DNA of 41,591 nucleotides from Polyangia bacterium (lineage in GTDB: Bacteria; Myxococcota_A; Polyangia; Polyangiales; Sandaracinaceae): assembly GCA_030426845.1 (NCBI GenBank), contig JAUHXR010000043.1, positions 1 through 41,591 of the forward strand. Direction: 5' to 3'. Both the position numbers and the translations under genes were made by a program. Below the pieces are notes generated by a model. The model did not search any database. It saw only the letters and a program-made list of their open reading frames with translations, and was not told the origin of the DNA. How positions within the stretch are numbered: position 1 is the stretch's first letter; the number at the start of each line of letters is the position of its first letter. Below, piece by piece: positions 1-41,591 of this stretch.

Positions 1-920
1 GCGAGCCCGCTCGCGCGATCCGGGTCGCCCGCGCGCAGCGCCGCCCGCAGCGCCAGCGTCGCGGCGAGGGGCCCCGCCCCGCCCGGCGCGTCGCCCAGCC
101 CGAGGGTCGCCGCGCGGCGGAGCGTCCCCGACGACAGCCCGCGCTCGGCGAGCGCGTCGAAGCCGAGGAGCGCGCCGTCCGCGTCACCCTCCGCGAGGCG
201 CTGGGCGATCGGCGCGAGCCGCTGGGCCGCGTCCCACGGGCCGAGATCGATCGGCGGCGCCGGCTCGTCGGGCGAGAGCGTGCGCAGCCGAACCCGGCGC
301 GGGCCGAGCCACTCGAGCGCGAGCCGGCACGCCCGGTCGTCGGGCGCGCGCCAGCCGAAGGGCACGAGCGCGACGGTGAGCGCCGCGGTCAGGGCGCGCG
401 GCAGGGCGATCGCGCCGCGCGACTCCTCGAGCGCGAAGCCCCGCTCGCGCGCCGCGAGGGCCACCCGGACGAGCGGGGGCGCGGGCGCCTCGAGCACCGT
501 CCGCGCGTCCTCGGGGAGGAGCCTCAAGGTCGACCCCTCGAGGCGGGCGCGCGCGTCGAAGGCGACCACGCCGAACGCGTCACGGAGCGCGAAGGCCATC
601 CCGCCGTCGGTGGGTCGTAGCGGCTCGAGGCCGAACGGCTCCTCGGTCACCGCGTCGATCAGCGCGTCGAGCTCGAGCCGGATCGAGGCGCTCCGGACGT
701 GGGTGCGGCGCGTGCGAAAGCGGGCCGGGCCCGCCGACAGGTCGAGGGGGAACGACAGGGGTCCGAGGGTCAGCTCGAGCGACTCGAGCAGGCCGAGCGC
801 GAAGGGGAACGGTCGCGCGAGCGCCAGCGCGCCGCCCTCGGCGTCGAAGCGCAGCGCGAAGCGCGGTCCGTCGGGCGGCGGGCCTTGGGAGCGAGCGTCG
901 GCGCGCGCGGGCTCGGGCAC
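1..920 (-). CDS. Hypothetical protein with possible helical-repeat C-terminus, 3' end beyond the window
   Basis: An open frame runs from a GTG at 920 leftward off the window edge without a stop, giving at least 306 residues. The start has AGGA about 8 nt upstream and follows the upstream gene's stop by only 12 bp, so the two are probably co-transcribed. The first ~200 residues read as mixed beta-like sequence with no motif I recognise. From about residue 225 the sequence becomes Ala/Leu-rich and helical (for example LAPIAQRLAEGDADGALLGF), like a TPR-type repeat. No signal peptide or membrane segment is visible. Codon use is strongly GC3-biased, as expected for a real gene. Function is unknown. 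Confidence 0.7.
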   Translation of the reverse strand, partial: MPEPARADARSQGPPPDGPRFALRFDAEGGALALARPFPFALGLLESLELTLGPLSFPLDLSAGPARFRTRRTHVRSASIRLELDALIDAVTEEPFGLEPLRPTDGGMAFALRDAFGVVAFDARARLEGSTLRLLPEDARTVLEAPAPPLVRVALAARERGFALEESRGAIALPRALTAALTVALVPFGWRAPDDRACRLALEWLGPRRVRLRTLSPDEPAPPIDLGPWDAAQRLAPIAQRLAEGDADGALLGFDALAERGLSSGTLRRAATLGLGDAPGGAGPLAATLALRAALRAGDPDRASGL

Positions 921-932
921 CGGGCGATCCTA

Positions 933-2021
933 TCAGCCCGGGACGCGGAGCCGGAAGCGCTCCCACGCGTCGCCGAGGTGGGCCTTGCTGGCCTCGCGGA
1001 CCTCGCGCACCGCCTCGGCGTCGGCGCCGGCGGCGAGCGCCTCGTCCGCGGTGAGCAGCGCCGCGAGGTAGCGCTCGCGCGCGAGAAAGCATCGGGCCAG
1101 CTCCGGCAGCAGCGCGCGCCGCGAGGCCCCGAGCGCCAGGGCCCGCCGGAACAGGCCGATCGCCTGGCCGTGCCGGCCCTCCGCGAGGTTCGCCTCCGCG
1201 AGCCGCCCGAAGAGCACCGCCGAGACCTCGAGCTGATCCTGCGCCCACTGGATGCCCAGGCGCAGGACCTCTTGCGCCCACTCGTGGCGCCCGAGGGCGA
1301 CGTAGGCGCTGCCCAGCATCCCCAGCGAGTCCGCGAGGCTCGCCCGCACCTCCGCCGACAGCCCCTGCCCCTCGGCGGTCCGCAGCAGGAGCGAGAGCAT
1401 CCCCGGCCAGCTCCCGAGCAGCTCGGTCACCGCCTCGTGGTCACCCGCCTCCGCCGCCCGCCGCGCCTGGGGCACGACGTTCAGATCGATGCTGAACGGG
1501 CTCGGCGCGCGCACGCGCTCGACGTCCAAGCGCACCCGCTCGCGGACCAGCTCGCGGAGGGTCGTGAGGCTCATCGCGCTCGAGGTGCCGTCGATGCGCG
1601 CGGTGATCAGCGCCTCGCCTCCCTCGACCCGCAGCTCCTCGAGCCCGATGCCGTAGAGCGGCGCGAGCAGCACGTAGCGGAACCCGATGAAGGACTGGAG
1701 CGTCTCGGCGTCCGTCGCTTCTTCGGGCAGCTCCCCCACCGGCTCGTCGTGCGAGAGCATCGCCTGGGCGAGCCGCTCGCGGAAGTCGCCGAGGCGGAGC
1801 TGCTGGGTGTCCTCGAGGTCGCCGATCATGAACTCGACGACCGAGCCGTCCGGGTTGCGCGGATCGACGGTGAGCGCGGTGATGCGGATGCCGGCGATCA
1901 CCGAGAACGCGACGAAGTTGGTCCCCACGACCTCGCAGAGCTGAGCGAAGCCCTGGGACCCCTCGCCGAGCTGCTCCAGCCAGCCGTCGGCGCGCGCCTT
2001 CTCGAGCGAGTACGTCTTCAT
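933..2021 (-). CDS. TPR-like helical-repeat protein of unknown function
   Basis: A 362-aa protein with an ATG start. Residues 1-170 form a mixed alpha/beta region (for example FVAFSVIAGIRITAL) that I cannot assign. Residues ~190-350 are helical pairs typical of TPR-like repeats, with motifs such as LGSAYVALGRHEWAQEVL and LAEANLAEGRHGQAIGLFRR. No signal peptide or transmembrane segment is seen, so it is probably cytoplasmic. It lies 38 bp downstream of the epimerase gene and 12 bp upstream of the partial gene, all on the minus strand, consistent with one operon. TPR-type repeats normally mediate protein-protein contacts; the partner is not evident. Confidence 0.75.
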   Translation of the reverse strand: MKTYSLEKARADGWLEQLGEGSQGFAQLCEVVGTNFVAFSVIAGIRITALTVDPRNPDGSVVEFMIGDLEDTQQLRLGDFRERLAQAMLSHDEPVGELPEEATDAETLQSFIGFRYVLLAPLYGIGLEELRVEGGEALITARIDGTSSAMSLTTLRELVRERVRLDVERVRAPSPFSIDLNVVPQARRAAEAGDHEAVTELLGSWPGMLSLLLRTAEGQGLSAEVRASLADSLGMLGSAYVALGRHEWAQEVLRLGIQWAQDQLEVSAVLFGRLAEANLAEGRHGQAIGLFRRALALGASRRALLPELARCFLARERYLAALLTADEALAAGADAEAVREVREASKAHLGDAWERFRLRVPG

Positions 2022-2059
2022 CCCGACACCCGGAACCGACCAGGGGCGCCCATGCTACC

Positions 2060-3019
2060 TCACTCGGAGGCCCGCGCCCGGTACCATTCGATGGTGCGGG
2101 CGAGGCCGTCCTCGAGGTCGACCCGGGCGCGGTAGCCGAGGAGCCGCTCGGCCTTCTTCACGTCCGGGATCCGCAGCTCCACGTCGGGGAACTCCCAGTC
2201 GACGAAGCGGATCTCGCTGTCGCTCGCCGCGAGCCGCTTCACGAGGCGGGCGAGCTGGTAGATCGTGATCGTGCTGCGGGCGTTGCCGATGTTGAACGCC
2301 TCGCCGATCGCCTCGACCTTGGTCAGGCAGAGCAGGATGCCGTCGACGATGTCGTCGATGTAGCACCAGGACCGGATCTGGTCGCCCTCGTTGTGGATGG
2401 TGATCGGGTCGCCGGCGAGCGCCCGCACCACGAACGCGTGGACCGCGCCCTCCCCCACCTGGCCCGGGCCGTAGATGTTGAACGGGCGGATGGAGCAGGT
2501 CGGGAGCTGGTGCTGCTTCCAGTAGTTGTGCGCGAGGTGCTCCGTCGCGAGCTTGCTGACCGCGTAGGTCCACCGCGCCTCGCCGACCGCGCCGAGGCTC
2601 GTGACGTCGGCCTCGCGCACGCGGAACGCGTAGCTGCCGAAGACCTCGCTCGTCGAGAAGTCGATCAGTCGCTTGACCCCGCCCGCGAGGCGCGCCGCCT
2701 CGAGGACGTTCATCGTGCCGCGGAGCGAGACGTCCATCGTGGTGACGGGGTTGCGCATCACGGTGTCGACGCCCGCGATCGACGCCATGTGGACGACGTA
2801 GTCGACGCCCTCGGTCGCCCGCTGGACGACCTCCATGTCGCGGACGTCGCCGACGACCAGCTCGAGGTTCTCATGGCCGTCGAGGCCCGCCTGGGCGAGC
2901 GCGTTGCGGCGCAGGTTGTCCAGCACGCGGATGCGGTTGTCCGGCAGGAGGCGTCGGCACAGCGCGGTGCCGATGAAGCCGGCCCCGCCGGTCATGAGGA
3001 TGTGTGCGCCCGTCAGCAT
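2060..3019 (-). CDS. NAD-dependent epimerase/dehydratase (extended SDR, sugar-nucleotide type)
   Basis: A 319-aa extended short-chain dehydrogenase/reductase. The N-terminal dinucleotide-binding motif is TGGAGFIG (residues ~10-17). The active-site Ser/Thr lies in STSEVFG and the catalytic Tyr-Lys pair in YAVSK. The substrate-side signatures RPFNIYGPGQ and RSWCYIDDIVDGI match UDP-glucose 4-epimerase and UDP-glucuronate decarboxylase relatives, so it likely modifies a nucleotide sugar for surface polysaccharide. Substrate specificity cannot be read from the sequence. Length fits the family. It is the first gene of a minus-strand operon and faces pspA across a 160-bp divergent intergenic region. 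The ATG at 3019 has only a weak ribosome-binding site. Confidence 0.9.
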   Translation of the reverse strand: MLTGAHILMTGGAGFIGTALCRRLLPDNRIRVLDNLRRNALAQAGLDGHENLELVVGDVRDMEVVQRATEGVDYVVHMASIAGVDTVMRNPVTTMDVSLRGTMNVLEAARLAGGVKRLIDFSTSEVFGSYAFRVREADVTSLGAVGEARWTYAVSKLATEHLAHNYWKQHQLPTCSIRPFNIYGPGQVGEGAVHAFVVRALAGDPITIHNEGDQIRSWCYIDDIVDGILLCLTKVEAIGEAFNIGNARSTITIYQLARLVKRLAASDSEIRFVDWEFPDVELRIPDVKKAERLLGYRARVDLEDGLARTIEWYRARASE

Positions 3020-3113
3020 GGCCGCCCGTCATAGCAGCCGCGTCTCGGCCGCGCATGAGGGCGCGCATGCAGGCGCGCGTGAAAGAGGAGCCGCGTCTCG
3101 CGCGTTCGGAGAA

Positions 3114-3130
3114 TCGGCACGCGCTTTACA
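3114..3130 (+). promoter_or_regulatory. Possible sigma-54 (-24/-12) promoter for pspA
   Basis: The sequence TCGGCACGCGCTTTACA has the GGCACG core at -24. The second dinucleotide sits at exactly the 12-nt spacing expected for sigma-54 promoters, but it is AC where GC is usual. The site is ~50 bp upstream of the pspA ATG. pspA is classically sigma-54 driven in enterobacteria. This is a weak match. Confidence 0.3.
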
Positions 3131-3179
3131 AGGGATCGGAGGCGTGAAATTCTCGCCGTTCCCCGGGAGACCACGAGAG

Positions 3180-3848
3180 ATGGGCATTTTCAGCCGCTTC
3201 AACCGAGTCCTGAAGTCGAACCTCAACTCCATGCTCGACAAGGCCGAGGACCCGGCCAAGCTGATCGACCAGACCGTCGTGGAGATGGAGGCCGAGCTCA
3301 AGAACGCCAAGAAGGAGCTCGTCCAGACGCTCGGCTCGGCGAAGCGGCTCGAGAAGAAGAAGAAGGAGCTCGACGACGAGGTCGCGCGCTGGGAGGACAA
3401 GGCCGTCCTCGCGCTCAAGGCCGGCGACGAGGTCCTCGCGCGTGAGGCGCTGAAGATGAAGCAGCGCACGGCGCGGCAGCTCGAGGAGGCCGACCGCCAG
3501 GCGGCCGAGCAGGAGAAGGCCGCGTTCGAGATGAAGGACACGCTCGAGGAGATCGAGCGCAAGATCGAGGACCTCAAGGCTCGCAAGTCCTCGCTCGCCG
3601 CGAAGGTGCGCCGCGCGCGCCAGGAGCCGGACGACGACGCGATCAGCGGTCGGGGCGGCGCGTTCGGCGATCTCGAGCGGCTCGCGGGGCGCATCGACGG
3701 GCTCGAGGCGGAGATCGAGGCCCACGGGGTGCTCGACGACGAGTCGACGCGCGACATCGAGGCGCGCTTCCGCAAGCTCGAGCGGCAGGCGGGCACGACC
3801 GAGGTCGACGACGAGCTCGAGGCGCTCAAGCGGCGCCTGGACGGCTGA
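3180..3848 (+). CDS. pspA: PspA/IM30 family membrane-stress protein
   Basis: A 222-aa, almost wholly alpha-helical, charged coiled-coil protein. It begins MGIFSRFNRVLKSNLNSMLD, the amphipathic membrane-binding helix of PspA/IM30/Vipp1, followed by the family phrase AEDPAKLIDQ. Long coiled-coil helices (residues ~25-150) include KKKKELDDEVARWEDKAVLA. PspA-family proteins are ESCRT-III-like and polymerise on damaged inner membrane to limit proton leakage. The ATG at 3180 was chosen because it starts the conserved amphipathic helix; the open frame extends upstream without homology. The 1021-aa gene follows after 24 bp and may be co-transcribed. No pspF, pspB or pspC is adjacent. Confidence 0.92.
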   Translation: MGIFSRFNRVLKSNLNSMLDKAEDPAKLIDQTVVEMEAELKNAKKELVQTLGSAKRLEKKKKELDDEVARWEDKAVLALKAGDEVLAREALKMKQRTARQLEEADRQAAEQEKAAFEMKDTLEEIERKIEDLKARKSSLAAKVRRARQEPDDDAISGRGGAFGDLERLAGRIDGLEAEIEAHGVLDDESTRDIEARFRKLERQAGTTEVDDELEALKRRLDG

Positions 3849-3872
3849 GCGACGACTGGCCCCCGGCGACCC

Positions 3873-6800
3873 GTGGCGCGACAGCTGATCCTCTGGCACC
3901 GGTGGCTGCCCCCGCGGGCGGACGAGCCGGAGGGCTACGGGGCGCTCGCGGACTGGGAGCGCCAGGTGGTCGGCCGCATGACGGTGGCCGGCGCCGAGAT
4001 CCTCGCGCGGCTGAGCGGCACGGTGGTCGCGGCCCTCGAGCCGGACGAGATCGGCGACGCGGTGGAGACCGCGCTCGATCTGCTCGCGGAGGCGGAGGCG
4101 GCCGGCGTGCCGGTCGCGATCGCGGCGACCCTCGGGCCGGTCAAGACGATCGACGGCGCAGTGACCGGGGGCGCGCCGGCGCGGGCGCAGCAGCTCGCGA
4201 GCCGAGCCCGCGCGGGCGAGCTCGTGCTCGGGCCGGACGCCCGCCACGCCGCGGCGGCCGAGTACCTGTTCGGCCGCCAGGTGAACGCTGGCGCCGGGGC
4301 GGCCCGCGGAGTCACCGTGGACCGAGCGCACCCTCGGCGCGCCGACGCGTCCAGCTCGGTCGGCGCCCTCAGCGCGCCCGTGTTCCCGCCCCTCGGCGAC
4401 CCGCTGCTCGACGAGCTCGAGGCCGCCCTCACCGACCGCTCGTCCCGCACGTTCATCCTCCGCGGCCCGGTCGGCGCGGGCGCGCGCGAGCTGGTCGCGG
4501 CCCTCGCGGCGCGCGTCGAGGCGGATCGCGTGTTCCAGCTCGGGGCCTCGCCCGGCGGCCTCGTCCCGCTCGCGAGCCTGCGGCTCTCGCTGCTCCGCCG
4601 CTTCGCGAGCCCCCAGGGCGTCGGCGAGTCGATGGGCCCGGTGCTGGCGCGCGTCGCGTCGGGGGAGCTGGTGCCGCGGGCCGAGCTCGCGGCCGACCTC
4701 GCGGCGCACCTGCGGCCCCAGGCCGGGGGGCTCGCCTGGGTGGTGCTGTCGCCCTGCGGCCTGATCGACGGCGCGAGCCTCGCCGCGATCCTCGACGCGC
4801 GCGCGGCGGGCGCGGACTTCGTGATCATCGGCCGCCTGGGCGTCGACGCCGAGCTGCCGCGGCCGCTCGCGGAGCTCGACGAGCCGCTCCTCGAGCGCAC
4901 CGTCCCCGCGCTCCGGCCCTCGGACGCGCGGGTGGTCGCGCGCGCGGTGCTGGGAGACGAGACGGAGGACGACGTCGCGCGACGGGTCGGGGTCCTCGGC
5001 GGCGAGACGGTCGTCGGGGTCGTCGAGGCGGCCCGCACGCTGCTGGCGACCGGGGAGCTCGTACCCGGCCCCGGCGGCTACACCTGGCGGGTCGGCCCGC
5101 GCGAGGGGGCTGGCGCCATCGGCACGGCCGAGCTGCTGGCCGAGCGCGTCGCGCTGCTCGACGATCCCTCGCGGCGCCTGCTCGAGGTCCTCTGCGTCAT
5201 CCCGGACGGCGAGACGCGATCGCTCCTCGCGGCGGCCGCGGGACGCGACGGGCTCGAGGGCGGGGCCTTCGACGCGGCCCTCGAGCGGCTGTTCCGGGAC
5301 GGCTTCGCGCGCTACCCCGAGCGCCCACGGCCCGCCACCAGCCTTCTCCGGGTCGGGGTGCGCGCTGCGATGGATCCCGCGCGCGCCGCCGCGCTCCACC
5401 TCGCGGTCGGCGAGGCGCTGCGCGATCGGGGCGGACGCGAGGCGACCCTCCCGGCGCTGCTCGGCTACTACCTCTACGAGGGCGGGGAGGAGCTCGAGGG
5501 CGAGGCCCGCCTCGGCGGGTGCGTCGAGCCGCTGGTCGACGCCGGCTACGAGCGCGCGGCCCGCCAGATCCGCGGCTGGCTCGACCCGCAGAGCCGGGAC
5601 CCCTGGCCCGGGGAGGAGCCCCACGAGGAGGGCCCTCCGTCCAGCGAGCTGCCGCTCGACGAGCTCCTCGGCGGGCCGAGCCCTCCCCCGGACGCGCCGG
5701 CGCTGCCTGCTCTCTCGGATGCGCAAGACGCGCTGACACAGGCAACCACGCCGGGAGAGGCGCCCGCCCCCACCGAAGATCCCGCCCCAGCGGACGCGTC
5801 GCGGCCCCCGGCGGTCACAGCCCCGGCGGTCACAGCCCCGGCGGTCACAGCCCCGGCGGTCACAGCCCCGGCGGTCGCGCCGCCGCCACCGCCGGCGTCG
5901 CCTCTCGCCGCCGTCGCGCCGCCGCCGCCACCGACCCGCGAGCCCCACCTCGACGCGCCCGGCCGCAGCGCGGCCCCTTCGCCCGCCGCTCCGCCGCCGC
6001 CGCCGCCGGCGGCCCGCGCGCTCCGCCCTCGCCTCGACGAGCCGCCCACCCCCGCGATGCCGGTGTCGCTCGAGCTCGACCTCGACGAGCCGGCCGAGGA
6101 GATGGAGCTGGAGGCGGAGGAGCTCGAGCTGGTCGAGGACAGCGCCACGCGCCGGCTCGCGGAGCCCGCGCCCTCCCCCGGCTCCCTCGATCTCGCGCTC
6201 GACGAGCTGATCGACGAGCCCACCCCGCCGGCCGGGCCCCTCGCGCTCGAGCTCGACGAGGCCCTCGAGGATCCCCTCGAGGAGGGAGTGGACGAGCTGG
6301 TCAGCGAGGAGCTCGCCCTCGACGACTACGATCGCGAGCCGACCTCGGTCGCCCCCGCGCCTCGGCCCCCCGAGGAGTCGGTCGTCGATCCCACGGCGAG
6401 CGAGCTCGACCTGGAGCTGGACGCGCTGGTCTCGCGGCCGTTCCCCGCGCCGCGCGGCACCGCGCCCCTGCCTCGCCTCCGCGACGACGGCGAGCGCGAG
6501 GAGACGACGTCGGTCGCCCCTGCGCCGATGCGCCCCTTCGTCCTCGAGGCCGCGCAGGCGCTCCGCGATCGGGACTTCGTCGCGCTCGAGGAGGTCATCG
6601 AGCACGCGCGCGCCGACGGCGTCGACCCACGCGCGGTGGAGCGCGTGCGGGCCTTCGCGGCCCTCGCGCGGGGCGACGTCGGCGCGGCGGAGCGCGCGCT
6701 CGGGGAGGTCGCGAGCACGTCCGACGCGCGGACGATGCTGATGCGCGCGCTCGTCGCGCTGCACGGCGGCGAGCCGGCCGCCGGGGTGCGGGCCGGCCTC

Positions 6801-6938
6801 GTGGCGCTCGCGCGGGCCCGGCGGGGCAGCGACGCGCGCGGCGAGGCGGCGGCGCTGCACGCGCTCGCGGCCTGCTACCGCGCGCTCGGGCGCGAGGCGG
6901 ACGCGGACCGCCTCGAGGCGCTCCGCGCCGTCGTCTGA
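3873..6938 (+). CDS. Large multidomain protein: degenerate cyclase-like region, degenerate P-loop ATPase region, acidic/Pro-rich linker, helical C-terminus
   Basis: A 1021-aa protein. Residues ~30-135 resemble the second half of a class III nucleotide cyclase domain (GGAPARAQQLASRARAGELV corresponds to the GDAVNxAARLxxxAxPGEIxV block), but the metal-binding Asp residues are absent. Residues ~190-520 resemble a STAND/AAA ATPase of cyclase-ATPase-TPR proteins. The Walker A position reads GPVGAGARE, without the P-loop Lys-Thr/Ser, and Walker B is not convincing. Residues ~570-890 are low complexity: a PAVTA pentapeptide array, Pro-rich runs, then very acidic Leu/Glu/Asp stretches with EPTSVAPAP and ETTSVAPAP. 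The last ~130 residues are TPR-like. It probably acts as a scaffold or regulator rather than an enzyme. It lies 24 bp after pspA. Confidence 0.8.
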   Translation: MARQLILWHRWLPPRADEPEGYGALADWERQVVGRMTVAGAEILARLSGTVVAALEPDEIGDAVETALDLLAEAEAAGVPVAIAATLGPVKTIDGAVTGGAPARAQQLASRARAGELVLGPDARHAAAAEYLFGRQVNAGAGAARGVTVDRAHPRRADASSSVGALSAPVFPPLGDPLLDELEAALTDRSSRTFILRGPVGAGARELVAALAARVEADRVFQLGASPGGLVPLASLRLSLLRRFASPQGVGESMGPVLARVASGELVPRAELAADLAAHLRPQAGGLAWVVLSPCGLIDGASLAAILDARAAGADFVIIGRLGVDAELPRPLAELDEPLLERTVPALRPSDARVVARAVLGDETEDDVARRVGVLGGETVVGVVEAARTLLATGELVPGPGGYTWRVGPREGAGAIGTAELLAERVALLDDPSRRLLEVLCVIPDGETRSLLAAAAGRDGLEGGAFDAALERLFRDGFARYPERPRPATSLLRVGVRAAMDPARAAALHLAVGEALRDRGGREATLPALLGYYLYEGGEELEGEARLGGCVEPLVDAGYERAARQIRGWLDPQSRDPWPGEEPHEEGPPSSELPLDELLGGPSPPPDAPALPALSDAQDALTQATTPGEAPAPTEDPAPADASRPPAVTAPAVTAPAVTAPAVTAPAVAPPPPPASPLAAVAPPPPPTREPHLDAPGRSAAPSPAAPPPPPPAARALRPRLDEPPTPAMPVSLELDLDEPAEEMELEAEELELVEDSATRRLAEPAPSPGSLDLALDELIDEPTPPAGPLALELDEALEDPLEEGVDELVSEELALDDYDREPTSVAPAPRPPEESVVDPTASELDLELDALVSRPFPAPRGTAPLPRLRDDGEREETTSVAPAPMRPFVLEAAQALRDRDFVALEEVIEHARADGVDPRAVERVRAFAALARGDVGAAERALGEVASTSDARTMLMRALVALHGGEPAAGVRAGLVALARARRGSDARGEAAALHALAACYRALGREADADRLEALRAVV
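5806..5880 (+). repeat. 15-bp tandem repeat encoding PAVTA, 5 copies
   Basis: The unit CCCCGGCGGTCACAG is repeated perfectly four times from 5806, and a fifth copy diverges at its last bases. It lies in frame inside the 1021-aa gene and encodes a Pro-Ala-Val-Thr-Ala array in a disordered linker. Copy number is likely to vary between strains. Confidence 0.9.
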
Positions 6939-6943
6939 TCCCA

Positions 6944-6973
6944 CGCGCCGCCCCACGATCACGGGGCGGCGCG
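6944..6973. terminator. Bidirectional terminator-like hairpin between convergent genes
   Basis: A perfect 10-bp GC stem, GCGCCGCCCC (6945-6954) and GGGGCGGCGC (6963-6972), encloses an 8-nt loop. It lies 6 bp after the stop of the 1021-aa gene. The stop codon of the opposing methyltransferase gene (6959-6961) sits in the loop. There is no strong U-tract on either side, so termination efficiency is uncertain. Confidence 0.5.
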
Positions 6974-7726
6974 CGCGACCACCAGCGCCGCGTCGAGGCG
7001 ATGGAGCGGGCGCGCGCGCGAGCCGCGGCTCAGGTACGGGGCCCGCGCGAGCCGCGTCACCTCGAGGCCCGCGGGGCGCACGCAGGTCGCGACGAGGCTC
7101 CCGAGCGCCTCCTCCCAGGTCTCCCCGTCGCCGCCGAGCGGCTCGTCCGGGTCGACGGTCGCGCCGCCGACGTCGACGTGCGGGCGCGCGGGCAGCGGCA
7201 CGCTGAGCAGCAGACGCCCGCCCGGCGCCAGGTGGTCGCGCGCCGCGGCGAGCAGCGTCCGCGGGCGCGCCGCGCGGTCGAGCACGTTGAGGAGCGAGAC
7301 CACGTCGAAGCGCCCGAGCCGCGCGCCGTCGGCGAGGTCGACGCGGTGGCAGACGAAGCCGCGTCGACGCAGGCGCCGGGCCATCGCGCGCGAGGTCTCG
7401 GTCGTCTCGATCCGGGCGAAGAGCCCGCGCGCCTCGGCGGTGACGTCCCCGGAGCCCGCGCCGACGTCGAGGAGCGCCTCGCCGCGCCCGACCAGCGCCT
7501 CCCAGCTGGCGGGCCCGAGCAGCGCCATCGGGTGGGTGCCCAACCAGCCGTCGGCGTCGAAGTCGCTGACCACCCTCCGCAACGTCGCGTGCAGCACCGA
7601 TCGCAGGGCGCCGTGCGGGGCGACGCGCGCCTCGAAGGCCTCCACCACGACGTCCGGCGGCAGCGGCGCGAAGCGGGACCGCAGCGCCTCGGGGAGCCGC
7701 TCGCGCGCGCAGTCACGCCCGCCCAC
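6959..7726 (-). CDS. METTL9/DREV-like SAM-dependent methyltransferase
   Basis: A 255-aa class I methyltransferase. The SAM-binding motif I is LLDVGAGSGDVT (residues ~85-96), followed by ETTETSRAMARRLRRRGF, then FDVVSLLNVLDRAARPRTLL, PGGRLLLSVPLP and a C-terminal RAPYLSRG. These blocks, and the upstream WLGTHPMALLGPASW, follow in order the pattern of the DREV family (METTL9 in animals), as recalled from family knowledge. METTL9 methylates His side chains in His-x-His motifs. The substrate here is unknown. The GTG start at 7726 overlaps the end of the DUF99 gene by 14 bp and has GGGGTGA just upstream, indicating translational coupling. A general class I methyltransferase is the cautious alternative. 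Confidence 0.8.
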   Translation of the reverse strand: MGGRDCARERLPEALRSRFAPLPPDVVVEAFEARVAPHGALRSVLHATLRRVVSDFDADGWLGTHPMALLGPASWEALVGRGEALLDVGAGSGDVTAEARGLFARIETTETSRAMARRLRRRGFVCHRVDLADGARLGRFDVVSLLNVLDRAARPRTLLAAARDHLAPGGRLLLSVPLPARPHVDVGGATVDPDEPLGGDGETWEEALGSLVATCVRPAGLEVTRLARAPYLSRGSRARPLHRLDAALVVARAAP

Positions 7727-8279
7727 GGCTCACCCCGGTGACGTAGGCACCGGCGACGAGGTGGGCGACCCGGAGCGGCTCGGGGATCAACCCGTGTCGC
7801 GCGTGGCGACGCACGAGGCCCGCGGCCTCCGCCCGCGTCAGCCCCGCCCGCTGAACGTAGACCCCCTCGATCGGCTCCATCGGGCCCGCCGCCTGGATGA
7901 GCCGCCACTTGCGCGCGCCCCCCGGGACGCGACGCCGCAGCGCACGCTCGATCGCGGCGAGATCGGGCGCGCGCCGCGCCACCACCAGCACGGGACGGCC
8001 GAGGCGCCGGTGGAGCGCGTCGATGTCGACCACGTTGAACCCGGCCAGCGCGATCCCGTTCAGCAGCACCGCTTGCACGTGCCCGTCGAACGCGGAGCCC
8101 TCGACCAGGTCTGCCACGCGGTCGGTCGCGTTGGCCCCGTCGCGCCGCACGCGGGTCCGCAGGATCCCGTCGAGTCGCTCGCCCGCGTACACGACCCCGA
8201 CCACCGGGACGTCGCCCCGGTGCGCCCGTTCGAACGGTCCGTCGTCGACCCCGATCACGTTGGACAGCCGCCGGCTCAC
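7713..8279 (-). CDS. DUF99 (UPF0215) family protein
   Basis: A 188-aa protein with the N-terminal signature NVIGVDDGPF, then VVGVVYAG, DGILRTRVRRDGANATDRV and the hallmark LLNGIALAGFNVVDIDALH. This matches DUF99/UPF0215, a family best known from archaea and related in fold to endonuclease V; the acidic pair after IGV would be part of the presumed active site. The role is not established by the sequence. It is translated from a GTG at 8279 and overlaps the downstream methyltransferase by 14 bp. The 59-bp upstream gap faces the divergently transcribed response regulator. Confidence 0.8.
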   Translation of the reverse strand: MSRRLSNVIGVDDGPFERAHRGDVPVVGVVYAGERLDGILRTRVRRDGANATDRVADLVEGSAFDGHVQAVLLNGIALAGFNVVDIDALHRRLGRPVLVVARRAPDLAAIERALRRRVPGGARKWRLIQAAGPMEPIEGVYVQRAGLTRAEAAGLVRRHARHGLIPEPLRVAHLVAGAYVTGVSRGRA

Positions 8280-8297
8280 CGCCCGAGCGTAGCCTGC

Positions 8298-8312
8298 CCC
8301 TCAACTCGAGGG
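8298..8312. promoter_or_regulatory. Small inverted repeat in the divergent intergenic region
   Basis: CCCTC-AACTC-GAGGG is a perfect 5-bp inverted repeat in the 59-bp gap between the DUF99 gene and the response regulator gene. It could be an operator for one or both. It is short and may be chance. Confidence 0.25.
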
Positions 8313-8338
8313 CGGGGTGGACCGTATGGGATCGATGG

Positions 8339-9724
8339 ATGCCCTCTCTCGAGCCCAGCCCCTCGGTGGATCTCGTGGACGACGACCCCGTGGTCCGACG
8401 CCTGATGCGCGCGATCGCGACCGCCGCGGGCTACGAGGTCCGCGAGTACAGCGGGGGCTCGGAGCTCCTCCACGCGCCGGTCCGCGGCGGCGTCGTCTGC
8501 CTGGACCTCGGCCTCGCCGACATGAACGGCATGGACGTGATGGGTCACCTGCTCGCGCGCGACCCCGATCTGCCCGTGGTCGTCGTAACCGCCGCCCGCC
8601 GGATCGAGATCGCCGTCGAGGCGATGCGGGCCGGGGCGTACGACTTCGTGACCAAGCCGGTCGAGCGCGACCAGTTCCTTCGCTCGCTCCACCGGGCGGC
8701 CGAGCGGCGGCGACTCACCGATCGGGTGCGCGGGCTCGAGTCCCAGCTCGTCGAGCGCCGGGGCGAGCGGCAGCTCGTGGGCGACAGCGCGCCGATGCGC
8801 GAGCTCTGCGACCAGATGGAGCGTGTGCTCGGGAGCGACGTCGCGGTCGCGATCTTCGGCGACAGCGGCACCGGCAAGGAGCTCGTCGCGCGTGCGCTCC
8901 ACGATCGAGGGCACCGCACCAGCGGCCCCTTCGTCGCCGTCAACTGCGCCGCGATCCCCGAGTCCCTCCAGGAGTCCGAGCTGTTCGGCCACGAGAAGGG
9001 CGCGTTCACCGGCGCGGCCGGGCGACACCTCGGGCGCTTCGAGCAGGCCCAGGGCGGCACGCTGTTCCTCGACGAGGTGGGCGAGATGAGCCCCGCGACC
9101 CAGGCGGCGCTGCTGCGCACGCTCCAGGAGCGCACGATCCGGCGGGTCGGCGGGACGGCGGACATCCCCGTCGACGTGCGCATCGTGTGCGCGACCCACC
9201 GCGACCTCGAGGCCGAGGTGCGGGCCGGGCGCTTCCGGCAAGACCTGTACTACCGCCTGGTGGTCTACCCGCTGACCCTGCCGCCGCTGCGCGATCGCGC
9301 GGACGACGTGCCGCAGCTCGTCCACCACTTCATGAGCAAGCTCGGCGCCGACGTCGGTCGCTGCCCCAGCACCGTGGACCCGCTCGCGCTCGAGGCGCTG
9401 ATGGCCTACTCGTGGCCCGGCAACGTGCGGGAGCTGCAGAACGTCGTGCACCGCGCGCTCCTCGCCTGCGACGGGGATGTCCTGCGCCTCGCTCACCTGC
9501 CGCCGTCGATCCGCGACGCGCAGCTCGCGAGCGTCCCGCCCCAGGCGCGCGCGCCGTCCGGCCTGCCGCTGATGCCGCTGCGCGAGCTCGAGCAGCGCGC
9601 GATCCGCCAGGCGCTGGCCGCCACCGACGGCAACGTCTCCGAGGCCGCGCGCCTGCTGGGGATCGGCCGGGCGACCGTGTACCGACGCCTCGCCGAGATG
9701 ACCGGCCGCGAAGCCCACGCCTGA
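8339..9724 (+). CDS. NtrC-family sigma-54-dependent response regulator
   Basis: A 461-aa protein with three domains. The receiver domain (residues ~8-125) has acidic D14-D16, phospho-acceptor D56, T84 and K106, a complete phosphorylation site. The AAA+ domain (~145-375) has Walker A GDSGTGKE (~174-181), the sigma-54 contact motif GAFTGA (~221-226), Walker [13 protein letters not shown] and the [11 protein letters not shown] signature. The C-terminal Fis-type helix-turn-helix is [20 protein letters not shown]. It should activate sigma-54 promoters when phosphorylated. No histidine kinase is adjacent, so its partner is encoded elsewhere. The ATG at 8339 puts DxVDDD at the normal distance from the N-terminus. 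Confidence 0.95.
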
Positions 9725-9728
9725 CCGC

Positions 9729-9947
9729 TCAGATCGTGTCCGGCGCGCCGAGGTGGTCAGCGATCGACAGGAGGGCCTCGCGGACCTCCTCGAGCTCGGG
9801 CCCGAGGTGCTCGGCTACTTCGCGGAGGGCGCGCTGCTCCCGCTCGATCGCCACGAGGGGCCTGCGCCCGAGCAGCGGCGTCCGGTGCAGCGGGCGACCG
9901 ATCCTTGCGGGGCCTCCGTCAAGCGATACCTTGCCTCCATGAGCCAC
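9729..9947 (-). CDS. Possible small helical protein (low confidence)
   Basis: A 72-codon frame whose C-terminal half reads as a charged helix (IEREQRALREVAEHLGPELE) with natural codon choice. The first third looks less protein-like, and a GTG at 9854 would give a shorter version. It overlaps the first codons of the secreted-protein gene (9939) head-to-head by 9 bp. No ribosome-binding site is convincing. The alternative is that 9725-9938 is simply the leader of the plus-strand gene. Confidence 0.35.
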   Translation of the reverse strand: MAHGGKVSLDGGPARIGRPLHRTPLLGRRPLVAIEREQRALREVAEHLGPELEEVREALLSIADHLGAPDTI

Positions 9948-10472
9948 GAAGCGGGGGGCGCGCTCACGCGGGCGCGAGGATCGAGAACCGCAAGTCGCGT
10001 CGCGGTCGTCGCCGCCGCGCTGCTCCTCGGCCCCGCCGCGGCGTCCGCGCGGGTGGACTGCTCGGGCGGCGCGCTCGCCCCGCAGGTGGAGGCAGCCAGC
10101 GCGATCTTCGTCGGACGGCTCGAGGCGGCGCAGCCGGCCGGCGCGCTGGCGCCCGGCGCGGTGGGTCTCGCCGACGCAACGCTCGAGCTCACGGTGACGC
10201 GCGTCCTCAAGGGCGAGCTCCAGGTCGGGGACCGCGTGAGCGTCCGCTGGCGCGGCTTCGTCGACCCGCCCGACCGCGTCGTCGGTGGCTGCCGCGTGCC
10301 CGGCCTCGAGCCGACGCCGGAGACCGGCGGCCGCTGGCTGGTGATCGCCTCGGGTCCCGCCGACGCGCTGGTGGTCGCCAACCAGTCTCGCTCGACCCGG
10401 CTCACCGCGGCGAACCGCCGCGTCGTCTCGCAGGTCGCGGCGATCGTCCGCCGCGCCAGCCGCGCGCGGTAG
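9939..10472 (+). CDS. Secreted NTR/TIMP-like domain protein
   Basis: A 177-aa protein. An Arg-containing n-region is followed by the hydrophobic stretch VAVVAAALLLGPAAASA, a Sec signal peptide ending near ASA-R. The mature part starts with a Cys (VDCSGG) and runs AASAIFVGRLE, then LELTVTRVLKGELQVGDRV and a second Cys (GGCRVPG) before GRWLVIASG. That layout resembles bacterial netrin-like (TIMP/NTR) OB-fold secreted proteins, where the two Cys would pair. The ATG at 9939 was chosen because it begins the signal peptide; the open frame extends 62 codons upstream without coding character. The exact role is unknown. Confidence 0.7.
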   Translation: MSHEAGGALTRARGSRTASRVAVVAAALLLGPAAASARVDCSGGALAPQVEAASAIFVGRLEAAQPAGALAPGAVGLADATLELTVTRVLKGELQVGDRVSVRWRGFVDPPDRVVGGCRVPGLEPTPETGGRWLVIASGPADALVVANQSRSTRLTAANRRVVSQVAAIVRRASRAR

Positions 10473-10542
10473 CGCCCATCGGTTCGACGCCGCGGGAGGT
10501 CGCGGGAAGCGCCGCGGCCAGCCGGTCGTCGAGGATCGGGGC

Positions 10543-12006
10543 TCAGCCCTCCGACGGGCCCGCCTGGTCCTCGGAGACGAGCGGCGAGAAGAAGTTGTCT
10601 TTCTTCGTGTACTCGTCGACGCGGAAGGCGAACTTGTAGCTCGGCGCCGCGCGCTGGTTGCAGTCGGTGCGCTCGCAGAACCGGCAGGTCGTGCCCACCG
10701 GGACGCTCATCTTGACCGGATCGACGAACGGCATGTCGTCGGCGTAGGCGAGGTGCTTGGCCGCGTCGGCGTGGGTCCCGAGGCCGATCGCGTAGACCGT
10801 CCCGCGCGCGAGCGAGCCGCTCACCGGCTCGGACTGGACGCGGGCGAAGCAGAAGTAGCGCGAGCCGTCCGGGAACACGCTGTACTGCCGGTGGATCTCG
10901 TGCGGCGTGAGGAACGCGCCGTGCACCGCCCACTTGGGGCACGAGCCGGTGCCGTGGGGGAAGTTGAGCCCGGTCGCGCTGTAGCGCTTGGAGATGTTCC
11001 CCGCGACGTCGACCCGCAGGAAGTGGAACGGCACGCCGCGGCGCTCCGGGTCGCCGAGGTTGCAGAGCCGGTGCGCGACCGTCTCGTAGCTGGACGCGAA
11101 GATCGACACCAGCCGATCCACGTCGTAGCGGGTCCGCGTGGCGTGGGCGTAGAACGGACCGTAGGGCAGCAGCAGGGCGCCCGCGAAGTAGTTCGCCAGG
11201 TGGATCTTCAGGAGCCCCGGCGCCTCCGAGTGGCGCGGCTCGCGGCCGCCGACCACCTCGCGCTGGAGGCCCTCGCGATCGAGCAGGCAGAGCCCGACGG
11301 TGTGCGCGAGCTGGAACTTGCGGCGGTGCTCGGGCACGTCGACGGAGAGCTGGAGCCGGCCGCGGCTCGGGTCGAAGCGCCGGATCACGCTCGTGCGCCC
11401 GCCCTCCACCAGCTCGACCTCGACCCCGAGGTGCTCCCGGAGCGCGCGCACCAGGCGGCCGCTCGTCGGGTGCTCCCCGAGGCCCGCCTCGTCGCGGAAC
11501 GCGTCCGCCCGCGCCTCGAGCGTCGGGAAGTAGTTGCCGCGCGACTCGAGGAAGTCGGTGACCTCGTCGAACGGGCTGTAGTCGAAGCCGATCGCGCCCG
11601 CCTGCTGCGCGTCGTCCCGCTCGCGCCGCGCGAGGTCGGCCCGGAGGTGATCGAGCTGATGCCGGGTGTTCTTGTAGAGGTTGAAGAGCGCGGTGATCGT
11701 GGTGGCCACCCGCGGCTCGCTCGAGAGCGACGCGAGGTCGTCGCGGCTCAGGTTGAGCGTCCTGAGGAGCGGCTCGTCGAGGAGGCGCGCGAGGCCCTCC
11801 TCGACCCGCGGCTCCCCGAGGCTCGTCATGAACTCCTCCATGCCGACCCCGAACAGCTCGAGGGCCTTGAACAGCAGCGGGAGCTGGACCGAGCGCTTCC
11901 CCTTCTCGATCAAGCTCAGGTACGCGGGCGAGACCCCGAGGCGGCGCGCCACCTCGGCCTGCTGCAGGCCCTGATCGAGCCGCAGCTCGCGCAGGCGCCG
12001 GCCCAT
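10543..12006 (-). CDS. XRE-family ScfR/RamB-type regulator with IrrE/DUF955-like and C-terminal Cys-cluster domains
   Basis: A 487-aa protein if started at ATG 12006. The helix-turn-helix lies at the N-terminus (LQQAEVARRLGVSPAYLSLIEKGKRSV). A middle IrrE/DUF955-like domain contains RKFQLAHTVGLCLLD, so the HExxH zinc-protease motif is absent, as is usual in the short-chain-acyl-CoA-responsive subfamily. The C-terminal DUF2083-like region ends with CRFCERTDCNQRAAP, a likely metal-binding Cys cluster. Relatives (RamB, PrpR-like) sense acyl-CoA or propionate/acetate metabolites. A GTG at 12027 is a possible longer start; the open frame to 12180 would overlap sodB and is unlikely. It is divergent from sodB. 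Confidence 0.85.
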   Translation of the reverse strand: MGRRLRELRLDQGLQQAEVARRLGVSPAYLSLIEKGKRSVQLPLLFKALELFGVGMEEFMTSLGEPRVEEGLARLLDEPLLRTLNLSRDDLASLSSEPRVATTITALFNLYKNTRHQLDHLRADLARRERDDAQQAGAIGFDYSPFDEVTDFLESRGNYFPTLEARADAFRDEAGLGEHPTSGRLVRALREHLGVEVELVEGGRTSVIRRFDPSRGRLQLSVDVPEHRRKFQLAHTVGLCLLDREGLQREVVGGREPRHSEAPGLLKIHLANYFAGALLLPYGPFYAHATRTRYDVDRLVSIFASSYETVAHRLCNLGDPERRGVPFHFLRVDVAGNISKRYSATGLNFPHGTGSCPKWAVHGAFLTPHEIHRQYSVFPDGSRYFCFARVQSEPVSGSLARGTVYAIGLGTHADAAKHLAYADDMPFVDPVKMSVPVGTTCRFCERTDCNQRAAPSYKFAFRVDEYTKKDNFFSPLVSEDQAGPSEG

Positions 12007-12033
12007 CTGCTCGTGCGGGTCCGCCACGAGGGA

Positions 12034-12062
12034 GGCGTAGGCCGCCGCGCGCGCGACGACAA
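12034..12062 (-). promoter_or_regulatory. Possible promoter for the ScfR-type regulator
   Basis: On the minus strand, TTGTCG (12057-12062) and TACGCC (12034-12039) are separated by 17 bp. The -10 match is weak. The predicted transcript would start near 12027, favouring ATG 12006 as the start codon. Confidence 0.25.
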
Positions 12063-12073
12063 GCAAGCCGTCC

Positions 12074-12102
12074 TTTACGCCCGACGAGCAGGGCCCTAGA
12101 GT
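12074..12102 (+). promoter_or_regulatory. Predicted sigma-70-type promoter of sodB
   Basis: TTTACG (12074-12079) and TAGAGT (12097-12102) are separated by exactly 17 bp and each match 4 of 6 consensus bases. The expected transcript start near 12109 leaves a ~65-nt leader before the sodB ATG. Confidence 0.5.
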
Positions 12103-12173
12103 GCGAGCCCCGCCGGGGAGGAGGCGAGCCCTCGCGTCCCCGGAGACCTCGAAAACGGACCCAGGAGACGACG

Positions 12174-12749
<576 letters not shown>

Positions 12750-12780
12750 GGCCCCGCGTCCGAGCCCCGGCGCTCGATCG

Positions 12781-12822
12781 ACGACGGCCCCTCCCCGCCC
12801 GGGGAGCGGGCCGTTCGTCGTT
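12781..12822 (+). terminator. Terminator-like hairpin after sodB
   Basis: TCCCC-GCCC-GGGGA with an outer GCCC/GGGC pairing and flanking ACGACG/CGTCGT arms forms a GC-rich stem ~30 bp after the sodB stop. It is followed by the T-containing stretch TTCGTCGTTCTCGCTCGTCG. It is a moderately convincing intrinsic terminator. Confidence 0.5.
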
Positions 12823-12912
12823 CTCGCTCGTCGTTCCGGGTGAATCGGCGGGCGGCGAGGTCTCACACCGGACCGTTTCGCCCCGGGCGCGGCGCGGTAG
12901 GCTGCGCGCCCC

Positions 12913-14454
12913 ATGACGAAGACGATCCAGCTGGGCGAGCAGTGGAGCCTCGAGGAGCTCGAGGCGGTGGCGCGAGGCGAGGCGCAGCTCGCGTTCGGGC
13001 CCGAGGCGCGGGCGAAGGTCGACGCGGCGCGCGCGGTGATCGACCGGCTCGCGAACGCGGGAGACGGCGCGCCCAACGTCTACGGCGTGAACACCGGCTT
13101 CGGGGCCCTCGCAGAGACGCGGATCGCCGCCGACCAGGTGCGGGCGCTCCAGCGCAACCTCGTGCGCAGCCACGCGTGCGGCGTGGGGCCGGACCTGCCG
13201 CGGCCCGCGGTGCGCGCGATGATGGCGCTGCGCGCCCAGACGATCGCGATGGGCTGCTCGGGCGCCCGCGCCGAGGTCGTCGACCAGCTCGTGGCGATGC
13301 TCGCGCGCGGCGTCCACCCGCGCATCCCGGCCCAGGGTTCCGTCGGCGCCTCGGGCGACCTCGCGCCCCTCGCCCACCTCGCGCTCGTGCTCATCGGCGA
13401 GGGCGAGGCCGAGCTCGAGGGGATCACGATCCCGGGCGCCGAGGCGCTCGCCAAGGTCGGGCTCACGCCGCTGACGCTCCAGGCCAAGGAGGGCCTCGCG
13501 CTCATCAACGGCACCCAGCTCATCGTCGCGGTGGGCGCGCTCGCGGTCGCCGAGGGGTGCCGCCTCTGCACCCAGGCCGACCTCGTCGGCGCGATGAGCC
13601 TCGAGGCCCTCGAGGGCAGCCAGCGCCCCTTCGACCCGCGCATCCAGGCGGTGCGGCCCCACCCCGGGCAGGAGGTGACCGCGGCCAACCTCCGCGCGCT
13701 CCTCGCGGACAGCCAGATCATGGAGAGCCACACCAACTGCCACAAGGTGCAGGACCCCTACTCGCTCCGCTGCATGCCGCAGATCCACGGGGCGAGCCGC
13801 GACGCCCTCGCCTGGGCGCGCACCGTGCTCGAGCGTGAGATCGTGGCCGCGACCGACAACCCGCTCGTCTTCGCCGAGGAGGGCGAGGTGATCAGCGGCG
13901 GCAACTTCCACGGCCAGCCCCTCGCGATCGCGCTCGACACGGCCGCCATCGCGATCGCGGAGCTCGCCAACGCGGCCGAGCGGCGCATCGAGCAGCTCGT
14001 GAACCCGGCGATGAGCAGCGGGCTGCCGCCCTTCCTCGCGCCACGCTCGGGCCTCGACAGCGGCTTCATGATGGCCCAGGTCACCGCCGCGGCGCTGGTG
14101 AGCGAGAACAAGGTCCTCTGTCATCCGTCGAGCGTCGACTCCATCCCGTCGTCCGCGGGCAAGGAGGACCACGTCTCGATGGGCTCGATCAGCGCGCGCA
14201 AGGCGTGGACGGTCGCGCGGCACGTCCGCCAGGTGCTCGCGATCGAGGCGATGGTCGCGGCGCAGGGCCTCGACCTGCGCGCCCCGCTCACCCCCGGCGC
14301 CGGCGTCGCCGCGGCCCACGCCGCGCTGCGGGAGACGGTGGACACCCTGACCGAGGATCGCGTCCTCGCCCCCGACATCGAGGCGGTCACCCGCCTGCTC
14401 GAGGAGGGCGCGCTGACCGCCCGCGCGGAGGCCGCCGTCGGGGCGCTCCGCTGA
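12913..14454 (+). CDS. hutH: Histidine ammonia-lyase
   Basis: A 513-aa member of the aromatic amino acid lyase family that deaminates L-His to urocanate, the first step of histidine catabolism. The MIO cofactor tripeptide Ala-Ser-Gly lies at residues 146-148 in [14 protein letters not shown]. Other signatures are [23 protein letters not shown] and [12 protein letters not shown]. Length fits HutH (~500-515 aa), and the substrate-side SH at [10 protein letters not shown] favours His over Phe/Tyr. No hutU, hutI, hutG or hutC is present nearby, so the remaining pathway would be encoded elsewhere. Confidence 0.95.
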
Positions 14455-14488
14455 CCCCGATCGCCGCGCCCTCGCCCGTCGGATCCGT

Positions 14489-14517
14489 TTCTAAAACCGA
14501 AGTGTCTTCGATATAGT
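14489..14517 (+). promoter_or_regulatory. Promoter candidate with palindromic operator for the giant-TPR operon
   Basis: This is the only AT-rich patch for kilobases. It holds TATAGT (14512-14517) with a poor TTCTAA 17 bp upstream. The perfect inverted repeat CGAAG-TGT-CTTCG (14498-14510) abuts the -10 element. Transcription would start near 14523, 56 nt before the ATG at 14579. Confidence 0.45.
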
Positions 14518-14578
14518 GCGGCCCCACGGGAGCCGGGCCGACGCGCGGCGTGGCCCCCTCGAATCACGACCGCTGACG

Positions 14579-17500
14579 ATGTCCACCACCTCGCCCCGCT
14601 CGAGCGAGAACGCGATCCCCGAGGGCCCCTCCGCCGGCGGCTCGGCCGAGGCGCGCATCGCGACCCTCCGGGCCGAGGTGGAGGCGAGCGCGGACCGGTC
14701 GCGCCAGGCGCTGATCCTCTACGAGATCGGCCACCTGATGCAGTTCGGCCTCGGCAACGAGGCCCAGGCGGTGCGCGAGTACCTGAGCGCGTACAACCTC
14801 GATCCGAGCTTCCGGCTGCCGCTCATCGCGCTCGTGCAGATCTTCGAGCGCCGCCGCTCCACCAAGAACCTCACGCGGCTCTACGAGGCGGAGGCGCGCA
14901 GCGCGACGACCCCGCGCGAGGCCGCCTCGGCGATGACCGATCGCGGCCTCCTGATGGGCGACCTTGGCGACGCGGACGGCGCGATCGAGGTGATCCGGGA
15001 CGCGTTCTCCCAGGCGGCGGAGGCGGCGGACATCGCGCTGATCCTCGAGCACGAGCTGCTCGGGCGGGGCGAGGAGGCCGAGGCGATGGAGATCGCCGAG
15101 GCCCGCGCCGACCTCGTGACCGACCCGGTCCTCGCGACCCTGCTCCGCCTCGAGGTCGCGCGCAGCAAGCACGCGGCGGGGGACGTCGACGGAGCCCTCG
15201 CGACGCTGCGCCAGGCGGTGGGCACGAGCGCGGCGCGCTGGCGGATCCTCAGCGAGCTCGAGCGCGTCGCGCGCTCCGACGACCGCTGGCCCGAGCTGGT
15301 CGTCGCCCTCGAGGGGCGGGCGAAGCTCGCGGCGATGGAGGCGCGCGGCGAGGAGCACGGCCAGCACAGCGGCGCCTTCTCGGTGCAGCGCTTCGCGAGC
15401 CAGGAGCGCGCGGCGGGGATCGCGGCCGCGCTCTACGCGGAGGCCGGGCGCCTGCGGATGACCCGCCTCGGCGACCCCGCGAGCGCGCGCGGCGACTTCG
15501 CGTCGGCCCTCGCGCTTCGGCCCGACGACGCCGCGCTCCAGTTCGAGCGGATGCTCGCGTGCGAGCTGGCTGGGGACCTCGACGGCGCGGCCGACCAGGC
15601 GCGCGTGCTGCTCGAGGGCGTGTCGGGGCCCGACGCGGCCGCGCTGCGCTTCCGCCTGGCCGAGCGCGCGCTGGGCGACGGAGACACCGACGCCGCCCTC
15701 GACGCGCTCCGCGCGGCCCGCGCCGACGACCCGGGCTCGGCCGTGATCGCCGCGACCTACGACGACCTCGTGCGAGGGGTCGGCGACGTGGCCGCGGCGG
15801 TGAAGGCGCTCGCGGCCGCGAGCGGTGAGCCGGCGGCGCGCGCCCAGCGGCTGTGGGAGGCGGCGACCCTCGCGGCGCGCGAGCTCAACGACGCCGAGGG
15901 CGCGCGGGTGCTCTTCACCCAGGCCGCGGAGGCGGCCGAGGACGCGACACCGATCCTCCGCGAGGCCTTCGCGGTGGCCCTGTCGCTCGGCGACGCGGAC
16001 GGGGCCCGGGCCCACGGCGACGCGCTCCTCGCGCGCGACCTCGAGGACGCGGAGCGGAGCGCGCTGCTGCGCGACCTCTACGAGCTCAACCAGGTGATCC
16101 TGGAGGACCGCGACGCGGCGGCGAGCATCCTCGAGCAGGCGCTCGCCTCGCCCGCCGCGAGCTGGGCCGGCGACACCGCGCGGCTCCGCGGCGCGCTCGA
16201 CGGCAACGACGCCCTCCTCGCCAAGGCGCACGAGGCCCTCGCGGCGCGGGCGATGGACGCGGAGACGGCCGCGGCGCACCTCTGCGCCGCCGCGCGCGCG
16301 AAGACCCGCGGGGGCGACGACGAGGGCGCGGTCGAGACGCTCCGCGCGGCGCTGGCGAAGTCGCCCACCCACCCCTACGCGGTCGCGCTCCTCGAGGAGG
16401 TGCTCCGCGCCCGCGGCGACGCCGAGCAGGTCGTGCGCCTGCTGCGCGAGGCGGCGGAGAAGGCCGACGCTCCGCGCGCGGCCGAGACCCAGCTCCTGCT
16501 CGCCGGCGCGGCCGCGGAGGCGGCCGACGATCACGAGCGCGCCGTGCAGGCCTACGACGAGGCCGCGTCGCGCGACCCGACGTCGCTCGCGCCGATGCTC
16601 GCGCTGCGCCGCCTCGCCGAGAACAAGAACGACCGCGCGCTGCTCCTGCGCGCGCTCGAGGGGCTCAGCGAGCGTGAGCGGAGCGCGTCCGAGCCGGGTC
16701 GGCACACGCTCGCGCTCGGCGAGCACCTCGATCTGTTCGACGGCAAGCCCGCCGAGGCGGAGCGCGCGCTGCGGCTGGCGCTCGGCGCCGAGAGCACCGC
16801 GCTCCACGCGGCGGTCGACCTCGCGCTCCTCCCGATCGGCGGCGACGCCCACGCCCGCCTCGATGGCCTCGAGCGGATGCTCGGCCACGCGAGCGAGGAG
16901 GCCCGGCCGGGGATCCTGCGCGAGGCGGCCGGAGCCGCGCTCCGCGAGGGCGACGTGGACGCCGCGAGCCGCCTGCTGAACGAGCTGACCAAGCGCGCGC
17001 CTCACGATCGCTGGGCGCCCCTCGGGTGGCTCCGCCTCGGCGCGCTGCGGCGCGCCGCTCCGAGACCGGTCGAAGGTGCCGAGGGCGCGGGTGAGCCCGA
17101 CCCGGCGGAGGGCGACGACGCGACCGCTCTGCTGCGCGCCGAGCGCGCCGAGGCCTGGATGAGCCTCGGCCGCGCGACCGACGACGCCGAGGTCTCGGCC
17201 GAGCTGCTGTTGCAGGGCCTGCGCGCCCAGGTCTTCGGGCTCGGCGAGGACGCGAGCGACGACGCGGTGCTCGTGGCGCACGACATCCTCGCGACCGCTC
17301 CCGAGTCGATCGCGGGCGCGATCGCGATGGACGAGTCGCTGCGCGCGGGCGACGACCCCGACGGCCGCGCCGACGCGCTCGGCTCGATCCTCGAGCACGC
17401 CTTCCCGAGCGGCGACGGCCCGGGGCGGCTCGGGCTCGAGGCCGCGCGGGGCCGGGCGCTGGCCGCGGCCGGCCGCTCGCGCGAGGCGCTCGAGGTGCTC

Positions 17501-19429
17501 CTGCGGGTCGCCGTCACCGACCCGGACGATCTGGCGAGCTGGGAGGCGATCCGCGTCTGCGCCCGCGACTGCGACGCCTGGGAGCCGCTCGTCGAAGCCT
17601 GCGACCGCCTCGCCCACCTCCTCGACGACGACGAGCTCGTGATGCTGCTCCTCGAGGAGTCCGCCGCGACGCTCATGGACGAGCTCAAGCAGGACGACCG
17701 CGCCGAGCGACGCCTGCGCCGTGTCCTCGCGATCGACGCGCGCCGCCCGATCGCCTACGGCCGCCTCCACGACCTGCTCGCCGAGCGCGAGGACGACGAG
17801 GGTCTGCTCGAGCTGGTGAGCAACCGCATCGAGCTCGTCGACAGCCCCGAGGAGCTGACCGGCCTCTTCTACGAGCAAGCTCGTTTGCTCCGCTCGCTCA
17901 GCCTGCGCGAGGAGGCCCTCGGCTCGCTCGACAACCTCCTCATGCTCGACGGGGATCACCTCGGCGGCCTCGCGCTGCTCGTCGAGCTGCAGGTCCAGCT
18001 CGAGAACTGGGGCGGGGCGGTCGAGGCGCTCCGCAGCCTCGCCGGCGCGGCGGACGTGCCCGGGACCCAGCAGCGCATCGCGCGGCTCGGCGCCGCCGAC
18101 TTCCTCCAGAACAAGCTCGGCGACCTCGAGGGCGCGCTCGGCGAGCTGACCGCGCTGCACGAGGCGGGGCTCGCCGACCTCGAGATCTACGAGCGCGCGG
18201 CGACCGTCGCGGTGGAGCTCGAGCAGGCGCCGGTCGCGGCCGAGATGCTCGCGCGCGCGGTCGAGCTCGCGCCGTCGCCGTCGGCGGTCGCGACCCTCGA
18301 GCGGCGGGCCGGGCGCATCCTCGCGGAGGCGGGCATGCGCGAGGCTGCGACCCAGGCCTACGAGCGCGCGCTCGCGGCCGCGCCGACCGACCTCGCGGCC
18401 GGCCAGGCGCTCGCCCGTCTGCTCGACGCTGGCCCTCGCGAGGCGATGAGCCGGCGCTTCGAGACGGCCGCGCGCCGCGTCCTGGACGCCGATCCCACGG
18501 ACTCGGCGGCCCTGCGGCTCGTCTTGGCGGCCGCGGAGTGGCGCGCGGACGAGGGGCTGCGCCAGGCGGTGCTCGACGTGCTCTCGGCGCTCGGCGAGGG
18601 GACGGACGAGGAGCTGGCCGCGATCACCCCGCGCGCGTCGACCCCGCGCGGCGTGCTCGACGACACGGGCCTCGCGCGCGTCCGCTACGGCCTCGCGCCG
18701 GGGCCGGTGATGGAGCTCGCGGGCCTGGTCGCCGAGTCAGCGGCCGAGATGGACGGCCTCACCCCATCGGGCTTCGGGCTCGGCCGCGGCGATCAGGTCG
18801 CCGACTCGCCGCTCAAGGCGGAGCTCTCGGCGATCTGCCAGGCCTTCGGGCTGCCCGCGCCGGACGTGTTCGTCGGCGGGCCGGCGGAGCACCTCCTCGA
18901 CATCGCGCCGTACCACAAGGACCGCGTCACGATGGTCGCGGGGACCGCGGTGGTCCCGCCGCTCAACCCCGATCAGCGCTTCACCGTCGGCCTCCTCGCC
19001 TACGCGGCGCGCCTCGGGCTCGCCCCCTTCGTTCGCCGCGGACCCGGCGGCGCGGCGACGGTCCTCTTCGCGGCCGCTGCGGCGGCGGAGGTCCCGCTCC
19101 CCCTCGGTGAGGGCCGCGCCGGCATGGCCGAGGGCACCCGCCGCATCTACAAGGCGATGCCGCGCCGCGTGCGCAAGGCGATCCCGCCGGTCGTGGCCGC
19201 GATCGGCGGCGACGGCCGCGACCTCATCGCGTGGGGCCAGCAGCTCCACCACTCCGCGAGCCGCGCGGGCCTCCTGATCGCCAACGACTTCGCGACCGGC
19301 CTGCGGCGCGCGATCGGGACCACCGACCCGGAGGTGGTCGCGGCAACGCCCGAGGCGATCGACATCTTGCTTTTCTGGTTGTCCCCCGAGGTCATCGACC
19401 TCCGGCGGAGGTTGGGGTTGAGCGCGTGA
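14579..19429 (+). CDS. Giant TPR-repeat protein with a degenerate M48-like C-terminal domain
   Basis: A 1616-aa, Ala/Glu/Asp/Leu-rich protein. Residues ~30-1360 are continuous TPR/solenoid helices, for example ALILYEIGHLMQFGLGNEAQ and AVQAYDEAASRDPTSLAPML. Residues ~1375-1616 form a separate domain (VMELAGLVAESAAEM ... LSAICQAFGLPAPDVFVGG ... RFTVGLLAYAARLG ... LLFWLSPEVIDLRRRL). This domain recurs at the end of the next gene product and resembles an M48-type peptidase without HExxH. No signal peptide or membrane segment is visible. The ATG at 14579 was chosen because the upstream GTG (14516) falls inside the presumed -10 element. Its TGA overlaps the next GTG (GTGA). It is probably a scaffold; function is unknown. 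Confidence 0.85.
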   Translation: MSTTSPRSSENAIPEGPSAGGSAEARIATLRAEVEASADRSRQALILYEIGHLMQFGLGNEAQAVREYLSAYNLDPSFRLPLIALVQIFERRRSTKNLTRLYEAEARSATTPREAASAMTDRGLLMGDLGDADGAIEVIRDAFSQAAEAADIALILEHELLGRGEEAEAMEIAEARADLVTDPVLATLLRLEVARSKHAAGDVDGALATLRQAVGTSAARWRILSELERVARSDDRWPELVVALEGRAKLAAMEARGEEHGQHSGAFSVQRFASQERAAGIAAALYAEAGRLRMTRLGDPASARGDFASALALRPDDAALQFERMLACELAGDLDGAADQARVLLEGVSGPDAAALRFRLAERALGDGDTDAALDALRAARADDPGSAVIAATYDDLVRGVGDVAAAVKALAAASGEPAARAQRLWEAATLAARELNDAEGARVLFTQAAEAAEDATPILREAFAVALSLGDADGARAHGDALLARDLEDAERSALLRDLYELNQVILEDRDAAASILEQALASPAASWAGDTARLRGALDGNDALLAKAHEALAARAMDAETAAAHLCAAARAKTRGGDDEGAVETLRAALAKSPTHPYAVALLEEVLRARGDAEQVVRLLREAAEKADAPRAAETQLLLAGAAAEAADDHERAVQAYDEAASRDPTSLAPMLALRRLAENKNDRALLLRALEGLSERERSASEPGRHTLALGEHLDLFDGKPAEAERALRLALGAESTALHAAVDLALLPIGGDAHARLDGLERMLGHASEEARPGILREAAGAALREGDVDAASRLLNELTKRAPHDRWAPLGWLRLGALRRAAPRPVEGAEGAGEPDPAEGDDATALLRAERAEAWMSLGRATDDAEVSAELLLQGLRAQVFGLGEDASDDAVLVAHDILATAPESIAGAIAMDESLRAGDDPDGRADALGSILEHAFPSGDGPGRLGLEAARGRALAAAGRSREALEVLLRVAVTDPDDLASWEAIRVCARDCDAWEPLVEACDRLAHLLDDDELVMLLLEESAATLMDELKQDDRAERRLRRVLAIDARRPIAYGRLHDLLAEREDDEGLLELVSNRIELVDSPEELTGLFYEQARLLRSLSLREEALGSLDNLLMLDGDHLGGLALLVELQVQLENWGGAVEALRSLAGAADVPGTQQRIARLGAADFLQNKLGDLEGALGELTALHEAGLADLEIYERAATVAVELEQAPVAAEMLARAVELAPSPSAVATLERRAGRILAEAGMREAATQAYERALAAAPTDLAAGQALARLLDAGPREAMSRRFETAARRVLDADPTDSAALRLVLAAAEWRADEGLRQAVLDVLSALGEGTDEELAAITPRASTPRGVLDDTGLARVRYGLAPGPVMELAGLVAESAAEMDGLTPSGFGLGRGDQVADSPLKAELSAICQAFGLPAPDVFVGGPAEHLLDIAPYHKDRVTMVAGTAVVPPLNPDQRFTVGLLAYAARLGLAPFVRRGPGGAATVLFAAAAAAEVPLPLGEGRAGMAEGTRRIYKAMPRRVRKAIPPVVAAIGGDGRDLIAWGQQLHHSASRAGLLIANDFATGLRRAIGTTDPEVVAATPEAIDILLFWLSPEVIDLRRRLGLSA

Positions 19430-22400
19430 GCGGCGAAGACGACGACAAGCCGTCGCAGGAGGTCGAGTTCGATCTCGATGACCTCGGGTGGGACGACGCC
19501 CTCGCGGAGCTCGAGGACGAGCTCGACGACGCGGAGAAGGGCGACGCGCACCTGTCCGAGGCGCGCCCGCTCTACCGGCCGCCCTCCCCCGACGACCGCT
19601 TCGCGCAGCGGCCCCCGAGCCCCCCGCGCGCGGCCCCGAAGCCGCCGCCTCCCCGCCGCGAGCCGCGGCGCGCGCCGAGCCTCGACGACCTGCCGACCTT
19701 CGACATGGTCGACGACGACGACTCCTTCGCGTCCACCAAGATCGCCGAGATCCCGCAGGAGCTGATCAACTCGCTCGTGAAGGACCCGGAGCGCGCGCGC
19801 TCGACGCGCCCCCCGCCGCTCCCCGACGAGCGCGCCGGCGCGGAGCTGCCCGCCGACGGCCCGCCCTCCGTGGACCTCGACCTCGACGGCCTGCTGGACG
19901 GGCTCGACGACGAGACCGCCCTCTACCCCGCGGCGAGCGCGCCCGCGCCGGCGCCCGGTCGGCTCGCCGGCTCCGACGCGGAGGCCACGTTCTTCGGTGC
20001 GCGCCCGCCCTCCGGCGTGGGCCCGGCCATCCGCTCGTCGCGGCCGCCCGCGCCGCCGCCCGCGGTCGACGGCGGCCCGATCGACGAGGACGTGTTCGAC
20101 CCGTTCGGCGAGGACGACGCCGACGAGCCCACGCGGATCGCGGCCGAGGCCTTCGACGACGCGCCGGACGACGCGGACCAGCCCACACGGATCGCGGCCG
20201 AGGCCTTCGACGACGCCGACGAGCCGACGCGAGTCGCGGCCGAGGCCTTCGACGACGCGCTTGATGGCTCGGCCGCGACCGCGCCGAGCCCGACCTCGAC
20301 CGCTCCGGTGGTCGAGGAGCCCACGCGCATGATCACCGCGCCGAGCCTCGCCGAGCTGACGTCGGATCCGGAGGCGTCGCGCCCGCCGTCGGAGAAGCCG
20401 CCGGCGGCCGAGGAGCCGACCCGGATGATCCCCGCCCCGAGCCTCGCCGAGCTGGCCGGCGAGACGGCGGTGCGCGACGAGCCCGCCGAGCCGACGGCAG
20501 GGCCCGAGGCGGCAGAGTCCGACGCGGCAGAGCCCGGGGCGGCAGAGCCCGGGGCGGCAGAGCCCAGGGCGGCACAGCCCGAAGCGGCACAGCCCGGGGC
20601 GGCAGAGCCCAGGGCGGCAGAGCCCGAAGCGGCACAGCCCGAGCCGACGAGCGAGGAGCGAGCTCTGGCCATCCCGCGGCCGTCGATCCCGAAGCCGGGC
20701 GCGCCCCGGCCGTCGATCCCCCGGCCGTCGATCCCGCGCCCCGGCGCGCTAGGCCGGAGCCCGATCGCGGGGACGCGGCCCAAGCTGCCGCCTATCCCCA
20801 AGCCGGGCGGACGGCCGAGCATCCCGCGGCCCAACATCCCGCCGCCCGCGCGGCCCTCGAGCCCTGGCGCGCCGCAGGGCTCGGCGTCGAGCGAGGAGGA
20901 GCGCGGGAGCCTGCCGGGCCTGCCCGCCCGCCCGAAGAAGACGTTCCCTCCGCGGCCGACCGGTGAGGCGCGCGCCCCCGAGACCGACGCGGCGACGGAC
21001 GCGGTGGCTCCGGCGGCGATGCCTCTCGACGCGATGCCTCTCGACGCGATGCCTCTCGACGCGATGCCTCTCGACGCGACGCCGCTCGACGAGATGCCGG
21101 CCGAGGCGTCGATCGAGGCGTCGGTCGACGCCCCGCCTGGGCCGGCCGAGACGGCTGCCGAGACGCCGATGGAGGCCGCAAGCCCCGTGGACGCCGGTCC
21201 GCACGAGGGCCGGCTCCCCAAGCGGACGCTCATGGGGACAGGGCCGGCGGCCGAGCCCGCGCCGGAGGCGGTCAGCGACGCGGTCACGCTCGACGTGATG
21301 GATCCGCTGGCCGAGCTGACGCCGTCGGCGGAGCTCCAGCTCGAACGGACGACGCCGGGCGAGCAGGCCCAGGCGCCCGCGGCGCCGTCGGTCGACGACG
21401 ACCTCGACGCGCTGCTGAGCGCGGACCGCGCGCGCGACGCGGAGAGCGCCTCCGAGGAGCTCGAGATCTCCGTCTCCGACGCCGAGCCGCTCGACGCGCC
21501 GCGCGCGGGGGACGACGCGACCGCGGCGGACGACGGCGAGGAGGCCGTCTCGAGCGACGACGCGCCGAACGCGAACGACCTGGCGCCCGGCGATCTCATT
21601 GAGCGCGCAGACGACGACGCGCCGGCCCTCGTCGCGGCCCAGCCCGACGACGACGACGACGTCGAGCTGGCGATCGGCGAGGATGACGAGGACGACCTCT
21701 CGATCGAGGCGGCGGCCGAGGTCGACCTCGCGGTCGGCGACGACGACTGGGACGACGAGGACTGGGCCGCGATCGAGGCGGCCGAGGCAGAGGCCGACGC
21801 GGCCGCAGCCGCCGCGGCGGCGGCCGACGCGGCGAGCGCGCCCGCGGCCAACGACCGAGGCGCGGTCGCGGCCCGCCGAACGGTCCGCTCGCGCAAGCCG
21901 CGCGACGAGCGCTTCCCGCTGATCGGCGACGGCCCCGAGGCCCTCCGGCTGCGCCTGCGGCTGCTCAAGTCGCTGGCCGAGAACCGCCAGGGCCAGGTCC
22001 GCGCGCGGCTCCTCGTCGGCGCGGCCGAGCTGGCCGAGCAGACCGGTGACGCCGACGAGGCGCGCGAGCTCTACGTGCAGGCGCTCGCTTCGGACCCGAC
22101 CGACCTGGTGGCCTTGCGCGCGCTGCGGCGCGACGCGGTGGCGCGCGGCGAGTGGTCCAAGCTCGCGACCCTCTACGAGCGCGAGGCCAAGCTCGAGCTG
22201 GGGCCCGACGCGCGCGCGACCGCGTGGACCGCGCTGGCCGAGCTCCACCTCGGCCGGCTCGACGATCCGACGGCGGCCGAGGCCGCGGCCCTGGCCGCGC
22301 TCGAAGCGCAGCCGTCGTCCGTCACCGCCGCGCTCCTCCTCGCGGAGGCGCGCTGGCGACGCGGCGAGGACGCCCGCGCGGTGGAGCCCTTCGAGGAGTC

Positions 22401-25400
22401 CCGCGAGCTGTGGGACGATCCCGACGCCCGCGCCGCGCTCGCGGTCGAGGAGGCGCGAGTCGCTGAGGCGGCCGGTGACGAGGGTCGGGCGCGCGCGCTC
22501 TACACCTGGGCGAACGACGTCGACCCCGAGGCGCTCGACGCCTGGTTCGGCCGGGCCCGCACTTCGTCGCGTCCGGGCGCCGACCCCGACGGGGCGATCG
22601 AGGCCCTCGCCACGGTGGCCGCCTACTGCGGCGGCCCGCTCGGCGAGGCGATCCTCACCCGCGCGAGCCGGGTCGCGACCCGCATCAAGAAGGACCCCCA
22701 GCTCGGCGTGCGCCTCCTCGGTGACGCGACCGGGGTGCTCCCGCTCCAGGCCCGCGCCGACGCCGCGGTCGCGAGCGGCGACCCGGCGCTCGAGCTCGCC
22801 TGCCTCGCCGCCTGGGCGGGGGCGGCCGGCGGGACGGATCGCGCGCTCGCGCTGGTGCGCACCGCCGAGACGAAGGCCGGCCAGGGCGACCTCGACGGGG
22901 CCGAGGCCGCGCTGCGCGACGCGGCGCGCGCCGACGGAAGCCTCGGCACGATCCGCGTCGTCCGCGAGGTGATCGCGCGGCGCAGCGGCGACATGAGCCG
23001 GCTGGCCGACGCGGTCGACGGCGGCGGCGCCCTCGCGGCGGCGGCCCGGGTGGCGCGCGATCCTGCGGCGCTCGAGCGTGAGCACGAGCTGCTCCTCGAG
23101 GCGGTGGCCGAGGGGACCGCGCTCGTCACCGCCGACGTCCTCGGCCTCGACGTCTCGGCGGCTCAGGCCGACGAGTCGGGCATCACCGACGCGCTGCGCC
23201 GCCAGGCCGATCGCGTGCCGCCCGAGCAGCGCACCGGCTCGCTCCTCGCGCTCACCGATCGCGCGATCGAGCGCGACGAGCTCGACCGGGCCGAGGCGCT
23301 CCTGGACGAGGCGCGCAAGCTCGCGCCGGGCGAGCCGCTCGCGCTCCGCCCGCTGGGCCGCCTCGCGCTCCGCCACGGAGCCGAGGCGGCGGCGGCCCAC
23401 TGGCTCGAGGAGGCGGCGGCGAGCCAGGGCGCCCGCGCCGCGTTCGCGACGACCCAGGCCGGCCACCTCCTCGCGGCGGGCGGCGGCGACGCGCTCGGGA
23501 CCTACCGCAAGGCCCTCGACGCGGTGCCCGGCTACCGGCCCGCGGCCTGGGCGCTGCGCCCCATCGCGATGGAGCTCGGCGACCCGCTGACCCTCGGCGA
23601 GGTCTACGAGCAGCTCGCGGACACCGCGGCCGATCCCCGCGACGCGGCCGCGAGCCTGGTGCGGGGGGCGCTCCTGCGCGCGGAGGCCGACCCCGCGGGC
23701 GCGGCCGCGCTCCTCGAGCGCGCGCACGAGCACACCCCGGGCGACATGGTGATCGCGAGCCTGCGGATGCGCCTCGCGTCGGAGAGCGACGCGGCGGGGC
23801 GCGCGAAGCTCCTCACCGAGGCCTCCGGCCGCGCGAGCGCGCCGCTGAGCCGCGTCTACCGGCTCCAGGCCGCCCAGGCCTACCTCGACGCCGACGACCC
23901 GGCGAGCGCGGCGCGCGAGTACGCGGCGCAGCTCGAGGCCACCCCGGACGACCCGCTGGTCCCCGAGCCGCTCGACCGCGCCCAGCTCGCCGCCGATCAG
24001 GTCGCGCGGGTCGCCGAGCGCCGCTTCGCGGCGGTCAAGGCGGCTTCCACCGACGAAGAGCGGACGCTCGCGCTCGAGCGCCTCGCCGAGCTCGACCTGC
24101 TCTACCGCGCCGACCCCGCCTCCGCGGTCCTCTCGCTCGAGGCGATCCTCGAGCACGCGCCCGGGCACCTCCCGAGCCTCCGCGCGCTGCACCGCTACTA
24201 CGCGAGCCAGGGCCGCGGCGAGGACGCGGCCCGGGTCGTCGCCGCCCACGCCTCCCAGCTCGAGCCGGGCTCGGACGTGACCGCCTACCTGCGCCTCGCG
24301 CGGCGGCTGATGCTCACGGGCGAGGAGGCGACCCCGGAGGCGTCCGACGCCCTGCTGGTCGCCTGCGCGGAGCGGGCGGACATGGACCTCTGGCTCGCCC
24401 CGCGCATCCTCGCGGCCGCGCTCGAGGCCGGCGAGCCCGAGATCGCTCGGCACGCGGCCCGCGCGCTCGCCAACCTGCTCGGCTCGGCCGAGGAGCGGGC
24501 GGCGTCCCGGATGCGCGCCTCCGAGCTGCTCGCCCCGGTCGACGAGGACGGCGCGCTCGACCTGCTCCGCGAGGCGGTCCACGCCTCGCCGTCGCACCCG
24601 CTCGCGGCGGCGGCCCTCGGCGAGGCCTGCGAGGCGCGCGGCGAGCTGGCCGAGGCGGCGGAGGCCTACGAGAAGGCGGGCGCCGGCTCCGAGGTCGCGG
24701 GCCGCGCGGCGGCGCTCTACTACCGCGCCGCCCAGATCTGGCAGGACCACGTCGGCGACGAGGGCCGCGCGCGCGAAGCCCTCACCCGCGCGAGCGAGCA
24801 GGACGTCACCTTCAAGGACGTCTTCGAGCGCCTCCGCATCATCCTGGAGGACGCCGACGACAAGGCCGCCCTCGCCGAGCTCTACCAGCACCGCCTCTCG
24901 GCCGGCGGGGACGATCCGACCCTCGTCGAGCTCTACATCAAGCAAGCCGAGCTGCGGAGCGCGATCTCCGACCTCTCCGGCGCGAAGGCCGCGCTCCGGG
25001 CCGCGCTCGCGCTCCAGCCCGAGCGCATCGACGCCCTCCGCTCGCTCGCCAACCTCTCGCTCGAGGACGAGGACTGGCGTGGCGCGGCCGAGGTCCTCAT
25101 CCGCATCGCGCGCATCCGCAAGGAGCGCGAGGAGCTGCGCTGGGTCTTCTTCACGCTGGGCGACATCTACGACCAGCACATGCCCGACCCGCGGCGCGCC
25201 GAGGCGGCGTTCCGGCGCGTGCTGAAGCTCTTCCCCAACGACCTGCCCGCGATGGAGCGCCTGGCCGAGCTCTACCGGCGCCAGAACCAGCTCCCCGAGG
25301 CGGCCAAGGTCCTCGAGGAGCTCGCGGGCCGCGAGGTCGACCTCGAGGCGAGCCGCGACCACCGCCTGCGCCTGAGCGAGATCCACGAGCAGCTCGGCGA

Positions 25401-26547
25401 CGCGCGGCGGGCCGAGGCGGTGCTCGAGGAGGCGCGCAAGGCCGCCCCGACCGACCTCCAGGTCGTCCGCGCGCTCGCGGAGTTCTACCGCCGCCAGGAC
25501 GCGGCCAACGCGATGGCGATGCACCTGCGTCGCGCGGTGAACGACTTCCGCCACGTGCTCGAGGCCGATCTCGCCGACGCCGCGGCGTGGCCGGGCCTCG
25601 TCGAGGTGCTGCGCTGGCAGGGCAAGCCCGACGCGGCCGCGGCCGCGGCCTCCGCCGCCCAGGCGGTGGGCATCGTCGACATCGAGCTCTCAAAGCTCGT
25701 GGACGCGCGTGGGGCGGCGCCCGGCGCGGGGATGGGCGCGGCCTCGGACGCCCTCGACGAGCTGCTCGCGCCCAAGGAGCTCGGCGCGCCGGCGCGCGCG
25801 GTGTTCAAGCTCGTGGGCGAGGCGCTCGAGAAGACGCTGCCCTTCGACGTCAACGCGTACCGCGCCGAGCGCCTCGACAGCCGCGACACCCGCATCCGCC
25901 CGATCGCGCTCGAGGTCGCGCGCTGGTTCCGCATCTCGCCGCTCGAGCTCTACGTCACGAGCGCGGCCCCGCGCGTCTGCGTCCCCGTCTCGAGCAGCCC
26001 GTGCACGCTCCTCATCGGGAGCGAGCTGCTCGGGATCACCGACGACCGTGAGAAGATGTTCGTCCTCGCGCGCGCCCTGAAGATCGCCCAGGCCCAGCTC
26101 TCGGTGGTCGCCGGATCACAAAAACAGGAGGTCGTCGCGCTCCTCGGCGGGCTCGTGCAGAGCTACGACCCGCACCACCAGCCGGTGGGCGCCGACCCCT
26201 CGCACGTCGCGGAGGCGGCGCGCCGGGTCAGCCGCAACCTCAGCCGGCGCGACGCCGAGCAGCTCGAGCCCCTCGTCTTCGAGATGGCCGGGCGCCCCGG
26301 CTACGACCCCGGGCAGCTCGCGATGGCCGCCTCGGAGTGGGGCAACCGCTGCGCCCTCGTGGCGTCCGGCTCCGCCCCGGCCGCGGTCAGCGCGCTCGCC
26401 AAGCTCAGCGGCGAGCGTGATCTGCCGGCCGAGCCCGCCGCCCGCATGGCGTTCCTCGAGCGCTTCGCCGAGGCGTCCTCCCTGCTCACCTTCGCCCTTT
26501 CCGACGCGCACTTCGAGGCCCGCGAGCGCGCCGGCACCGAGGGGTAG
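19426..26547 (+). CDS. Giant protein: long acidic disordered N-terminus, TPR solenoid, degenerate M48-like C-terminal domain
   Basis: A 2373-aa protein started at a GTG overlapping the preceding stop by 4 bp. Residues 1-~815 are disordered, acidic and Pro/Ala-rich: EFDLDDLGWDDALAELEDEL near the start, five EPTR-type motifs (~233-330), an AAEPG-type array (~365-405), PxPSIPRP repeats and a MPLDA array. Residues ~830-2100 are TPR-like helices (ELYVQALASDPTDLVALRAL). Residues ~2110-2373 match the C-terminal domain of the preceding gene product (VARWFRISPLELYVTSAAP ... CTLLIGSELLGITDDREKMF ... LARALKIAQAQLSVVA). The two proteins are thus partial paralogues. The stop is 2 bp before the next GTG. 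It is likely a cytoplasmic scaffold; the role is not known. Confidence 0.85.
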   Translation: MSGEDDDKPSQEVEFDLDDLGWDDALAELEDELDDAEKGDAHLSEARPLYRPPSPDDRFAQRPPSPPRAAPKPPPPRREPRRAPSLDDLPTFDMVDDDDSFASTKIAEIPQELINSLVKDPERARSTRPPPLPDERAGAELPADGPPSVDLDLDGLLDGLDDETALYPAASAPAPAPGRLAGSDAEATFFGARPPSGVGPAIRSSRPPAPPPAVDGGPIDEDVFDPFGEDDADEPTRIAAEAFDDAPDDADQPTRIAAEAFDDADEPTRVAAEAFDDALDGSAATAPSPTSTAPVVEEPTRMITAPSLAELTSDPEASRPPSEKPPAAEEPTRMIPAPSLAELAGETAVRDEPAEPTAGPEAAESDAAEPGAAEPGAAEPRAAQPEAAQPGAAEPRAAEPEAAQPEPTSEERALAIPRPSIPKPGAPRPSIPRPSIPRPGALGRSPIAGTRPKLPPIPKPGGRPSIPRPNIPPPARPSSPGAPQGSASSEEERGSLPGLPARPKKTFPPRPTGEARAPETDAATDAVAPAAMPLDAMPLDAMPLDAMPLDATPLDEMPAEASIEASVDAPPGPAETAAETPMEAASPVDAGPHEGRLPKRTLMGTGPAAEPAPEAVSDAVTLDVMDPLAELTPSAELQLERTTPGEQAQAPAAPSVDDDLDALLSADRARDAESASEELEISVSDAEPLDAPRAGDDATAADDGEEAVSSDDAPNANDLAPGDLIERADDDAPALVAAQPDDDDDVELAIGEDDEDDLSIEAAAEVDLAVGDDDWDDEDWAAIEAAEAEADAAAAAAAAADAASAPAANDRGAVAARRTVRSRKPRDERFPLIGDGPEALRLRLRLLKSLAENRQGQVRARLLVGAAELAEQTGDADEARELYVQALASDPTDLVALRALRRDAVARGEWSKLATLYEREAKLELGPDARATAWTALAELHLGRLDDPTAAEAAALAALEAQPSSVTAALLLAEARWRRGEDARAVEPFEESRELWDDPDARAALAVEEARVAEAAGDEGRARALYTWANDVDPEALDAWFGRARTSSRPGADPDGAIEALATVAAYCGGPLGEAILTRASRVATRIKKDPQLGVRLLGDATGVLPLQARADAAVASGDPALELACLAAWAGAAGGTDRALALVRTAETKAGQGDLDGAEAALRDAARADGSLGTIRVVREVIARRSGDMSRLADAVDGGGALAAAARVARDPAALEREHELLLEAVAEGTALVTADVLGLDVSAAQADESGITDALRRQADRVPPEQRTGSLLALTDRAIERDELDRAEALLDEARKLAPGEPLALRPLGRLALRHGAEAAAAHWLEEAAASQGARAAFATTQAGHLLAAGGGDALGTYRKALDAVPGYRPAAWALRPIAMELGDPLTLGEVYEQLADTAADPRDAAASLVRGALLRAEADPAGAAALLERAHEHTPGDMVIASLRMRLASESDAAGRAKLLTEASGRASAPLSRVYRLQAAQAYLDADDPASAAREYAAQLEATPDDPLVPEPLDRAQLAADQVARVAERRFAAVKAASTDEERTLALERLAELDLLYRADPASAVLSLEAILEHAPGHLPSLRALHRYYASQGRGEDAARVVAAHASQLEPGSDVTAYLRLARRLMLTGEEATPEASDALLVACAERADMDLWLAPRILAAALEAGEPEIARHAARALANLLGSAEERAASRMRASELLAPVDEDGALDLLREAVHASPSHPLAAAALGEACEARGELAEAAEAYEKAGAGSEVAGRAAALYYRAAQIWQDHVGDEGRAREALTRASEQDVTFKDVFERLRIILEDADDKAALAELYQHRLSAGGDDPTLVELYIKQAELRSAISDLSGAKAALRAALALQPERIDALRSLANLSLEDEDWRGAAEVLIRIARIRKEREELRWVFFTLGDIYDQHMPDPRRAEAAFRRVLKLFPNDLPAMERLAELYRRQNQLPEAAKVLEELAGREVDLEASRDHRLRLSEIHEQLGDARRAEAVLEEARKAAPTDLQVVRALAEFYRRQDAANAMAMHLRRAVNDFRHVLEADLADAAAWPGLVEVLRWQGKPDAAAAAASAAQAVGIVDIELSKLVDARGAAPGAGMGAASDALDELLAPKELGAPARAVFKLVGEALEKTLPFDVNAYRAERLDSRDTRIRPIALEVARWFRISPLELYVTSAAPRVCVPVSSSPCTLLIGSELLGITDDREKMFVLARALKIAQAQLSVVAGSQKQEVVALLGGLVQSYDPHHQPVGADPSHVAEAARRVSRNLSRRDAEQLEPLVFEMAGRPGYDPGQLAMAASEWGNRCALVASGSAPAAVSALAKLSGERDLPAEPAARMAFLERFAEASSLLTFALSDAHFEARERAGTEG
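20118..20259 (+). repeat. Three imperfect repeats encoding (D)EPTR(I/V)AAEAFDDA
   Basis: Three consecutive in-frame copies of a 39- to 51-bp unit encode DEPTRIAAEAFDDA, DQPTRIAAEAFDDA and DEPTRVAAEAFDDA. Two further EEPTRM-x-x-APSLAEL copies follow near 20317 and 20410. Confidence 0.85.
20506..20643 (+). repeat. 15-bp tandem repeat encoding AAEPG/AAQPE pentapeptides, about 9 copies
   Basis: Variants of GCGGCAGAGCCCGGG repeat in frame from ~20506 to 20643 and encode Ala-Ala-(Glu/Gln)-Pro-x. Copies differ in the third and last codons (GAG/CAG and GGG/AGG/GAA), which suggests repeated unequal exchange. Confidence 0.9.
21016..21090 (+). repeat. 15-bp tandem repeat encoding AMPLD, 5 copies
   Basis: GCGATGCCTCTCGAC is repeated identically four times (21016-21075), then a variant fifth copy (21076-21090). 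It encodes the MPLDA array in the disordered N-terminal half of the 2373-aa protein. Confidence 0.9.
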
Positions 26548-26549
26548 CG

Positions 26550-27158
26550 GTGCGGATCGGCCTGCTCGGTCCGACCGGCGCCGACGCCACGATCGTGCGC
26601 GAGGCGGTGGAGTTCCTGCTGCGCGACGTCGAGGTCGACCACGCGATCTACCTCGGGGAGGACCCCGCGCCGCTCGACGCGATCCTGCGCGCGTGGACGG
26701 ACGAGATGTTCGAGGGCCAGGCACCCGAGGACGCGTTCCTCGACGAGGCCTGCGCGCTCGCGGAGTTTGGCGAGCCCTCGGCCATCGACGCGCTCCTCGC
26801 GCGCGACGCGCTCGCCCGGCGGCTGGCCCGCGTCCGCGTGCTGCCCCCCACCCCGGCGCGCGCGATCGAGATGATCGGTGACCGCATCATCCTCGCCGTC
26901 CACGACAAGCGCGTGCTCGACGAGGAGGACATCGCCAACGCGAACCTCATCGTCTACGGCCGCAGCGACAAGGCAGACCTGCGCAAGTTCGGCCCGCGCT
27001 ACTTCCTCACCCCGGGCCCGCTCTCCGAGGGGCGCGTCGCGGTGGTCGAGGTCGAGGGGGACGGCCACATCTCCATCGCGCTCTTCGAGACCTCAGGGCT
27101 GCCCGTCTGGCGCAAGACGATGACCCGGCGCAGCACCAAGATGAACGTGGCGCAGTGA
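26550..27158 (+). CDS. Degenerate calcineurin-like (YfcE-type) phosphoesterase
   Basis: A 202-aa protein with a GTG start, GAGGGG just upstream inside the previous gene, and a 2-bp gap. The order of blocks resembles small YfcE/MJ0936-like metallophosphoesterases. RIGLLGPTGAD sits where SDTHGD should be, HAIYLGEDPA where the hydrophobic-hGD motif should be, RIILAVHDKR where the HG motif should be, NLIVYGRSDKADL where the GHTH motif should be, and YFLTPGPLSEGRVAVVEVEG where NPGS and the final beta strands should be. Nearly all metal-binding Asp/His/Asn residues are missing, so catalysis looks unlikely. It may bind a ligand or a protein within the giant-TPR complex. The family assignment is inference from motif order. 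Confidence 0.65.
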   Translation: MRIGLLGPTGADATIVREAVEFLLRDVEVDHAIYLGEDPAPLDAILRAWTDEMFEGQAPEDAFLDEACALAEFGEPSAIDALLARDALARRLARVRVLPPTPARAIEMIGDRIILAVHDKRVLDEEDIANANLIVYGRSDKADLRKFGPRYFLTPGPLSEGRVAVVEVEGDGHISIALFETSGLPVWRKTMTRRSTKMNVAQ

Positions 27159-27174
27159 CAGGAACGATTGCGAA

Positions 27175-27732
27175 GTGGAGGTGACCCGCGTCGGCGTCTT
27201 CGGCGGCAGCTTCAACCCGCCGCACTTCGGGCACGTCCTCGCCGCGTGCTGGGTGATGGGGACGGGGCGGGTCGATCGCCTCCTCGTCATCCCGACCCTG
27301 TCGCACCCGTTCGCGAAGGCGCTCGCACCCTACCCGCACCGGCGACGGATGGCCGAGCTCGCCTTCGCGGGCGTCGAGGGTGTCGCGGTGAGCGACCTCG
27401 AGGCCCGGATGGGGGGCCCGAGCTACACCGTGGACACGCTCGAGCGCCTCCGGCGCGAGCTGCCGGGGGTGGAGCTGCACCTCGTGATCGGGACCGATCT
27501 CGTCTCGCAGATCCCGAGCTGGCACGAGGGCCACCGGATCGAGGAGCTCGCGCGCCTGCTCGTCGTGGGCCGCGGCGGCCACGCGCAGGGCGAGGAGGAC
27601 ATCGTGATGCCGGCCATCAGCTCGACCGAAGTCCGCCGACGCCTCGCGGCGGGCGAGCCAGCGACGTCGATCGTGCCGAAGCGGGTGCTGGACTACGTGG
27701 GGGCGCACGGGCTCTACCGGGGCGAGCCGTGA
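27175..27732 (+). CDS. nadD: Nicotinate-nucleotide adenylyltransferase
   Basis: A 185-aa nucleotidyltransferase that joins ATP and nicotinate mononucleotide to deamido-NAD in NAD biosynthesis. The N-terminal GGSFNPPHFGH carries the (H/T)xGH nucleotidyl-transfer motif, and ISSTEVRRRL near residue 150 is the second signature. Other family blocks are SYTVDTLERL and the IGTDL substrate loop. The GTG at 27175 has AGGA about 12 nt upstream; a second GTG at 27181 is possible. It follows the phosphoesterase-like gene by 16 bp. In many bacteria nadD sits near proBA, obgE or rsfS, which are not seen here. Its stop overlaps the next start. Confidence 0.95.
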   Translation: MEVTRVGVFGGSFNPPHFGHVLAACWVMGTGRVDRLLVIPTLSHPFAKALAPYPHRRRMAELAFAGVEGVAVSDLEARMGGPSYTVDTLERLRRELPGVELHLVIGTDLVSQIPSWHEGHRIEELARLLVVGRGGHAQGEEDIVMPAISSTEVRRRLAAGEPATSIVPKRVLDYVGAHGLYRGEP

Positions 27733-28544
27733 GCGTCGCAATCGTCGGCCGGGGCCGCGTCGGGCGAGGGCTGACGCGGGCGCTCTCCCGCGCAGGCGAG
27801 GAGGCGCGCCTCACGTCCGGCCGCGCGCCGAGGCCGCGCGCGCTCCGCGGCGCCTCGGCCGTGGTCGTCGCCACCCCCGACCCGTTCATCGCCGCGACCG
27901 CCGCGAAGGTCCGCGCGCTCGCGCCGCGCGCGCCGCTCCTGCACTGCTCCGGGAGCCTCGGCCCGGAGGCCTGCGGCGTCGACGGCCCCCACGGGGTCAT
28001 GCACCCGCTCGCGTCCTTCGCCGATCCCGCCCGGCCGCCCGCCCTCGCGGGCGTCGCCTTCGTCATCGCGGGCGACCGAGTCGCGGCGCGCGAGGCCAGC
28101 CGCATCGCGCGCGCGCTCGGCGCCCGGCCGCTCGTCCGCGCGGTCCACGGCGCCGGCTACCACGCCGCGGCCGCGCTCAGCGCCAACGGCGCGGCCGCCC
28201 TCGCCACGATCGCCGTGCGGGTCCTCGAGGCGAAGGGGCTGGCGCGCCGCGAGGCCGAGCGCGCGGTGGGAGCGCTCCTTCGGACGGTGGGCGAGAACGT
28301 CGAGCGCGTCGGCGTGCCGCGCGCGCTGAGCGGCCCGGTGATGCGCGGCAACGCCGACGTCGTCGCGCGCCACCAGGCCGCCCTCGCCCTCCTCGACCCG
28401 TCGGCCCGCGAGGCCTACGACGCGATCGCTCCGGCGATCCTCGACTGCGCGCGACGCGCGGGCCTCGACGAGGCACGGGCCGACGCGATCGAGGCCCTGC
28501 TCGTCGCCGACGGCGAGCCGGCTCAGGGGACGAGCAGCACGTAG
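27729..28544 (+). CDS. Rossmann-fold DUF2520 domain protein
   Basis: A 271-aa protein with a GTG start overlapping the nadD stop (GTGA). The N-terminal Rossmann motif is SVAIVGRGRVGRGLTRAL (GxGxxG), with the strand AVVVATPDPFI and then the family block LLHCSGSLGPEAC and GVMHPLASFADP. The C-terminal helical half (GYHAAAALSANGAAALATIA ... SGPVMRGNADVVARH) is DUF2520. Relatives look like NAD(P)-dependent 6-phosphogluconate/ketopantoate dehydrogenase-fold enzymes of unproven substrate. Its 3' end overlaps the kinase gene on the other strand by 22 bp. Confidence 0.88.
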   Translation: MSVAIVGRGRVGRGLTRALSRAGEEARLTSGRAPRPRALRGASAVVVATPDPFIAATAAKVRALAPRAPLLHCSGSLGPEACGVDGPHGVMHPLASFADPARPPALAGVAFVIAGDRVAAREASRIARALGARPLVRAVHGAGYHAAAALSANGAAALATIAVRVLEAKGLARREAERAVGALLRTVGENVERVGVPRALSGPVMRGNADVVARHQAALALLDPSAREAYDAIAPAILDCARRAGLDEARADAIEALLVADGEPAQGTSST

Positions 28545-30034
28545 ACCGCGGCCGCGATCGTCGCGAGCATCAGCGCGGCCACCGCGAAGATCCAGATCGG
28601 GACGCGCACCCCGTCGTCCGGCCCCGGGTCGACGGAGGGCAAGCGCTGGGTGTGCTGCGGCTCGACCCGCGCGGGCGGCGCCTCGAACCCGGTCGCGACC
28701 GTCCGGTCGGTCGCCTCCCGCGCGGGCGGCTCGGTCGACGCGGGCTCGGACGACGCGGGCTCGGACGGCGCGGGCTCGGTCGACGCGGGCTCGGACGGCG
28801 CGGGCTCGGACGACGCGGGCTCGGACGAAGATGCACCAGTCGACGGCGCGGGCGACGAGGACTGCGCGAGGGCGAGCTCGGCCAGCGCGACCGCCGGGTT
28901 CTCGTCCGTGACGTCGTCGTCGTACGCCGACTCGGTCGCGGCGACCTCATTCGGCACGTTCGCCGACAGCGGCTCGAGCTGCACCGGCGGCCCCAGCTCG
29001 AGCGCGCGCGCGGCCAGCTCGCGCTCGCGGCGCTGGCGGATGACCTCCATCTCGAAGTGCTCCGAGAGGAACGCGCCGAAGCGAAGCTGCGACGCGACGA
29101 GCCGGTTCTTGAGGGCGTAGTCGTCGAGCGCGTGCAGCATCTCCTCGGCGCTCTCGAAGCGGTCCTCCGGTGCCGGGGCGCAGGCCCGATCGAGGATCGC
29201 CTGGAGGTCGGCGAGCGCGGGCAGGCCCCGGTCCGGCAGCGGCGGGATCTCGGCCGCCCGCGCGAGCGCGAGCATCTCGTCCTCCGTCCCGCGGTAGAGC
29301 CGCCGGCCCGCGCAGAGCTCCCACAGGATGATCCCGGCCACCAGCTGATCGGCGCGCGGCCCGACCTCGCCACCCGACGCCTGCTCCGGTGCCATGTAGG
29401 CCGCCTTGCCGATCACCCGCGGCCGCTCGCCGGTGCCCGCCGCGCCCTCGTCGCTCGCCGAGCCGTAGGCCCGCGCGATCCCGAAGTCGCAGAGCTTCAC
29501 CTCGCCCTCGAAGCTGATGAGCACGTTCGACGGGGACACGTCGCGGTGCACGATCCCGAGCGGTCGGCCCCCGTCGTCCTTCGCGCGGTGGGCGAAGCCG
29601 AGCGCGGCGAGGACCTCGCGCACCACGAAGAGCGCGAAGTCGACGGGGAGAGGGATCTTGCGCCGCGAGAGCTGCCGCAGGAGCTGGTTGAGGTCGAAGC
29701 CCTCGACGTACTCCATCGCGATGAACAGCCGGTCGCCCTCGCGCCCGAGATCGGTCACCTGGGCGATGTTGGCGTGCCGCAGCTCGGCCACCAGCTTCGC
29801 CTCGTCGATGAGCATCCGGGCGAAGCGCTCCCGGCGGCTCAGCTCGGCGAGGATCTGCTTGACCACCACCCGGCGCGCCGCTCCGAGCCCGGTCGACTCG
29901 AGCGCGAGGTAGATGTCCGCCATGCCGCCTCGACCGATCCGGTCGAAGAGCAGGTAGCGCCCAAATCGCCGCGGCAGTCGGTCCGGCAGGCCCCCCGGAG
30001 CCGGCTCCGCGGCCCCGCCGGCCTGCGTCGCCAT
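28523..30034 (-). CDS. Membrane-anchored Ser/Thr protein kinase (Pkn type)
   Basis: A 503-aa Hanks-type kinase. The Gly-rich loop is RIGRGGMADIYLA, the ATP-binding Lys is K59 (RVVVKQI), the catalytic loop is HRDVSPSN with D165, the metal motif is DFG at 183-185, and the activation segment ends MAPEQ. All key residues are present, so it should be active. Residues ~350-475 are a disordered linker with SEPAS/SEPAP repeats and several Thr residues. Residues ~478-500 (PIWIFAVAALMLATIAAAVY) form a C-terminal membrane anchor, so the kinase domain faces the cytoplasm. There is no PASTA or other sensor domain outside. It is 41 bp downstream of the Clp-like gene in the same direction and overlaps the DUF2520 gene tail-to-tail. 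Confidence 0.95.
   Translation of the reverse strand: MATQAGGAAEPAPGGLPDRLPRRFGRYLLFDRIGRGGMADIYLALESTGLGAARRVVVKQILAELSRRERFARMLIDEAKLVAELRHANIAQVTDLGREGDRLFIAMEYVEGFDLNQLLRQLSRRKIPLPVDFALFVVREVLAALGFAHRAKDDGGRPLGIVHRDVSPSNVLISFEGEVKLCDFGIARAYGSASDEGAAGTGERPRVIGKAAYMAPEQASGGEVGPRADQLVAGIILWELCAGRRLYRGTEDEMLALARAAEIPPLPDRGLPALADLQAILDRACAPAPEDRFESAEEMLHALDDYALKNRLVASQLRFGAFLSEHFEMEVIRQRRERELAARALELGPPVQLEPLSANVPNEVAATESAYDDDVTDENPAVALAELALAQSSSPAPSTGASSSEPASSEPAPSEPASTEPAPSEPASSEPASTEPPAREATDRTVATGFEAPPARVEPQHTQRLPSVDPGPDDGVRVPIWIFAVAALMLATIAAAVYVLLVP
28740..28829 (-). repeat. 15-bp tandem repeat encoding SEPA(S/P), 6 copies
   Basis: Plus-strand unit GCGGGCTCGGACGAC with variants GACGGC and GTCGAC, six in-frame copies at 15-bp spacing. 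A seventh, longer copy sits at 28722-28739. It encodes the Ser-Glu-Pro-Ala linker of the kinase. Confidence 0.9.
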
Positions 30035-30075
30035 CGAGGGCCCGGTGTGTCAGCCCGCGGGGCCCCGCGCAAGCC

Positions 30076-32487
30076 TCACTCGGCCGCGTCCGCCGCGTGC
30101 CGGGGCTCGAGCCGGACCTCCGCCCCCTCGCCGCTCAGGACCACGACCGAGCCGCGGGTCAGCGCGCCGGACAGCACCAGGCCCGCGAGCGGCGCCTCCA
30201 CGAGGCGCGAGACGCAGCGACGCATGGGGCGCGCGCCGAGCTCCGGGTCGAAGCCGCCGGCCGCGATGAGGGCGTCGATCGCCGAGCCGTCCACCTCGAG
30301 CCCGACCTGGTGCTCGCGGCGCATCACCGCCCCGACCTCCTCGAGGAGACGGCGGGCGATCGAGGCGACCTCGGCCGCGCCGAGCGGGGTGAAGCACAGC
30401 GGCTCGTCGATCCGGTTCCAGAGCTCGGGCGGGAGCGCGCGGCGCGCCGCCATCAGCGCCTTGTGCCGGTTGTCCGGGGCCTCGGCGTCACCCGCCGCGC
30501 CGAAGCCGACCCGCCGGTTCACCGCCTGGGCGGCCTGCGCGCCGAGGTTCGAGGTCATCACGATGACCGTGTTCGTGAAGTCGACGGTCCGCCCGCGGCC
30601 GTCGGTGAGCCGGCCCTCGTCGAGGAGCGGCAGGAGCGCGAGGAGGACCTCCGGGTGGGCCTTCTCGATCTCGTCGAGGAGGATGAGCTGGTAGGGCCGG
30701 CGGCGGACCGCCTCGGTGAGCTGGCCGCCGTCCTCGTGTCCGACGTAGCCGGGGGGCGCGCCGAGGAGCCGCGCGACCGCGTGAGGCTCGCTGAACTCGC
30801 TCATGTCGAAGCGGGTGACCCCCGACGTCGGGAAGAGCAGATCCGCGATCGCCTTGGCGGTCTCCGTCTTGCCGACGCCGGTCGGCCCGAGCAGCAGGAA
30901 GGTCCCGAGCGGCCGGCGCCCGCGGAAGCCCGCCGCGCCCTTGCGGAGCGCGTCCGCGATGCGCCCGAGCGCCTCGCGCTGCCCCACCACCCGCTCGCGC
31001 AGGTGCGACTCGAGCCGGAGCAGCCGCTCCGCGTCGCGCATCAGCAGCCGGTCCACCGGGATCGCGGCCTGCTCGGCCACCACCCGCGCGACCGACGTGA
31101 TGTCGACCACGTTGCCGCCGCGGCGCCGCACCCGGGCCGCCGCCAGATCGAGCACGGCGATCGCCTTGTCGGGGAGGAACCCCTCGGGCACGTAGCGGAC
31201 GCTCAGCTCGACCGACGCCTTGAGCGCGGCCGGGTCGTAGGCGACCGCGTGGTGGATCTCGTACTTCGGCGCGACCCCACGCAGGATCTCGAGCGCGTCC
31301 GACGGGCTGGGCTCGCCGACCTCGATGCGCGAGAAGCGCCGCGCGAGGGCCGCGTCCCGCTCGAAGTGGCGGCGGTACTCCGCCTCGGTCGTCGCCCCGA
31401 TGCACGGCAGCTCGCCGCGCGCGAGGCCGCTCTTGAGCTCGTTGGCGAGATCGTCCGGCCCGTCGCCGCCGACGATCGCGTGGATCTCGTCGAGGAAGAG
31501 CAGGATCTTGCCGTCCGCGCGCGCGATCTCCTCGCGGAGCGCCTTGAGCTTCTCCGCGAGCGCGCCGCGCACCCCCGTGCCGCTGACGAGCGAGCCCGCG
31601 CTCACCTCGATGAGCACGCGATCGGCGAGGCGGCCGCAGGACTCCTTGCCGTTCACCAGGCGCAGGGCCAGGCCCTCGACGATCGCGGTCTTGCCGACGC
31701 CAGGCGGCCCGACGAGGACAGGGTTGTTCGCGCGGCGGCGCGCGAGGACGTCGAGGAGCCGGTCGAGCTCGTGCTCGCGCCCGACCACCGGGTCGATGTG
31801 CCCCGCGGCGGCGGCCGCCGTCAGGTTGCGCCCGATGCGCGCGAGCAGGGGGAACTTGGCCGGGTCGAGCTCGAACGGCCCGCGCTCCACGGGGGGCTTG
31901 GGGGCGCTGCGCCGGGCCGCGCTCGGGCGCTTCTTCGGCGGAGACGCGATCGGCTCGCGGTCCGGCACGCGCCGGTTCTTCGGCGGCTCGGCCGGCGGCC
32001 GACGGGTGGGCGTCTTGGCCTTGGCGCGCGGCACGGGCGGCACCGTCGGGGCGGACCGGCTCGCGCGGCGGGTCGAGGACCGGCTGAGCGCAGGATCGGC
32101 GCCGAGCATCCCCTGCACCTCGAGCCGCAGCCGGCTCGGATCGGAGCCCGCGCGCTCGAGGCAGCGGTAGCCGGCCGAGCGCCCCTCGCGGACGATCGCG
32201 GCGAGCAGGTGGGCGGGCCGCGGCGCGTGGCCGAGCCCCTTGGCGAGGCGGGTCGCGCGCTCGGACGCGATCTCCATCGCGCTCGTCGGCTCCTCGCCGC
32301 CGTCCTGGATGGCGCGGAGCAGCGCGACCTCGCCGACCCCGGCGCGGCTCAGGAGCTGCGAGGTCTCGCGATCGTGCTGGAGCATCACGAGGAGGGCGTG
32401 GGCGGTCGTCGGCTTCTGCTGGCGGCGTCGCGCGCTGCGCCGGGCCTGGGCCATCAGGCCGCTCAAGGTCGTGCTCGTACTGGACAT
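30076..32487 (-). CDS. ClpA-like AAA+ unfoldase
   Basis: An 803-aa Clp/HSP100 protein. A double Clp N-domain covers residues ~1-130. A ~85-residue basic, Pro/Ser-rich linker follows. The first AAA+ domain has GPPGVGKT (~258-265) and FLDEIHAI; the second has GPTGVGKT (~530-537) and LLDEIEKAHPEVL. There is no ClpB/ClpC-type coiled-coil middle domain, as in ClpA. The tripeptide VGF in NRRVGFGAAGD (~659) sits at the position of the IGL/VGF loop by which ClpA/ClpC dock on ClpP. It should therefore unfold substrates, possibly for ClpP; no clpP or clpS is nearby. The ATG at 32487 has an excellent GGGAGGAG. The kinase gene follows by 41 bp. Confidence 0.9.
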   Translation of the reverse strand: MSSTSTTLSGLMAQARRSARRRQQKPTTAHALLVMLQHDRETSQLLSRAGVGEVALLRAIQDGGEEPTSAMEIASERATRLAKGLGHAPRPAHLLAAIVREGRSAGYRCLERAGSDPSRLRLEVQGMLGADPALSRSSTRRASRSAPTVPPVPRAKAKTPTRRPPAEPPKNRRVPDREPIASPPKKRPSAARRSAPKPPVERGPFELDPAKFPLLARIGRNLTAAAAAGHIDPVVGREHELDRLLDVLARRRANNPVLVGPPGVGKTAIVEGLALRLVNGKESCGRLADRVLIEVSAGSLVSGTGVRGALAEKLKALREEIARADGKILLFLDEIHAIVGGDGPDDLANELKSGLARGELPCIGATTEAEYRRHFERDAALARRFSRIEVGEPSPSDALEILRGVAPKYEIHHAVAYDPAALKASVELSVRYVPEGFLPDKAIAVLDLAAARVRRRGGNVVDITSVARVVAEQAAIPVDRLLMRDAERLLRLESHLRERVVGQREALGRIADALRKGAAGFRGRRPLGTFLLLGPTGVGKTETAKAIADLLFPTSGVTRFDMSEFSEPHAVARLLGAPPGYVGHEDGGQLTEAVRRRPYQLILLDEIEKAHPEVLLALLPLLDEGRLTDGRGRTVDFTNTVIVMTSNLGAQAAQAVNRRVGFGAAGDAEAPDNRHKALMAARRALPPELWNRIDEPLCFTPLGAAEVASIARRLLEEVGAVMRREHQVGLEVDGSAIDALIAAGGFDPELGARPMRRCVSRLVEAPLAGLVLSGALTRGSVVVLSGEGAEVRLEPRHAADAAE

Positions 32488-32655
32488 CGGGGCTCCTCCC
32501 GTCCGCGATACCGGCCCCGATCCAAGACGGCCAAGTTTTCGACAGGCAGACCGCCCCCAGGGACGGGGGACGGTCCGAGCTCCTCGAGCTCTTGTCGGCC
32601 CCAGAAGCTCGAAAAGTTCGGACCATCCCCTCCTCCGCGGAGTCATCATCGAGGC
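32488..32655. promoter_or_regulatory. Divergent control region with nested inverted repeats
   Basis: The gap between the Clp-like gene and the PHP lipoprotein gene holds AAGTTTTCGA (32533-32542) and the near-inverted TCGAAAAGTT (~32609-32619). A strong hairpin GACCGCCCCC/GGGGGaCGGTC lies at 32549-32575. GGTCCGA (~32572-32578) pairs with TCGGACC (~32617-32623). The A/T-containing elements are the likeliest -35 or operator sites for the two promoters. No clear -10/-35 pair could be fixed. Confidence 0.45.
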
Positions 32656-33909
32656 ATGCGCCGCGTCTGCCTCGCCTCCGCCCTGCTCCTCGCCGCCTGT
32701 GACGGGGGCTCCGAGCCCGACGCGGGGATGCCGGACGCGGGCGGCGTGGACGCAGGCTCGATCGGCGAGACGGTCGATCCGTCGACCCTCGGGCTCGCGC
32801 CCGACCCGGCGGGCGAGTGGCTCGCGGGCGACCTCCACGTCCACGCGACCGACGCGAGCAACGACACCGGCGGCGACTCGTTCCCCGAGGACATCAAGCG
32901 GGTGGCGATGGAGCGCGGCCTCTACTTCGTGGTCCTGACCGATCACAGCAACAGCACGGGCAGCGATCCGTCCACCCAGGACGAGGACCCGGCGCTCTTC
33001 AACATGGGGCCGGAGTTCCCCTACTGGGACGAGGCCGCGCGGCTCAGCGAGCCCGGCGTGTTCCTGATGATCGACGGCAACGAGCTGAGCCCCATCGCGG
33101 CTGGCGACCCGCCGACCACCCCGACCGGCCACGTCGGCTGCGTGCCCGCGGACCTCGCGACCTTCGACCGCGCGAGCGCGATCGTCGACCGTCCGCGCGG
33201 CACCCAGACCGGCGCGCAGACGCTGCAGCAGGCGCGCGATCTGGGCTGCTTCGCGATCCTCAACCACCCCTGGGGCGCGGTCTGGACGTCGTTCGACTGG
33301 ACGTCGTTCGACTACGACGCGATGGAGATCTGGAACGGCACGGCGGGCTTCGACGAGGCGGACGCGAGCGGGCTCGACGCGTGGCGCTGCGATCTCCTGG
33401 CGGGCCGCGCGGTCACCGCGGTCGGCGCGAGCGACAACCACCGGGTGAACGAGCCGGGCCCCGGGGACGTGCTCGACCCCGCGCTCGGGTTCCCGCGGAC
33501 CTACGTCTTCGCGGCCGACCGCACCTGGCCCGCGATCGTCGAGGGCCTGCGCGCCGGCCGGACCGCGATCGGCGAGGGCGGGACGGAGCTGTTCCTCGAC
33601 ACCTACGCGGCCGACGGTTCGCGCGCCCTCGCGGGGGTCCGGCACGTGCGGCTGCGCGGCCGGGTGAGCGACGACGTCCGGCCCTCGCGCCTCACCCTGA
33701 CGCGCGCGAGCGCCTGCGCGGACCGCCGCGCCGAGGACGGCTCACCGCCCGCGATCACCGACGAGGTGCTGCTCGAGCGCACCCTCGAGACCGGGGCGAG
33801 CTTCGACCTCGCGATCCCGGTCGAGGGCGCGCCAGGGGTCTACACCGCGCGGATCGAGGGCTCGCGCGGCCACTACGGCGCGCTGTCGAACGCGGCGCTC
33901 CTCGAGTAA
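32656..33909 (+). CDS. PHP-domain metal-dependent phosphoesterase-like lipoprotein
   Basis: A 417-aa protein with a lipoprotein signal (RRVCLASALLLAACDGG; lipobox Leu-Ala-Ala-Cys) followed by an Asp/Ala/Gly-rich tether. The PHP domain begins at GDLHVHATDA (His-x-His), with LTDHSN, FAILNHPWG and VGASDNHR as further metal-ligand motifs. PHP proteins bind two or three metals and hydrolyse phosphoesters; extracytoplasmic members of this CehA-like type are common in myxobacteria and their substrates are mostly unknown. WTSFD is tandemly duplicated in the DNA near 33285-33315. The C-terminal ~100 residues form a beta-rich domain. The ATG at 32656 has weak GAGG spacing. Confidence 0.85.
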   Translation: MRRVCLASALLLAACDGGSEPDAGMPDAGGVDAGSIGETVDPSTLGLAPDPAGEWLAGDLHVHATDASNDTGGDSFPEDIKRVAMERGLYFVVLTDHSNSTGSDPSTQDEDPALFNMGPEFPYWDEAARLSEPGVFLMIDGNELSPIAAGDPPTTPTGHVGCVPADLATFDRASAIVDRPRGTQTGAQTLQQARDLGCFAILNHPWGAVWTSFDWTSFDYDAMEIWNGTAGFDEADASGLDAWRCDLLAGRAVTAVGASDNHRVNEPGPGDVLDPALGFPRTYVFAADRTWPAIVEGLRAGRTAIGEGGTELFLDTYAADGSRALAGVRHVRLRGRVSDDVRPSRLTLTRASACADRRAEDGSPPAITDEVLLERTLETGASFDLAIPVEGAPGVYTARIEGSRGHYGALSNAALLE

Positions 33910-34012
33910 GGGCTCGGCCAGCGGTTCGGGCGCGGCTGAATATCCCGCGCTCGCACGCGTCGACGAGGCCACCCCCCTTTTGGTAGCCTGCCGCCCGCAG
34001 CGAGGAGAAGCG

Positions 34013-34588
34013 ATGACGCCCAGGAAGAATCTGAGCAGGCTCTCGACGTGGCTCACGGTGGCCGCGGCGGGCGTGCTGGCCCTGACGGTCCTCTGGCCGC
34101 AGCTCTCGGCCGAGGCCCAGCGCGGCCGCGGCGGGCTCCGCTGCCAGGTTCACCTCACGCAAGCGCGGGTCCCCGGCGACCTGAGCGAGCGAGGGCTCAT
34201 CACCTTCGCCCGCCGCCACCGCGCCGCGCGGATGCGCGAGTCCGACGACGCCAACCTCAACGACCGCCAGTGGCGCGCCAACGCGATCTTCGCGTTCAAC
34301 CGCCCGCCCGGCGACCTCGAGTTCCACGCGCTCTTCTACGACATCACCGACGGCCCCCGGACCTTCATCCGCGAGATGAGCGTGTTCGTCTCGGACCGCT
34401 CGCAGCGCACGGTGCTCCACCGCATCAACCTGCCGCGCCCGACCTTCCGCCCGAACCGCCGCATCGAGATGGTGGTCACGGTGAACCGTCAGGAGGTGGG
34501 CTCGACCCGCTTCATCATCGACGGCGAGGAGATCCGCCACAGCGGCCAGGTCGACTTCAGCGACGAGCAGGCCGCCGGCCGCGACTGA
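34013..34588 (+). CDS. Small secreted or membrane-anchored protein of unknown function
   Basis: A 191-aa protein with a very good ribosome-binding site (GAGGAGAAGCG before the ATG). Residues ~13-35 (TWLTVAAAGVLALTVLWP) are a signal peptide or N-terminal anchor, followed by SAEAQRGRGG, a plausible cleavage region. The mature part is beta-rich and Arg-rich with one visible Cys (LRCQVHL) and motifs FHALFYDITDGPRTFIREM and INLPRPTFRPNRRIEMVVTV. It looks like an immunoglobulin-like or beta-sandwich domain, but I do not recognise a family. A strong terminator follows 22 bp after the stop, and an upstream promoter is likely within the ~100-bp gap. Confidence 0.75.
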   Translation: MTPRKNLSRLSTWLTVAAAGVLALTVLWPQLSAEAQRGRGGLRCQVHLTQARVPGDLSERGLITFARRHRAARMRESDDANLNDRQWRANAIFAFNRPPGDLEFHALFYDITDGPRTFIREMSVFVSDRSQRTVLHRINLPRPTFRPNRRIEMVVTVNRQEVGSTRFIIDGEEIRHSGQVDFSDEQAAGRD

Positions 34589-34609
34589 CCCGCGCCCCCG
34601 CGCAGACCG

Positions 34610-34656
34610 AAGAGCCGAGGCTCGATCCCAACGGATCGACCTCGGCTCTTGTCGTT
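34610..34656 (+). terminator. Intrinsic terminator after the small secreted protein gene
   Basis: A long stem, AAGAGCCGAGG-c-TCGATCC pairing with GGATCGACCTCGGCTCTT, closes a CAAC loop with one bulged base. GTCGTTGG follows. This is the strongest hairpin in the window and starts 22 bp after the stop at 34588. Confidence 0.8.
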
Positions 34657-34680
34657 GGGGGCGCCGAACGCCGCGGGCCC

Positions 34681-34787
34681 GGCTATCGACTGAGCGTCGA
34701 TTTCGACGGGGTGTTGAGACTGGCTATCAACTCGGCGTCGATCTCGACGGCGTGGTGAGACCCGCCATCAACTCAGCGTCGCCACGG
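34681..34787. repeat. 41-bp tandem repeat, about 2.6 copies
   Basis: Copies start at 34681 and 34722, with a partial third at 34763. Each begins (G/C)GC(T/C)ATC(G/A)AACT-like sequence and contains GCGTCGATxTCGACGG and GTGxTGAGAC. Copies differ by point changes. The array lies between two convergent genes and encodes nothing recognisable. Confidence 0.8.
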
Positions 34788-34838
34788 ACGAACCGCCGAC
34801 GCCCGGGACACGAGGACGTCCAGGTGTGGGTGCAGATG

Positions 34839-34895
34839 CACGAGGACGTCTCACGTGCACGAGGACGTCTCACGTGCGCGAGGACGGCTCGCCTG
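34839..34895. repeat. 19-bp tandem repeat, 3 copies
   Basis: CACGAGGACGTCTCACGTG occurs twice exactly (34839-34857, 34858-34876), and a diverged third copy lies at 34877-34895. A further partial match, CACGAGGACGTC, lies at 34809. It ends 6 bp before the stop codon of the SulP gene. Confidence 0.85.
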
Positions 34896-34901
34896 CGTGG
34901 C

Positions 34902-37223
34902 TCAGTGGTCGACCGCGGCCGCGGTCTGGGTGGTGCGGTGGAGGCGGCCGCAGACCTCGCGCGTGACGTTGAAGAGGAGCTTCATGGTCAGCTCGGGGTC
35001 CTCGATGCTCATCCGGGCGAACGCCTCCTGGGTGAGCACCAGCGCGTGGCCGTCGGTCTGGGCGGTCACGGTGACGGAGTGCGGGACGCCCTCGAAGAAG
35101 CCGCGCTCGCCGACCACGACGCCGGGCTTCACCGTCGTCAGCCGCAGCGGCCGGCCCTCGCAGGCGTTCCAGGTGGTGACCGAGAGGCAGCCCTCGAGCG
35201 GGATCCAGAGGGTCCGCGACAGCTCGCCCTGGACTACGATCTGCTCCCCCGCCTCGAACGTCGCCTCCTCGAGGTAGGTCAGGAGCGTCTCGCGCTCGCG
35301 CTCGCCGAGGTCGCGCGCGACGTGCATCTCTTCGACCGTGACCCGCGGGGGCTCGGCCCGGAGCGCGCCGTGGTCGGCGAGCACGCGGTCCTCGGCCCAC
35401 TCGAGCGCGTGGTCGGTGTCGATGAAGAAGTGGTCCTCGCCGAGGCTCTCCACGTCGCCCATGTCGCCGAGGAAGCCCCAGAGCGGGTGGCCCGAGGCGA
35501 CGTGGCTCACCGCGATGTCCTTACCGCGCTCGCGCAGCCGGCCGGGCAGCTCGGCGAGGGTGCGCGCGCCGGTGCCGTCGATGACCGTCACGTGGTGCGC
35601 GTCGAGGATGAAGTAGTCGACCGTCGCGCTCAGCCGCTCGACCGTGTCGACGAGGGTCTGGGTCGAGCCGAAGAAGAGCGCGCCGTCGAGCTCGAGCACC
35701 GCGACCCGATCGCCGTGCGCCTGGAGCACCGCCACCTCGTCGGGCTCGCGCTCGCGGAACGAGCGCCGCTCGTGCCCGCTCTGCACGCGGCGCACGATCC
35801 GACGGCCCATCCGCCCGACGAACAGGAGCGCCGCGATCACGAGGCCGATCGCGACCGCCACCATCAGGTCGACCGCGACGGTCAGCACGGTCACCAGCGC
35901 GATCACCGCGAGGTTCGTCCACAGCTCGCGGCGCGAGCGAGCGCGGCGCGCGAGGGTGATCGCGAGCCGGCGCGTCCAGCCGTCGAGCATCCCCACCGCG
36001 GTCACGATCAGGATCGCGGCGAGCACCGAGAGCGGCACGCCGCCCGCGAGCGGCGCGGCGACGAGGAGCACCACGAGGAGCACCAGGCTGTGGCTCATCC
36101 CCGCGCGGCGGGTCCGGCCGCCCGCCTTGACGTTGACCATCGTGGCCACCGTCGTGCCGGCGCCCGAGAGGCCGCCGAACAGCGCGGAGACCATGTTGCC
36201 GATGCCCTGGCCGATGAGCTCGCGGCGGCTGTCGTGCCGGGTGCCCGTCGCGACGTCCGCGACCACCGAGGTGAGGAGGGAGTCGATCGCGCCGAGCGCG
36301 CCGAGCGCGAGGGCCGGGCCGATGACCCGGGGGATCGCGGCCCAGACCGCCTCGTTCGTCCCGAGCGCGAAGAAGTGCATCGCGTAGTCGGGCGTCGGGA
36401 TCGCGCTCGGCACCGCGCCGACCACCGCGCCGCCGTCGTAGCCCGCCGCGCCGAGGGCGTAGTACGCGGCCGTGCCCGCCCCGAGGCCGACGAGCGGCGA
36501 GGGGATCCGGCGTGACAGGCGGCTGGTGATCAAGATGGCGACCGCGGTGATCGCGCCGACCGCGAGGGTCGGGGGCGAGAGCGCGCCGAGGTCGTGGACG
36601 AGCGAGGCGCCGCGCGGCAGGCCGAGCAGGAGCGGGAGCTGGCCGAGCAGGATGATCAGCGCGATGCCGTTCATGAACCCGGCGGTGACCGGATACGGCA
36701 CGTAGCGGACGAGGCGGCCGATCTTGAGCAGGCCCAGGCCCATCTGCACCGCGCCGCCGAGGAGCGCGGCGAGGAAGGTGAGGGTCAGGATCGTCGGGAT
36801 CTGCGCCTCGACCGGGCCGGGCAGCGGGGGGTCGGCGACGAAGGCCGCGAGGGTCGCGCCGAGGACCACGCTCATCGGGCCGGTCGGGCCGGTGACCTGG
36901 GCCGGGGTGCCGCCGAGGGCGGCCGCGAGGAAGCCGCCGACCACCGCCGCCGTCAGGCCGGCGAGCGCGCCGAGCGGCGCGTACTCGGGGCCGAGCGGGG
37001 AGAAGACCGCCACGCCGAAGGCGAGCGCCAGCGGCAGCGCGATCACCGCGGCCGTGAACCCACCCGCCAGGTCTCCGCGCCAGGACCCCGCCGCGGGCGG
37101 CGCGGAGCGATCGGACGCAGAGCGGTGGGTCTCGGCGGCGGGGGTCGCTGCGGGTGGCGGGCGCAGGCTGACGTCGCGGAGGGCGGCGGCGAGCCCGATG
37201 GACGGTCTCTCGCGGGTGCTCAC
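34902..37223 (-). CDS. SulP-family anion transporter with STAS and cyclic-nucleotide-binding-like domains
   Basis: A 773-aa inner-membrane protein. Residues ~45-480 carry many hydrophobic helices with SulP signatures such as GFTAAVIALPLALAFGVA, YVPYPVTAGFMNGIAL and GGLSGAGTTVATMVNVKAGG. A STAS domain follows (~500-590) with DGTG at the position of the phosphorylatable DxSG loop (VIDGTGARTLAEL). Residues ~650-740 resemble a cNMP-binding domain (VVVGERGFFEGVPHSVTVTA), but the phosphate-binding Arg of the PR(S/T)A motif is replaced. SulP proteins move sulfate, bicarbonate or other anions; the substrate is not evident. The GTG at 37223 starts the cytoplasmic N-terminus. It is divergent from the outer-membrane-like gene. 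Confidence 0.92.
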   Translation of the reverse strand: MSTRERPSIGLAAALRDVSLRPPPAATPAAETHRSASDRSAPPAAGSWRGDLAGGFTAAVIALPLALAFGVAVFSPLGPEYAPLGALAGLTAAVVGGFLAAALGGTPAQVTGPTGPMSVVLGATLAAFVADPPLPGPVEAQIPTILTLTFLAALLGGAVQMGLGLLKIGRLVRYVPYPVTAGFMNGIALIILLGQLPLLLGLPRGASLVHDLGALSPPTLAVGAITAVAILITSRLSRRIPSPLVGLGAGTAAYYALGAAGYDGGAVVGAVPSAIPTPDYAMHFFALGTNEAVWAAIPRVIGPALALGALGAIDSLLTSVVADVATGTRHDSRRELIGQGIGNMVSALFGGLSGAGTTVATMVNVKAGGRTRRAGMSHSLVLLVVLLVAAPLAGGVPLSVLAAILIVTAVGMLDGWTRRLAITLARRARSRRELWTNLAVIALVTVLTVAVDLMVAVAIGLVIAALLFVGRMGRRIVRRVQSGHERRSFREREPDEVAVLQAHGDRVAVLELDGALFFGSTQTLVDTVERLSATVDYFILDAHHVTVIDGTGARTLAELPGRLRERGKDIAVSHVASGHPLWGFLGDMGDVESLGEDHFFIDTDHALEWAEDRVLADHGALRAEPPRVTVEEMHVARDLGERERETLLTYLEEATFEAGEQIVVQGELSRTLWIPLEGCLSVTTWNACEGRPLRLTTVKPGVVVGERGFFEGVPHSVTVTAQTDGHALVLTQEAFARMSIEDPELTMKLLFNVTREVCGRLHRTTQTAAAVDH

Positions 37224-37301
37224 GGGGCAAGGCGAACGGACGGCGCGCGAGGAGCTTGAGCGAGCGTTGGAAATCTCACACCGGGCCGACGACGCAGGAG
37301 C

Positions 37302-38114
37302 ATGGGTTGGCGAGGGAGGGCGCTCGGGGTGATGGCCGCGTGGGTGGCCCTCGCCGCGGGCCCGGCGGAGGCCCAGCGCGGGGAGCTGCGGCTGCGGGCG
37401 ACGGCGGCGGGGGGCATCGTGGCGAGCCGCGACCAGTGGCGGGCGCTGGCCTTCGATCTGCCGGTGGCCGAGGCGGACGTCCGCGTGGGCTGGGCCCCCG
37501 AGGGGCCGCTCGCGCTCGAGGCGAGGCTCTCGGGCGGCGCGTTCTTCAGCGAGTCCCTCTCGGTGGGCGGGCTGATGGACCTGACCGTCGGCGGCGAGGT
37601 GAGCGGCGACCTCGGGATCGGGCGGGCCTACGTCGCGGCGTTCGTCGGCGCGGGGGTCACCGGCGACCTCGTGCGGCCGGTGCTCCGGGCTTCGCTCGGG
37701 CTCGATCTCCGGGCCGCCGACGACCTCGACCTCGGCCCCGTGCTCATGTACGGCCACCTCTTCCAGCTCGACGGGCCCGAGCAATCGGACGACGCGCAGT
37801 GGCTGGCGCTCGGGCTGTCGATCGCCGTGACCCCGGTCTCTTCGCCGCCCGCGCCCGATCCGCCTCCCGCGTCGCCCCCGCGGCCGGCCGCGCGGCCCCG
37901 CCCTCGGGCCGCGCTCCTCCCGCCGATGCCGCCCTCCGACGACGCGGCGAGAGGTCGGCAACATCGCCGTCCCCGTGCGCGTCGACGGGCGCTGATCACC
38001 CAGCACGGAGCTCCTCAGGCGCTACACCGCTCGGTGAAGCGGATACTACTTCCGAGACCTCATCCGGGTCCTGCCCTTCTGGCCCCGCGACCGCTTCCTC
38101 GAGCTCTGCCCTAG
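37302..38114 (+). CDS. Outer-membrane-like protein, 3' end replaced by mobile-element debris
   Basis: A 270-aa reading frame. A signal peptide (RALGVMAAWVALAAGPAEA) precedes a beta-rich region (~26-185) with alternating pattern and Gly-rich turns, for example LRLRATAAGGIVASRDQWRA and VGGEVSGDLGIGRAYVAAFV, typical of a small beta-barrel. A Pro/Ala-rich linker follows (~186-210). From ~37947 the sequence enters a 100-bp direct repeat belonging to an IS66-like remnant, so the last ~55 residues are unlikely to be native. Barrel-plus-linker proteins often end in an OmpA-type peptidoglycan-binding domain; that domain may have been lost. GCAGGAGC precedes the ATG at 37302. Confidence 0.65.
   Translation: MGWRGRALGVMAAWVALAAGPAEAQRGELRLRATAAGGIVASRDQWRALAFDLPVAEADVRVGWAPEGPLALEARLSGGAFFSESLSVGGLMDLTVGGEVSGDLGIGRAYVAAFVGAGVTGDLVRPVLRASLGLDLRAADDLDLGPVLMYGHLFQLDGPEQSDDAQWLALGLSIAVTPVSSPPAPDPPPASPPRPAARPRPRAALLPPMPPSDDAARGRQHRRPRARRRALITQHGAPQALHRSVKRILLPRPHPGPALLAPRPLPRALP
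37947..38046. repeat. 100-bp direct repeat, copy 1
   Basis: The segment from GCGAGAGGTCGG to AAGCGGATAC matches 38160-38259 with about three mismatches at the same 100-bp length. It includes the end of the IS66-like fragment and, on the other strand, the end of the OrfA-like frame. It interrupts the 3' part of the outer-membrane-like gene. Confidence 0.9.
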
Positions 38115-38208
38115 GGACTGGGCCGCGACCCGCGCCACGATCGATCACGACGAGCTCGCGCGAGAGGTCGGCAACATCGCCGTCCCCGTGCGCGTCGACG
38201 GGCGCTGA
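38042..38208 (+). pseudogene. IS66-type transposase C-terminal fragment
   Basis: A frame without a start encodes YFRDLIRVLPFWPRDRFLEL, then CPRDWAATRATIDHDELARE and VGNIAVPV before a TGA at 38206-38208. This resembles the C-terminal domain of IS66-family transposases (AYLRDVL...RL...LLPxxW pattern), as recalled from family knowledge. Everything upstream is missing, and it directly abuts repeat copy 1. It is a dead remnant. Confidence 0.55.
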
Positions 38209-38259
38209 TCACCCAGCACGGAGCTCCTCAGGCGCTACACCGCGCAGTGAAGCGGATAC
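38160..38259. repeat. 100-bp direct repeat, copy 2
   Basis: Second copy of the segment at 37947-38046, offset by 213 bp. It carries the last codons of the IS66-like fragment on the plus strand and the last ~17 codons of the OrfA-like frame on the minus strand. Confidence 0.9.
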
Positions 38260-38505
38260 GCCGAGCGCGTCCTCACCCAACCCGGCCGCCTCCATCACCA
38301 GGCGGACCTTCTCTTCGGGGGACCGACGGCGACCCGCGCCGCGTTCCTTCCTGTTCGTCATCGGCTCGAGCTTCGCTCGCGCCAGCCACCGCGACAACGT
38401 CGCCTGAGCGACCCCGACCTCCTTCGACAGCGAGGTCGCCGACCTGGCGCTCGGGCCGGTCATCTTCTCGATCATCTTCTGCTTGAACTTCGCCGAGTAC
38501 GGCAT
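38209..38505 (-). pseudogene. Truncated OrfA-type transposase (helix-turn-helix protein)
   Basis: A 98-codon frame beginning MPYSAKFKQKMIEKMTGPSA. It has a helix-turn-helix (SATSLSKEVGVAQATLSRWL) and the phrase RRSPEEKVRLVMEAAGLGED typical of OrfA/TnpA proteins of IS elements. Intact relatives are ~150-180 residues with a C-terminal coiled coil; here the frame stops inside the 100-bp repeat, so the C-terminal part is lost. No OrfB is adjacent. The ATG at 38505 was chosen because it begins the conserved N-terminus. Confidence 0.65.
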
Positions 38506-38573
38506 GGGCTCTCGCCCCTTCGCGCCCCCTGGATCGTCCGTCAGGTCACGCGGCAACTACCCTGGCACAGGGG

Positions 38574-38660
38574 GGTCACCGCATCACGAACGCAGCCACG
38601 GAGGGCATCAACAGCGTCGTCCAGACCATCAAGCGGACTGCACGCGGCTTCCGCCAATCG
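38574..38660 (+). pseudogene. ISL3-family transposase C-terminal fragment
   Basis: A short frame reads GHRITNAATEGINSVVQTIK followed by RTARGFRQ. HRITNxxxEGxNxxxQxxKxxxxGFR is the hallmark C-terminal block of ISL3-family DDE transposases, including the conserved catalytic-region Glu. The rest of the gene is absent on both sides. It lies between the OrfA remnant and the lower-GC island. Confidence 0.7.
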
Positions 38661-38681
38661 CGCACGATGGACGCCCCGGGG

Positions 38682-39152
38682 CTACCGCGCTGGCGCACAG
38701 GTACGATCAAAACTAAGAAAGCTCGGGAGGTCGACAAAGCAGTTCATACCAGCCGGACAGTCGAGATCGCGCTCGCATGGCATATGGCAGTATCCACCCC
38801 GTCGATCCGCACTCTGCGCGCATTCTACCCTAACCCCAGTCAGCTCCGGGCAATCATCAACCGATTCACAAACGACACTACAAATACACGGTTCAGCGGT
38901 TCCGCCGGCACTTCGTGCTGCTGAAAATCCAGCCCAAAGACCGTCACAGAAACCGCTTTCCCCCAACCGTTCAGGATCGCAGACTGGCCAACTCTGGCCG
39001 GCGACTCCCGAGTCTTGAATCAGTACGGAACCATCAGGCCGACCAAGGTGGTGTCCACTATCGTCCTCGCGAACATGGCTGGCGTAGCAGGAGGCCACCA
39101 AGAGCGGCATTCCCATCCCAACAACTAGCCTAGGCGCCAAGCTAGCGGCCAT
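38682..39152 (-). CDS. Cys-rich lipoprotein
   Basis: A 156-aa protein. The hydrophobic signal LVVGMGMPLLVASC ends in a lipobox (Val-Ala-Ser-Cys). The mature part has about 14 Cys arranged as CxCxxxC...DDCP...C...YCxMPCERDLDCPAGMNC, similar to the DxDCPxGxxC disulfide repeats common in myxobacterial surface lipoproteins. It is the last gene of the minus-strand operon and overlaps the previous gene by 11 bp. The start at 39152 is uncertain; the open frame extends to 39197. GC content is lower than in the main window. Confidence 0.7.
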   Translation of the reverse strand: MAASLAPRLVVGMGMPLLVASCYASHVREDDSGHHLGRPDGSVLIQDSGVAGQSWPVCDPERLGESGFCDGLWAGFSAARSAGGTAEPCICSVVCESVDDCPELTGVRVECAQSADRRGGYCHMPCERDLDCPAGMNCFVDLPSFLSFDRTCAPAR

Positions 39153-39489
39153 CACACCCGGAACAGACCGCCTCAACCTCAACTCGCTCAGACGCAAGCT
39201 GATCGCCAGAGAGACCCCTAATCACATCTGTACAGCTCGTGACATCGTGGTCATTCAGACCGCAGACCGAGTCCTCTGCCGACAAGGCTGCACACATACC
39301 CCGAACAGCACCAAGACACTCATTTAGGTCTCGGAGCCCCCGAAAGGCATCATCGCGGCAAGCAACTTCCCGAGTCATCAAACAGAACTCCGACTCCGAA
39401 AGCACCGCACCAGAACACCCACTCATGACGACCACACAGATAAGGCCGGAGAGCGCGCCCTGGCGAACCCACCTCGAATCGCTCTCCAT
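39142..39489 (-). CDS. Small lipoprotein with conserved Cys residues
   Basis: A 115-aa protein. The signal GALSGLICVVVMSGC ends with a good lipobox (Met-Ser-Gly-Cys). The mature part holds about 8 further Cys (EFCLMTREVACRD, LNECLG, RGMCAAL, DSVCGLN, TSCTD and CSGCDGR), suggesting disulfides. No family recognised. It starts 3 bp after the preceding gene's stop and overlaps the next gene, so it sits in the middle of a five-gene operon. Confidence 0.7.
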   Translation of the reverse strand: MESDSRWVRQGALSGLICVVVMSGCSGAVLSESEFCLMTREVACRDDAFRGLRDLNECLGAVRGMCAALSAEDSVCGLNDHDVTSCTDVIRGLSGDQLASERVEVEAVCSGCDGR

Positions 39490-39492
39490 GGG

Positions 39493-40137
39493 CTACTCCG
39501 AAGCCAAAACAGCGGCGCACTCCGATACGCCGGCACACATTGTGTACCCCGTAAGCCTGGAGTCTCCGTTGGTTGCTAGGGTCATGACCAGAACGCCGTA
39601 TCCGCGCTCCATATCAATCTGACTGAGCCTTCCCGGAGCTGATGGCGTGATGTCAGACTCGGAGATCTCAATACTAAAGTCGCCTTGGTAGGCGTCCCCC
39701 AGCCCCGGTGACGAAACAAATTCCGTGTAACTCGCAAACTGCGCAGAGCACTCCCAAGCCAATCCATAGGCCGAGGCGACGCAGAGCTGCGCGATGATCG
39801 AGGATTCCGTGGCATCATCAAATCCATGCACGACGAGGGAGTCCATAGACCGATGATCCATCCGTGAGTCTTCAATGAGAGGACAGTACAGCAGACGATT
39901 CTCTGGGAAGGCCCCTCCACTCCCATTCTCGATTCGACCATCGAGATGAAATTCGGGATCACTGCTCCCAGCAACTTCCCAACCAAAGACCCGGTAGTCC
40001 TCCGCGTAGCTGGTTTCATGGAAGCACATCTGGGCATGATGCCGGCGAAACTCTTGCGCGTGTCCTTGGGCAGCCCCCCCAAGGCAAACCCCAACCATGA
40101 TCCCAACTAGGATCCCGAGACTTTCCGTCGGACGCAT
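39493..40137 (-). CDS. Secreted protein, paralogue of the first gene of the operon
   Basis: A 214-aa protein with a signal peptide (ILVGIMVGVCLGGAAQGHAQ). The mature part has MCFHETSYAEDYRVFGWEVA, GSGGAFPENRLLYCPLIED, IIAQLCVAS and the C-terminal RLTGYTMCAGVSEC. The same layout (C..ET...EDY, SGGxxxxRRxxxCPI, ASxC, SxTRIVGYEVSRCSDEC) appears in the product of 40704-41405, so they are paralogues. Four to six Cys probably pair. Function is unknown. AGGTGAG lies close to ATG 40137; a GTG at 40143 is an alternative start overlapping the previous stop. Confidence 0.72.
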   Translation of the reverse strand: MRPTESLGILVGIMVGVCLGGAAQGHAQEFRRHHAQMCFHETSYAEDYRVFGWEVAGSSDPEFHLDGRIENGSGGAFPENRLLYCPLIEDSRMDHRSMDSLVVHGFDDATESSIIAQLCVASAYGLAWECSAQFASYTEFVSSPGLGDAYQGDFSIEISESDITPSAPGRLSQIDMERGYGVLVMTLATNGDSRLTGYTMCAGVSECAAVLASE

Positions 40138-40139
40138 AC

Positions 40140-40697
40140 TCACCTATCACAATCGAAAAACAGCTGGGACTGATACTCATCTCGTCCATCAGCGGGAGGT
40201 GGAATTGCCATAAACCGCCGACAACTCAGAGCATATGGATACACAAGAATATGCCTATATCGGGCAAAGGCCGTTTCATATGAATCCCACGTCATCGTGA
40301 CGCGGCAAGTGCGTGTGCCACACTCAACAAGGTCCACCGTGGCACCACGATTGACCACAGCCTGAGAGACCGAGCTACTGAGGGAACGTTCGGCCGGTGC
40401 AGCCCACCCGTCGTCCCTAGCTTCACGCTCGAAACTCGAGTTCCTCCGAGCAACCTCGGCCCGCGCGTACTCCGCTTCGCGACCCCTTCCGACCGGTTCT
40501 ACAGCAGCGGCCTGTGCTCGGGGAACCTCGGCGACATCGGCCCCATCAGGACTACGGGAGACTTGCGCCGCGGCAGGGGGCACTGCATTCGCGTTCGAAT
40601 CAGAGGGACTACCCCCGCCTTCCACCCTCAGAAGAAGCGGCAGCACTACCGCACCCAAAGCAAGGCCCACAACCCCCATCACATGTCTAGGTCGCAT
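40140..40697 (-). CDS. Membrane-anchored protein with a periplasmic Cys-containing C-terminal domain
   Basis: A 185-aa protein. VMGVVGLALGAVVLPLLL is an N-terminal membrane anchor. A disordered Ala/Pro/Ser linker follows (~28-85), then a small domain with FEREARDDGWAAPAERSL and VDLVECGTRTCRVTMTWDS. This FxxExRDxxWAxxxE...V.C.t..C.V layout is, to my recollection, a recurring C-terminal module in myxobacterial hypothetical proteins. Two further Cys (LSCRRF, FFDCDR) lie near the end. It starts 6 bp after the upstream gene and ends 2 bp before the next ATG. Confidence 0.72.
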   Translation of the reverse strand: MRPRHVMGVVGLALGAVVLPLLLRVEGGGSPSDSNANAVPPAAAQVSRSPDGADVAEVPRAQAAAVEPVGRGREAEYARAEVARRNSSFEREARDDGWAAPAERSLSSSVSQAVVNRGATVDLVECGTRTCRVTMTWDSYETAFARYRHILVYPYALSCRRFMAIPPPADGRDEYQSQLFFDCDR

Positions 40698-40703
40698 TGC
40701 GAG

Positions 40704-41405
40704 TCATTCGCCCGAGAACCACCACCAGTCTTCTGATTCGGGATACTCATCACACTCATCAGAGCACCTAGACACCTCGTATCCGACAATTCGGGTATCA
40801 CTGTGCGCGGCCAATGACACACCAACGAACGAGTGCCATTCTTCGTGTCCAGTGGTGTAGGAAACCGGAACGTTGAGGAGATATCTCCCACCTCGAAACT
40901 GAGCTTTGCAACCAAGATCGCTCATCAGCGGTCCCGTAGATCCGAAGAACGAGCTCCCTGTCCACACTGGAACATCACACAATGTGAGGAACGTTGAGGG
41001 TGACTGCTCGCAATGAGACGCCACCAGCACAGCTTCTTTCTCGGGCTCCGGAAAGTCGACAAAGTCGAGGGCGGTGAGGAGCACCTGGGTATATGGCGCC
41101 TCTTCCGCCCTGGAAAGAAGATCGTCGCCGACGATCGGACAGAAGACATCGCGTCGGCGCGCACCCAAACCGCCCGAGGAGTTGTTCAGAGCGAGAGACT
41201 GCATGTCGTAGTCTTCCCAACTGTCAGTCTCCACCCAGCATGCACTTACGTGCATCCGACGAAAGATGTCGTTGACTAGTGGCTGAGGCCTCGCCGTCTC
41301 GTCTGTACACAAGGCCGGCTGGGCGAGTGCTACCGGGACAGCGAGAACGATGAGAGCGAAAGTGAGGATGGCACCTCGCGTGGTGGCGTATCGGCTCTCT
41401 ACCAC
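40704..41405 (-). CDS. Secreted protein, first gene of the low-GC operon
   Basis: A 233-aa protein with a signal peptide (AILTFALIVLAVPVALA, cleavage near ALA-Q). The mature part contains VSACWVETDSWEDYDM, NSSGGLGARRRDVFCPIVGD, VLVASHCEQ and a C-terminal RIVGYEVSRCSDEC, with an acidic, Trp-rich tail. It is paralogous to the product of 39493-40137. About eight Cys suggest disulfide bonding outside the cytoplasm. The GTG at 41405 has AAGG 8 nt upstream. No family recognised. It leads a five-gene operon with gaps of 6, 2, 3 and -11 bp. Confidence 0.72.
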   Translation of the reverse strand: MVESRYATTRGAILTFALIVLAVPVALAQPALCTDETARPQPLVNDIFRRMHVSACWVETDSWEDYDMQSLALNNSSGGLGARRRDVFCPIVGDDLLSRAEEAPYTQVLLTALDFVDFPEPEKEAVLVASHCEQSPSTFLTLCDVPVWTGSSFFGSTGPLMSDLGCKAQFRGGRYLLNVPVSYTTGHEEWHSFVGVSLAAHSDTRIVGYEVSRCSDECDEYPESEDWWWFSGE

Positions 41406-41456
41406 AGCTCATACCTTGTGAAGTGTAGACCGTGATGAATCAACGTAACTGGCTCT

Positions 41457-41469
41457 ACGATCGGATCGT
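41457..41469. promoter_or_regulatory. Palindrome upstream of the low-GC operon
   Basis: ACGATCGGATCGT is a 13-bp near-perfect palindrome about 52 bp upstream of the GTG at 41405, a suitable place for an operator. No convincing -35/-10 pair was fixed; TACACT on the minus strand (near 41424-41429) is a possible -10. Confidence 0.35.
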
Positions 41470-41492
41470 CGTTGACCCACTCTAGACCCCAA

Positions 41493-41518
41493 TCTCGCGC
41501 CTGAGGCGGCGAGATTCT
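41493..41518. terminator. Hairpin upstream of the low-GC operon
   Basis: AATCTCGC-GCC-TGA-GGCGGCGAGATT forms an 11-bp stem with one bulge. It could terminate a gene entering from beyond the right edge or be a regulatory structure. There is no U-tract on either strand. Confidence 0.35.
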
Positions 41519-41529
41519 TGGAATTCACC

Positions 41530-41591
41530 TGAAAAGCCCGGCGTTCGTGGGGTTGCGACACCTAACACGGACCGACCCGGGAGCTTTTCAG
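41530..41591. repeat. Inverted repeat at the right window edge
   Basis: CTGAAAAGC-CCGG (41530-41542) and CCGGGA-GCTTTTCAG (41577-41591) are inverted copies with 9 exact outer bases and a ~35-bp centre. It may be an element terminus, a recombination site or a long hairpin. The right side is cut by the window. Confidence 0.5.

Follow-up and report, generated by a model that had tools for sequence, protein, structure and literature searches.

The window, i.e. the whole stretch of 41,591 nucleotides analysed here (contig JAUHXR010000043.1 of a Polyangia bacterium from the Sandaracinaceae), carries two consecutive genes for giant TPR proteins, hereafter gene 1 and gene 2, which are followed by two smaller genes in a conserved run (Table 1). 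TPR matches were detected by Pfam in both giant products (best E 5e-8 in gene 1 and 1e-13 in gene 2), and no membrane segment was apparent in either of them, the maximal 19-residue Kyte-Doolittle means being 1.5 and 1.4, respectively. Among named genomes, those nearest to that of the window are MAGs of Sandaracinaceae and Sandaracinus (Polyangiales). The G+C content of the window is 70-80% over most of its length. Positions 38001-40000 deviate with a value of 0.61 vs ~0.75 elsewhere and a strong GC skew, and this part is possibly foreign or non-coding.

Table 1. Positions of the two giant TPR genes, their domains and the genes following them in the window.
Feature	Positions	Strand	Description
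Gene 1	14579-19429	+	ATG start, 1616 aa; TPR protein with C-terminal dead-M48 domain
Gene 1 dead M48 (gluzincin-fold) domain	18725-19426	+	~residues 1383-1616; AlphaFold model pLDDT 95.9, pTM 0.92; HtpX match
Gene 1 HExxH position	18992-19006	+	reads LLAYA
Gene 1 third zinc ligand (Glu) position	19247-19249	+	His; the invariant Arg of RAGLL follows five residues later
Stop/start overlap of gene 1 and gene 2	19426-19429	+	GTGA serves as gene 1 end and gene 2 start
Gene 2	19426-26547	+	GTG start, 2373 aa; acidic/Pro-rich N-terminal tail, TPR region, dead-M48 C-terminus
Gene 2 low-complexity N-terminal tail	19426-21915	+	~residues 1-830; acidic (Asp/Glu), Pro/Ala-rich, DEPTR/EEPTR repeats
Gene 2 TPR region	21961-25724	+	~residues 846-2100; resembles its counterpart in the GltI-class protein
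Gene 2 dead M48 (gluzincin-fold) domain	25801-26544	+	~residues 2126-2373; AlphaFold model pLDDT 95.0, pTM 0.93
Gene 2 HExxH position	26071-26085	+	reads RALKI; in gene 2 orthologues, Arg invariably replaces the first His
Gene 2 third zinc ligand (Glu) position	26332-26334	+	Ser
Third gene of the conserved run	26550-27158	+	202 aa, probable dead YfcE-type metallophosphoesterase
nadD-like gene, conserved fourth	27175-27732	+	nicotinate-nucleotide adenylyltransferase, named by reading the sequence

The initial annotation had described the two giant TPR proteins as a translationally coupled pair, and the orthologous loci, many of which come from metagenome-assembled genomes, agree well with this description. 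An overlap of the same kind as in the window, either ATGA or GTGA, was present at the gene 1 stop in most of these loci. The two domains were located on one contig and on the same strand at a distance of 4.4-7.0 kb in 35 of 51 genomes, a count that omits one genome (G024) where both queries match a single locus. In several of the genomes outside these 35, the loci are on short contigs.

The N-terminal tail of gene 2 shows two further features. Five PTR repeats stand there in an acidic context (DEPTRIA, DQPTRIA, DEPTRVA and EEPTRMI twice), which are possibly phosphothreonine sites, and EPTR repeats occur in the tail far above chance (4 strict matches vs 0.08 expected). As the repeats are not kept among the gene 2 orthologues, they were left out of the explanation given below. 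A short acidic-hydrophobic motif near the N-terminus (within 19426-19520), which reads FDLDDLGWDDAL here and SFDFDEDAISTLLDTF or DLDLDDALDAWE in others, is common to the orthologues and might be a docking motif.

Direct comparison of the two C-terminal ends by pairwise BLASTP gave an E-value of only 0.3, and the alignment proposed from the letters alone was therefore beyond the reach of an ordinary pairwise search. Orthologues of each domain were gathered from relatives, aligned separately and compared profile vs profile. The two profiles matched end to end over 303 columns (probability 99.6, E 4.8e-24), and those built from a second locus set matched over 318 columns (probability 99.8, E 1.8e-28). 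Meanwhile, the gene 1 domain profile retrieved gene 2-family domains and vice versa. Hence, the homology between the two domains is real and extends over the whole domain, and the proposal that both proteins share a paralogous C-terminal domain holds. Three of the four segment pairs that the initial annotation had aligned were in register, while the pair starting with RFTVGLL and EKMFVLA was two residues off. Some of the E-values given here refer to small sequence sets. Neither domain gave a meaningful match in the copies of the Pfam and NCBIfam libraries searched, and a sequence search of the PDB returned either chance matches or matches to the TPR end of the gene 2 alignment only.

AlphaFold models of both domains were then compared with known structures, each model being built from the sequences of its own domain family only. 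Foldseek alone returned nothing with E < 0.001, though M48 structures were among its best rows. In VIA-align 2, the first 18 rows for the gene 2 model were all M48, M56 or minigluzincin peptidases, with Z values of 8.8 for BlaR1, 8.7 for both ZMPSTE24 and Ste24p, 8.4 for BepA, 8.2 for the putative Zn peptidase Q74D82, 7.9 for abylysin and 7.5 for selecase. The best match of the gene 1 model was HtpX (Z 9.1, 2.8 Å, 87 of 101 residues), followed by Ste24p, BepA, ZMPSTE24 and BlaR1. It should be pointed out that Z values of 8.8-9.1 are modest, slightly above background according to VIA-align's own notes; the consistent peptidase group among the top rows is a stronger point than the Z values themselves. 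Residues 44-266 of BepA span residues 91-330 of the gene 2 model and residues 77-301 of the gene 1 model, and the two models thus correspond to each other via this common template rather than by direct superposition. Both domains are accordingly predicted to adopt the gluzincin fold, the top PDB rows of both models consisting of M48/M56 peptidases and minigluzincins.

Two of these structural relatives are informative in terms of architecture. BepA (YfgC), like the window proteins, joins an M48 fold to TPRs (Z 8.4 with gene 2 and 6.0 with gene 1). BepA works in the periplasm as an active peptidase, and its short TPR part follows the peptidase domain, whereas the window proteins have a giant TPR part first and a dead peptidase last. 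The minigluzincins abylysin, selecase and jannalysin represent the minimal gluzincin core, which superposes on residues 116-298 of the gene 2 model (VIA-align Z 7.0-7.9, 3.0-3.7 Å); these proteins are stand-alone metallopeptidases with HExxH zinc sites.

A link to M48 was also found at the sequence level. Among the authentic HExxH-containing M48s of the same genomes, one subfamily has AEITCDRAGLLxxxDLxAA as its third-ligand motif. The pooled window-type domains matched this subfamily in profile-profile comparison at 89.6% (local) and 91.3% (global), with scores of 50.1 and 41.0 vs block-shuffled maxima of 40.1 and 26.1, respectively, and the pooled profile matched a true M48 at 7.8e-4. A third paralogue class (class 3), comprising TPR giants of mostly ~3400-4000 residues, served as a bridge. 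In hhalign, class 3 matched the AEITCDRAGLL subfamily with a probability of 96.7, an E-value of 4.4e-10 and a score of 75 vs a shuffled maximum of 36, and its profile retrieved ten members of the subfamily by HMMER in a small ORF set, the best at 9e-11. The alignment is collinear through the strand region, the HExxH helix and the third-ligand motif. As class 3 also matches the window domains at 99.6-99.8% in profile-profile comparison, the window domains are M48 relatives, and the likeness to M48 peptidases without their active site that the initial annotation had offered as a conjecture is supported by both the models and this bridge. Most class-3 domains keep the third-ligand Glu, which is a remnant of an active ancestor, and it can be argued that the dead domains originated in this specific M48 subfamily. 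General M48s without the DRAGLL motif matched the family profiles only weakly, no member scanned matched PF01435 over its cut-off, and the window was absent from the PF01435 matches in its own genome. The modest Z-scores and weak Foldseek E-values would suit the idea that the M48 likeness is fortuitous and due to a widespread alpha/beta arrangement, but this idea is scarcely credible, given that the match between class 3 and a single M48 subfamily is collinear and far above the shuffled controls and that the same peptidase group tops the structural rows for both models.

Active intermediates in apparently long reading frames were considered as well and rejected: the M48 matches there are of the membrane type and have no TPRs. 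Several relatives encode a large membrane-type M48 with an intact HExxH and a long C-terminal extension (L160, L161 and L162).

As the initial annotation had noted, neither window domain contains HExxH, and the third-ligand Glu (ExxxD) is lost from both as well (Table 1). At this site, HExxH was found in 0 of ~130 family domains, some loci being counted twice. A single HEASH occurs in one domain region (L086), away from the site. The first zinc His has become Arg in 111 of the 132 family domains, the positions of the catalytic Glu and the second His vary freely, and the Arg of RAGLL is kept in all 132. Together with the models, these alignments show that each window protein ends in an M48 (gluzincin) fold with all zinc-binding and catalytic residues replaced. 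The AEITCDRAGLL-subfamily M48s (e.g. L001, L110 and L114) share the order of strand region, HExxH helix and ExxxDRAGLLxxxDLxAA; they keep HExxH and the Glu ligand, whereas the window domains have lost them all and terminate TPR giants. The two conserved arginines, one in place of the first zinc His in most members and the other invariant, might be taken as the centre of a different active site at which the domain keeps some chemical activity. This is very improbable, because the first-His position is Leu in window gene 1, the positions of the catalytic Glu and second His are free to vary, and the invariant Arg is also found in active members of the M48 subfamily and is therefore ancestral.

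Class 3 could be assigned by its gene neighbourhood. In Myxococcus xanthus, gltG, gltH, gltI and gltJ lie together in a single cluster, and GltI/AgmK, a TPR giant, is annotated with 4132 aa and without signal peptide or TM (PMC3169522). According to Luciano et al., those glt genes that are restricted to Myxococcales and Bdellovibrionales, gltI included, are sometimes multi-copy (PMC3169522). In one genome (G001), the gene ahead of the class-3 gene matches the NCBIfam model gliding_GltG over its full length (E 7e-131), with 437.9 bits and thus under the curated cut-off of 650. In the genome from which the window comes, gltG (E 1.3e-131), a gene for a TPR lipoprotein and a 3399-aa class-3 gene stand in a row on another contig (C115). 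The distance from gltG to the class-3 gene downstream on the same strand was at most ~15 kb in 8 of 12 genomes, families outside the order included, and the two genes were on different contigs in the other 4. Based on the gltG synteny and the giant TPR architecture, class 3 was thus identified as GltI/AgmK, and with the class identity so assigned, GltI of the gliding machinery appears to carry the same cap as the window proteins.

The window genes resemble GltI/AgmK (MXAN_4863) in being giant TPR proteins without signal peptide or TM and in having the C-terminal domain of its class, and the TPR region of gene 2 matches that of the GltI class at E 5e-12. They are ancient GltI paralogues. Orthology is not indicated by their position, since they lie beside a hutH-like gene, a phosphoesterase-like gene and nadD instead of gltG. 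They further differ from GltI/AgmK in belonging to separate old lineages, in being shorter and in forming a coupled pair with the phosphoesterase-like gene and nadD.

The domain family is not confined to these three classes. The same domain also ends several other TPR giants of Myxococcota, and the pooled profile found 3-10 matches per genome in ten genomes. Of the 284 Myxococcota genomes sampled, 157 had at least one family domain, as did 113 of the 194 better ones; only the top candidates of each genome were scored in this survey. The neighbourhoods of the other paralogues in G001 showed no common function or theme, and a description of dead M48 domains in TPR giants was not found in the literature searched. 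The domain is multi-copy in many Myxococcota genomes and had no match in the family libraries searched, and its apparent presence in GltI points to a large group of bacterial scaffolds not described before.

A maximum-likelihood tree was built from 100 domains. The orthologues of gene 1, those of gene 2 and GltI each fell on one side of a supported branch (supports 100/90, 99/91 and 100/100, respectively), and midpoint rooting placed gene 2 with GltI and not with gene 1. An origin of the pair by recent tandem duplication was therefore rejected, as the tree puts the genes in two old lineages. As far as the domain sequences can tell, the pair is an old combination of these lineages. The age and separateness of the lineages, the closer relation of gene 2 to GltI than to gene 1 and the many paralogues that occur singly would also be consistent with two products that do not bind each other, the coupling setting only their stoichiometry and each protein capping its own complex. 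We consider this unlikely, however, since both the gene order and the stop/start overlap are conserved throughout the order, which is what co-translational assembly would lead one to expect.

The third gene and nadD follow the pair in most loci that extend far enough. The 202-aa product of the third gene had no Pfam match above cut-off; its family profile matched authentic YfcE-type phosphoesterases at 92.8% (local) and 94.6% (global), with scores of 50.7 and 45.9 vs shuffled maxima of 33.1 and 25.2. The metal motifs of metallophosphoesterases (DxH, GD, GNH[DE] and GHxH) are missing from this protein, which has GPTG for SDTH, LGED for GD and YGRSD for GHxH. Judged by these motifs, it is probably the third dead enzyme of the gene run.

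Other genes of the window were noted in passing. A Ser/Thr protein kinase on the opposite strand (28523-30034) and a ClpA/ClpB-like gene (30076-33645) are found together near the pair in several relatives. A sulfate permease with STAS and a C-terminal cyclic-nucleotide-binding domain is encoded at 34902-38006, and a regulator combining HTH, an IrrE-type M78 domain and ScfRs (short-chain acyl-CoA responsive type) at 10543-12180 on the minus strand. The 1021-aa protein encoded at 3873-6938 had no Pfam match < 0.001; its start recalls a nucleotide cyclase domain in degenerate form, a P-loop-like GPVGAGARE in it lacks the usual Lys, and it is perhaps another dead enzyme.

Could the pair belong specifically to the Agl-Glt machinery, or to an envelope motor parallel to it, working beside GltI at focal adhesions? 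The cap shared with the GltI class, the similarity of its TPR region to that of gene 2, the gltG gene adjoining the GltI-class gene in the same genome and the occasional occurrence of glt genes, gltI included, in several copies (PMC3169522) are in favour of such a role. But the pair is situated away from glt and agl genes, its conserved neighbours being the dead phosphoesterase and nadD, and with several members of the cap family in each genome, a common cap does not imply gliding. A dedicated gliding role is thus rather improbable; the pair may possibly serve gliding, and the neighbourhood lends no support to it.

We instead lean towards the reading that the domain serves a cytoplasmic TPR scaffold as a docking cap without catalytic activity, and that joint production of the two giants leads to their assembly, probably including the dead phosphoesterase. 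The cap would close the TPR superhelix and would retain the sheet-and-helix cleft of the protease type for holding a partner or peptide, while the superhelix itself may bind further partners. Translational coupling would produce the two giants together so that they can assemble, and the phosphoesterase-like protein would probably join this complex. We infer the docking role of the cap from the loss of catalysis combined with conservation. GltI has been reviewed as a large intracellular scaffold through which the Agl motors and GltG are connected with the MreB track (PMC13104615), so a scaffold role is reasonable for its paralogues as well, and the proposed cytoplasmic assembly would resemble GltI in this respect.

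More tentatively, this operon of dead enzymes, with two TPR giants capped by pseudo-M48 domains and a pseudo-metallophosphoesterase, might encode an undescribed cytoplasmic machine of the Polyangiales that is paralogous to GltI, the cap being a general docking module for Myxococcota scaffolds. Three probable dead enzymes in one conserved gene run would be an unusual case of a pseudoenzyme scaffold. Furthermore, the role of GltI/AgmK, a very large part of the gliding motor, is poorly defined, and its apparent dead-peptidase end, shared with many other TPR giants, would give a concrete part for experiments.
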